Source: Sinohyriopsis cumingii
Lineage: Eukaryota; Mollusca; Bivalvia; Unionida; Unionidae
DNA length: 64,000 nt
Assembly (NCBI GenBank): GCA_028554795.2
Contig: CM068828.1
Span: 21,847,436 to 21,911,435, forward strand
Direction: 5' to 3'
In this document: one piece after another, positions 1 through 64,000 of the stretch
Position numbering within the stretch: position 1 is the first letter of the stretch
Layout of the letters: each line of letters starts with the position of its first letter
Made by a program: the position numbers and the translations under genes
The notes under the pieces: model-generated
Database searches by the model: none
Seen by the model: the letters and a program-made list of their open reading frames with translations, nothing else
Told to the model about the DNA's origin: nothing

Positions 1-653
1 CATTAGAACCTATTGTCAGGCACATTCAGATGTTTTTCATTGTTTGGAGTTGGGAAATGTATCCAAACAAATAAAAGTAAACAGGCATGTACCATTTGTT
101 CCCAGGAGAAGAAATGGATGTTCTGTTTGGTCATGTGCATATTTGCACACATTCTGGAATGTTTTTAAAATCTGTTGCATGATGGAATTATCTAGAAAAG
201 TTTTGTTTGCATTTCTGGTGATTTCAACACACATTGTAACAAATGTATAATTTAACAAAGTTAGTACAAATATGTCTGCTTTCACAGGATGATCTGGTTA
301 GATCTGCTTCATCTGGACAAGATATGTCCCCATTTTAGACACACAGATTGTTCTTTTTCATTGATCAAGACTGTTGTAGGCCTTGATCACATTTCTTTCT
401 CTGGTGTATGTAGCAGACTTATTTTAAAACTGTACAAACTTCTGTCAATGAGCTTAGTAGACTAATTACAGTTCATATATCAATTAACTTAAAGAAACTT
501 CAGAATATTTTAAAGCATATCAACTGAGATTATTAAAAATTAAATTTCAGGTAGACAAGAAACGGCCTTTTTATTTTTCCTTAATTATTGTTATTGTTGC
601 AAATATTAAGACTCTTACATTTTCCATATGTTATTTCTTCAGAAATTGTAATA

Positions 654-831
654 CAGTGGAACCTGTCTTGAAAGACCACCCCTTCTGCCAAAACCTAATG
701 ATCTATCATGACAGGTGGTCTCTCATAGCAGGTCATAATACAATATGATCAATAAATCTGTACATAGAGAATCTGGTCTCTCAAGACAGGTGGTTTCTCA
801 TACCAGTGGTCTTTCAAGACAGGTTTTACTG
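654..831. mobile_element. 178-bp pogo/Tigger-type MITE with TA target duplication
   Basis: The left end (CAGTGGAACCTGTCTTGAAA from 654) and the reverse complement of the right end (CAGTAAAACCTGTCTTGAAA, ending at 831) form a 26-bp terminal inverted repeat with two mismatches. TA dinucleotides flank it at 652-653 and 832-833, the target duplication of the Tc1/mariner-pogo superfamily. There is no coding capacity. The interior carries further partial copies of the same word (GACAGGTGGTCTCTCATAGC near 710), typical of MITEs built from subterminal repeats. Confidence 0.85.
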
Positions 832-1132
832 TAATGTTTATTACATGTTGTACATGACATTTCCAGATATCGTGCACATTTCTTAAAGCTGGGAAAAAAG
901 AAATAATTCAGTTTGGAACGTCAACTATGAAGTGTGTTATAGACTGGTGATTGGAGCTATTTTAATTGTCCTAATTATCACATAGATTAACTGTCAATAT
1001 GCAGCAATGAAAACAGCTGACATTATTAATCAGTTCTCTAAACACAGTGGCCAGCATCTCCAGCAAACTTGTTTCTTGTTATGTCTGTTATCTTATTCAG
1101 TAGCAGGTTTCCCTTTTCATAACCTCATTTTC

Positions 1133-1265
1133 ACCACTCTGGTGGCCTAGTGGTTAGAGCGTCCTCCTCAGTTGTGGGAGGTCATGGGTTCAAACTCAGG
1201 CAGAGTCATACCAAAGACTTATGACAATGGTCCTAACACACTACTTGTCAGGCTTTAATCAGCTG
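1133..1265 (+). mobile_element. tRNA-derived SINE (family shared with 10350-10590)
   Basis: An A-box-like TGGCCTAGTGGTTAGAGC lies at 1143-1160 and a B-box-like GGGTTCAAACTC at 1186-1197, the internal RNA polymerase III promoter of a tRNA-like head. The following body word (GTCATACCAAAGACTTA) recurs in the copy at 10.4 kb. The 3' end decays gradually and its boundary is uncertain. The head is not a functional tRNA: no acceptor stem closes it. Confidence 0.75.
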
Positions 1266-2221
1266 ATTTTTGTTTATACTCTATGTCAGTCAAACAGAGT
1301 TAGCACCATCATATCTAAATCTGAACTTGACCAGAATTTACAGAAATTTAAGTAGTTAGAACTTTTATGGCAGGTCAGTGTGGATATTTATGTGTACATG
1401 AATGGTATTAGATGTATGCCAACAGACTGTGACACAGTTTTACAAAGAAAAGAAATGACATTTGAACTGTTACCAGAAGTCTTTATTTTTCATGAAAACA
1501 CCAAAACATTGTGAAAGTGTTTTTCATTGTCACACAAGTATCTATTTTAACCTAGTTGTCTGACCAAACCCACTTCCAACCAGCAATGGTATTGCTGATT
1601 TCATCAGTACACAGTTCTGACAAAAGAGATATTAATGTTTCAGACAAGATACTCAGAGAAAAAATGATAATTTTCATTAGTACATCAGTTATCTTCACAA
1701 AAAGGTAAGTTATTATATTTTTAATGTCCATATTTTTTTTATAATGTTGGTACAGATTTTCTAGTTTGTTAAAAAACATGGTAATTATTCAAATTAATAA
1801 TATAGTTGCATGAAAAGTTAAGTGAATTTGGAAGCAGCCACAATGTCCAAGTCAATTTCTACACTGTTTGATTATCTCCCCTGCAAGAAAAAGTAATAAG
1901 ACATACAAATTAGGAATCATTTCCAGTGATTGCAGTATCATTTACACTTATTTTGCAAAACTTTATCGTAAAATTTATGAAAGACATTTGGGACTGCTAC
2001 CAAGATAATGGCATAGGGAACCATGAAACACTTGATTTAATTAAATATGGCTGGTGGGTAATAAATATTTTTCTAAGTGTTTTATGTTGATGGGTCTACC
2101 AGTGATTCTTTGAAAACAATCCTTCTGATTTTCATCCCATTTTAACTTCTGGACATGGTTCTCAGTTGACATACTGTTTAAATTCATAGTCATGGATTCA
2201 TCATGCTTATTTTATCAACAG

Positions 2222-2332
2222 GTGGAATCCCATCCTAATTCTACCACCATGATGAATGTGGCCAAAAGTTTGAGGTTAGAAAAAGACAAGGAGAAGAGGT
2301 TGGCCGAGCAGAAGCAGGAACAGATCACGCTG
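2222..2332 (+). CDS. IFT81: IFT81 exon a (37 codons, phase 0-0)
   Basis: The exon starts after ACAG and reads [10 protein letters not shown]... to KQEQITL, matching the coiled-coil stretch that follows the N-terminal domain in IFT81. The donor is GTTGAT, weaker than consensus. The end is fixed by continuity with IQHSDQR in the next exon. Reading past the donor adds only about ten codons before a stop. Confidence 0.88.
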
Positions 2333-5300
2333 GTTGATATATTTAAACTTTATTGGGATAAATAACATATACAAAACAAAAACCTTAACTTCCCACTTGG
2401 GGTCATTTGCTGTTTCAGATGTTGGCATACAGTAGTCTTGGGGGGTGGGTAGAGGACATTGGATAACCCATATGAAACCACTAACTTCAGATCTGCAGCA
2501 TGGACCACATGGGTTTAAACATATTTGCTACTTTTCTATTCTATTTATTCAGCTCTTTCTTTCATCAGTGCCATGTGATAGTAAACATTTATTTTAGGTC
2601 ATTCAGATTGTTCTATAATTATTTGATAAGTTTGCATGATAGGGTTAGGGTTACATTTACAATCTAATGATTTGATAAAGCAGTACACAAATCCAATAAA
2701 GCAATGTTTGCTTTGTCTTTAGTAAGCAGTAATAATAATAATTTCATTGTTCACCTTTCTACAAGCCGAAATTGTCCTAGTTTAACATAGTCCTCTTCTA
2801 TTTCTGCACAATGATCTTAGTTGCCAAAACAGTATCATAAGAGAATTCAGGCATATTTTTGTAAAGATTACTTTATTATGGGAGTAACAATTTGTGTGGA
2901 TTTGTGGTTACTCCAAACATCCAATTTAAAGACCCAGTAAAAAAAATGAACCAAACGTGATGCAGAAAGCACCCCCCCCTTTTTTTTTTTTTTTCTCTTT
3001 CTTACTGATGCATTTCTGGTGATTGACAGAAGCTGGCTATTGGATCATTCATCTTCTTTGCTGTAAAAATATGACGTGTTTGTTTTATTTTAACCTTTTC
3101 TGAAACATACATGTATACAGTATTTTTCAGTATATATACATGTGTATGTTTGTGTGTGTGTGTGCAGTTTCCAGTAGCTACAGGTTATGTTCACTGCCTT
3201 AGATCAATATCCAAGTTCACTTCAGGTATTTATGTACAGGTTATGTTCACTGCCTTAGATCAATATCCAAGTTCACTTCAGGTATTTATGTACAGGTTAT
3301 GTTCACTGCCTTAGATCAATATCCAAGCTCACTTCAGGTATTTATGTACAGGTTATGTTCACTGCTTTAGATCAATATCCAAGCTCACTTCAGGTATTTA
3401 TGTACAGGTTATGTTCACTGCTTTAGATCAATATCCAAGCTCACTTCAGGTATTTATGTACAGGTTATGTTCACTGCTTTAGATCAATATCCAGGCTCAC
3501 TTCAGGTATTTATGTACAGGTTATGTTCACTGCTTTAGATCAATATCCAAGTTCACTTCAGGTATTTATGTACAGGTTATGTTCACTGCCTTAGATCAAT
3601 ATACAAGCTCACATCAGGTACTAGTAATATTTAAAATAAAAGAGGATAATGAAAAGACCTGAGAAAATTAGATTTCATGCATATTTACATTAATCTTTGT
3701 TAATATAAATCTGCTGTTGGCAGTATGGTTATGATTTTTTTACTATATTCTCTGCAGTTCTCAGTGATTTTACAAATTACCCAAAGTTTTAATTAAATTA
3801 ATTAATTTTCCTACATAAAGCATAGATAAATGCAAGCATTTATACTTAATTATGGGTAGAAAAAAATTAAATTGTCTTGATAGCACACCTCATTTCATCC
3901 ACAATTCTGTAGCTGTACTGGACCAGGAGAGCTTACAGGATGGCCTGTTATGAAATGTATGTTGTCCATCCATTAGAACAAGTTTGTTCTATATGGAGGG
4001 ATTGCTGTGAAACAATAAACATATTCATCCAACAATCTCATTTGGACCTAAATGAAAATGGTGCTGCTTTGACATCCAGTGTGGCCACCATAGCAACTAT
4101 TTATAAAAACTTATTGCTACTTCCGAATGGATGTTCATATCAACATGGTGTATTCACTAACGGATTTTTATGATGCAAGGTCGGTCCTAAATGAAAATTG
4201 CTGATCCAACTTCCAGTATGAAAATCTTTTTCACTGAACTGAGATTCTTATTGACATGGTGTTTTCACCAGATGACTTCTTATGATGTATAATTTGTCCT
4301 AAATGAAAGTGGTTCCATTCAGACATAAAATTTGGCCACCACAGGGGTTCACTGAATGACTTCTTACATGTCTAGCTGGTCTTTAAATAAAAATGGTACA
4401 AATATAACATCCAGTATGGACACAATTAAATCCTTATGTCGCTACTCCTCCAGATGTATAGCTGAACCTGATTAAAAATGGTTCCACTCAGACAGCCAAT
4501 ATGGCCACCACAGTGGCCATCTTGAAAACCTTGTTATTGCTACTACTTCTGAATGGAAGGTCATATCTACATGGGTTTTCACAAAAAGAATTTTTATAAT
4601 GTCTAGTTGGTCTGTAAATGAAAATGGTTCTGATCTGATATTCAGTATGGTCACCACAGTTGCCATATTGTAAATCTTGCTATTGTTTCTCCACTGCAAC
4701 AGAAAGGCATGTTAAGATGAGGTTTTCAGTCAAAGCTTCTTATAATGTCTGGATGATCCTGAATACAAATGGTACTGATCTGATGTTCAGTATGACCACC
4801 ATGGCAGCCAACATAAAAATCTTGTGATCACAACTTCACCAGAATGGATAATCTTATTGACATAGAGTTTTATTATCGCTACATCTGCTGCATGGATGGT
4901 CATATAAACATGGGGGTTTTGCTAAAAGATTTATGATTTCTAGTTGGTAATAAGGAAAATGGTACCGATCTAACATCCAGTATGACCATCATGGCAGAAA
5001 TCTGAATATCTTGTTATTGCTACTAAAAAGTCGTAACTACCAGAAAACTTCTTATAATGTCTGGCTTCTGGTTGGTCTTAATGAATATGATGTTGTTCAG
5101 ACATCCAGTATGGCCACCACAGCAGCCATCTTGAACATCTTGTTATTGCTATTCCATCTCAATGGATTGTTATGTTAGCTTTTCACTGAAGCACTTTTTT
5201 TGATTTTTCGGTGGTCCTAAAAGAATATGGTGCAAATCTTACAGCCAGTATGGCCACTAAGGGAACTGTTTTATTGCTACTCCTCTTTAGGTGGCGTCCA

Positions 5301-8300
5301 CCAGTTATTATGTACTTTTGAGGGAGTGATGTATGTAAGGTGAAGTTGTTTGCATTTAAAATATGCACAATGGAGAGAATGTTGGCATACCTCTATGCTA
5401 CGTTAATGTATTGTGGATGATATATCTTTGGATATTGTACTTTTGAAAATTGTACATGATCTAAGCATACTGCTAACTAAAATGACTGCTCCCTTGTGCT
5501 AAAAAATCAGACTGAGTTAGTCTAAAGTACACTATCTGTAGCAGCTATTAAAATAGGGAAAATGAATTTTGCCAGACTAGACAATACCAACTAAAAGTGC
5601 AATGAATATATATGATGTAAAAAAAGTTATCGGCTCTTTTTTATACAATTTACCTCTGAAGTTCAGGAAGTGAAAATGACCAAGTGGAGCTAGCACATTT
5701 TTTGAAAGGTGCACATATGGAGTAAGGCTAAGCTGTATACTCTATAACCCATATTACACCGATCTGAATCATACACCAAAATAAAGGGAATTAAAGGTTC
5801 TTTGAACTATACCTAACATATGCAAGGTCTTTTGTAAATAAACAGTATAACCAGTGAGGAAAGCCGTGGAAATTCTTTTTCTTTAAAATTCTAACCTTAT
5901 GCAAAATGCGAAACTGTAGAACGCCACCTTAATGGAAAGTCATATCAGCATGGGGTTTTCACCAAAAGACTTCTTATGGTGTCTAGTTGGTCTTAATAAA
6001 AACTGTTCCAATCTAGTAGCCAATATGATGACCACTGTGATGATCTGGGAAATCTTGTCACTGCTTATCCAAGATGGAGAGTCATATCAAGATTGGATCT
6101 TCACCAAAGACTTCTTACGATGCCTGGTTGGTACTAAATTAAAATGGTTTTAATCTGGCATCGTGTGTGGACATCATGGCAGACATCTTAAATATCTTGA
6201 TATTGCTACTTGTAATGGAAAGTTGTATCAACATGGGGTTTTCACCAAGTTGTATCAGCATGGGGTTTTCACCAAGTTGTGTCAACATGGTGTTTTCACC
6301 AAGTTGTGTCAACATGGGGTTTTCACCAAGTTGTATCAACATGGGGTTTTCACCAAGTTGTGTCAGCATGGGGTTTTCACCAGGTTGTGCCAACATGTGG
6401 TTTTCACCAGGTTGTATCAGCATGGGGTTTTCACCAAGTCGTATCAACATGGGGTTTTCACCAAGTTGTATCAACATAGGGTTTTCACCAGAGGACTGAT
6501 TATGATATCTAATTGGTCCTGAATGTAAATGATACCAATGTGACTTCAGATTGGGCTGCCACAGTGGCGATATTGAAAATCTGGGCACTAATTCACCTGA
6601 ATAGATCATCATATCAGCGTAGGTTTTTCAAAACAATTCTTCTAATTATTGTGTCCAGTTTGCTGTAAATGAAAATGGTGCCAATCTTACATTTAAAATG
6701 GTTGCCACATTAGTAAATTTGTAAATCTTTTAGTTCAAGAATATCATAGATGATTTCAACATTAAGCAGTTAAAAGAAGAAATGGTCTTATCTTGATTAA
6801 ATTCTTAGAAATTCTTTTGGACAATAGTGCATCAGTCCCTTCTTTATTTGGGTTATTTATAGTTGTTATTCTACATGCTGTCTTTATTTTGGGTATTTAA
6901 TTAGTTATTCTACATGTAGTCTTTATTTTGGGTATTTATATTATTCCACAAAATTAAATGCCTATCAGTGTCCAAACCTTGTTAGTGGCAAATCCATGAA
7001 TTAAGTTTCCATGAAATTGTCGTTTACAAAACCATGAAAATTGATATCTATGAAAATATATCAGAATACTGATGGGTTTTAAGATATTACAGATAAATTG
7101 TTGAGTTAAATGACCATTGCTGTCAGATACAGCATGGAGACCAGAGTTAAATGACTATTGCTATCAGATAGTACATGGAGACCATTGCTATTGGATATAG
7201 AATGAGGACCAGAGTTAAATGACCATTGCTATCAGATACAGCATGGAGACCAGAGTTAAATGACCATTGCTTTCAGATATAGAATGAAGACCAGAGTTAA
7301 ATAACCATTTCTCTGCTGAATGAAATGACCATTTATGTTCAGAGTTAAATGACCATTTATGTTCAGAGTTAAATGACCATTTCTATCAGATGCAGCATGC
7401 AGACCAGAGTTTAATGACATTTATATGCTGAATAAAATGACCATTTCTTTTCTGAGTTAAATGGCCATTTCTTTGCTGAGTTAAATGACCATTTCTTTGC
7501 TGCGTTAAATGACCATTTTTGGCTGAGTAAATGACCATTTCTTTGCTGAATTAAATGACCATTTCTGGCTGAGTTAAATGACCATTTCTTTGCTGAGTTA
7601 AATGACCATTTCTGTGCTGAGCTAAATGACCATTTCTTTGCTGTGTTAAATGACCATTTTTGGCTGAGTAAATGACCATTTCTTTGCTGAATTAAATGAC
7701 CATTTCTGGCTGAGTTAAATGACCATTTCTTTGCTGAATTAAATTACCATTTCTGGCTGAGTTTTATGACCATTTCTTTGCTGAATTAAATTACCATTTC
7801 TGGCTGAGTTAAATGACCATTTCTTTGCTGTGTTAAATGACCATTTCTGGCTGAGTTAAATGACCATTTCTTTGCTGTGTTAAATGACCATTTCTGGCTG
7901 AGTAAATGACCATATCTGGCTGAGTAAATGACCATTTCTTTGCTGAATTAAATGACCATTTCTGGTTGAGTTAAATGACCATTTCTTTGCTGAGTTAAAT
8001 GACCATTTCTGGCTGAGTTAAATGACCATTTCTTTGCTGAATTAAATTACCATTTCTGGCTGAGTTAAATGACCATTTCTTTGCTGTGTTAAATGACCAT
8101 TTCTTTGCTGAGTTAAATGACTATTTCTGGCTGAGTTAAATGACCATTTCTTTGCTGAGTTAAATGACCATTTCTGGCTGAGTTAAATGACCATTTCTAT
8201 GCTGTTTATATCAGATCCAGCATTCGGACCAGAGGATCAAGCGTTTACAACAGCAGCTACATGACACCCGACAAGCCAGCGTTGGAGCAACTCCAGCAGG

Positions 8301-11300
8301 TATTGTGCTATTGTGAAAAGAGCTGTTTTACTTTCAAGAGTTCAAAGTAGAAACATTGTGCATACAACGAACTCAATGTGCAACAAATTGTTGTTGACCC
8401 CAGAAATTGTTTATTTAAACACTATCTTTCCTTTTATTGTGAAAAACTGGAATAAACAAGCAAATTACTCTTGAAAAAAATATACACACTGAAATGTCTG
8501 ATTTTATCAAATTTTATTTTCATCTGTATTTCATCCATCATCTGCTCTAGTGTACTATGGTGTGGCCCTGCATCCATCATGCATCCGTCAATAATTGCAT
8601 TTTTAGACTAGTGTACTATGGTGTGGCCCTGCATCCATCATGCATCTGCCAATAATTGCATTTTTAGACTAGTGTACTGTGGTGTGGCCCTGCATCCATC
8701 ATGCATCTGTCAATAACTGCATTTTGAGACCACTGATCTATGGTGTGGCCCTGCATCCATCATGCATCCGTCAATAATTGCATTTTTAGACCACTGATCT
8801 ATGGTGTGGCCCTGCATCCATCATGCATCTATCAATAATTGCATTTTTAGACCACTGATCTATGGTGTGGCCCTGCATCCATTATCCATCTGTCAATAAT
8901 TGCATTTTTAGACTAGTGAGCAATTTTTCAAAATGTATAAAATGATGCAACTTCTCCCTCAAATATGGCCTGCGGTACTAAAAAGAGAAACTTTTAAAAA
9001 TAGTTTTCCAAAACCATTGACTAAAATAAGTCAAACTTGATAGAAAGTATTTTCATATTAGGTCCTTTTAAATTTATACTTTCATATGAAGTCTTTTTAA
9101 ATTTATACGAATGATCCTAGTCTGTAGTCCAGTATAACCAATATTTCTCAAAAGAGAAAAATATTTAAACATTTCTTCTCAAATCTGTTAAGCTGAATTT
9201 GACCAAATTTGACAAAAAGCGTCCTGGGCTAGAGTGATGCTAATCGGCCATCAGATATGGCCACAATTACTCAGAATAGTTTTTAAAAAAAATGGAGACC
9301 TTTCAGATTTATACAAAAGTTACCAGTCTGCTATCAAATTATGCTGCTATTTCTGAAAGTATAAAACCCTTGAAACAACTTCTCCAGCAAAACCACTGAA
9401 TAGAATTTTAGCAGTCCTAACAGACAACATCCTAGCATGAAGGCCTTTGAAGTCTAGACAAACAATATTGATCCGCTGTCAAATATGGCTACCATTGCTA
9501 AAAGAGAAACAGTTGAATGACTTCTTCAACAATGCTCAATAGAATTTGACCATACTTGAAAGAAAGCATCCTGACATGAAGACTTTTTAAATTTCTGCAT
9601 ATGATACCATACAAAAAAAGATATAGCTATCAGTACTAAAAATAGAAAAACATTTAAACAGTTCTTCAGAAACTGCTCAACTGAATTTGACCAAACTTGA
9701 CCAAGCATCCTGATAGAGAGGGCTTTCAAGTCCCTACAAGTGATGCTGACCATATGGTCATGTCAGGATACCAGTGATAGATAGTACAATTATGGTCATG
9801 TCAGCATACCAGTGATAGATAGTACCATTATGGTCATGTCAGCATACCAGTGATAGATAGTACAATTATGGTCATGTCAGCATACCAGTGATAGATAGTA
9901 CAGTTATGGTCATGTCAGCATACCAGTGATAGATAGTACAATTATGGTCATGTCAGCATACCAGTGATAGTACAATTATGTTTTGTTTGTATGTCAGGTC
10001 TGCTCCAGCGACTAGAGGAGGAAACACGTGCAAACAGCTACATTGTGAAAGAGCGACTGCCCAAAGACATTGCTTCACGCAGGAAGACCATTCAGGACCT
10101 TCAGCGGGTAGTTACAGAACCTGCTATGGGTATGTCAGACCTGGACCAGCTGCACAGCCAGGTAAACTTCTGTCTTTTCTTCAAAATATTAATAATTATA
10201 CTTTTCCATTTGCAAATGAATCTTAGGAGGTTTGGGTATATGGGAGTCAGCCTGCCCATTTGTCTTTCCTTTCAGTCCTCCGTGGATCCCACTTTTGTTT
10301 GTGGTTCATATCTTGATAAAACTTTTCAATATTCATGCCTTGTTGCAGACCACTCCAGTGGCTTAAGTGGTTTGAGCATCCACCTCAGATGCAGGTGGTC
10401 ATGGATTTGGACCCCGGCCAAGTCATACCAAACACTTATAAAAATGGTACTAGCAGCTGCTTTGCTTGGAGCTCCATTAAATAGGTTAGTGTTAGGACTG
10501 GTTGGCCTGGTGTCAGGATAATATGACTGGGTGGGACATGATACTACATGTCTGAGTCATTATACCCCGGTGTTAGAAACCACTATAAACTGTCAAATTG
10601 CAGACATTTTAGTGACATGACTGGAAAATTATTGAAGCTGTATTAAAAATCCAAATCACACACACACACCTTGGCGCACTGATGAACCTGTAATATATAA
10701 ATAGGATGCACAAGTAAGATTTCAGATTCACTATACATGCTTGTAGTAATGATTGAGATTTGTCATTTTCACATATTTAACCTAATTAAACTTACGATGG
10801 CAGTCTTGTTTGAAGAAAAACACTATTTTCTCTTTTACTGGATTGTTGCTTTCACATACTTGGCATTATGATGTTGGCATCTAATTGCTAATGATTTTGG
10901 AAACCTCTCTTCCTCCATCAAATTTTTCAGAAAATTATATTTACTCTTTCACACTCTTGTGTGCCTTTCATATCTCCTAACTGTTTGCAATATCATTTTG
11001 ATATATTTTGTATGAAGTATGTATCATGACTAAGTGTACTTTCTGAGTTGTTTCTTCCATTTGTATAAATTTACATCATGACAATATGGTGTGTCACATC
11101 ATGCATATAGAGTAATACAGTTGTGTGTTCTCAGATGAAAATTTATATTGCTATAGTATTCCTTAAGGCATTGCTTACTGATATATCAATGTATAACAAG
11201 TTCTGACATCTGTCTTCATGGTCTTATCATGTGTAGGACACACATATCTGACTTCATGGACCTTATCACATTTAGGACACACATATCTGACTCCATGGAC

Positions 11301-14300
11301 CTTATCACATTTAGGACACATATCTGACTCCATGGACCTTATCACATTTAGGACACACATATCTGACTCCATGGATCTTATCACATTTAGGACACATATC
11401 TGACTCCATGGACCTTATCACATTTAGGACACACATATCTGACTCCATGGACCTTATCACATTTAGGACACATATCTGACTTCATGGACTTTATCACATT
11501 TAGGACACACATATCTGACTTCATGGACCTTATCACATTTAGGACACATATCTGACTCCATGGACCTTATCACATTTAGGACACACATATCTGACTCCAT
11601 GGACCTTATCACATTTAGGACACATATCTGACTCCATGGACCTTATCACATTTAGGACACACATATCTGACTTCATGGACCTTATCACATTTAGGACACA
11701 TATCTGACTCCATGGACCTTATCACATTTAGGACACACATATCTGACTCCATGGACCTTATCACATTTAGGACACATATCTGACTCCATGGACCTTATCA
11801 CATTTAGGACACACATATCTGACTTCATGGACCTTATCACATTTAGGACACATATCTGACTTGACTTGAAGTTCATTGACCTGATTGACCTAATCTTGTG
11901 TAGGACACACATATCTGATTTCATGGACCTGACTTCATGGACCTGATCGTGTAGGACACACTTATTTGACTTCATGGACCTGATCTTGTGTAGGACACAC
12001 ATATCTGACTTCATAGTCCTCTCATGTGTAGGACACACATATCTGACTTCATGGACCTGATCATGTGTAGGGCACACATATCTGACTCCATGGACCTGAT
12101 CATGTGTAGGACACACATATCTGACTTCATGGACCTGATCATGTGTAAGACACACATATCTGACTTCATGGACTTGATCATGTTTAGGACACACATACCT
12201 GACTTCATGGACCTGATCGTGTAGGACACACATATTTGACTTCATGGACCTGATTGCATATAGGACACACATATCTGACTTCATGGACCTGATTGCATAT
12301 AGGACACACATATCTGACTTCATGGACCTGATCATGTATAGGACACACATATCTGACTTCATGGACCTGATTGTCTATAGGACACACATATCTGACTTCG
12401 TGGACCTGATCATGTGTATTACACACATACCTGACTTTCATGGACATGATCATGTATAGGACATACATATCTTACTTCATGGACCTGATCATGTGTAGGA
12501 CACACATATATGATTTCAGGGACCTGATCATGTGTAGGACACACATATCTGACTTCATGGACCTGATTATGTATAGGACACATATCTGACTTCATGGACC
12601 TGATCATGTGTAAGACACACATATCTGACTTCTTGGACCTGATCATGTTTAGGACACACATATCTGACTTCATGGACCTGATCATGTGTAAGACACACAT
12701 CTGACCTCATAGACCTGATCATGTGTAGGATACACATATCTGACTTCATGGACCTGATCTTGTGTAGGACACGCATACCTGACTTCATGGACCTGATTGC
12801 ATATAGGACACACATATCTGACTTCATGGACCTGATTGCATATAGGACACACATATCTGACTTCATGGACCTGATCATGTATAGGACACACATATCTGAC
12901 TTCATGGACCTGATTGTCTATAGGACACACATATCTGACTTCGTGGACCTGATCATGTGTATTACACACATACCTGACTTTCATGGACATGATCATGTAT
13001 AGGACATACATATCTTACTTCATGGACCTGATCATGTGTAGGACACACATATATGATTTCAGGGACCTGATCATGTGTAGGACACACATATCTGACTTCA
13101 TGGACCTGATTATGTATAGGACACATATCTGACTTCATGGACCTGATCATGTGTAAGACACACATATCTGACTTCTTGGACCTGATCATGTTTAGGACAC
13201 ACATATCTGACTTCATGGACCTGATCATGTGTAAGGCACACATCTGACCTCATAGACCTGATCATGTGTAGGATACACATATCTGACTTCATGGACCTGA
13301 TCTTGTGTAGGACACGCATACCTGACTTCATGGACCTGATCATGTAGGACACATCTGATTTCATGGACCTGATCATGTGTAGGACACACATATCTGACTT
13401 CATGGACCTGATCATGTGTAAGACACACATATCTGACTTCATGGACCTGATCTTGTGTAGGACACACATACCTGACTTCATGGACCTGATCGTGTAGGAC
13501 ACACATATCTGACTTCATGGACCTGATTGCATATAGGACACACATATCTGACTTCATGGACCTGATTGCGTATAGGACACACATATCTGACTTCATGGAC
13601 CTGATCATGTATAGGACACACATATCTGACTTCATGGACCTGATTGTGTATAGGACACACATATCTGACTTCATGGACCTGATCATGTGTATTACACACA
13701 TACCTGACTTCATGGACCTGATCATGTATAGGACACACATATCTTACTTCATGGACCTGATCATGTGTAGGACACACATATATGATTTCAGCGACCTGAT
13801 CATGTGTATGACACACATATCTGACTTCATGGACCTGATCTTGTGTAGGACACACATATCTGATATCATTGACCTGATCATGTGTAGGACACACATATCA
13901 GACTTCATGGACCTGATTGTGGATAGGACACACATATCTGACTTCATGGACCTGATTGTGGATAAGACACACATATCTGACTTCATGGACCTGATTGTGT
14001 ATAGGACACACATATCTGACTTCATGGACCTGATCATGTGTAGGACACACATATCTGAATTCATGGACCTGATCATGTGTAGGACACACATATTTGACTT
14101 CATGAACCTGACTGTGTATAGGACATACATATCTGACCTCATGGACCTGATGATGTGTATTACACACACACCTGACTTCATGGACCTGATCATGTGTAGG
14201 ACACACATATCTGACTTCATGGACCTGATCATGTGTAGGACACACATATCTGACTTCATGGACCTGATTGTGTATAGGACACACATATCTGACTTCATGG

Positions 14301-17300
14301 ACCTGATCATGTTTAGGACACACATATCTGACTTCATGGACCTGATCATGTGATGGGCACACATCTGACCTCATAGACCTGATCATGTGTAGGACACACA
14401 TATCTGACTTCATGGACCTGATCTTGTGTAGGACACGCATACCTGACTTCATGGACCTGATCATGAAGGACACATCTGATTTCATGGACCTGATCATGTG
14501 TAGGACACACATATCTGATTTCATGGACCTGATCATGTGCAAGACACACATACCTGACTTCATGGACCTGATCTTGTGTAGGACACACATACCTGACTTC
14601 ATGGACCTGATCATGTAGGACACACATATCTGACTTCATGGACCTGATTGCATGTAGGACAGACATATCTGACTTCATGGACCTGATTGCGTATAGGACA
14701 CACATATCTGACTTCATGGACCTGATCATGTATATTACACACATACCTGACTTCATGGACCTGATCATGTATAGGACACACATATCTTACTTCATGGACC
14801 TGATCATGTGTAGGACACACATATATGATTTCAGGGACCTGATCATGTGTAGGACACACATATCTGACTTCATGGACCTGATCTTGTGTAGGACACACAT
14901 ATCTGATATCATGGACCTGATCATGTGTAGGACACACATATCTGACTTCATGGACCTGATTGTGGATAGGACACTCATATCTGACTTCATGGACCTGATC
15001 ATGTGTAGGACACACATATTTGACTTCATGGACCTGATCATGTGTAGGACACACATATCTGACTTCATGGACCTGATCATGTGTAGGACACATATCTGAC
15101 TTCATGGACCTGACTGTGTATAGGACATACATATCTGACTTCATGGACCTGATGATGTGCATTACACTCATACCTGACTTCATGGACCTGATCATGTGTA
15201 GGACACACATACCTGACTTCATGGACCTGATCATGTGTAGGACACACATATCTGACTTCATGGACCTGATCATTTATAGGACACACGTATCTGACTTCAT
15301 GGACCTGATTGTGTATAGGACACACATATCTGACTTCATGGACCTGATCATGTTTAGGACACACATATCTGACTTCATGGACCTGATCATGTGATGGGCA
15401 CACATCTGACCTCATAGACCTGATCATGTGTAGGACACACATATCTGACTTCATGGACCTGATCTTGTGTAGGACACGCATACCTGACTTCATGGACCTG
15501 ATCATGTATAACACATCTGATTTCATGGACCTGATCATGTGTAGGACACACATATCTGACTTCATGGACCTGATTGTGGATAGGATACACATATCTGACT
15601 TCATGGACCTGATCGTGTGTAGGACACACATATCTGACTTCATGGACCTTATCATGTGTAGGACACACATATCTGACTTCATGGACCTCACTGTGTATAG
15701 GACATACATATCTGACTTCATGGACCTGATGATGTGTATTACACACATACCTGACTTCATGGACCTGATCATGTGTAGGACACACATATCTGACTTCATG
15801 GACCTGATTGTGTATAGGACACACATATCTGACTTCATGGACCTGATCATGTTTAGGACACACATATCTGACTTCATGGACCTGATCATGTGTAGGACAC
15901 ACATATCTGACTTCATGGACCTGATCATGTGATGGGCACACATCTGACCTCATAGACCTGATGATGTGTAGGACACACATATCTGACTTCATGGACCTGA
16001 TCTTGTGTAGGACACGCATACCTGACTTCATGGACCTGATCATGTAGGACACATCTGATTTCATGGACCTGATCTTGTGTAGGACACACATATCTGACTT
16101 CATGGACCTGATCATGTAGGACACACATACCTGACTTCATGGACCTGATCATGTGTAAGACACACATATCTGACTTTTTAGATCTGATCATGGGTAAGAC
16201 ACACATATCTGACTTCATGGACCTGATTACATATAGGACACACATATCTGACTTCATGGACCTGATCTTGTGTAGGACACACATACCTGACTTCATGGAC
16301 CTGATCGTGTAGGACACACATATCTGACTTCATGGACCTGATTGCATATAGGACACACATATCTGACTTCATGGACCTGATTGCATATAGGACACATATA
16401 TCTGACTTCACGGACCTGATCATGTATAGGACACACATATCTGACTTCATGGACCTGATTGTGTATAGGACACACATATCTGACTTCATTGACCTGATCA
16501 TGTGTATTACAAACATACCTGACTTCATGGACCTGATTGCATATAGGACACACATATCTTACTTCATGGACCTGATCATGTGTAGGACATACATATATGA
16601 TTTCAGGGACCTGATCATGTGTAGGACACACATATCTGACTTCATGGACCTGATCTTGTGTAGGACACGTATACCTGACTTCATGGACCTGATCATGTAT
16701 AACACATCTGATTTCATGGACCTGATCATGTGTAGGACACACATATCTGACTTCATGGACCTGATTGTGGATAGGACACACATATCTGACTTCATGGACC
16801 TGATCATGTGTAGGACACACACATCTGACTTCATGGACCTTATCATGTGTAGGACACACATATCCGACTTCATGGACCTGATCATGTGTAGGACACACAT
16901 ATCTGACTACATGGACCTGACTGTGTATAGGACATACATATCTGACTTCATGGACCTGATGATGTATATTACACACATACCTGACTTCATGGACCTGATC
17001 ATGTGTAGGACACACATATCTGACTTCATGGACCTGATTGTGTATAGGACACACATATCTGACTTCATGGACCTGATCATGTTTAGGACACACATATCTG
17101 ACTTCATGGACCTGATCATGTGATGGGCACACATCTGACCTCATAGACCTGATGATGTGTAGGACACACATATCTGACTTCATGGACCTGATCTTGTGTA
17201 GGACACGCATACCTGACTTCATGGACCTGATCATGTAGGACACATCTGATTTCATGGACCTGATCTTGTGTAGGACACACATATCTGACTTCATGGATCT

Positions 17301-20300
17301 GATTGTGTAGGACACACATACCTGACTTCATGGACCTGATCATGTGTAAGACACACATATCTGACTTTTTAGATCTGATCATGTGTAAGACACACATATC
17401 TGACTTCATAGACCTGATTGCGTATAGGACACACATATCTGACTTCATGGACCTGTTCTTGTGTAGGACACACATACCTGACTTCATGGACCTGATCGTG
17501 TAGGACACACATATCTGACTTCATGGACCTGATTGCATATAGGACACACATATCTGACTTCATGGACCTGATTGCATATAGGACACGTATATCTGACTTC
17601 ATGGACCTGATCATGTATAGGACACACATATCTGACTTCATGGACCTGATTGTGTATAGGACACACATATATGACTTCATTGACCTGATCATGTGTATTA
17701 CAAACATACCTGACTTCATGGACCTGATTGCATATAGGACACACATATCTTACTTCATGGACCTGATCATGTGTAGGACATACATATATGATTTCAGGGA
17801 CCTGATCATGTGTAGGACACACATATCTGACTTCATGGACCTGATCTTGTGTAGGACACACATATCTGATATCATGGACCTGATCATGTGTAGGACACAC
17901 ATATCTGACTTCATGGACCTGATTGTGGATAGGACACACATATCTGACTTCATGGACCTGATCATGTGTAGGACACACATATCTGACTTCATGGACCTGA
18001 TCATGTGTAGGACACACATATCTGACTTCATGGACCTGGTCATGTGTAGGACACACATATCTGACTTCATGGACCTGACTGTGTATAGGACACACATATC
18101 TGACTTCATGGACCTGATCATGTATAGGACACACATATATGATTTCAGGGACCTGATCATGTGTAGAACACACATATTTGACTTCATGGACCTGATCATG
18201 TGTAAGACACACATATCTGACTTTTTAGATCTGATCATGTGTAAGACACACATATCTGACTTCATAGACCTGATTGTGTATAGGACACACATATCTGACT
18301 TCATGGACCTGATCGTGTGTAGGACACACATAACTGACTTCATGGACCTGATCATGTGTAGGACACATATCTGACTTTTTAGACTGATGATGTGTAAGAC
18401 ACACATATCTGACTTCATGGACCTGATCATGTGTAGGACACACATATCTGACGTTTTAGACCTTATCATGTGTGTCACACATATTTGACTTCATGGACCT
18501 GATCATGTGTAAGACACACATATCTGACTTCATGTGTAGGACACATATCTGACTTTTTGGACCTGATCATGTGTAAGACACACATATCTGACTTCATGGA
18601 CCTGATTGCGTACAGGACACACATATCTGACTTCATGGACCTGATCATGTGTAGGACGCACGTATCTGACTTTTTAGACCTGATTGTGTGTAGGACAAAC
18701 ATACCCAACTCCTGCATACCTCCTGAGTGTATACTCTCCCTGTGTCCTCTGATAGTGGAACACATTCTTGTCTAGTCAGCTTCGACCCTGTGAGGTATAA
18801 GTATTCAATATAAACTCAATTTAAGAAACATTATAATGATGTACCACCAGGGGAAATGTTGGACACTTTGAGAAAATATGGTTTATAAACAAAGTTTGAC
18901 TTTATATCAAGTAATTTACCTTTGTAACCTCTATCTTTACTTATATACCTTTCAAAGAATTTTAACATTTCTGCCTTTGATGCTTTTTCTTGTAGTACTC
19001 TAAGTTTGTATTTATTTGGAATGCTTAATCTTCTTAAAGTTTTTCTCAATTATCCTTTCAGTTTTAGAACTTAACTTTTAATGAGCACCATATAACCACT
19101 ATTGTGCTGACATGCCATTAAATCATGTACTGTACTTCATAGGCATGATGTTGGTGTCAGATAATCATTGAGGTGATGGGAATTGGAACACAGTGAAAAT
19201 CCCCAAACTTTGGATGAGTGAGCACTAATCATTGCCAGCTCACGTATCAAACATGTGGAAAAGATACTCAACAACTGTAAGGGAATCAGACCTGTGACAA
19301 AAGATACTCAGTGTCTGTAAGGGAATCAAACCTGTGATAAAAGATACTCAGTGTCTGTAAGGGAATCAAACCTGTGATAAAAGATACTCAAAGTCTGTAA
19401 GAGAAGAGCAATATTAAAACTTTGTAGGATTGTCACTAGTTTTAACAAAATTCTAGAAATGGCAATAGGAAATTTAAAAGATAGGATTAATGTGCAGAGA
19501 AGAGTAATGTAATTCTTGCAAAAGGTGTTTTAAAACACATGTAGATTTTTAATAATGCTGGAACCTTATCTTTTTTTCTGTAGATCCGGGAACTGACCAC
19601 AGAAATCAATCAACTTGTGGAGAAGAGAATGAGAAGTGGGGAACCAATGGATGACAAACTGTCTATCTTCAGGCAACAAGTTAGAACTCATTCTTACATG
19701 GCTTTTAAACCTAGTTTGTTGGCATGAAACTTTCTGGATATATCTCAAACATAGGCATTCACAGGTCTGGTGCAGCATGCATGTTACCAAAGGAAATGAT
19801 TGTAAGAGTTAATTCCCCTTCTCAGGATGTCACTTAGGTGCTAATGAGGCAGGGTTTGATATTTACATTAGTCAAGTCACCAGTAGATAGCATAAATGTT
19901 GGAGGTTTGCAAAATTTGCTTGTAGTTAGATAAAATAACCCCCAAACCCAACAAATACAAAAACAAAAAAGCCCCAAGAAAGATACGGATTCAATCTGAT
20001 CACTCAAGTCACAACAGGAAGCTGCAAAAATAATAAAATTCATAATGAAATTTCAACTCATTGTGCAGTATATAATAAACTATGTGTGTAGGATACACAT
20101 ACCCAGCTATGTTCCAGGTCATCAAGACATTTTACATGGTATATTTATTCTACTGTTTCTTAAATCTTTTATGAGGAAGACTATATACAGCCAAACCTGT
20201 CATAGTGGTCACCATTACTCAGCAGTTACCTGTTCACAACATCTATTCTAATTTTGCTCACACTAAATTTCCTATGTAAATTCCTGTATATAATGGTCAC

Positions 20301-23300
20301 ATGCCTTCTGCAATCAGTGAAGAGGTGTTTCCTAACCAAAAAAGTTTCTACATACCTAAAACAGTATCTAGGGCATATCTGTATTATCCATTTAATCTGT
20401 GCAAACTTAATTTTTGCTTCATGAGGAAGGCATTGTTTAGATAAATGAAGATCATAGGAGTCAATATGCAATCATTTCTTAGCTCTATACTTATAACTCC
20501 AGTCGTTTTGACAAAGGTGTCTATATGTTAAATTCGAAAGGAAGGCAGTTTTTATCATTAGGGTTGAGGGCTAAAGCAATTCTATTGCTGCATGGTGTGA
20601 AGTAGTTGTTTTATGAACATCAGCTTTTGTGCATGTGTGACAGGCATGTGTGACAGGCATGTGTGACAGGCATGTGTGACAGGCATGTGTGACAGGCATA
20701 GTTGGATATCTTCATCTATTTACCTGTGAATAAAAGCTTTGTCATTGAGAAGAGATACAAGTTACATCTCTTTTTATTGGTTCCAGGCATCATTCAGTAT
20801 TAAAATTCTGTCTGTAAAGCTATGTAAAGTTTCAGTTCATGGGTCAGAACAAATAGCCATATACAGTTTCTTTTGATTTGCTGTTCATCATTGGCTTGTG
20901 ATGCAAGCCGACTGTATTATAATCTTGGCAAGTTGAGTAACTGACTAATCCAGATATTGTTTTTATAGCATGAACAAACTAAGAATGGTGTACATTTTTA
21001 AGTTGGTGATGATTTGATTTAAAGGATGGATTAAAGGGAGCAGTATATAGTAATCTTGCATGGAATATAAATTTGGGAGAGAACAACTTATACCCTTAGT
21101 TGTAATCTTGTTGTATAGTGCACATAAAACAATCTTATTAATATAAAGTTAATGATAATAATAATAATGAGGATGATATTTGTTGCATATATTTATTCAA
21201 AAAAATCAATTTTAAAAGGTGAACCTTTATTCAGCAGTCACCTGTGTGCAATGGCCAGTTTTCCCTTTTCCTATGAGTGGTCTCTAGTGACAGGTTTGAC
21301 TGTATATATATATATAGAGAGAGAGAGAGAGCGGTGGGGTTTGGAGTGAAGGAGGGAGAAAGGATATAAGGATGTCTTCATTCTTTTAGCTGATATATGG
21401 AAAGATTCTTTTAGCCCAGGGTGGTCCAACATCTTTAAAAGCATGGGCCACATCGACCAAAAATGTAAAGTTTGTGTGCCATTCATGATATATATATAAT
21501 TTTGTGTATACTATAATTATAGAACTGGCTTTTTATATGAGCACGGGGCCACAAAAAATGACACAGGAACCATATGGCATTCATGTCTGTAGTTTGACCA
21601 CTCTGTTTTAGCAGGTTTAAGGAAAGATTTCATGAGTGTAGTGGAGACATGTAATAGCACATAAAATGTTTCTGCTTCACAAGTAAATATTTCCTTATAT
21701 CTACTTTTTAAAATATAGACTTTTATCTAGTACTTTTAAAAAATATAGATTTGTATCTACTTTTAAAAATATAGATTTTCAGTGTTGTTATATGTTTTTT
21801 AAGGGATTTTCCATTGTGTGTCAATGCTTTGAATGGCTATACTACTATAATGTGATAAATGGAAGTTTTGAAAGTTTACAATAATTTAGGACAGTGACTT
21901 TTAAAAGATTTTCCTCTTACATATAATCTTTTGAATTCTGTATTTTGTCAGCTTAATGACTGTTTTGGTTTAAAGAATGAACAACGTTTTACTTTTATAA
22001 ACACTTGCATGAATTGATACATTGATCTGGGCTGGAGTAGCTTTAACACAGTGGTTGACTATGACAGCCTTCAGAGTGTAACATCCTTAAAGATTTTAAT
22101 GTTAGTGAGTTGACTAGTTGTGACTCTGAGTTGACTGGCTATGATTGTGAGTGGACTAGTTATGACTGCAAATTGATTAGTTATGACTGAGTTGACTAGT
22201 TATGATTGTGAGTTGACTACCAGTAGTTATGACTGTGAATTGACTAGTTATGACTTTAACTTCACTTATTATGTCTGAGTTGACTAGTTATGACTGTGAG
22301 TTGACTAATTATGATTATGAGTTGACTAGGTATGACTTTGAATTGACTGGTGTAATGACTGCATTTCTTGGGACAAAAAAAATTAATTACTTTTGTTGCC
22401 CAAGAGTTATGTGCATATAAAAAATACATATGTTTCAGTGTCCCAACACTTAAAGATATAAAATGACAAAATTGGCAATATCTCCAGACTGCATTCAGCA
22501 TTGACCAGCTCTTGTTCGTTTACCACATCAATAAACTGTAAGAACATATAAAAAAATTGTGTAATTATTTTGCATGTGTATATTTGCCATTTTTTCTAAC
22601 ATAAAATAAAGACTTCATATTTCACAGGTTTGCTTAAAGTGTACGGAGTGACAATGGAAAGTACAGTACTCACAGGGTGCAAATTTTACTTTGCGTCACT
22701 TATATTCTTGTTTATTCCCAGAAATACTAGAGATTTTACTTTATTCATCATATTTACTGAATCACATTTATCTTGGTCACATTTAAGCAAGACGTCCATT
22801 ACTATTTTATCTACTATGACCCACACTCAAGATTGACCATTTTTGAGAGACATAAGAGATTGCAAAAATGAGATGTAATTCATATGGAAAGATACACAAC
22901 ATTAATTATACAAGGCGCATAACCAGCATATATTGACATAATTGATACATTTTTGCTTTATGTTTTGGCTTACCTCAACACAATTATAATTTTCTACACA
23001 GTATTCATTCCATTATTGATTTTGGCCATCTGGTTTTTTTTTTTCTGAGCATTTCCTTTTATTTATAATTGGCAGATTTGTCTTTTGTTTTCTTACATTA
23101 GGCCAGGTAATTGCTTCAACCATGAAAACTGGCTTGGGAAAATAGAGATTTTTGTCTGGTGGCAATGTCGTTTTTTTTTCTACAATGTTAATCCACATCA
23201 ATTAACTGTTGTAAAATGGGTTGAGCAGGATCAGATGCCATTCATAACAGCGGCACTAAATTAAGAGGCCCCACCCCCAAATTTGATATTAGACTGATCA

Positions 23301-26300
23301 ACCATTGACTATCATTGTCTATCAGTTAAGCTATGAACACTTGCTCGATCAAGTAGAAGTATGCAAAGTATAAGAGACTTTTGCCAAATAGTAAATTTCT
23401 CATGGGATGTGTGATATAAAAAAATTTCAAATAGAAATATGCAAAATATAAGAGACTTTTGCCAAATAGTAAGTTTCTCATGGGATGTGTGATGCTAACC
23501 ATAATGTTTTATAAATATGTATTTTACGAAGAAGTCAACCAAGCATGTGATCTAGGAATAAAGATATAAAAATCAGCTGAGTCATCATAAAACATTTAAC
23601 TGTGGATAAGTTTTTGTATGATTTAGTTCTGGTGAAGAGGATTTGCCTTGTTCATGGAAAATTAATCTGATTCCCAAATCAAAACCCATCAAACCTGTTG
23701 GTTGACCAAAGAAATTACCCAGAGATGATGGGAATGAAGAAGAGCAAAGTACAGAGAAAAAATGCAAGGTTGAACCAGAGACTGTCTCAAATCGTGATGA
23801 GATTTTAGATGCAACAAAAGAAGAAACTGATGGTGTCGGTGCTCATCGTGTGCATTATAGAACATTCATGGTGGATCAATACTGGAAGTAGTTGATTTTG
23901 CAAAACAACATGGAATCTGAGGAGCAGCAAGGCATTTCAGAGTGCCTAAATCATCAATAAGTACCTGGATGAAGTTTGACTGTTCTCAAAATTTAACAGA
24001 ATTAGGACACTTGCTGAGAAGTGTAAGAACTTAAATATGGAGAAGAATCGGACATTAAAATCAACAAGTTGGTTCAGTGGGACTTACAAATCCTTGTGAC
24101 TATTGACAGAATTTGTACATATACTAGCGGGGTCATTGGAAATTCAGAAGATGATGATTTTAAAGCTATATGTATTTGGGTCTCGTAGTTCATGAAAAGA
24201 CACATCTTAATTTTTCGAAAAAGAACATCCATGGCACAGAAACTGCCTGCCGATTTAGAAGATGAAATATCCTTGTTCTCCAAATTTGTGATGGAGAAAT
24301 GAGATGAGGATGAATTTGATGAATCCATGACTATCAGTATGGACAAAACACCCATGTATTTTGACCTTGTACCAGGAAAAAGGAAACTAAATCCTTACGC
24401 ATTCACACAACGGGCGGTGGGGGTGGTAACAAAAAATACACTTAACCCTAGTACTTAATGTTTCAGAATCAGGATAGGTACTACCACCAATGGTTATATT
24501 CAGGGGTGTTCATGATTTGGAAGACCTGAAAATACAGAAGGACTGGGTTGTGACTGTGCAGAAGAAAGCCTGGATGGGCAAGGTGCTGATGTTGCGATGG
24601 ATACAGGAGGCAAATCTAAAATACACACAGAATGCTTTTTCCTTATCATGGATTCATTTGCAGTTCACAAGACATCCACTGCAGAAGGCACTGAAAAATC
24701 TAAATGTCATCCCTGCTGTAATTCTGGGTGAATGTATGTCCAAACTCCAGCCACTAGATGTTTCCATTAATAAACCCATAAAGGCTGAATTATGCAAACA
24801 CTTGACTGCCTTTTTTAAAGAAAGCTGTTGACAAGCTAGCTAAGGATGAGGACTGTAGGCCAGCGATCAAAGCAGCTGATAAACAGACTGTGATCAACTG
24901 GATTGATGATGCTGTAAAACATTAAAGGGTAAATCAGAGCCCACCAAAAAGTCATTTAAAGTGTGCATCATTAGCAACCATAGGAATGGCTGTGAGGACC
25001 ATCTTGTGTGTTCCAGCGATATTGAGCCAGCATTTTATAGTGATGATGAGAAGGATGTAGAGTTAAATGGTTTTGATTTGGAGGACTTGAGCCAGGTGCT
25101 TGCCAAATTAGGATCTCTGCAGAACTTTGACGAAACGGAAAGTAATTAATATGAACTCTTTTGAAAGTGAATATATTTATATTTGAACCGATAGTGTTCT
25201 CTGCATTATCTATTGCACATTCAGTTCCCATGTTAAAACTGTTCTAACTTCATATTCATGCTTTTGTTTTTTTATCACAATACAATCTCTCTCTCTGTCT
25301 CTGTGCCTTCTACTCCATACTATTAGTGTGATTACCTTAGCTAAGTAAAAAGGTTATTTTTTTCTTACTTCAAAGACAAACTATGACTGAGTTCTTCAGG
25401 GTATTACAATTAACTTCAAAGCATTATTTCTGAAACATTTTTATTGTATTTTGGAGTTATTATTTGTGTTAATACACTGGTGCCTGTGATTCAGATCCAA
25501 GGGAGGTACTTCATTCAGTGAAAGTCAAAATCTTTAATGTAGATGTGGTGACGCCATGATGTGAACATTATCTTGTTTATTTCTGCATTGGATCCGAACA
25601 TAAACTCTCTGGACTTGGCAAGCTTGCAGTCCAGTTCATTAACAGATGGTGAATTTCAATAGTCACTTTTAGTTTGCAAGTAAGACTGATCAATACCAAT
25701 TACTCTATGATTTTCAAGCATAATTCAGAGTTTGATGGAAGTCATAATCACTAGTTCGACAGTTTTTAGTATTATATATAATGCAGAGTTTTGCCCTGAA
25801 AGCTTGTACCAGTTATGGTAGAAATTGTGACAGGTATGAGTGCTGCGGAACTGAAGTAGGTCATGTAAGCTAAGCTAGTGACAGTTTTCACAGAGGAGTT
25901 ACATAATATCAAAATGAGATGGAAAACCATATTAGACTATGTAGACTACATGTCTATCTTGTGTTGGATTCTGCATAGCAACAAAATAATCAAAGGTGAT
26001 GTTTGGGCATAATTGTATGGTGTTTGCATAGGAAAGGAAATTTTGGAATGATATGTAGCATTGTGCACTAACATTATGTTCATTGCTGATATCTAGCACC
26101 TGAAAATTTATTGTGATTTGTGACTTGTCTGACCTACAGAGCTTTTATAGTTGGAATTAAATGATCGAAGAATTGAAGACGGTATACTTCCTTCTTATAA
26201 TCCTTCAGATAGTTCGTGACACATTTTGGATATTCCTTAAAATAATAATTTGGGTGATTAAAGATAATCATCACCTACAAATATAACTTTAGGATGCTTA

Positions 26301-29300
26301 GCTCACATTATAGCATTGTAACATTTATCTATGTATTTATTTATTTATTTTTATTTATTTATTTATTTATTTATTTATAGGCAGCTATCATTGCTAATAA
26401 GAAGGAGACGGTGGCAGAGGCTTTGCGTGAAGTACGGGATGAGTACGCACATCTAATGCACGAGGTGGAAGAGAAACGAGATTTGGCTAAGACCTCTAAT
26501 GGTGAGGAGGTACTCAAAGGAGATGAGGTAAGAATGAGTGTAAATCATTTTGTTCCAACTCCTGTTAACACCCAAGGGTTTCAGTAAAATTTTACATGTG
26601 ACATATAGTGTGTTAAACAAACTCTTTAGCAAGTAATGAACATAGACTAAGATAAATAACTTTTTATTTCATGCTACTAAACATTCTACTCACAGCTTCC
26701 ATAAATTGGAAGATTTTTCATTTGTGATAGTTAATATTGATTCTGAAATGGAACAGCTGTTAAAGGAAACATATTTGGTTTACTGTTTGGAGACTGTCTT
26801 TACAAGAGTTTAAAATTTTAAGATTATATATAAACTTCCATAATTGATACATTGATAGTTTTAATCAGTTCTGGGTATTTAATAAATTCTGTGTATTTAT
26901 TCAATTTACATATCAATTCTATATATTTAATCAATTCTTCAAATTTAATCAATTTACATATTTAATCCTATGCATTTAATCAGCACTATGTATTTAATCA
27001 GTTCTACGTATTTATTCAATTTACATATTTAATCAATTCTACTTATTTAATCAATTCTTCAAATTTAATCAATTTACATATTTAATCCTATGTATTTAAT
27101 CAACTCTACATATTTAATCAATCCTATGTATTTAATCAGTTTTACCTATTTAATCCTATGTATTTAATCCACTCTACATATTTAATCAGTTCAATGCATT
27201 TTATCAATTTACATTTTTAATCCTATGTATTTAATCAACTCTATATATTTAATCAATTATATGTATTTTATCAACTCTATATATTTAATCAGTTCAGTGC
27301 ATTTAATCAATTTAGATATTTAATCCTATGCATTATATTTAATCAGTTATATGTATTTAATCAGTTTTGCATATTTAATCAGTTTATTTATTTAATCAAA
27401 TCAACTCTACATATTTAATCAATTCTATGCATTTGATCAATTTACATATTGAATTGATTCCACATATTTATGGATTTAGAGGAAACTCTTTATATATACT
27501 TTGGTATTCTGAAGAGCGATCTGTATCTTTATGATCCATTAGTATGTATCTTTATGATCAATTGCTATGTATCTGTTTGATCCATTAGTATGTATCTTTA
27601 CGATCCATTAGTATGTATCTTTATGATCCATTAGTAATTATCTTTATGATCCATTAGTATGTATCTTTATGATCCATTAGTATGTATCTTTATGATCCAT
27701 TTGGATGTATCTTTATGATCCATTATTATATATTTTTATGATCCATTAGTATGTATCTGATTTGACATTTTTTTATGTGTCATTTTCCAGGCTATTTATG
27801 CATTTAAGACATTGTATGAAGTTGTAGATAGAATGGCTTTCTACATTTCCTGCCATGATGGCATTTTCTTTATAGATCTTTGATGTTTGATCTTCTAGAG
27901 ACCATCTGATGTAAAGAATTATTTAAATTTAGTTTGAAAAGCCATTAAGCAAATGTAGTCATGGATTTTAGGTGTTGGCGTTGTTTGCTTTAAATAATTA
28001 AATAATATGCATAGGTGTCAACCCTTTGAGATGAAAACCTGTATGCCAGACCAATAAAAACCTTACAAAGACCAAAAAACCTTACACTAAAAAATGTATT
28101 CATACATTATAAAAAGATCAACAGTTTTAAAACAACAAATGCTATACACAAATTATTATGACACATATTTACATAATTATTTACATTTCTGAAACTTTAT
28201 TTCATTCTTTTTACTTATAACACTATCATCTTCCTGCTTTGGCGAAGCAAAGAAGCTTTTGATGGATGCTTCCTTCTTCATTTCAAAATTTCTTTCATGC
28301 AGTTTTGCCCTGAAGTGTTCCTCCAGATCATATATGATCGATACCACCACTTTAATGTCTTTACTGCATATTTTACAAAAAGAATGTGAAGATCCTAACT
28401 TGGATACATCTACAATGCCATGGAAGACTTAAATCCAATCAGCCTGAAACTTGCCACGACCTCGGTCAGTGTCTTCAGGCTTGCGTTTCTTTGAGTTAGG
28501 CTCAGCCATTTGATGGATGGAATATTTCAACTAGATGAGAGAAATTTTTTTTTTGTAAATTTAGATTTGACATTTGATAGAGGAAGATCTGCCGATTACA
28601 AATATGTTATGAATTTATATTTGTCCCCATAAACCCCAAGATATTATGCCAAGAGCTATCCAAAAATTGAAATCTAGAAATAAATATTTTTACAAAGTAG
28701 CAGTCCGGAAGTTTATACCTCGTGAGCTGTTGATCGTTTTTATTAAAATTGCGAATCTGGTGTTTGAAAAGTTATTAATTTGCTATAAGGTGTGCCGATT
28801 TTGGTCACAAACTTGATATAAATTGGCAGTGTTAAATATTTTTGAGTCACTCAGTATCTGTCATTATGGCAATGCATCTTCCTGTTTGCATTACCTGTCT
28901 GACAAACTTAACTCAAAACTATAACAGCACGATAAAATGCGGGTGCTAAAATCGGTAGAGTATTTATTTTTAATAAGTATATTGTTAGAAATTTTAATAA
29001 ATTGACTTTATCTCCACACAGAAAAGTCGGACGAATTACGGTTACACGAACATGATTGCCACAATATGTTAAGTTTGAAAATTGATGCAAACTTTATGCA
29101 TTTGATAGTAATAAGTATAAATAATAAAATAATAATGTATAAAATAAGAAACCGTACTTACTACACAGGTAGTTAGTCAATATTAGAAATCGAGTGAGCG
29201 TCTAATCTCCGAGTGATAAATGACAAGATCTTCACACTGGAGGTGAACCATGAATGAAACTCGTTTCATTATCAAAGAAAAAGTGCGGTTTTGAGTATGA

Positions 29301-32300
29301 TTTGATTGGCTGTTTTGGGCAACCATAGTCTCACTGAATTCTTATGCTAAAAAACATTATGCCAAGAGTCCCGGATGCACACAAAATGAAAAAAAAAAAT
29401 TTAAATGTAAATATTTTTATGAACAAAACCGTACAAAACAGTTGTATGGCCGTACACTGCCGAAAAATGGAAAATCCATACAAATTATGGGTAAACCATA
29501 CAAGTTGACACCTATGAATGTGACTGATAGATTATTCTTCAGATTTAATTGATAGAATATCCCCATATTTTGTACAGTAAAACCTGTTGTAGTAGTCAGC
29601 TGGGCTCAAAACCTTCCGATATTTTGTACAGTAAGACCTGTTGTAGTGGTTATCTGGACACAAAACTTACCGATATTTTGTACAGTAAAACCTGTTATAG
29701 TGGGCGTCTGGACACCAAACCTACCCATATTTTGTACAGTAAAACCTGTTGTAGTGGTCGTCTGGACACAAAACCTACCCTTATTTTGTACAGTAAAACC
29801 TGTTGTAGTGGTCATCTGGACACAAAACCTACCCTTATTTTGTACAGTAAAACCTGTTGTAGTGGTCATCTGGACACAAAACCTACCCATATTTTGTACA
29901 GTAAAACCTGTTGTAGTGGTCATCTGGACACAAAAACTACTCATATTTTGTACAGTAAAACATGTTATAGTGGTCATCTGGACACCAAACCTACCCATAT
30001 TTTGTACAGTAAAACCTGTTGTAGTGGTCATCTGGACACAAAACCTACCCATATTTTGTACAGTAAAACCTGTTGTAGTGGTTGTCTGAACACAAAACGT
30101 ATCCATATTTTGTACAGTAAAATCTGTTGTAGTGGTCATATGGACACCAAACCTACCCATATTTTGTACAGTAAAACTTGTTGTAGTGGTCATCTGGACA
30201 CCAAACCTACCCATATTTTGTACAGTAAAACCTGTTGTAGTGGTCATCTGGACACCAAACCTACCCATATTTTGCACAGTAAAACCTGTTGTAGTGGTCA
30301 TCTGGACACCAAACCTACCCATATTTTGTACAGTAAAACCTGTTGTAGTAGTCATCTGGACACAAAACCTACAGATGGGCAGAGATAAGATGGAATATAG
30401 CCTATGTAGTTGTAATATAATTCTCATGGTTTATGTGTGACTTGTACTGTTAATAATCTCCATTGGTTTCTTTTGGGAATCTTTGACTCAAATTTAATTT
30501 TTTGGATGGACAGGTAAAACAGTTATTGGTTTATCTAGTGGGTGAAATTCTTAATTATCTGACGTATTTACTTTGACTTTACCTTAATGTTGGGGAAGAA
30601 CTTGGTTATTATACATGTCAGCTATTTTACTGGACATTTGCTATTTGCAGTTAAAGAACTTACTGCAAATCTTAAACTTTTTCTAAACTTTTTCCCACAT
30701 TTAATAAATTCAGAATATTTCTGACCAAAATTTTGTGACTTAGTATCTCAGACACTTGATAAAATTAATTTTTTTCTCTGTTTTCTGTTCTTTAAAATTG
30801 AAAATTTGAATTTGAATTTTGTTCTATTTTTTTTGGTCAAAATTAAAGAAAACTACCTATGACATTTTTCAACATGATTTTTACAAGACACGAAATTTTC
30901 TTTTGAATATTTATAGTTCAAGAGGTACGTAAATAAGTTGCGCAGTAAAAGCTCCATCTACAAGAAAAAGCGTCAGGAGCTGGCTGAACTGAGGGCAGAG
31001 AATGGTGTGCTAAGTCGGACAGAGGAAATTCTCAGACAGCGGGATGAACACATCAATCAGCAACTGGTCAGTTGTCCTTGTCTGCATTTTCTAGGATTTT
31101 TATTATGTCTTATCAGGTGATAATTTGGTCCCAGTAATAATTTTGGTTTTCATATATGATAAATAATATATGGCTTAAGTTAAAATAATTCTGATCGATC
31201 TCAGCATCAAAATGACATTGGATTTCTAAAGCATAGTAAATGACCATACAAGTAGTTTAATATCATGTCATCACAGTTTAAATGATATATATATTGTAAT
31301 TTTGAGTGTTTGTGATTAGTACTTTCTTGCCCTTTTCTCCCATTGCTGATGTTTCAAATTGTATTCTTGTTTTCTTGTTGTGACATTTTTCAGTTTTTTA
31401 ATGTTGTTTTCCATTTTCTGAGATGCAAGGTTAACTTCCTTTGTGGATAAGGTCTCATAAAGTCCAGGTGTGAATTGCAGTCTGGCTGCCATCTGACTTT
31501 TGATCATTGCTAAGATGTTATCGAGCATTATTAAAAACTATATGGATGTTTCCCTTGTGAGCTTATGACCAGAGTTTCTCCCATCAACCTCTGTGTAAGA
31601 CGTGTGGGTTTTTCCCATCAACCTCTTGTAATATGTGTGAGCTTTTCCCATTAACCTCTGTGTAAGACCTTTGGGTTTTTCCCCATCAACTTTCATGTAA
31701 GACCTATGGGTCTTTTGCCATGCTGTGGGAAACACATTCTGACTGGTAGTGTTAATGATAAACTATACAACATAATATGACCATGGTTTGGAGAGGCCTG
31801 TAATATGCATTGAAATAAAGCTGTCCATGATACAGAATATTTGTGTAAGTTTAGAACTTTATATTTTATTCCAGTGTTTGTGTAGAATTAACATTGTTAT
31901 ACTTACTTGCAATGCAACAGTGCTTACAAATTTTACACATCAATTTCGCTAACGTGACAAATGATAATAAATCAAATATTATAGCATAATTTAATTTTGC
32001 TACAGAAGTGCATTACAGAATCAATAATATGGTGATATAGATAAATACTTAGTTGGTCCTACATGAAAATTGTACAGATCTGAATGACAATATGGCCATC
32101 ACAGCAGCCATCTTGAAAATCTTGCTATCACAACTCCTTCTGAAAAGTACATTGTATCAACATTGACTTGTCACCAGAAGACTTTGCATGCAGTCTGGTT
32201 GGTCCTGAATGAAAGAGTCTCAAAGTGACATCCACTATGGCCATCAATTTGAAAATCTTGTTACAGCTACACCTCCTAAATGGAAAGTAACATTAAGATG

Positions 32301-33102
32301 AGGTTTTTCCAGAAGACTATTATGATAAATAGTTGGTCCTGAATGAAAATGGTGTCAATTGGTCCTGAATGAAAATGGTGCCAATTGGTCCTGAATGAAA
32401 ATGGTGCCAATTGGTCCTGAATGAAAATGGTGTCAATTGGTCCTGAATGAAAATGGTTTAAATTGGTCCTGAATGAAAATAATGCCAATTGGTCCTGAAT
32501 GAAAATGGTGCCAATTGGTCCTGAATGAAAATGGTGCCAATTGGTCCTGAATGAATATGGTGCCAATTGGTCCTGAATGAAAATGGTATCAATTGGTCCT
32601 AAAATATGGTTGTTATAATGAACATACTGAAAATCTCCTGAGTGGATGGTTGTTGCAACATTAGTTTTTACCAAAAGTCTTCTAATGGTGTCTTGTTTGT
32701 TCTGAATGGAAATGGTGCCAATCTGACATACCAAATGTTTGCCACGGAGCTAATTTGAAATTGTATTGCTCAAGAGATGATTTTGACACTCTTGGAGATT
32801 CTTTCCAGACAGTAGAGCATCAGTCCCATCAAGCGACTCTTGTTTTTGTGTTGCCAAAAATTATACAGACAACACTGATAACTAGATCAGGAAGTTTACT
32901 ATGCAGCTGCTACTTTTTAAAACGAAGATATATGCATGATCAGCCTCTCAGAAACAAGTTATTCTCTTCACAAGCATGTCTGTTCAAAACAGAAATAATG
33001 ATGAATTGATGTTCCAGTTTTAAATAAAGATGTCTTATCTATGGCAATATGTTTACACCAGTCTGATATTTTCTTATATAAATGGTAGGTTCAGCTCACA
33101 AC

Positions 33103-33139
<37 letters not shown>

Positions 33140-36100
33140 CTCAGCAATGGGGATCAGTGAACATGACTGTCAGAAACAAGAAACTGTCTGTGTATTTTCA
33201 TGGAATTTTTTAAAATATCTACATAAATTAATGCTGGATGTTTGATTGATGAAAAATTACACAAGTGATGAGTTTTGATTGCAAATGCTCTGTCAGCTGG
33301 GTTACAAGTGAAACTAACAGATAATCACAATGATAGAAAGAAGGTTTTCATTGATGTACAAACTGTTTGAGATAACTGTTTACATTTGTCGACAGATAGT
33401 TACAATTATACATACCAGATTTTCGCTGATATACAAACTGTTTGAGATGACTGTGTTTACATTTGTTGACAGATAGTTACAATTATACATACCAGATTTT
33501 CTTAATAAAACAAACTGTGAGATGACTGTGTTTACATTTGCCGATGGATAGTTACAATTATACATACCAGATTTTCATTGATATACAAATTGTTAGAGAT
33601 GACTGTATTTACATATGCCTACAGATGTTTAATCCTAAAGTTTGCCATTTTTATCTAAGAAAAGATAATGAACTAACATAATAGTTACTGTTTCATTTAT
33701 TATTCAATGGTCTGACATGGCCACTATTTCATCTGTTACATAATGGACTGACATACTCTCTATTTTGTTATTTATGCAATAAACTGACATAATATCCGTG
33801 TTTGAGAACATTGAATATGACCACTAAGTCTCTACTTCAATGAAATCACAAAATATGGCCCTGTTATAATAAGTCACTTTTTTAATACTATTAAGAACAA
33901 TTTATTGACTAATCTATTCATTCATTAGAAAAAGAAAAGGGATTGGGACTATCATGCACATACGGAAGTATGTTAGTCCTAACTGCTTTTATATTAAACC
34001 ATAGATCTCTCATTTTTTTGTGCTTAGATTTTCTTAGAATTTAGATGATCATGATGGTGGTTTTTTCCTAACAATAGAAAATGTAGGATAAGTTTTATTG
34101 AAAAAGTCAATTCTATCTATGTCAACACCAAAAAAAAATAGTTTTTAAAAAAAAAAGTGTTAACATTTGTTTGCAGATATTACCATAGACTTGCAATTAA
34201 AAGTTCTACTGTGCCAATCAACCTTATTGTATGTGCAATGTTATGTACTGACTTATAAGTGGAATCCAGTTGCAAACATAATGTGATGGTAGAGCTGGAT
34301 ATATGCAGTTTGTTAGGAGTAATGAGTAGTACAAGCAACATAGACTCTAATCTGCCAGTGCATTATGCAATGACCGATCTGGATCATTTTTGTTTGCAAT
34401 TGAACCAGACTTAAAAGTGAATATATATGGTACTTCCTTGTCCTACTATCAAAAGCCGTTGAAACTATTACCACTAGGTTTAATGAGAATGTTAATAAAA
34501 TATGCTTGGATAAAGTTTGAATTTTACAGTAACTGTTGTGTTATTAGAGTAAAGTAAGAAGTCAAGAATTTTGTATATCATTTGGATTGATGAGGAACAT
34601 AATTTTAACTTTTTTAGTTCAGGTTGCATTAGGAGCACAAAAGGATCCCATGTAATCTATTGATCCAGACTGTAAGATCTAGGTTAAAGGAAAATCCCAT
34701 GTAATCTATTGGATCTAGACTGTAAGATCTAGATCAGAAGAAGATCCCATGTAATCTATTGATCAAGACTGTAAGATCTAGGTCAGAAGAAGATCCCATG
34801 TAATATAGTGGTCCAGACTGTAAGATCTAGGTCAGAAGAAGATCCCATGTAATCTATTGGTCCAGACTGTAAGATCTAGGTCAGAAGAAGATCCCATGTA
34901 ATCTATTGGTCCAGACTAAGATCTAGGTTAGAAGAAAATCCCATGTAATCTATTGGTCTAGACTGTAAGATCTAGGTCAGAAGAAAATCCCATGTAAGCA
35001 ATTGGTCCAGACTAAGATCTAGGTTAGAAGAAAATCCCATGTAATCTATTGGTCTAGACTGTAAGATCTAGGTCAGAAGAAAATCCCGTGTAAGCTATTG
35101 GTCCAGACTAAGATCTAAGTCAGAAGAAAATCCCATGTAATCTATTGGTCTAGACTGTAAGATCTAGGTCAGAAGAAAATCCCATGTAAGCTATTGGTCC
35201 AGACTAAGATCTAAGTCAGAAGAAAATCCCATGTAATCTGTTGGTCTAGACTGTAAGATCTAGGTCAGAAGAAAATCCCATGTAAGCTATTGGTCTAGAC
35301 TGTAAGATCTAGGTCAGAAGAAAATCCCATGTAATCTATTGGTCCAGACTAAGTTCTAAGTCAGTAGAAAATCCCATGTAAGCTATTGGTCCAGACTGTA
35401 AGATCTAGGTCAGAAGAAAATCCCATGTAATCTATTGGTCCAGACTAAGATCTAAGTCAGAAGAAAATCCCATGTAATCTATTGGTCCAGACTGTAAGAT
35501 CTAGGTCAGAAGAAAATCCCATGTAAGCTATTGGTCTAGACTGTAAGATCTAGGTCAGAAGAAAATCCCCTGTAATCTATTGGTCTAGACTGTAAGATCT
35601 AGGTCAGAAGAAAATCACATGTATGTTTGTCCAGACTGGAGGATCTATGTCAGGAGACAACAAATTCTCACAGGTGAAATAATGAAGTTTTCTTGTTTTG
35701 TTTATGTTTCCAGTCTGTGGTAGAGCAGAAACATGGTGTGGCAGGATATCGTCAGACCCAGGATAACATTGAGAAAGTCTCGGCCATGAAGGGGGAACTT
35801 GATGAAACCAAGGGTAGAACACTGGAAGACATTTCTGAGATGGTGAAAATGCTGAATCAAAAAATAGCAACTCGGAAAAGTGCCCTTGCTCCAATCATCA
35901 AGGAACTGAGGCCCCTGAGAGAGAAATCCCAAGTAATGAATTAATAGTCCTTTGAACTGAGGCCCCTGAGAGAGAAATCCCAAATAATGAATTAATAGAC
36001 CTTTGAACTGAGGCTCCTGAGAGAGAAATCCCAAGTAGTGAATTAATAGACCTTTGAACTGAGGCCCCTGAGAGAGAAATCCCAAGTAATGAATTAATAG

Positions 36101-39100
36101 ACCTTTGAACTGAGGCCCCTGAGAGAGAAATCTCAAGTAATGAATTAACAGACCTTTGAAGTAAGGCCCCTGAGAGAGAAATCCCAAATAACAAACTAAT
36201 AGACCTTTGAACTGAGGCCCCTGAGAGAGAAATCCCAAGTAGTGATTTAATAGACCTTTGAACTAAGGCCCCTGATAGAGAAATCCCAAGTAATGAATTA
36301 ATAGACTTTTGAACTGAGGCCCCTGAGAGAGAAATCCCAAATAATGAATTAATAGACCTTTGAACTGAGGCCCCTGAAAGAGAAATACCAAGTAGTGAAT
36401 TAATCGACCTTTGAACTGAGGCCCCTGAGAGAGAAATCCCAAGTAATGAATTAATAGACCTTTGAACTGAGGCCCCTGAGAGAGAAATCCCAAGTAATGA
36501 ATTAATAGACCTTTGAACTAAGGCCCCTGAGAGAGAAATCCCAAATAACAAACTAATAGACCTTTGAACTGAGGCCCCTGAGAGAGAAATCCCAAGTAGT
36601 GATTTAATAGACCTTTGAACTAAGGCCCCTGATAGAGAAATCCCAAGTAATGAATTAATAGACCTTTGAACTGAGGCCCCTGAGAGAGAAATCCCAAGTA
36701 ATGAATTAATAGACCTTTGAACTAAGGCCCCTGAGAGAGAAATCCCAAATAACGAATTAATAGACCTTTGAACTGAGGCCCCTGAGAGAGAAATCCCAAG
36801 TAGTGAATTAATAGACCTTTGAACTAAGGACCCTGAGAGAGAAATCCCAAGTAATGAATTAATAGACCTTTGAACTGAGGCCCCTGAGAGAGAAATACCA
36901 AATAATGAATTAATAGACCTTTGAACTGAGGCCCCTGAGAGAGAAATACCAAGTAGTGAATTAATAGACCTTTGAACTAAGGCCCCTGAGAGAGAAATCC
37001 CAAGTAATGAATTAATAGACCTTTGAACTGAGGCCCATGAGACGGAAATGCCAAGTAATGAATTAATAGACCTTTGAACTGAGGCCCATGAGACAGAAAT
37101 GCCAAGTAATGAATTAATAGACCTTTGAACTGAGGCCCATGAGACAGAAATGCCAAGTAATGAATTAATAGACCTTTGAACTGAGGCCCATGAGACAGAA
37201 ATGCCAAGTAATGAATTAATAGACCTTTGAACTGTTCTGGTTTTCACCAGCACATTAACTATAATGAGGCCCATGAGACAGAAATGCCAAGTAATGAATT
37301 AATAGACCTTTGAACTGTTCTCGTTTTCACCAGCACATTAACTATAATGATTACAGGTGTACCAAAATTGTCAATTTGGCTGAAAATATGAATTTTATAA
37401 CAGTGTACATTTATACAGTAAAATCTGGTAAAAACTCTTCTGTTACTTGTGTTCTTTCTAAAATAACTTCAATGATTTTCTGTGTCGTTACTTTTTGGAA
37501 ACTGTTTTGAAAAATGTTTGTGTCTGGCAAGATAGATATCACATGGGCAGGTTGATCAGTTATTAATCAGCTGTCAGTTATCAGAATCGGAGGAGTGATC
37601 ATGTGTTTGTTTCCAACACTAAAGGTTGTTATCTTGTAGGGTGTATTTGAGTATTTAAGAGAGATAATTAAATAATGTGGATTTTCCCAACATGCATTTT
37701 CTTACAGTCTGCACAGGCATTTCAAAATCTAATGTTTTGCATTGCAGTCCCTGGCGAGTGAATACAATGACAAGAAACAGGCCTATGACACAGCAGCAGC
37801 AGGCCTTGAAAGTAACATGTCCAAATTAGAACAGGTAAGAACTGGACTGTATTCAGTATTGAAATTAATATGTCCAATTAGAACAGGTGAGAGCAGGGCT
37901 GTATTCAGTGTTGAAAGTACTATGTCCAAATTAGAACAAGTAAGAGCTGGGATGTATTTAGTATTGAATGTAACATGTCCAGATTAGAACAAGTAAGAGT
38001 TGGGTTGTATTCAGTATTGAATGTAACATGTCTAAATTAGAACAAGTAAGAGTTGGGTTGTGTTCAGTATTGAATGTAACATGTCCAGATTAGAACAAGT
38101 AAGAGCTGGGTTGTGTTCAGTATTGAATGTAACATGTCCAGATTAGAACAAGTAAGAGTTGGGTTGTATTCAGTATTGAATGTAACATGACTAAATTAGA
38201 ACAAGTAAGAGTTAGGTTGTGTTCAGTATTGAATGTAACATGTCCAGATTAGAACAAGTTAAGAGCTGGGTTGTGTTCAGTATTGAATGTAACATGTCTA
38301 AATTAGAACAGGTAAGAACTGGGGTGTATTCAGTATTGAAAACTTATGGGCAGAATTGTACAGCTGCTAGCTGTAAAAGGCAAGCAGCTCTTGGCTTTTG
38401 AGATAAAACTCTTGGCATTTGTGATAAAGCTTATGGCTTCTGAGATAATGCTCTTGGCATATCTGAGCTAAACCTCTTGGCATCTGAGATAAAACTTTTG
38501 GCATTTGAGATAAAGTTCCTCGCTCCTGAGATAAAGCTCTTGGCATCTGAAATAAAGCTAGCACCCTGAACAAATCATGCAACATAATCTAAGTACCAGG
38601 AGAACGAGTAAGGGGTCATCCATTTAGTATGTATGCAAAAATCTGGCAAAGCTTAAACCCCCCCCCCCCCCCCCCGTACACATGCATACATGGATGGCCC
38701 CCTAAGATGATTTCTTAGAGTTTAGTTTTGATAAATATGAGACACATTGACCTATAATCACTTTCACCATAAATATCCTGACAAGTTTCCAGACCTGTTT
38801 ATTAACTTTGAACTAAAACTTAAACAGTGAAAAGTCAGAGACTGACATTGACCTTTCACTGCTATTTTATTTCATGAAGGTAACAGCTTGAACATTACTA
38901 AGCTAACTGTTCAGTAGAACCCTGAGTGCCCTTTGCCCTGAGTGTCCTTTGCCCTGATGGATCATATTGTCATTCTTGCAGAACATTATGCTGTAATATT
39001 TCTTTGAAAGCAAATGCCACGAGAAACTGTATAAGTAACAGTGAAATTGCAACAAAGTAAAATTATTGGTTTGGTTTGGTCTTTTACGGCACATCAATAC

Positions 39101-42100
39101 ATTCAAGTAGGTCATTTCATTCTGAGCAGCATCCACAGCAACACAAGTAGGTCATTTTGTACCAAGACAGTTGGAGTAAAGTTCTTTGCCCAAGGACACA
39201 TAGAGTTACATTCCTTGCCCAAGTACACACCATGGTAGCTGACACAGTTGATCAGATGGTAGGATTCAAGCCTGCATGATTCTGGTGACAAGCCTTCCAT
39301 GCTAAACAAAAAGCCACTCTGACTTATAATTTAAAATGAAAAAAGAATATCCAGTTAAATTTGTCATAATGTTTTAAAAAAAATGTTTCTTCTTGCAGTA
39401 CAAAACAGTTTTGAAATTTTCAAGTGGTCAAATTAGGCTTAGTTCCCAGTTTTACCAGGACATTTCTATAGGCAGTATTAGATTAAACAACTTTTGGGTG
39501 AATTCAGATTTTGGTTTGTGTGAGCATTTTAAACAAACTGCACATTTGAGTAAAAAAAAAACATAATTTATTTTTGGATTTTAATCACATTTACAAAACA
39601 GAGACATGCCAACTGTTTTTAATACTCATGTGTAATTGATTTGACATGTTAAGGGAAAAAAAGACAAAATTTTAACTGGTGAGAAATAATCCTAGTTATA
39701 ATCTTTTGAGTTCATTTTATTTCTGTTAATTTTTATCAGGAGGTGCGTATTTTCCATGAGGAGTGCACTCAGGAGGAGTCCAGGTATCACTATCTGAACT
39801 GCATGATGGCAATGTTGGATATTCAGCAACAAAGGGTCACAGAGGAGATGAAGGCATACACTTCTCATGACATGTCTGCACGCAGGAAAACATTCAGGTA
39901 TCACTTCCCTTCTTTTGTTCAACCTGCAAATAAAGACGCATTGTAAGATGAAATGTTTAAACCAATACATTTTTAATGGAAGCTCTGATGAGGTTAGCTG
40001 CATTTTTGTCTAGTTATAACATTATCTTGATTGAAGAAGCATAATTTTGACACAGCCAGCCTCTGTATTCTTTTGTTTGCTATGACTCCAGAATCTCCAT
40101 CTGTCTTTTTTTCCCAACACAGTAACTTTTGAAGGACTTCTTCAACTGAAGGACTTCTTAGATGGAAGGACTGCTTAGACTGAAAGACTTCATAGGTTGA
40201 AGGACTTCTTCGATTGAAGGGCTTCGTAGATTGAAACCAAATTTGACATGAGGCTTTATATTTAGAAGACCCAAGTCAAATTAGCTTTTCACAAATTTGA
40301 TGGAGTTATGGCCCCCTGTTTAACTAAGACCTTTTTGTTTGTATTTCTGGTTTGTGAAGAAATGTACAACACTTCATTTTATGTGACAGAGAACAGAATA
40401 TAACATTTGTTCAGTTTTCAAGAATTACTCAGGTGAGGACGTCATTTCAGATAAGTAAAACAGAAAGATCAACAGGGATGAGAATTTTCCACCAGTTGGT
40501 GGATTTCTGAATTTGTTGTGGCTGTCAGGGGATATTTTTGAGATTGGTATATAATTGGGGAGAAAATTGGAGGTGCGTGTCAGTTTGGCACTGCACCAAC
40601 AGTACACTGGTTTATCAGCTTGACACTTATAGTTTTGTTACCATGATTGTTTCAGGTGTAGCTGGCAGAGCAAAAACTGGTCTAATTTTTCTCTCAGTGA
40701 AAACCAGTCTATATTTTTCTCTCAGTGAAAACCAGTCTAATGTTTCTCTCAATGAAAACCAGTCAGAAGAAAAACTAGCATACCAGGCTTGCTGAAGTGT
40801 TGTACAGAATTCAGCTATCACTGGATGTAGGATTGGAATGTTTTTTCATGTATCTTCCTATTTAAATGGCATTGGATGAAAAACCATGGACAGTTTATGT
40901 GCAAAATAACTGGTTTGATAATATGCATCCTGAATTCCACAATGTCATGCACATTTATTATGGGTTGTTCCATTTAAGGATACATGGTACCCAGGGCGGG
41001 TACTTAAAAAAAAAAAAATACTATGGTACTCTGAGTACTCAAAGAGTTTGTGTAAAAATGATTGAAAAATTCTAAATTACATCTTTGGGTGACTATATCA
41101 AATTAAAAATAGTGCCTTCCCTGGGTCCCAAGTATGTTTTACAGGAACAGTCCTAAAGAAAGTGAACATTAAATTAAAAAATGACACCAGCACAATACTA
41201 ATGTATAATCACCTCTTTTCAAATTGCACAGTATGGTATTAAAAGACGAGAATTACACAGATTCAACAAAAGTTTTCCCAAGTATCAGCGTAATTCCTGT
41301 TTATTGTTAATATATTTATGCGTTCAGATGATGACAACTACAAGAAAAAATTACATACCTATGGGACATTATCATACATGCCAACCATTACAAAGACAGG
41401 TTTCTTCAAATTTGAACTTTGCCTCACAGATTTGTTAAATTCTGGCATGTAATATATTTAGATTACACTTTTTATGCCCAAATTACCCTTTCTTCCACTT
41501 ATAATAGCAATAATAATGAATAACAATTACACTTCTTGGTTGGGGGGTTGGTGGCATATATGCATTATTCAATTTATAATTTCCATGGCTGTTAATTGGT
41601 CGAAAATGAAATAGTATAAATCAGGTTGGAACATAGAATCCTCATGTTATAGGTAAGTCTGCATTTTCAATTTGCTGACAGAATTTTATCTGGTTATGAC
41701 AGACAAGTTAAACTTACATATTTTCATTGCTTTGTCATATAATTATCCAAAAAATAATGTAGGGCATGCCTCTAGTATCAGATAAATTTTCATAAAATCA
41801 TTTGGGCCCTGATCACCCAAAATTCCACCCACAAGGTCAGTATTCTTGATTCACCAAGGCTGCTGTCTTTACCTCAGGTCTTTTTTCAGGTTGTTTTAAT
41901 TACTGACTATTGTCAGCCCTGCATTTAGGAGCAGGAAAACAGACTTAAAGAGCTCAGGGATGTAGCTAATAGCAGACTTAAAGAGCAGAGGGATGTAGCT
42001 AATAGCAGTCTTAAAGAGCAGAGGGATGTAGCTATTAACAGACTTAAAGAGCAGAGGGATGTAGCTAATAACAGACTTAAAGGGCAGAGGGATGTAGCTA

Positions 42101-43026
42101 ATAACAAACATAAAGTGCAGAGGGATGTAGCTAATAACAAACTTAAAGGGCAGAGGGATGTATCTAATAACAGACTTAAAGGGCAGAGGGAAGTAGTTAA
42201 TAACAGAAAAGATGCATGTTTCTAGGGGATTAGAAAGGATCAAACCTATCTCTGTCTAGCTAAAGCACCATAAAATTTTATGAATCGCAAGGAATAGTTT
42301 ATTTTCCTCCAAAGACCTGCTTTGTGCAGTCGTTTTCTCAATTAAACACATTCATCTGTCAGATGAATACATGTATTGTATTAGGAAAAAATAGTGATCA
42401 CCCTTTTTTCCTCCAACATTTTGCCAAGAATTATCACTCAATTTTAAAAAGTTGAGTCTGTCAACAACGACTTCAAGTGTACCAGGTCATATGCTGTCAA
42501 TTAGGGCCTTGTGATAAAAAAGTCAACCACATAGAACATAACTTAATGTACTCAAGGTGCCAAGAAGTATATAAAAAAAGAAAACAATGGAAGGTCCTCA
42601 TTGCTAATTTTTTTTCATTCTTTGTTCATATTCACTATCATCCTATCATATTCGCTATCATCTTGTTGCACCATGACTCAGAGATACTGAATTTTTGTCA
42701 TATTTTAGCAGGCGGCACATCAGTGCATGCAGCAATAAAGTGACTTTATCTGATCTTATTCTTGCTGTTTTAACAGAGAAATCTATCAGAAAAAGATCCA
42801 AGAGCAAGAAAATGTAGGGAAGAGTTTACGCGAGCAGCAGAAATCAATTCGTGAGAATCATGAACCCTCCCTTCAGCAGATGAAGATGTGGCGTGATGTT
42901 GAGCGACTGCTGGAGATGAAGAGACTGTGTTATGAGAAGCGTGGTGGAGTTATGGTGGCAGGAGGTGTTTCGGGTTATGGAGAGAAAAAACCAGCAGTTC
43001 TCGAGGATGACAGACTAGTTCTGTAA
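2222..43026 (+). CDS. IFT81: Intraflagellar transport protein 81, C-terminal 488 residues (10 exons, 5' end outside window)
   Basis: IFT81 pairs with IFT74 in the core of IFT complex B, which carries tubulin and other cargo along ciliary microtubules. Exons: 2222-2332, 8215-8299, 9998-10161, 19584-19679, 26381-26527, 30917-31066, 35714-35932, 37748-37834, 39740-39897, 42777-43026. All have AG/GT borders, and their phases join without a stop until TAA at 43024-43026. Blocks recognisable against vertebrate IFT81 include SEPAMG-like [10 protein letters not shown] (exon 3), [19 protein letters not shown] across exons 5-6, [13 protein letters not shown] (exon 7), QEESRYHY (exon 9), [13 protein letters not shown] and the terminal DDRLVL (exon 10). 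This part is the long coiled coil that binds IFT74. The tubulin-binding calponin-homology-like N-terminus is not in the window. The vertebrate protein is about 676 residues. Family assignment is secure; exon borders are by eye. Confidence 0.96.
2333..3173. other. Intron, no feature
   Basis: AT-rich intronic sequence after exon a. A C8-T16 homopolymer run lies near 2972-2994 and a short TG-rich run near 3140-3165. I see no gene and no structured repeat. Confidence 0.5.
3174..3622. repeat. 56-bp minisatellite, about 8 units
   Basis: Near-identical units contain CAGGTTATGTTCACTGCCTT and ATCAATATCCAAGCTCACTT. C/T variants (CTGCC/CTGCT, AAGTT/AAGCT) are shared by neighbouring units, pointing to recent local duplication. 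Each unit also carries CAGGTATTTA, a donor-like word, but no IFT81 exon matches the unit. Confidence 0.9.
3900..6725. repeat. Diverged long-period repeat, ~165 bp units
   Basis: The same ordered set of words returns about every 160-170 bp: a TTGGTCCTAAATGAAAATGG-like word, then ATCCAGTATGGCCACCA, then CAGCCATCTTGAAAATCTTG, then TTATTGCTACT, then CATGGGGTTTTCACCAAAAG, then GACTTCTTATGATGTCTAG. Units are old and differ by many substitutions and gaps. The same family recurs at 32.04-32.76 and 43.11-43.78 kb. The open frames here are short and not protein-like. Confidence 0.8.
6221..6492. repeat. 27-bp minisatellite nested in the ~165-bp repeat
   Basis: About ten head-to-tail copies of a 27-bp unit with core CAACATGGGGTTTTCACCAA. 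This is exactly one segment of the surrounding ~165-bp repeat. On each side the long repeat resumes in register (…GCTACTTGTAATGGAAAG before, GAGGACTGATTATGATATCT after). The 27-bp period leaves frames open on both strands, which explains the apparent ORFs here. Confidence 0.92.
6726..7092. other. Intron, no clear feature
   Basis: AT-rich, with a short imperfect repeat of TTTATTTTGGGTATTTA between 6840 and 6950. No gene or element recognised. Confidence 0.4.
7093..8208. repeat. Minisatellite running into the exon b acceptor; distal units carry acceptor copies
   Basis: Some 40 units of about 24 bp (GAGTTAAATGACCATTTCTT core) fill the space before exon b. The distal part has longer units that include a copy of the real intron-exon junction: 7121-7146, 7230-7255 and 7384-7409 resemble 8209-8234 (22 of 26 positions for 7230-7255), including the CAG of the acceptor and the first exon bases. 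The last unit touches the polypyrimidine region of the working acceptor. Confidence 0.88.
8215..8299 (+). CDS. IFT81: IFT81 exon b (28 codons + 1 nt)
   Basis: After TATATCAG the exon reads [20 protein letters not shown] and ends ATPA with one base carried into exon c (donor GTATTG). The basic, glutamine-rich heptads fit the IFT81 coiled coil (vertebrate counterpart …QRLQRVQNQLK…). Confidence 0.92.
8300..8539. other. Intron, no feature
   Basis: AT-rich spacer between exon b and the 62-bp array. Nothing recognised. Confidence 0.4.
8540..8925. repeat. ~62-bp minisatellite, 6 units
   Basis: Repeated words are TATGGTGTGGCCCTGCATCC, ATCATGCATC and CAATAATTGCATTTTTAGAC. The first units share ACTAGTGTACT and the later units share ACCACTGATCT, so two sub-variants expanded separately. 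Confidence 0.9.
8926..9744. repeat. Diverged long-period repeat (~165-170 bp), about 5 units
   Basis: Recurring ordered words: an AATATGGCTACCATTGCTAA-like word, AAAAGAGAAAC, CTTCTTCAACAA-like, a TGAATTTGACCAAACTTGA-like word, AAGCATCCTGA, then AAGGCTTTTAAATTT-like. Copies are strongly diverged. It differs from the 3.9-6.7 kb family. Confidence 0.6.
9745..9990. repeat. 38-bp minisatellite abutting the exon c acceptor, ~6 units
   Basis: The unit contains ATAGTACAATTATGGTCATG and TCAGCATACCAGTGATAG. The true acceptor region (GATAGTACAATTATG, seven inserted bases, then ATGTCAG before 9998) is the same sequence, and the unit's ACCAGTGATAGA resembles the first exon bases TCCAGCGACTAGA. The array appears to be copies of the junction. 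Confidence 0.88.
9998..10161 (+). CDS. IFT81: IFT81 exon c (phase 1 in, 0 out)
   Basis: After ATGTCAG the exon reads [20 protein letters not shown] and continues to [16 protein letters not shown] before donor GTAAAC. The SEPAMG-like block is one of the best conserved in IFT81. Confidence 0.96.
10350..10590 (+). mobile_element. tRNA-derived SINE, longer copy of the 1.13 kb family
   Basis: The A-box-like head is TGGCTTAAGTGGTTTGAGC (10359-10377) and the B-box region GGATTTGGACCCCGG lies near 10403. The body includes GTCATACCAAACACTTATAA, AATGGTACTAGCAGC, a GGTTGGCCTGGTGTCAGGAT word and GGGTGGGACATGATA. I recall bodies of this type as common in bivalve genomes; this is from memory and was not searched. 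It lies 190 bp into the intron after exon c. Confidence 0.75.
10591..11199. other. Intron, no feature
   Basis: AT-rich intron between the SINE and the large array. A short CA run occurs near 10657-10670. Nothing else recognised. Confidence 0.4.
11200..18710. repeat. Giant 39-bp satellite array, ~190 units, with higher-order structure
   Basis: The unit core is GGACACACATATCTGACTTC followed by ATGGACCTGATCATGTGTA. The first ~650 bp uses a variant (CCTTATCACATTTAGGACAC) in alternating 39- and 37-bp units. After 11.9 kb the main unit takes over. Large blocks are repeated: the segment ending at 12468 recurs at 13011 (543 bp apart). A marker unit GTGATGGGCACACATCTGAC recurs near 14348, 15390, 15928 and 17120. 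Because 39 is divisible by three, long frames stay open on both strands; these are not genes. The array is inside the IFT81 intron between exons c and d. Confidence 0.97.
18711..19254. other. Intron; one unrecognised short frame
   Basis: A 72-codon minus-strand frame at 18831-19049 (TTG start, residues such as [15 protein letters not shown]) looks compositionally protein-like, but I do not recognise it. It lacks an ATG and may be a transposon scrap. Nothing else is seen. Confidence 0.25.
19255..19410. repeat. 40-bp minisatellite, ~3.5 units
   Basis: Units contain AAAAGATACTCAGTGTCTGT and AAGGGAATCAAACCTGTGAT. It ends about 175 bp before exon d. A weak resemblance to the exon d acceptor is described under findings. 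Confidence 0.85.
19584..19679 (+). CDS. IFT81: IFT81 exon d (32 codons, phase 0-0)
   Basis: The polypyrimidine tract TTTTTTTCTGTAG precedes [16 protein letters not shown]...[10 protein letters not shown]; the donor is GTTAGA. It corresponds to the INEINTEINQLIEK…KLSLYRQQ block of vertebrate IFT81. Confidence 0.96.
19680..20187. other. Intron, no feature
   Basis: AT-rich. A single stray copy of a word like the 39-bp satellite (TGTGTGTAGGATACACATAC) sits at about 20080-20100. Nothing else is recognised. Confidence 0.4.
20188..21302. mobile_element. Candidate non-autonomous pogo-type element (1.1 kb between inverted ends)
   Basis: The left end CAGCCAAACCTGTCATAGTG and the reverse complement of the right end (CAGTCAAACCTGTCACTAGA) match over the first 17 bases with one difference. 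TA flanks both ends (20186-20187, 21303-21304). Similar CAGCAGTYACCTG words near each end lie in direct orientation, so this may instead be two MITE fragments with unrelated DNA between. The interior has no coding signal and includes a 13-bp tandem repeat at 20638-20700. Confidence 0.5.
20638..20702. repeat. 13-bp tandem repeat, 5 units
   Basis: GTGTGACAGGCAT repeated head to tail without mismatches except at the edges. Confidence 0.9.
21303..21332. repeat. (TA)n(GA)n microsatellite
   Basis: A short TATATATATA run is followed by GAGAGAGAGAGAGAG, directly beside the right end of the 20.2-21.3 kb element. Confidence 0.9.
21333..22104. other. Intron, no gene
   Basis: AT-rich. It includes a partial repeat of AAAATATAGATTTTTATCTA-type words near 21700-21780. 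No element recognised. Confidence 0.4.
22105..22350. repeat. ~21-bp minisatellite, ~12 diverged units
   Basis: The unit core GAGTTGACTAGTTATGACTG varies at several positions (GTGAGTTGACTAG, GCAAATTGATTAG). It lies inside intron 4 of the window. Confidence 0.85.
22351..23344. other. Intron, no gene
   Basis: AT-rich sequence with T-runs near 23033-23045 and 23171-23180. No protein-like frame or element ends seen. Confidence 0.4.
23345..23500. repeat. 79-bp tandem duplication
   Basis: Two copies of a block containing ATAAGAGACTTTTGCCAAAT and TTTCTCATGGGATGTGTGAT lie 79 bp apart with few differences. Confidence 0.9.
23640..25150 (+). pseudogene. Decayed pogo/Tigger (CENP-B-like) transposase
   Basis: This is a DDE transposase relic of the Tc1/mariner-pogo group, read in pieces over all three frames. 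In order: an N-terminal helix-turn-helix region (frame fragments near 23860-23990, including [13 protein letters not shown]); a CENP-B-type helix-turn-helix with [20 protein letters not shown] (24195-24260); the first DDE aspartate block [13 protein letters not shown] (about 24338-24376, usually MDETP); then VQKKAWM (about 24560) and the later block [16 protein letters not shown] (about 24740-24790). An acidic tail runs to the stop at 25147. Stops and frame changes at several points (for example 24188, 24300, 24830) make it non-functional. No terminal inverted repeats are visible beside it. It sits in sense orientation in the IFT81 intron. Confidence 0.85.
25151..26329. other. Intron, no gene
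   Basis: AT-rich sequence between the transposase relic and the TTTA run before exon e. A CT-rich run occurs near 25287-25305. Nothing else recognised. Confidence 0.4.
26330..26378 (+). repeat. (TTTA)n microsatellite forming the exon e acceptor tract
   Basis: TATTTATTTATT repeats run directly into ATAG before exon e. They replace the usual C/T-rich tract, so the branch point and tract must lie inside or upstream of the microsatellite. Confidence 0.85.
26381..26527 (+). CDS. IFT81: IFT81 exon e (49 codons, phase 0-0)
   Basis: The exon reads [20 protein letters not shown]... to GEEVLKGDE, then donor GTAAGA. The ending GEEVLKGDE aligns to the conserved GTEVLKGDE of vertebrate IFT81. Confidence 0.97.
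26820..27480. repeat. AT-rich 15-19 bp repeat field (ATTTAATCA core)
   Basis: TATTTAATCAATTC, TATTTAATCAGTT and related words follow each other for about 650 bp with irregular spacing. Longer blocks, such as TTTAATCAATTTACATATTT plus neighbours, are duplicated within it. Confidence 0.85.
27515..27765. repeat. 23-bp minisatellite, ~10 units
   Basis: Unit TATGTATCTTTATGATCCAT plus TAG repeats with few differences. One unit carries TTTGGATG instead of TTAGTATG. Confidence 0.9.
28010..29516 (-). mobile_element. hAT-like element remnant with zinc-finger N-terminus
   Basis: A perfect 13-bp inverted repeat CATAGGTGTCAAC bounds 28010-29516. On the minus strand a frame from the ATG at 28507-28509 starts [20 protein letters not shown], meets a TAA after about 27 codons, and continues in the same frame with FCKIC…HFRAKLH (about 28270-28390), a C2-H2 BED-like finger, then [11 protein letters not shown]. 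Such a start is known from hAT transposases. No catalytic domain is present, so the copy is non-autonomous. Flanks AATATG/AATGTG are only a doubtful target duplication (hAT normally makes 8 bp). Confidence 0.65.
29560..30372. repeat. 54-bp minisatellite built from a pogo-type MITE end, ~15 units
   Basis: Each unit contains TACAGTAAAACCTGTTGTAG followed by TGGTCATCTGGACAC. This is the terminal sequence of the MITE family seen intact at 654-831 (TA + CAGTAAAACCTGT… + TGGTC). Units alternate CACAAAACC and CACCAAACC variants in blocks. Frames of 279 and 273 codons across it are by-products of the 54-bp period. Confidence 0.93.
30373..30916. other. Intron, no feature
   Basis: AT-rich sequence up to the exon f acceptor. 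No element recognised. Confidence 0.4.
30917..31066 (+). CDS. IFT81: IFT81 exon f (50 codons, phase 0-0)
   Basis: After TTATAG the exon reads [20 protein letters not shown] to [11 protein letters not shown], then donor [18 protein letters not shown] is nearly invariant in IFT81. Confidence 0.98.
31067..32039. other. Intron with a ~35-bp repeat at 31560-31725
   Basis: Between 31560 and 31725 about five diverged units contain TTTTCCCATCAACCTCTGTG and TAAGACCTTTGGG. The remainder (31067-31559, 31726-32039) is plain AT-rich intron without recognised features. Confidence 0.5.
32040..32765. repeat. Second locus of the ~165-bp diverged repeat
   Basis: Ordered words match the 3.9-6.7 kb field: TTGGTCCTACATGAAAATTG, then ATGGCCATCACAGCAGCCAT, CTTGAAAATCTTGCTATC and a CAACTCCTTCTGAAAAGTAC-type word. 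It ends after GGTGCCAATCTGACATACCA near 32735. The short-period array at 32336-32600 is nested in it. Confidence 0.8.
32336..32600. repeat. 26-bp minisatellite nested in the ~165-bp repeat, ~10 units
   Basis: Unit TTGGTCCTGAATGAAAATGG plus TGCCAA, almost perfect. It is a different part of the ~165-bp repeat from the segment amplified at 6221-6492. Confidence 0.93.
32766..33358. other. Intron; (GA)n run
   Basis: A (GA)n run of about 34 bp lies at 33103-33136. The short open frames here have no recognisable similarity. Confidence 0.45.
33359..33625. repeat. ~77-bp minisatellite, ~3.5 units
   Basis: Repeated words are GATAGTTACAATTATACATA, CCAGATTTTC and GAGATGACTGTGTTTACATT. The third unit has a short deletion in the middle. 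Confidence 0.88.
33626..34649. other. Intron; one weak repeat
   Basis: At 33675-33800 about three diverged ~55-bp units share AATGGTCTGACAT / AATGGACTGACAT / AATAAACTGACAT. Otherwise plain intron with A-runs near 34130-34160. Confidence 0.45.
34650..35660. repeat. ~50-bp minisatellite upstream of exon g, ~20 units
   Basis: Units contain GACTGTAAGATCTAGGTCAG and AAGAAAATCCCATGTAATCT. A 4-bp shorter variant (GACTAAGATCTAAGTCAG) alternates with the full unit, making dimers of about 95 bp over much of the array. The last unit (TATGTTTGTCCAGACTGGAG, about 35620-35640) lies 75 bp before exon g and resembles its acceptor. Confidence 0.92.
35714..35932 (+). CDS. IFT81: IFT81 exon g (73 codons, phase 0-0)
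   Basis: After TTTCCAG the exon reads [20 protein letters not shown], passes [13 protein letters not shown] and ends [10 protein letters not shown] before donor GTAATG. It matches the central coiled-coil block of vertebrate IFT81 (…KGRTLDDMSEMVKKL…IKELRQLRQKYQ). Its last 30 bases and the donor are the seed of the array that follows. Confidence 0.98.
35903..37345 (+). repeat. 51-bp minisatellite made of the exon g 3' end plus splice donor, ~26 units
   Basis: The first unit is the real junction (exon bases 35903-35932 plus 21 intron bases). Further units repeat GAACTGAGGCCCCTGAGAGA, GAAATCCCAA and the donor GTAATGAATTAATAG. Most keep GT at the donor; about six read AT (CAAATAATG or CAAATAACA). 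The last four units share CCCATGAGACAGAAATGCCA. The 3' end then carries two 93-bp composite units (about 37150-37345) that add CTGTTCTGGTTTTCACCAGC. The long minus-strand frames here are by-products of the period. Confidence 0.96.
37346..37747. other. Intron, no feature
   Basis: AT-rich sequence up to the TTGCAG acceptor of exon h. Nothing recognised. Confidence 0.4.
37748..37834 (+). CDS. IFT81: IFT81 exon h (29 codons, phase 0-0)
   Basis: The exon reads [20 protein letters not shown] and ends ESNMSKLEQ, then donor GTAAGA. Vertebrate IFT81 has the matching block (…[23 protein letters not shown]). The following repeats copy its last 29 bases and donor. Confidence 0.97.
37806..38345 (+). repeat. 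53-bp minisatellite made of the exon h 3' end plus splice donor, 10 units
   Basis: Each unit holds GTAACATGTCCAAATTAGAA, CAR and a donor (GTAAGA, GTGAGA or GTTAAG) followed by a CTGGGTTGTATTCAGTATTG-like spacer. Donor positions include 37835 (true), 37887, 37940 and 37993; the last is near 38310. The third donor is in frame with exon i. Confidence 0.96.
38380..38570. repeat. ~24-bp minisatellite, ~8 diverged units
   Basis: Core words CTCTTGGCATTTGAGATAAA / CTCTTGGCATCTGAGATAAA repeat with substitutions. Confidence 0.85.
38571..39059. other. Intron; C18 run
   Basis: A run of 18 C lies at 38658-38675. A small direct repeat GAGTGCCCTTTGCCCT / GAGTGTCCTTTGCCCT lies at 38924-38955. No gene. Confidence 0.45.
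39060..39325 (-). mobile_element. Candidate second SINE family, minus orientation
   Basis: On the minus strand a B-box-like GGCTTGAATCC (reverse of 39252-39262) is followed downstream by a CTTGGGCAAGGAATGTAACT word and another GTCCTTGGGCAAAGAACTTT copy, a body typical of invertebrate tRNA-derived SINEs. The A box is degraded and no target duplication was found. Confidence 0.5.
39326..39739. other. Intron, no feature
   Basis: AT-rich sequence to the TTATCAG acceptor of exon i. Confidence 0.4.
39740..39897 (+). CDS. IFT81: IFT81 exon i (52 codons + 2 nt)
   Basis: The exon reads [20 protein letters not shown] and continues to [17 protein letters not shown] with AG carried over to exon j; the donor is [14 protein letters not shown] and TEEMKAY are conserved IFT81 words. 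Confidence 0.97.
39898..40670. other. Intron with a ~20-bp repeat at 40130-40240
   Basis: About six loose units of GAAGGACTTCTTAGATTGAA-type sequence lie at 40130-40240. The remainder has no recognised feature. Confidence 0.5.
40671..40775. repeat. ~31-bp minisatellite, 3 units
   Basis: TTTTTCTCTCAGTGAAAACC followed by AGTCTAAT repeats three times with small changes. Confidence 0.9.
40776..41928. other. Intron, no gene
   Basis: AT-rich sequence with an A-run near 41008-41020. No protein-like frame or element ends seen. Confidence 0.4.
41929..42215. repeat. ~33-bp minisatellite, 8 units
   Basis: Units contain AGACTTAAAGAGCAGAGGGA and TGTAGCTAATAAC. AGAGCAG and AGGGCAG variants segregate into the first and second half. 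Confidence 0.92.
42216..42776. other. Intron, no feature
   Basis: AT-rich sequence to the TTTTAACAG acceptor of exon j. Confidence 0.4.
42777..43026 (+). CDS. IFT81: IFT81 terminal exon j (82 full codons and stop)
   Basis: With AG from exon i the exon reads [20 protein letters not shown], then [20 protein letters not shown], and ends EDDRLVL followed by TAA (43024-43026). The C-terminal EDRLIL-type ending is typical of IFT81, which confirms the true stop. Confidence 0.98.
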
Positions 43027-44650
43027 TTTTAGCCTTTGTCACAAATAGACTGGTTTAAAGTTTGACACGAATATTAGACAGGTCCCTTAATGCTTATTAA
43101 TGGTAATAGTCCAAAAGAGCTTATTTCGATGGCTGTTTGACCAGTGGCCAACATCCATTTACCATAAATCTGTTTCTGCCACTCCTTCTAACCTTATATG
43201 ACACTTTATATACACATTCATCTAAAAGGCCTAGTTGATCCTAAATCAAATGTTGTCCCTCGGACATCCACTATGGCTATCGTTAAATTCTTACCATCAT
43301 TCCTTCTAAAAAGATGGCCATAATTACACTGGATTTTCACTAAAAAGACTGAAATGGTGCCAATCTGGCACCAATACGTTCATGATGGTGGCCATCTTGG
43401 AAGTCTTATTATCACTACTCCTACTCAGTATGGGCATTTCACTAAATGACTTTGTGTGATGTCCAGTTGGTCCTAATAAAAAAAGATCCCTGGTGGCCAT
43501 CTTGAAAGTATTGCTGTTGCTATTTTCCTGAACAGATATTTATATTTACACATTGTTTTTGCTAAAAGTTGTCTTATTATAAAATTTTGCTTTAGATACT
43601 TCTCCTTAGAGACAAGGCATTTTCACTAACAAACATTCTTTGGTATCTAGTTGGTCCTTATCTTACTTATCAGCCCCACCCCACCCCCAGCATGCTTTGG
43701 TGGTCGTCTTGAAAAACTTGTTGTCACTAGTCCCCTGTAAGAGATCATCATATTGGTATTTTTCAGCACACTGACATCAATTTTAATTTAATGTCAACAG
43801 TCTTGTCGTTTTAGCTCTTCTGGCTTGTATGCTGATGATTTGGACTTTTTTTTTTACAAACCAAGTTTGTGTTTATATCTGAAGGATAATTTGAATGATA
43901 CCACTTCAGTAACTTTGTCTAATTTTTGTTTTAAAAAATACTACTTGTTGATTTAACCAAACTTAACTTGGTTATATCTTAACATTGTCAAAAACAATTT
44001 CAGTGATCTGCTATCCATGATGTCAGTTTCAGGACTTGATAATGAATTTGTACTTACAGGTACCTTAGGAACATGTTTACTCAGACATGAGAATATAATT
44101 TTGTCACCCATTTGAGATTTACAGTAACAGCAGCAATTGCTTTGACACTCGGTAGTTAACAAGCTATTCTGTGAATTCTTGGAACAGTAGAGCATCAGTC
44201 CCTTCTAGGAAAACTTGTTTCTTAATAAGCTTTAAATGGTTTTTGAACTGTTTACATGAAACAGTGCTGGTGAAGAATTAAATCCTTATGTCATGCTTGA
44301 CTGGTTATTTATCAGTATAGTTGCTTTTTTTAGGAGACCCATTGTGTATCTAAACTTGAGTAATGAAGGACTTAATGAAAAGCCCTAATAATGGATGTTT
44401 AGCTGTCTCTGAGTAATGGAGGACTTAATGAATACCTTTATAATGATTAACTATCCTTGAATCTTTAGAATTGCTTGAGAATTAGATGCAGGTGCCTCAG
44501 TTTGGTTCCTGAATGTAGTACACATAGTTAAGAAAACTTAACTTTAAAGCAAACACCTTTGTATCTCTGACCATTCCATCTATCTTATATTCTGTTTATC
44601 TGTAAAAATATGATTTATTGTCAATAAATAAATGGTAATTTTAATGTTTT
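43027..44650 (+). other. Probable IFT81 3' UTR with poly(A) signal at 44623
   Basis: The first AATAAA downstream of the stop that I would choose is AATAAATAAA at 44623-44632, followed by a T/GT-rich stretch (TTTTGTTCTATTTTC). A further AATAAA lies near 45300. The interval contains the third copy field of the ~165-bp repeat (43110-43780) and a two-copy ~75-bp repeat (GAGTAATGRAGGACTTAATG) at 44358-44450. The transcript end is not proven by sequence alone. Confidence 0.45.
43110..43780. repeat. Third locus of the ~165-bp diverged repeat
   Basis: Ordered words AGTTGATCCTAAATCAAATG, GACATCCACTATGGC, GGTGGCCATCTTGGAAGTCT, TATCACTACTCC and GATGTCCAGTTGGTCCTAAT show the same family as at 3.9-6.7 and 32.0-32.8 kb. 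No short-period expansion is present here. Confidence 0.75.
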
Positions 44651-44936
44651 GTTCTATTTTCTAATATTTTGTCACTGGTTTGTTATATTTTAAAAGTGCA
44701 GTCCCTCACAATCCCCACTCCACCCCAACTTTTACCTTACCCCTCATCCCCCAGTAAACTGAGAAAATGGCATCACATAAGTATTTGTCTCTTAATAAGA
44801 AAAATGTAAAATAATTTGGAAAAATGAACTGGAGACAAGAAAATAAGCAATATGCTAAACAGATTCCTGCCAATGTTTTCTGTGCAAAGTGCTCATAAAA
44901 GTCTGTCACATTTTTCTGTATAAAAGTACTCATCAT

Positions 44937-45105
44937 TAAGTCAGTCACATCCATTAGCAATGAACAAATTTGTACAATCTTGTATGACTGTATAAGCACA
45001 TCCATTAGCAATGAACAAATTTGTACAATCTTGTATGACTGTATAAGCACATCCATTAGCAATGAACAAATTTGTACAATCTTGTATGACTGTATAAGCA
45101 CATTT
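44937..45105. repeat. 51-bp minisatellite, 3 identical units
   Basis: CACATCCATTAGCAATGAAC and AAATTTGTACAATCTTGTAT occur three times without a difference, so the duplication is recent. Confidence 0.95.
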
Positions 45106-46389
45106 ACCACTTAGTATCACCTTCGTCATCCATTTGTCATTTTTTTTTAAAAAATGAGGGATCATATTTGTTACCTAAAATGAAAATTAAAAATTAAAAG
45201 TAGTCACATGTCAAGTGTCAATTTGTAAAAATTAGTTGAAGTTATCACAAAATAAGATAATAATTTTTTATTTCAGACTGTATTGTTGATACATTTACAA
45301 TAAAATATAAATGTTCTTTAAACAAAAAATTGTGTCTTGTGTGCAAATATGGAGACACATCTGTAACCATAGAATGTGTCTGTCACTATTAAGTAAAAAA
45401 GAAGTCTGAAAGACAATTAAAGAGTAATTGGTTTCATCTGTTATTCATGAATTTAACCCAGATATAGTTCCACAGAGATCTGGAAGAAGCAAGTCTTACA
45501 ATTGGATATTCTTGTCATCACTGACATCTTGGAAGGCTTAATAGTAAACAAAGACTATTGTTATAACCTATGACTAATTCTCGCATTCACTAGAGTTTGT
45601 CCACAGAGGTGTGCAAGACGTTGTGCAGCATAAGATCTGAATAATCTAATTTTGTAATTTTGATAATGAAGGAACATTTTCTAAATTTACTTAAAAGCAT
45701 CATTGTACAGGTAAACAAAAAGCCATAATGTCCCCCCCAACCCATTATCTGACAGACTGGTTTTTAAAATAAGACCCAAATAATTATAACATCTCACATA
45801 TGCAACAGCATGGCCATTAAGAACTACAGAGGAAGTAGATGGTAATTTGAAAAAAACCATGCATACCAATCTTTGTTTATTAGGTATGATGGTATTCTCA
45901 GATGTGTAATATTCACATATCCTTCATAATTTATATAAACCTGCAATAAAAGTTCTTATCGATGACATGTCATTAGCAAAAATAAAAATTTTGATATAGA
46001 GCCACACATGATATTGACCTAACATGATCTAAATTGATTATGATCTATCAAATAACAAATGCAAAAGAATGCCTGCCGAACTCATTCCATCTATCCTTCT
46101 TTTTATCTTCTCTTTTTTTCTTTCTTGGTGGTTTGATCTGAGATTTCTTCTTGTGCATATAACCCTTTGAGTTCAGAGTGAGGGGACCTCAAAGGTATGT
46201 AATAAATAAGTCATTTTGGATAATTAATGTTTATGTGTGTGTGTGTGTACATGCATCCTAATGTCCTATCCACCTCTCCAGTATTTATAAACTACCATTT
46301 TAGTTATATGGTTTTCTGATATGTCTCTTCAATCTAATAAATTTCTTTTATTTCACCTCTCCCATCCATCCTCTTAACCGATTTTATTT
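45106..46389. other. Intergenic; mostly featureless
   Basis: AT-rich sequence with AATAAA near 45300 and a TTTATTTC at 45268-45275 that would be AATAAA on the minus strand. It contains the candidate minus-strand exon at 46036-46185. A (GT)n run lies near 46231-46248. Confidence 0.4.
46036..46185 (-). CDS. Candidate last exon of a convergent minus-strand gene
   Basis: On the minus strand, after CCTTTGAG (a possible acceptor), a frame reads SKGYMHKKKSQIKPPRKKK, then REDKKKDRWNEF, and ends in TGA within the next ten codons. Such lysine-rich ends are common in nuclear proteins. The frame is short, no upstream partner exon was found, and I do not recognise the protein. The call rests only on composition, an AG in the right place and the convergent position beyond the IFT81 3' end. 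Confidence 0.22.
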
Positions 46390-46985
46390 CCATCTCAATC
46401 CATCTATGTATATACTATATCACATACCAACACTCAATCCATCTATGCATATACTATATCACATACCAACACTCAATCCATCTATGTATATACTATATCA
46501 CATACCAACAATCAATCCATCTATGTATATACTATATCACATACCAGCACTCAGTCCATCTATGTATATACTATATCACATACCAACACTCAATCCATCT
46601 CTGTATATACTATATCACATACCAACACTCAATCCATCTATGTATATACTATATCACATACCAACAATCAATCCATCTATGTATATACTATATCACATAC
46701 CAGCACTCAGTCCATCTATGTATATACTATATCACATACCAACACTCAATCCATCTCTGTATATACTATATCACATACCAACACTCAATCCATCTGTGCA
46801 TATACTATATCACATACCAACAATCGATCCATCTATGTATATACTATATCACATACCAACACTCAATCCATCTCTGTATATACTATATCACATACCAACA
46901 ATCAATCCATCTATGTATATGCTATATCACATACCAACACTCAATCCATCTATGTATATACTATATCACATACCAACACCCACTT
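46390..46985. repeat. 39-bp minisatellite, ~15 units, with four-unit super-period
   Basis: The unit core is CTATGTATATACTATATCAC then ATACCAACACTCAATCCAT. Variants (AACAATC, AGCACTCAG, ATCTCTG) recur in a fixed order every four units (156 bp). The 217-codon frame over it (MYILYHIP repeats) is a by-product of the period. Confidence 0.93.
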
Positions 46986-48491
46986 TCCTTTCACACAGAA
47001 TAAGTAAAGGTCCTACAGACCACTGTATGATGTTAACCCAGCATTTAAAAAGAATATGACCCAGTTACCCAGATTTGTCATTGATATCCTCCCATAACCA
47101 TGTCTTTTCAACTGTCCCTGATTTTGTTATGTTTTCCAAATTTTTCCTCCTCATTTATTGCTAATTTGAAACTTGATAATGGTTACTGTTAATTCTGTTA
47201 TTTCCATTCATCCTGCCTATTTAATCATACACACCTTTATCTTTTCCTGGCACTAAAATCGTTTTGGTCATAGTGGAACTTGCGAGGGATTTACCGTCAA
47301 TGTAGCCTGCTAAATCATATTATGTCATCTCTATATATGTTTGTACATAGAGACATATGTGTGAACTCCCCTAACACTGTTTTAGCTTTGCATAGGACTT
47401 GGATCAGTATTGGTCCTATGAGTACCTTGGAAATTTCCATCTCATCCCAGAATGTGGTTTGTGGGCAAGTATTGTTGAATCTACATAAATGTTTAACAAA
47501 ACTGTTATTTGTTTTCTGTATCTGGGATTTGGCACATATGAACAATGACCCAGATGTCAATAAATTTTAGACTGGACCTTTGGGTCATACCCTGAGATCT
47601 CTTTAATTAGCCCCTTGGTCCTAACATAGAAACCATTGAAAAACCACTCATTAGCATGTACATTTAAGGGACTTGAATAAGCAAATTTATACAAATATTG
47701 ACATCAGGTGCTATGATTCTATGACCTAAGTAACAGAAAAGAACAAAAACTAATACTTTTGTAAAATTCAAAATATAATTTCTTTCCCTAAATAGGATAT
47801 GAAGAATTAAAAATAACTTACAGCATGGTGAATAAAATTCTTAATAGTCCTAGAAGTTCTATCACGTGTCCAAAAGGATAGAATATTCCAAACAACTCCC
47901 ACTGATAATAACAAACAAAGTTAACACTATAGTGCAGATGTCCCAGTAGTCTTGATTTATGAGTTATAATCCAATTATAATTATAATCCACAATGTCTAT
48001 AAAATGAATTCAGAGTAATTTAATACAGCTCTAAATCCCCTAAATCTGAGTACTTTGTAATTCCAATGAATAATTAAAATAAATTATATCCACAAAGATG
48101 ATTACAACTATTTGCCGCTTCTAAGACTGATGTTAATACAAGGAATAAACTATTTTCAGTCGGTTATTCCATAAATGAAAAACTAAGTTGAATAATCAAT
48201 AATAAAAAAACCTAGTCAACCAAATTCAAGTAGTTTCACAGTTAGCCAATCAGGAATTGTGTTACCCTGCCCTTCAAGAAAACACATGACCTGAACTCAA
48301 ATCGCATAAACATGATTCAATAAAAGTAAATGTCACTATTTTTAAACTCTTCTCTGTGTTAACAGAATCACCTCATCCAGAAGTGCATACACACAATGTA
48401 CAAAATTACCTAGTTACTATGTTATTTACTTAATGGCCCTTTCTATCTATAATTATGAAAATTACCAGACATAATATAGATGAACATAACA
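46986..48491. other. Intergenic; possible 3' LTR in the right part
   Basis: No gene recognised; frames of 96 (+) and 81 (-) codons near 47280-47570 overlap each other and look random. If the purine tract at 48492-48505 is real, a minus-strand 3' LTR would begin at 48491 (TGTTATG on the minus strand) and run leftwards. I could not find its other end or a matching 5' LTR. Confidence 0.35.
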
Positions 48492-48505
48492 CCTCCCCTC
48501 CTAAA
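48492..48505 (-). promoter_or_regulatory. Polypurine tract of the Ty3/gypsy relic
   Basis: The minus strand reads TTTAGGAGGGGAGG directly followed by TGTTATG, the usual layout of a plus-strand primer site and an LTR beginning TG. It lies after RNase H in element polarity, as expected. Confidence 0.6.
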
Positions 48506-48649
48506 GATAAATGATTTATGCAATAAAGCTACCTTTTATATGTTAGTAAAAATAACTATAATTTAATTTGCATAGGAATACATCTTATGAAAGATAATCA
48601 GATACAAACTAAAGCAGTATAGTTGTTTTATATACTCTACAATCGATTT

Positions 48650-49130
48650 TTTTTATTTTCCTTTGATTTATGTGATATCGATGTATTTCTGCAACATCAC
48701 TTTCGATCTCAACAATCTCCAATTTGTTTTTCATTTTGTTACTGAACGTAACGGTGTTGTGATCATTGAATACAATAATCGGAGAACACTTAAAAGATTT
48801 GCAAAGCCAAACTTAATGACAAACATTCCTTCTAGATTGTCTAATAACTTCTCTTGTGCTTGTTTAATTTCTTAGAAAAACAACACGCAGCTTGATCCAT
48901 GCCATTGCTTTCTTCTTATCGATTCTCCACCAGCCCCACCTCACTCACATCAACAGACATTTTAAATGATTGATCGAAATCTGGAGTTGAAATAGCTGGT
49001 GAACTCTTGAGTATGCCTTTAATTTATCAAAGACTCGTGGCATTTGTCAGATCATTGAAACTTGTTTTTTTTTACTTAACAAATTTGTGAGGGATTCAGC
49101 ATTTATGGAAAAATTGAAGCAGATTTTCAG
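48650..49130 (-). pseudogene. RNase H domain relic (Ty3/gypsy)
   Basis: Fragments in changing frames include KMSVDVSEVG (first catalytic Asp region, near 48960), CCFSKKLNKHKRS (near 48870) and FNDHNTVTFSNKMKNK (near 48760, usually YTDHNPL). The catalytic TDH has become NDH. Several stops interrupt it. Confidence 0.7.
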
Positions 49131-49136
49131 ATAATA

Positions 49137-49960
49137 TCAAGCCATTCTCAAAATTCGCATCGGTTGCTTCGTACTGATTGGCTCTGGAGAATCAGATACG
49201 GCCTTGACCTCAGCTTCTATAGGTTTAACTTGACCGTGTCCCATAACATGTCCTACAAATGTAACACAAGCACGGCAAAACTCACTTCTGTTTAAACTGA
49301 TTGTCGAATTTGCATCACTGAGTCGATCAAAGAACTTCCGGATGGCTTCCAAGTGATCTTTCCTGGTGTCGGTGTAGATTATGGCGTCATCAATGCAAGC
49401 GTCACAATTATCTAGTCCAGATATTATCCTATTCATTAAACGTTGGAAAGGCGAAGGCGAACCTGTCATCCCAAACGGCATCACATTATATTGACAAAGT
49501 CCATCTGGAGTTACCAATGCTTAAAATTCCTTTCCTCTTTACGTAGTAGGATTTTAAGAATCTCTTCGAAAGGTAAATTTTGACATTTTGCATTTCAACT
49601 TTTGTCAATGCAGCTGTCGATTTTTGGTTTTGGAATCAATCTGTTTTTGGTGTCATTGTTCACTTTCTATAATCAGTACACATACAAAAAGTCTGATATG
49701 GTTTTGGCACCAGAATACATGGTGAACTCCAGTTACTTTTACTTGGTTCTATGAAATAATTCTCCAGCAAATATTAAATTTCCTTTTTTTAAACATTCCA
49801 GTTTGAAAGGATTCAACCTGTAAGGATGCTGTTTTACAGGAGCGGAACCGTCAATTTGAACATCATTGTAGATTTTATTTCGTGTTTGGAACATCTAGAA
49901 ACAAGTGCTTATTATCTCTTAATAGTAATTTTAGTTCACTCTTTTTTTGTGGCAGCAGAT
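49137..49960 (-). pseudogene. Reverse transcriptase relic (Ty3/gypsy)
   Basis: The longest piece is an open 126-codon frame at 49137-49517: TPDGLCQYNVMPFGMTGSP, FQRLMN, the catalytic motif as CIDD (usually YIDD, about 49390-49402), then FVGHVMGHGQVKP. To its right, in shifted frames with stops, lie NWSSPCILVPKP (about 49720) and CTDYRK (about 49670), the 5' fingers. The upstream linker includes QHPYRLNPFK (about 49805). Confidence 0.88.
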
Positions 49961-50109
49961 GCGAAAGTTTCTGGTCCAGATTATCCAGTATTGCCGAATT
50001 CTAAAGATTGGTTACACAAAAGTCACTACAGTCCGATTTCACTTAATCTTTCAAATCCTCACTGCTTGGGACAGGTACATATACATTGATTGATTGATTT
50101 ACAGGGCTA

Positions 50110-50960
50110 TCTCTATCAGTATACTCCTTTAACATATGACTAACATCTTTCCAAGTTCTGTTTTGCCCCCAGGAGTGTTAATAATATAATTTTAGTCACT
50201 TTATTTTCACGTGCATAAGGACCATACTTCGTTTCTGAAGAGCATTTTGAGGTATGAACAAGTGAGCCAGTTTTTTTTTCTTCACCAGGCTGAAAACTCC
50301 TTTCGTACCCTTTTCTGTCGTATCTTAATTTCTTTCTTGACTGACTAGGTTCAGGATTAGTTCTTGCTACTTCACAAGCCTTCGACGATTTGCATTTGAA
50401 ATGAGAGACACAGTCGAGAAGATTAATTTCTGAATCATTGGTTGAAAGAAGTTTCTCTTTTCATAATTTATTTCGTCCATGGACAGTATGTCCTAAAACT
50501 TGGTCAAAGGAAAAATCTAGAGATTCTTGAACTGATTCTCCAAAACAAAAACAAAAATGAACACCTTTGTCACAGTTGTTTCCTGTCTCAAAACAATAAG
50601 ACCGAATCATTTTCTTCAACGTTTGATGAAATCTTTATAAGGCCCTTTGACACGGAGGGGGATAGGCGTAAGCTTTCAGCTGCTTGATGATTAATTCAGG
50701 CATAACTTGCTGGAAGTTTCAGGACACAAAGTTTGACCCTTGATCAAATTGGACTGATCTGGGTAAGCCAAAATGTGTTTAAAAACCAAAGATTTTACTA
50801 ATTTTTAGTTTTTAATATTCCTCAAGTAGCCTCTGGAAATCTTGTGGACGCACACATAATAGTTAACGAGTATTGGTTGCCTAACTTGATCTTAAACGTC
50901 ACTGGCCATACTCTAATATTTTTCCTTTTACATCAGATTTACATTAGGTGATTAAAAGTA
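50110..50960 (-). pseudogene. Integrase relic (Ty3/gypsy)
   Basis: The core reads GNQYSLTIMCASTRFPEA (about 50828-50882), then FGLPRSVQFDQGSNFVS with the second catalytic Asp (about 50725-50775). The word that normally holds the catalytic Glu (ALERFHQT) reads AL-stop-RFHQT (about 50640). A C-terminal region with YDRKGYERSFQPG (about 50300) follows. Orientation and adjacency to the RT show it belongs to the same element. Confidence 0.82.
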
Positions 50961-51596
50961 TTTATACTCGTACAAAAAGAATTAAAAAAGTTATCAAGTA
51001 TAAAGATGATTAATAATTTGATTACTAGAAATAGAAGTATACAACACTGCTACCTCCGCAATCGAGTACGCCAACCGGAAATGACGTAATTTATCCCACA
51101 AGAGGCAGCACTTGCTTCATGTGGTCAAAAAATAAAACAAAAAACTATAGAGAGGAAACATTTAGATGAAACTATTAAAAACAAATTTACTCTATAGCCT
51201 TATATGTGTGAGCTTATGTCGAAAACGTGCCACTCTTCCTTCTGTGAGAAATTCATATCTGAAGCACTGTAAATAGAGCTGCAACAATAGAATTCCAATA
51301 TTACCTTACAGCAGACTTATTAGCACGTTGTCCAGTTTATTGAGAACTATATGAAAACTGAGGTCAGTGATTATTTAAATGAAACTGGATACATTTACCA
51401 CTATAGTTTATGGTAGTAAAATTTATTGCATTTCACTTAAATTTTTATTTATTTGAATCTGAAATTCTGACAGGACTGGATGTACAACGTTTGAAATCTT
51501 TGAGTTTTGCAGAAATACTGCACCAAACATTGGGATTCTTAAAATAAACTGATTTAATGTAATAATTCTCCAATGTGCTTGTGTGTATGTGTGTGT
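50961..51596. other. Unassigned; no gag or LTR recognised
   Basis: This stretch should hold protease, gag and the 5' LTR of the Ty3/gypsy relic if it were complete. I see no CCHC knuckle, protease motif or repeat of the 48.4 kb LTR candidate. Confidence 0.4.
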
Positions 51597-51663
51597 AATC
51601 CTATCTATCTATCTATCTATCTATCTGTCTATCTATCTGTCTGTCTGTCTGTCTGTCTACCTA

Positions 51664-51716
<53 letters not shown>

Positions 51717-51728
51717 GTATGTATGTAT
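51597..51728. repeat. Compound microsatellite (TCTA)n (TCTG)n (CT)n (TA)n (TATG)n
   Basis: Four simple repeats follow one another without spacer. A (TG) stretch precedes them from 51577. Confidence 0.97.
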
Positions 51729-53289
51729 TGCAATACCTAACTCAAAAAAACAAAACATAAGGCACTACTAAGAACTACATTCCTTTTCCAGTAGTAATAA
51801 TAATAATAATAATGATAATGAAAAACATGAAATAATGTCAGAAAAACATCAAGCAGTTCACTATGTTGCAATACCTTAATGGTATTATGAATGGAATTTG
51901 TGCATGCATAAACATTGTCCAGTTAACGTGTGAAGATTATTTTGATGTTAAACGTTGAAATGTGAAATGATGTTTGACCTACGAGACTTTGGCATATTTG
52001 ATCATGTCATTTTTATCTGTCACTGAAAACATCTACCACGTGTGAATTACTTATTCCAGTACTCTGTGTTTTATACTACATGTGAGTATAAAACCTTGCT
52101 CTGGTCCTCGTAATGTTGTCATGAGTATTAATGACTTTGTCATGGAATTCATTTAAAGACATCAACAGTTCTACAAGCCCTGGGACATCGGTATTAAGTG
52201 GAAAGAAGGCCGCATAATATCAGTTATTGTGTCATATTCATTTTCATGTTGAACCATGCGTGTGTCGTGCTGGAATTTCACATGAATAGTTTAGGAAATG
52301 AATTATCTTACCTTCCATTATTTGCAATATCAAAGCCAGAAATATGATGTTAGTCCATAAATTAGTGACCTCAACTATCCGGTGGAGATTTGTTACCAAA
52401 ACAGCGGAGATGCAGGATAGTGATGAAATCAATGTGTCCAGCCAAAGAATCACATTTCTCTTGTCAGACTTTTGTTGAACAGTAAGTTAGAACTGATGTT
52501 ACTGTTCATTATTGTAAGTTCTTGGTTATGTAGAACTTGTTATTTTACTTTAATATGCGAAATAGTATGCATTTGATAGGGACTATTTCTAACCGTATTA
52601 CGACTCGATCATGTAGGAACAGCGTTCAAATTTGAACAACTTAATATTAATTGAATGCGTTGGCTTGTCTCCACATTCAATGAAATTCACAGACCCGAAG
52701 CACATAAACATCTGCTCCATGCGCCAATGTTTGGATAAAGTTATCTTATCGAAACATTTGCTAGCGAAGATGAGATAATATAGATATACTTAACACGGGG
52801 TATACCAGAACTCCCGGAATTTAGCCCCGGGTCATAACTTACATATAGAAAGAAAAGACAGATTTGTACATGCCACTGATATTGGCCGTGGGGTCCATCT
52901 TTGCCTCCCACAAGTGACACGGCAACTTGACCATAACTTTGAAACTATAAGATTGCATATTTAAATAAGTCTGCATGGAAACACAATTGCAAGCTCATAA
53001 TTCACAATTACCCATGGGGCAGACTTTATTTTTAGGAAACCGTTGAAGAGGCTCGAACTTCACTGTGGATGTCAAAATAGGGATGCAGGGGTATCTGTGT
53101 TTTAGAAACAGGAATGAAGTTTTCAGTTGCCATCCAGGTCTTTGAATATTTTTTTAATTATATAAAATGTCATTACGGGTGAAAATTTAAACAAAACTTT
53201 TCGCTTGTATTGCAAATCTTAGAATAAGTATAGAAAAATATACTACATTTAATCTTTAGAACAATGAAAATAATAACAGTCTCGCTAGC
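51729..53289. other. Intergenic, nothing convincing
   Basis: A minus-strand frame at 52311-52453 ends in a good donor-like GGTAAGATA but begins at GTG and has no recognised similarity. A short (TAA)n run lies near 51796-51815. No element ends recognised. Confidence 0.35.
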
Positions 53290-54740
53290 CTCAGATTGAT
53301 ACCTCTAATGCATATTGATACCTCTAATGCATATTGATACATCTAATGCATATTGATGCCTCTAATGCATATTGATACCTCTAATGCATATTTATACCTC
53401 TAATGCATATTGATACATCTAATGCATATTGATACCTCTAATGCATATTGATACATCTAATGCATATTTATACCTCTAATGCATATTGATACATCTAATG
53501 CATATTTATACCTCTAACGCATATTTATGCCTATAATGCATATTGATGCCTCTAATGCATATTGATACCTTTAATGCATATTGATACCTCTAATGAGATT
53601 GATGATTCTAATGCATATTGATACATCTAATGCATATTTATACCTCTAATGCGTATTGATACATCTAATGCATATTTATACCTCTAATGCATATTGATAC
53701 ATCTAATGCATATTTATACCTCTAATGCATATTGATGCCTCTAATGCATATTGATACCTCTAATGCATATTTATACCTCTAATGCATATTGATACATCTA
53801 ATGCATATTGATACCTCTAATGCATATTGATACATCTAATGCATATTGATACCTCTAATGCATATTGATAACTCTAATGCATATTGATGCCTCTAATGCA
53901 TATTGATACCTCTAATGCATATTTATACCTCTAATGCATATTGATACATCTAATGCATATTTATACCTCTAACGCATATTTATGCCTATAATGCATATTG
54001 ATGCCTCTAATGCATATTGATACCTTTAATGCATATTGATACCTCTAATGAGATTGATGATTCTAATGCATATTGATACATCTAATGCATATTTATACCT
54101 CTAATGCGTATTGATACATCTAATGCATATTTATACCTCTAATGCATATTGATACATCTAATGCATATTTATACCTCTAATGCATATTGATACATTTAAT
54201 GCATATTTATACCTCTAACGCATATTTATGCCTATAATGCATATTGATGCCTCTAATGCATATTGATCCTTTTAATGCATATTGATACCTCTAATGAGAT
54301 TGATGATTCTAATGCATATTTATACATCTAATGCATATTTATACCTCTAATGCGTATTGATACATCTAATGCATATTTATACCTCTAATGCATATTGATA
54401 CATCTAATGCATATTTATACCTCTAATGCATATTGATACATCTAATGCATATTTATACCTCTACTGCATATTGATGCCTATAATGCAGATTGATGCATCT
54501 AATGCGTATTGATACCTCTAATACATATTGATACATCTAATGCATATTTATACCTCTAATGCATATTGATACCTCTAATGAGATTGATGCATCTAATGCA
54601 TATTGATACCTCTAACGAGATTGATGCTTCTAATGCATATTGATGCCTCTAATGCATATTGATGCCTCTAATGCATATTGATACCGCTAATGCATATTGA
54701 TACCTCTAATGCATATTGATGCCTTTAATGCATATTTGTG
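53290..54740. repeat. 19-bp satellite, ~76 units, with higher-order repeats
   Basis: The unit GATACCTCTAATGCATATT has alternate forms at the second triplet (TACATC, TGCCTC) and first base (GAT/TAT). A marker word ATGAGATTGATGATTCTAAT recurs near 53595, 54050 and 54294, with matching neighbours, showing block duplications of about 457 and 245 bp. Confidence 0.96.
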
Positions 54741-55639
54741 GTAAAGTTGATAACATGGATAGGATAACTTTTAAGTCATTGTTATGTTGATTTGATCTAT
54801 ATTTGTGCTTAATTTTTTACCCATTCTTGTTATGATTGTGTTTAAGAGTTGTGAATGCAGTCATTATCTCCCTGACTTTGTCACGATTTAAATATTAAAC
54901 AAGATTTTGAATTCGAGAATTAGTGGAGTTTTCCTTCGGAAATAGTCTGGTTTCCAAAACACTCTATTGTGTCAGAGGTCAAGTGGATATTCGTATAGAT
55001 ATAATTCCTCTCAAATTTTATCTGAAAAAAACTGCAAATGATTCCTCAGACTTATTATAAAACAGGAACGAAAAATTATTGACCATATATTTGGTTAATA
55101 ATTATTCATTACTGTTTTGTAGTAAGTGTGAGGAATCAGTTACATATTTTTCAGATATAATTTGAGAGAAATTATTTATTTAAATTCTTTATCGAAATTG
55201 CAAAGTGCTCATTGACTTTTTGAATTAAAAATCTCTACTTTGAGATTATTGCGAACTCATTCAAAGATATTCTAGATTGTATAATTGTAGTACATCAGGA
55301 TATTTCAAGACTATTGGAGTTCATTCCGAAGATTGTATATTTTGGGATCTGTGATATTGAGGATTATTTGGAATTTAATTCACAATACTGTAAGTGTCGT
55401 TTGAATTTTCACTTTTTATTCGGAGAAATAAATTGTTTGTTGAATTTTGCTTATTTTGTTGGTTTCACTTCTTCCAGTTAGATTGTTTAAAAGAACATAA
55501 TAGTAACATTATAGTGTGTTATAATTGCATACAGTGCTTTTACTAAAGTAAATTTTCTTAAACAGTCAGCAACATTATTCACGTACATGCCAATTGGTAG
55601 CTGGAATATCTAGTAAAGCGTGATGCAAAAAAAAAAGAG
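54741..55639. other. Intergenic, nothing firm
   Basis: The sequence has an LTR-like look in places (TTGTTATGTTGATTTGATCT at 54778-54797, AATAAATTG near 55427), but no repeat partner, primer site or coding region is visible. Confidence 0.3.
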
Positions 55640-56330
55640 AAAAGAAAAAAAGTCGTTTTATGCATTATAAAGCCTGTTATTTGCTATACAGTCTTCCAGT
55701 GAGCCGTTGTTTACATTATAAAATCCTGTCTTTTGTTAAGTCTTCCAGTGATTCATTTTTGTTTTTCATTACAAAACCTCTCTTTTGCCAAGTCTTCCAG
55801 TGAGTCCTTGTTTTATGCATTATAAAAATCTATCTTTTGCTAAGTCTTCAACTGGGCAGTTTTTCTACATTATAAAATCCTGTCTTTTGTTAAGTCTTCC
55901 AGTGAGTCATTATTTTTACATTATAAAACCTATCTTTTGCTAAGTATTCCAATAAGTCGTTTTCTTTAAATTAAATTACAAAAACCTGTCTTTTTGCTAA
56001 GTCTTCCAGTGAATCGTTTTCTACATTATAAAAAACCTGTCTTTTGGAAAGTCTTCCAGTGAGCCGTTTGTTACATTATACAAACCTGTCTTTTGCTAAG
56101 TCTTCCAGTGAGTCGTTTTTGACATTGAAAAACCTGTCTTTTGGTAAATCTTCCAGTGAGTCGTTTTATGCATTTTAAAAACCTGTCTTTTGCTAAGTCT
56201 TCCACTGAGCCGTTTGTTTTGAATATTTTGACATAAAACCAGTCAGTTGATACAGTTTCCCTGTGAGTCATTCTTTGTATCATAAAACCAGTCGTTAGCT
56301 AATCTTCCTGAGAGACGCTTTATACAATAG
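55640..56330. repeat. ~45-50 bp diverged minisatellite, ~13 units
   Basis: Words CTGTCTTTTGCTAAGTCTTC, CAGTGAGTCGTTTT and ACATTATAAAA recur with frequent small indels. Confidence 0.9.
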
Positions 56331-56589
56331 AAAACTAGTATATTACAGTACCTAACAACATACTTCTTGTTCAGATACCAGCTTAAATAATTTGAGCACT
56401 AGTATTAGCGTTTGCATTATTCTTTCATTAATTTAAGGAATATATAGATAGCATTGTGCACCTAAACCATACACATACTACTCTCTGGAATGTAGAGTCC
56501 GTATGTATAGTTCTTTTAGAAGAAAATAATGAATTAAAATTTCCATGCAGAACTATAGACAAAATGTATAATTTTAATGAGATTTTGTA
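56331..56589. other. Spacer between two satellites
   Basis: AT-rich, no feature. Confidence 0.4.
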
Positions 56590-57155
56590 GTGTACACACT
56601 GACTTTTAAAACCCGTCAGAGGGTACCAGTCGACACTAACTTCTAAAATCCGTCAGATGGTGCCAATCCACACTGACTTCTAACACCCGTAAATGGTACC
56701 AATCCACACTGACTTATAAAACCTGTCAGATGGTACCAGTCCACACTAACGTCTAAAACCCGTCAGACTGTGCATATCCACAGTGACTTCTAAAATCCGT
56801 CAGATGGTGCCAATCCACACTGACTTCTAACACCCGTCAGATGCTACCATTCGACATTAACTTATAAAACTCGTCAGACTGTGCCAATCCATAATAACTT
56901 CTAACACCCGTCAGATTGTACCAATCAACATTAATTTATAATACTCGTCGGACTGTGCCAATCCACAATAACTTCAAACACCCATCAGATGGTATCAATC
57001 CACAATAACTTCTAAAACCCGTCAGATTGTGGCAATCCACACTGACTTCTAAAACCCGTCAGATGATGCTAATCCACACTGACTTCAAACACCAGTCAGA
57101 TGGTACCAATCCACACAAGAGTAATTAGTCAGATGGTACCAATCCACACAAGAGT
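56590..57155. repeat. ~46-bp diverged minisatellite, ~12 units
   Basis: Words CCAATCCACACTGACTTCTA, AAACCCGTCAGATGGTACCA and variants (AATAACTTC, ACTCGTC, TGTGCC) recur. Units with ACATTAACTTATAA appear twice in the same order. Confidence 0.9.
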
Positions 57156-57459
57156 GATTATGGGTTTCTTTTTGGAAGGCCTCAGGAGTGAGGAGATTTC
57201 ATAGTCGAACAACACTTATCTCATAGTGTAGCTGGCATTATATTGGCTAGGTCTGCCTGGGAGATAGTCGCAAAATCGTTATTTAATCATAAACATTTTT
57301 GTTTTTAATTTACTTTCTGTAAAATGCTGCAAGGAAATGACTGTGTATTATATGTTAGATTTGCATTCTCCAAATGACGCCCCACTATTTGTCTCATTAC
57401 TGATCTTTCATTTCTATTGGTTTGTGAAAGCCATGAGTAGTAGTCATCTGGGGCACCCT
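57156..57459. other. Spacer, no feature
   Basis: No gene or element recognised between the 46-bp satellite and the SINE. Confidence 0.4.
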
Positions 57460-57470
57460 AGCCTCAATGG

Positions 57471-57727
57471 TTGTTGTTGTTGTTGTTGTGGGGTTTAACG
57501 CCATTTTTCAGCACGATAGGCTATACATGGCGGCCAGTATTAATGGTGGAGGAAGAACCCGGAAAACCCCGGAAAGAACCACCGACCCACGAGAAGCTAC
57601 TGGCAGGCTTTCTCACATGCCCACATTGGCTGAATCTTAGACTCGAACCGCCGCAGACAGAGGTGAGATGGCAGTGATCCGTAACGAAGAGTGCTTTAGA
57701 CCACTCGGCCACTCGGGCCCCCCCCCC
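57471..57727 (-). mobile_element. tRNA-derived SINE with perfect 11-bp target duplication
   Basis: AGCCTCAATGG flanks the insert at 57460-57470 and 57728-57738. On the minus strand the insert reads a C/G tract, then GGCCGAGTGGCCGAGTGGTC (A-box region), GCGGTTCGAGTC (B box), a conserved body (GGTGGTTCTTTCCGGGGTTT, CTTCCTCCACCATTAATACT) and an (ACA)n tail. The body resembles the conserved domain found in several mollusc SINEs; this is from memory. The intact duplication indicates a fairly recent insertion. Confidence 0.9.
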
Positions 57728-57738
57728 AGCCTCAATGG

Positions 57739-58440
57739 GACTTCAATGTTAAAAAGGGTCCAGGCACTCTAGCCTCAAGGGGAATTTAACATAGGGAAAT
57801 TTAAAATGGAATGAATGGGGAAATGAAAAGGTCGTGGGCAACTCTGGCGACAAAGGGAATTTAAGATGGAAAAATATTGGGCCTGTCTAGCGACAAAAAT
57901 TATTGGGCCTGTCTAGCGACAAAAAATAGTGGACCTGCTTAGCAACAAAATGTTGGGTCTGTTAAATGTCAAGGGGAATAGAACAAACTGATGTCTAACG
58001 ACAATGAATTGGAACTGTATCAGGACAATATGGATGATGGCGTCACGGTACTGGACATTGTCAACAATGTCCGCCAGGCGTTATATAAAGTTATATGTCC
58101 CTCTCAGCCATGCGTTGTATAAAGTTATATGTCCTGCACTGCCAAGTATTATAGCTTTTCACGGCGATTCACGGACAATATAAATCCCAGTCGAAAATGT
58201 TGTGGGCACCTTTGGGAATAATGGGACTTTAACATTGGACTATTGGGCCTCTATAGCGACAAATAATATTGGATCTGTATAGGGACAATAGGAATGGAAC
58301 AGGTGGGAAGACATCACGGTATTGGACATTGGCAACAATGTTGCGAGTGGCTGACCTCAGTCGGGCAAAACAGCGACAGCGGGAAAAAAGTCTATAGCAT
58401 CTGGTGGGGCGGAACATATAACTTGATAGACACAGAATCA
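57739..58440. repeat. Diverged repeat field with TAGCGACAA core
   Basis: Words ATTGGGCCTGTCTAGCGACA, GGACCTGCTTAGCAACAAAA, CTATAGCGACAAATAATATT and GTATAGGGACAATA recur at irregular 25-35 bp spacing. GTTATATAAAGTTATATGTC and TTGTATAAAGTTATATGTCC form a local duplication (58079-58132), and CACGGTACTGGACATTGTCA / CACGGTATTGGACATTGGCA lies at about 58046 and 58315. It may be the outer part of the Polinton-type element to its right. Confidence 0.6.
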
Positions 58441-58684
58441 CCTACTAAACAATCCATAGTGATGAGAGTGCTAATCTATAATACATTTTTATACAAAACA
58501 ACACACTCATACTAACAAAATCCACGTTATTTACATTCAATACATTGTGAAGAAGGAACATTTTTATATACAAAACACCATTACCTGCAATCACCTCAGC
58601 AAAAGAGTTAGTGGTTATAGTCACACTACTCCACATTCACATAAAGTAAACACATTAAGCAGGGATAAATTGTCTTTGTTAAGG
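58441..58684. other. Spacer, no feature
   Basis: Nothing recognised. A weak GTTTTGTTAAAG / TCTTTGTTAAGG duplication links 58673 and 58839. Confidence 0.35.
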
Positions 58685-59045
58685 AAACAAAACCCACACA
58701 AACACATACAAACGTACGCGCGCACACATACATACACACACAAACGAACGCGTGCATACAAAAACACATAAATACACAAACGATCGTTTGCATACAAGAG
58801 CATATACATTCACACACATATTTTTTGTTAAGGGATAAGCGTTTTGTTAAAGAAAAGAAACTAACAAAAATCACATGCAAACGTAAGTGCGCACACACAA
58901 AATACACACGCAAACAAAATACCTACACACACAAACGTACGCGCGCACCGCGCACACATTCACACAAAAACACATACATACACAAACGTTCGCGTGCATA
59001 CATGCACACACAAGCACACACACACATGCACACAAACGCGTTGTG
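58685..59045. repeat. CA-rich repeat with CpG-rich palindromic cores
   Basis: ACACACAAACG alternates with ACGCGCGCACAC, CGAACGCGTGCATAC and CGTTCGCGTGCATAC. Two sub-blocks each begin with a TTTGTTAAGG-like word (58674, 58831). Short frames rich in THK/R residues are by-products. Confidence 0.85.
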
Positions 59046-59218
59046 TTAGCTTCGACTGTAAGAGAATGAGATAAAATCTCATATAAAAAGACTATCTCTT
59101 ACACCACCAAAACTTCCTTTGGGAACACCCAAGTGTATTTATGGCCTCAAAACACAAACCTGATATATAGGGACTCGGTTGCGTCTAAAATTTACTCATT
59201 TGCAATTTTGCCATCAAG

Positions 59219-59575
59219 ATGAAACGATCGCATCACTTCGTGAAGAAAGAAGAAGAAAGTAAGACGAAGTATTGGCTTAAATCCATGCCAGCGCTTTTGA
59301 AGATGACATGGGTGAGCCAGAATCCAGACCCAGAGAGTCTACGTCAAAACCAAAGTCCACCACCAGTAACCCCTGAAAACTACTATTACATTCGAGAGAC
59401 GGATAAACACTTCTCTGGAAAATTTAGAATCGTAGCCTACACGTACTCAGTGAAATTTAAAGATTTCATGTCCGACGTACCGCTGGAGAAAGCAGAGGGG
59501 CTCATTACCAATGTCTGGGATTCTTTGTTAACCACACTGAAACGACAATGTGGAGCAAAAGAAGACGAAGTCTGA
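59219..59575 (+). CDS. Unrecognised 118-codon ORF upstream of the Polinton polymerase
   Basis: ATG at 59219 to TGA at 59573-59575, open throughout. The protein starts MKRSHHFVKKEEESKTKYWL, has a proline/asparagine-rich middle (QNQSPPPVTPENYYYI) and a charged C-terminal half ending KRQCGAKEDEV. It has no signal peptide, membrane segment or zinc motif. A TATATAGGGACT word about 45 bases upstream (59163) could be a TATA box. GC content and codon usage match the polymerase region to the right, not the host introns. Position and orientation suggest a gene of the same element. I do not know a function. That it is intact beside a broken polymerase is notable but could be chance for a short frame. 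Confidence 0.6.
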   Translation: MKRSHHFVKKEEESKTKYWLKSMPALLKMTWVSQNPDPESLRQNQSPPPVTPENYYYIRETDKHFSGKFRIVAYTYSVKFKDFMSDVPLEKAEGLITNVWDSLLTTLKRQCGAKEDEV

Positions 59576-59619
59576 AGTCCCCCGTTTGGATCGAGTTTAG
59601 CAGGCCAACATAACTGACA

Positions 59620-62600
59620 CCTTCTAAAGTCATCGAAAGATTCAACACGTTCAGCAGTCCAACGACACGTTTCACATCACCGATGGAAAAGCGACAATGT
59701 AGATGGCCCACGTTTCTCTTCCAAAAGGGACCGGAAGCAAAAAGGTGTTATTTGTGGGCAACATTCTCAGCACCAAAACGAGCCTCGTCGAAATCATGAC
59801 CTGATGTGTTTATCCTGTGCCATCGTTGTTGGACGAACGTATGCCGACAAGAACAACATTGCAGAATGGAAAAGAGCCTGGAAAAGTATTCGACAATCGG
59901 ACCGAGCCAAACAACGAAGAGAAGCAGAACTTCTGTTACAGCAAGCTGACCTATCCAAAGACGCTCGCTGTGGCATTCCTGAAATGCAAAAACTGCACGA
60001 CGTCTTGGCTCCACGCTACACCTTAAAAGTACACCCTCAAGAAGTACGTGGACCTCTGCTGTTTCAAGGCAAATATTTCAAAGACGCAAAATACATGTAC
60101 GTTTATCATCACGATGAACATTTCAATGCCATTATCAGTATCACCGGATTCCTGGGATACTGTTATTACTGTGAGAAATGTCATTATGGCTACAACAATC
60201 GAGAGCAATACAAGCATTGCGGATCGAAATGCTCAGAATGTTTGGCCTCTAAATCCTGTCTTGGCGAAGGACAAAACAAGTGCATTGCCCAGCTTATCAG
60301 CGAACCTTTGTTATCCCATCATGTTACCAACAGAAGCTGAAGACGCAAGGTTCACAGAAGTAAAGTGCTTGTCAACTCCTAAAATGTTGTCCTGCATGTG
60401 AACAAGTGATACGTGGCAATAATGCCAAGGCACACATTTGTGCAGGAAAGAAACTATGTCACATTTGTCAGCAAATCGTGGACTTGGAACACGAAAGCTA
60501 CATTCCAAAATACCAACCCAAACAGTAGGAGGAAAAAGATTACCAGAAGAAAAGGGATTTCATCTATTTCTGCTTGGCTCACCGAGCGTGCAATAAATGC
60601 ATCCAAGAGCCTATCTTTATTCGTTGCCTTCAATGTGGCAAGATTCCTGCAAGACGTAAAAAATCTTTCGGGGCCTGAACACGTTGGCAAATTTCGCCAA
60701 ATGGATTTTAGACCCTATCGACGAAACATGGAGTCAAGAGGACATCGAACGTTACGGAGATTGCCGTTGCTATACCACAGAGATGGCGTACAATTTCTGG
60801 GATATGATGGGCAATTTTTTCTGAGATACTACACGGAACAAAGCATAGAGCGTCATAATGTGGCTTTGAACGGAGCCAAAACCATTTTCGTGCAAGTGGG
60901 ACAAATGCAGTTTAAATAAACGACGAGTTACTTGGTGATGCCTTTGAGCCGAACACCAAAAACATTTGGAATGACAGAAATGGCAAAAGATTTTTCCCCG
61001 AACTTTTCCAATACCATTTGCCTGATGCTGACTAGTACGACCCAGACAACATGCGCACCGAACAACGAGAAGTTTTCTACGCTTGGTACCACATTTATGA
61101 CTCGGACCCCTTCGAATTTCAGGAAGAAATGTTAAGGTACTGTCCTTCCTACGAGGACATTTTAAGGCGTGGCTGTGGAAAATTTTGAGAACTGTTCATA
61201 GTAGGCGAAAGAATAGATCCCTTGAAAGAAGCCTGCACAATTGCCAAAGCGTGTTATTTAGTGTACCGCCAACGGTTCATGCCCGAAATCATCCCGGCTG
61301 TCATCCGCCCTCAAACGACCAATTTTGTCAAACGTCAATACTCGGTCAAAGCCCTATGCTGGATACATTATTTGTGCGACAAGGAAGATAAATGGATCCA
61401 ACACGCCCGAAATGTAGGAGGCGAAATGTCCATCTGAACGTATTAGGTGGATGGATAGGACTTAGAAAACGCCAAAACCACGTACGAGTTTAACGGGTGT
61501 TTATTTCACGGATGTCCGATCTACTACCCTCAACGTGACACTAAAAAATCCGTTTTTACAACGTACCATGGAAAACTTGTACGAAGCCACTTGTCAGCGG
61601 TGCTTGACGTTAGAACAGCAAAGACACCAAGTGGTTGAAATGTGGGAACACGAGTACGTTCACCGATTGAAAACAGATCAAAATTTTAATGCACTGTGGA
61701 ATGTTACAAGCGGAAGGACCCACTGAACCCGTGGGACAGTTTGTATGGAGGACGGACGAATGCCACCTGTTTGGTGTACCACGCCGAGAAGTAGAAAGGA
61801 GAAGAAATCAAATACTTGGATGTGTGTTCGCTGTATCCTTACGTGTACAAATATCGTCATTTTTCCGCAGGGCACCCACAATTACTGACGCAATACATCG
61901 ACGTGGACAACATTCAACAATACGAAGGATTGAGTAAACGCAGTCTTGCCTCCCACGGACGTTTTTCCTCACCATTGCCAAGGAAAATTGGTGTTTCCCT
62001 TGTGTCGTACTTGTGCCAAAAAGTGCAACCAAGACCAACATTGTCAGCACATCCAGGAAGAATGAGCCTTGAGAAGAACGTAGGTGAGCGTGGAATTGTT
62101 TAAGGCACTCTACCTGGGATACCATTTGTTAGAGGTGTACGAAATTTATCACTTTCCCAAGACAGAACAATACAACAAGGGTGATGAGAAACATACAAGC
62201 ATTTTCGCAGACTACGTGGGTACCTTTTTTGAAACTGAAACAAAATCCAGTGGCTAACCTTCCTGGTGCCAGGATCCCGAAGGCCAGCACGAATTCAAAG
62301 AGAAATTCTTGGAGCATGAGGGCATTCCTTTAGACCACAGCGAGATAAACGAAGGAAGGCGATCGTTTGCTAAAGTGATGTTAAATTGTTTTGGGGGTAA
62401 AATGGCACAACGACCGTATTTACCCAAGACAGAGTATTCCCTCTACTTCCAGATAATTCACGACAAAACTAAAACCATGAAACACGTGGACGTCCTTCGT
62501 GAAGACTTGATCGTAGTCAATTACGAAAAAAACTGAGTTTGTAGAGGCCGACAAATTTGGAAATGTCATCATTGCAGCCTACGTTACAGCCCATGCTCGC

Positions 62601-63200
62601 TTAAAATTGTACGAGGCCTTACACCAGTAAGGAGATTGTGTGCTGTATTTTGACACGGACAGTTGCATCTACATTGATCACCTGAGTCAACGTCACCCTG
62701 ACATCGAAGGAGATCGTTTAGCAGCTTGGGTGGAAAAGCCTCCCGAATACAAGATTCTAAGTTTTGCTAGTGGCGGTCCCAAAAATTACGGCTACGAATA
62801 CCGGCACCAACAAGAAGTGCACACCGAGTGTAAAGTGAAAGGATTGACTGTCAAAAAATTATCGCACCAGTCAAGTGGTAAACTTTTGGGTATTGAAAGA
62901 AGCCTTGGAGTCTTGAGAAGATCAACATTTTATAGTGACCACCTACGGGCCTCACAAGATTGTACGTTTAGATACACACCAAATCGTCAGTAGACATTTG
63001 AAAAAAACTGTATCAAGTCGTATACCACAAGAGGGTGCTGCTTCCCAACCACTTCACTTTACCTTACGGACACATGGATATTGGTCAGCATATGAAAAAG
63101 AAAACGTCCAAGACCAACAGTTCATTGCGACTACCAGACTGTCATCGACATGGACATCCCCGAAAGATCATTCTGGGAGGGTTCCTGCGTGACTGTACCA
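59620..63200 (+). pseudogene. Protein-primed DNA polymerase B of a Polinton/Maverick (adintovirus-like) element, broken
   Basis: Domains lie in normal order over ~3.6 kb, close to a full-length gene. A cysteine/histidine-rich N-terminal part includes YYCEKCHYGYNN (about 60168-60200) and CPACEQV (about 60392). Exonuclease blocks follow: GYDGQFFLRYY (about 60800) and RYCPSYEDILRRGC (about 61137-61176). Then come KRQYSVKALCWIHYL (about 61330) and FNGCLFHGCP (about 61490). Palm motif A is LDVCSLYPYV (61816-61845), motif B KVMLNCFGGK (62372-62401) and motif C YFDTDS (62646-62663). GGPKNYGYEY (about 62775-62803) and a KRVLLPNHFTLPYG end (about 63030) follow. Breaks include TAG at 60526, TGA at 60676, TAA at 60917, TAG at 61033, TGA at 61186, TGA at 61435, TAG at 61444, 61456 and 61792, and several frame changes. 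The enzyme copies the element's own DNA from a protein primer in active relatives; this copy cannot. Confidence 0.9.
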
Positions 63201-63673
63201 AATAGTGTAGAAACTCTAAGAACATGACAAACTGTCCCTTGGACACCACAGTTTTATTACCAGACATGTTGTACAGTTAATTGTTTATATTCCACTTTGA
63301 TCGTTTTCATATTTATTTTATCGATGTACTTAACTATTTGGCTTTAATGTATTTTTGTCTTTCTTGTTGAGTTTTAAAAATGTAAAAATGTTTGAAATAA
63401 ACTCTTGTCTTGTCCATTCCGTTTCAAAAGTGACATTCCCTGCGCTATGGCTGTCTCTGCTCTCTCTTCCTCCACTTTCAAAGTCATCGTCGAAAACTTT
63501 TGCTAATTGGGAGGCCTTGTATCTTAGCCATCCCTTTAACATGTAAGTTGCTGAACCTAGCGGTTCAGGCAAAACCGAATCTAACCAAACGCTTTTTTGT
63601 GAGAAACAAAGTAGCATTGACGGAACTAGCAGATCCTCACATAGACACTCAAACTAAATAGCACATCATTTAG
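63201..63673. other. Spacer between polymerase and basic ORF
   Basis: AATAAA at about 63397 could end the polymerase transcript. Opposing frames of 63 (+) and 95 (-) codons at 63330-63617 are not recognised. A plus-strand frame with AVQAKPNLTKRFFVRNKVAL (about 63555-63630) ends in TAA shortly before the next ORF and might be another gene remnant. Confidence 0.4.
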
Positions 63674-63991
63674 AAACCTGGAGTTAGCGGTTCTCTAGGA
63701 AGTATCATCATTCGCTCCCTCTTGAAGTGGGATTTCAATGTCCCTAAGGTCATTCTCAAGACAAAAGCCACCCTCCGACCCAACAAACACATAAGTAAAA
63801 GGGCAGTGGTGTCAAGACCAGGTGACAGCCTCCGAAAAAGAAAAGTCTCCAGTAAAAGAAAAGCCCACAAAAAAAGAAAAAGAAGAGTCCCCGGAAAAAA
63901 GAAAAGCCCCAAGAAAAGACCCCAGAAAGCAGCTTCTACGCTCATTAGAGGCACTGCGGCCAGGAAGCAACCTTACATTCCAAAGCCATGA
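63674..63991 (+). CDS. Very basic ORF, candidate DNA-packaging (core-like) protein of the element
   Basis: The frame is open from just after TAG (63671-63673) to TGA at 63989-63991, about 105 codons. It has no ATG; the first usual alternative is TTG at 63722. It contains KRKVSSKRKAHKKRKRRVPG and KKKSPKKRPQK, with about a third of residues K or R, and ends ARKQPYIPKP. Small lysine/arginine-rich core proteins are known in adenoviruses and proposed in adintoviruses and Polintons. The likeness is in composition and location only. The missing ATG suggests decay or an upstream spliced start. Confidence 0.45.
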   Translation, partial: KPGVSGSLGSIIIRSLLKWDFNVPKVILKTKATLRPNKHISKRAVVSRPGDSLRKRKVSSKRKAHKKRKRRVPGKKKSPKKRPQKAASTLIRGTAARKQPYIPKP

Positions 63992-64000
63992 CCTACAGCG

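Follow-up and report, generated by a model that had tools for sequence, protein, structure and literature searches.

In the potato RdRp gene, a tandem genomic duplication across an intron–exon boundary produced a new intron and a new exon, as summarized in PMC4974935. In intron 6 of human TERT, 38-bp minisatellite repeats situated more than 1 kb from the junctions change splicing by RNA pairing, by the summary account in PMC3948165. Tandem alternative 5' splice sites, as outlined in PMC2423196, are pairs a few bases apart. No description of a donor amplified many-fold was found in titles and abstract openings, which were searched with narrow terms and covered few subscription journals. The locus analysed here lies in a 64,000-nucleotide stretch of the Sinohyriopsis cumingii genome (the window), where a repeated 51-bp unit includes the exon–intron junction of a real exon, as in a boundary-spanning tandem duplication. 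The copies run head to tail and the unit lies within the 10–100 bp range of a minisatellite.

IFT81 exon 7 and its 51-bp array

Exon 7 matched intraflagellar transport protein 81 in the solved structure 8bd7_F with an E-value of 2.7e-11, and the 10 exons within the window joined phase-consistently into a 488-residue IFT81 frame with a stop at its end. The best relative was the IFT81 of the freshwater mussel Sinanodonta woodiana (P0001), which differed at 11 of the 488 positions (98% identity), followed by an unnamed sequence at 79% and by named bivalves at 63–74%. When the genome was searched with P0001 (65 of 1,542 candidates scored), all 12 matches were located at the IFT81 locus. The ten columns aligned to the end of exon 7 were each occupied by a residue in all 120 listed IFT81 proteins, and the ortholog residue counts given below refer to these 120 of the 992 found. 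Judged by these matches, the gene encodes the cilium-building protein IFT81 and the end of exon 7 is old coding sequence. Animal IFT81 proteins share conserved residues at the exon 7 end, which is therefore the source of the array. The features of the locus are collected in Table 1.

Table 1. Positions of the exons, splice site and arrays within the window (a slash marks the splice site)
Feature	Position	Strand	Remarks
Intron 1 array	7103..8204	+	Exon 2 acceptor with roughly the first 20 bp of its exon, in four copies (7121, 7162, 7230, 7384)
IFT81 exon 2	8215..8299	+	Acceptor side copied upstream
IFT81 exon 7 (exon g)	35714..35932	+	73 codons, phase 0; contributes its last 30 bases to unit 1
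51-bp array, 26 full units	35903..37228	+	Unit 1 is the last 30 bp of exon 7 and the first 21 bp of intron 7
Exon 7 donor, CAA/GTAATG	35933..35938	+	Weak U1 pairing, -1.6 kcal/mol (duplexfold)
Distal block, units 23–26 and copy 27	37025..37311	+	Possible fossil of an earlier exon end
Tail of the 51-bp array	37229..37350	+	Right flank (GAACTGTTCT...) duplicated along with one extra unit, period 83; displays the right border and GAACTG
IFT81 exon 8	37748..37834	+	Its end, like that of exon 7, is set by the IFT81 frame and the 98% match to P0001
53-bp array, 10 units	37806..38340	+	Starts 29 bp before the exon 8 end; holds the donor CAG/GTAAGA; bounded by TTGAAA

The repeat finder described the array at 35903 with a period of 51, 26.1 copies, a 93% match, and a score of 2279. 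The 51-bp period counted from this position was in register with the working exon, and the unit opened with the last ten codons of exon 7, followed directly by the donor GTAATG, both as the original prediction had stated. The predicted amplification of about 26-fold also held, with 26 full units and a 27th copy; the predicted end at 37345 was replaced by the end of the tail at 37350. The 27th copy was 47 bp long (37265–37311) and was flanked on both sides by copies of the right flank. The exon-derived 30 bases were indeed common to the units, since the exon 7 end matched later units with E-values down to 3e-19 in a search within the window. When a 154-base piece of the array was compared with the 2.9-Gb genome, scoring only the best candidates and skipping very common words, the 12 matches all fell within the 51-bp array.

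Counting the 27th copy, 20/26 later copies retained the donor GT (19 of them among the 25 later full units), in agreement with the predicted number of about 20, and the remaining six copies carried AT. The nine donor bases were unchanged in 13 of the 25 later full units. The exon frame was said to meet TAA and TAG in each unit; the TAA was present in 26/26 full units, while the second stop, TAG, was absent from units 5 and 10. The frame after the first donor read V-M-N-stop, and use of any later donor would therefore introduce the anticipated premature stop codon.

Across units 2 to 26, departures from the consensus were similar, amounting to 0.040 per site in the exonic part and 0.046 in the intronic part. 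A unit of the AT type was followed by a unit of the GTAGTG type in 6/6 cases, and variant units recurred in blocks, a pattern that fits unequal exchange. Arrays are hard to assemble, and for this general reason an assembly artefact might have inflated or even invented the array. The ordered variants and recurring blocks among the units, the several separate arrays with differing units, and the location of 12 of 12 genome matches at one place make such an artefact scarcely credible.

Borders, sister arrays and placement

Two direct copies of the word GAACTG were found, one in the exon 30 bp from the junction and one in the intron 21 bp from it. The right flank of the 51-bp array also started with GAACTG and then diverged. 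The word shared by the borders of the 53-bp array, TTGAAA, was likewise an exact 6-bp match. Such borders are the mark of tandem duplication between short direct matches. Since exact 6-bp matches bounded both donor arrays, the seed was probably the segment between the matches, and the junction would have been included by chance. The exon–intron junction itself had been proposed as the seed. As stated, this proposal was rejected, because GAACTG and TTGAAA set the borders and the placement was at chance level: two array ends were located in exons versus 1.83 expected from random placement of 26 arrays, with a probability of 0.54 for at least two. Splice boundaries inside arrays numbered two versus 6.8 expected (P = 0.023 for two or fewer). 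The number of array ends in exons became three when the exon 2 array was counted, which reaches the exon by homology and is ended earlier by the repeat finder.

Both donor arrays were included in a comparison of endings across 43 clean arrays, taken from the window and from the fetched stretches. Clean arrays had a period of at least 20, at least three copies, at least an 85% match, and at most 1% indels, with the smallest period kept. Of the 43, 29 ended on whole units with no more than 10 bp left over, versus 28% expected (P = 1e-7, to which the end rules of the repeat finder may contribute slightly). The two donor arrays therefore resembled the others in their endings.

Two successive introns, those after exons 7 and 8, carried donor arrays. 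The donor GT of the 53-bp array at exon 8 was kept in 10/10 units; the first and last units had CAG/GTAAGA and units 3–8 the weaker CAA/GTAAGA. The third donor of this array would add 105 bases, or 35 codons, in an open frame. In the intron 1 array, the best copy of the exon 2 acceptor was identical at 26/30 positions, a score reached by 0 of 500 shuffles (p = 0.004 for the exon part alone), and the copy at 7162 was more diverged. The additional copies were all on the intron side in the exon 7, exon 8, and exon 2 cases, which is to be expected if the reading frame is preserved only when the outermost site is used.

The explanation that we consider highly probable is the ordinary birth of a minisatellite across a splice site, tolerated through use of the first donor. 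A 51-bp segment across the exon 7/intron 7 junction, bounded by the chance match of GAACTG, would have been duplicated in tandem, and unequal exchange would then have enlarged it to 26–27 copies. Slippage could have acted as well as, or in place of, unequal exchange. Splicing at the first donor alone would keep the reading frame, which would leave the extra copies in the intron. Splicing would mainly use the first donor, and the later ones, most of them identical, would be tolerated, yielding at most some transcripts that carry a premature stop. The donor of exon 8 and the acceptor of exon 2 would have met with the same accident, in a gene whose span within the window is 41% tandem arrays.

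The frequency of such arrays elsewhere was estimated from a kinesin sample, composed of 49 of 122 kinesin-domain exon matches in 40 stretches (230 kb, 11% array). Kinesin domain matches can fall short of the true exon ends, and margins of 15 bp for array overlap and 80 bp for the repeat search were used. An array overlapped the exon match in 0/49 cases, with a 95% upper bound of 6%, and in stretch L049 one array adjoined the acceptor. Repeats of the exon surroundings within the stretch were found in 4/49 cases at E-values up to 0.01. These comprised a weak 68% match of 50 bases across the acceptor in L013, repeat matches just outside the exon match in L028 and L040, and a case in L021 (2680–2762 and 3368–3455), where an apparent kinesin exon end with its donor recurred 688 bp downstream as the apparent end of a second small exon. 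Exon-spanning arrays thus look uncommon elsewhere. Donors inside arrays numbered 2/9 in IFT81 versus 0/49 for the kinesin exons (P = 0.022), a comparison in which IFT81 was chosen because of the feature and is 41% array versus 11% in the kinesin sample. The amplification of an acceptor and two donors within a single gene exceeds what the kinesin sample contains, and this counts against the birth of ordinary minisatellites as the explanation.

Three further candidates for exon-derived repeats were rejected. The array at 34645–35657, upstream of exon 7, shared a 14-base similarity with the exon 7 end (best shuffle 26 versus 23, p ~0.014, one of six comparisons). The match of the array at 9753–9970 to the exon 3 acceptor was intronic, with p = 0.34 for the exon part alone. 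The 33-bp array at 41938–42207 was compared with exon 10 (p = 0.30), and its frame stopped early when it was joined to exon 9. Over 41929–42222, the 33-bp array was open for 98 codons of repeated peptide; an acceptor-like TTTAG precedes it, and its frame is not that of exon 9. A 39-bp array of about 190 copies (11208–18703) occupied most of intron 3, and an ATTT microsatellite (26323–26380) extended to the exon 5 acceptor. An intronic DDE_1 transposase fragment (Pfam PF03184, E = 6e-8) was located at 24478–24828, and type 2 DNA polymerase B (PF03175) was matched weakly, below cut-off, at 61795–62100. This match lies among overlapping open frames at 59–63 kb, which may perhaps belong to a large DNA transposon.

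Donor choice and splicing

The frame and the proteins of relatives, mostly gene predictions, point to use of the first donor. The exon 7/8 junction was without an insert in all 14 relatives' proteins aligned in full view, and the exon 8/9 junction in 13 of the 14 inspected, including S. woodiana; these proteins are mostly gene predictions and their species may lack the arrays. The Pinctada protein P0007 had an insert at the exon 8/9 junction, which was unlike the 53-bp array.

The U1 pairing of the first exon 7 donor (-1.6 kcal/mol) was equaled in 19 of the 25 later full units, and 13 of the 34 GTs of intron 7 outside the array paired with U1 as well as or better than this donor. The real donor of exon 8 had a U1 pairing of -11.0, equaled by two later copies, and the other seven were weaker (-4.5 or -2.2). 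Weak donors were also found at exon 1 (-2.6) and exon 4 (-1.0), with no array over their junctions. Since the exon 7 donor was weak and no better than its copies, U1 pairing does not explain why the first donor would win. Its position, its exon context, and the order of transcription are candidates for its advantage.

Intronic U1 sites can help 5' splice site selection. The copies, each a purine-rich exon piece with a U1-like site, might accordingly strengthen recognition of the weak first donor, and the poor pairing of this donor is consistent with such a role. The weak donors of exons 1 and 4 have no array over their junctions, however, and the strong donor of exon 8 has one, which makes the helper role very unlikely.

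A regulatory role of the later donors was also considered, in which they would be used on purpose and the degraded premature-stop transcripts would tune IFT81 output. The GT is kept in 20 of the 26 later copies, use of any of which would include a stop codon, and such arrays occupy two successive introns. The intronic part that holds the donor, compared as a whole, nevertheless departs from the consensus no less than the exonic part, and the weaker pairing of 7/9 later exon 8 donors (-4.5 or -2.2 versus -11.0) suggests decay over upkeep. With placement at chance level in addition, purposeful use is highly improbable.

The later donors could instead be used at a clear but unregulated level, in which case the array would be a mild burden. 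The score of the first exon 7 donor is equaled by most of the later ones, and the third exon 8 donor opens a frame of 35 codons. The absence of an exon 8 end insert from 13/14 relatives argues the other way and says little, since those relatives may lack the array; on balance we regard appreciable use as unlikely. The exon 7 array is most likely without function. With about 20 equal donors lined up and the full protein obtainable from the first alone, the array offers a natural experiment on the choice of the 5' splice site by the spliceosome, to which the neighboring exon 8 with its ten donors adds.

Distal copies and described systems

When units 23–27 were compared with the exon, three shared exonic base differences were found, all residue-changing (L5M, E7Q, and S9C). 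The exonic part of the distal block spelled a shared ten-residue variant, with the exception of unit 23, which differed, and of copy 27, which was without the first four bases; flank sequence stands in their place and was disregarded. The residues M5, Q7, and C9 were present in 19, 96, and 60 of the 120 IFT81 proteins, respectively, and the distal ten-residue variant was the exact sequence in 10/120 orthologs. Q7 was found in 5/5 other named bivalves (P0003, P0005, P0007, P0008, and P0013), and C9 in 0/5 of them. The other seven residue-changing variants of the full units, six outside the distal block and one in unit 23, occurred in 0/120 proteins.

Among the possible residue-changing single-base changes, 6/68 gave a residue seen in at least three of the 120 proteins. 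The probability that three of three would match by chance was 4e-4, or 1.7e-4 over all 90 changes, in a test made after the fact. Looser versions gave P ~0.007 for residues seen at least once (14/68) and P ~0.03 for Q alone. When units were disregarded, at least three matches among all ten residue-changing variants of the 26 full units had P = 0.037.

These matches suggest that an earlier state of the exon 7 end may be preserved in the distal copies. The distal units would then represent the older exon end, and the exon and proximal units would have changed together since, by concerted evolution through in-register exchange, possibly carrying intron variants into coding sequence. Three residue changes without a silent change in 30 bp are odd for a conserved exon, which is against this reading, as are the lack of C9 in the five named bivalves and the post hoc nature of the test. 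No fossil signal was found in the exon 8 array, where the commonest change, S to C, occurred in 0/120 orthologs and K to R in 3/120. In the exon 2 copies, S was changed to A in 1/4 (A in 66/120 orthologs) and G was present at that residue in 3/4. We hold the fossil reading as a tentative possibility. In the S. woodiana protein, the residues of the exon 7 end are those of the modern form. If the fossil reading is true, the exon changed after the birth of the array and before the split from S. woodiana, and S. woodiana should therefore carry the array or its remains. An older exon sequence would in that case be readable from a single genome, and coding sequence would be exchanging with an intronic minisatellite.

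Like the potato RdRp duplication, the duplication at exon 7 spans an exon–intron boundary and duplicates a splice signal. The potato case, in its summary (PMC4974935), is one duplication with a new intron and exon, whereas about 26 donor copies with no new intron evident are present here. The AGGT model of Rogers (1989), in outline, shares with this locus the duplication within a gene of a piece with a splice signal. It differs in that an AGGT exonic duplication makes a new intron, whereas no such duplication is present here and the IFT81 copies remain intronic. The TERT intron 6 repeats, as summarized in PMC3948165, are likewise a minisatellite within an intron of a gene; in IFT81 the repeat contains the junction itself. 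Tandem alternative 5' splice sites, in the outline of PMC2423196, also offer a choice of several candidate donors at a single exon end. In contrast to those pairs, the exon 7 end of IFT81 is followed by about 20 copies spaced 51 bp apart.
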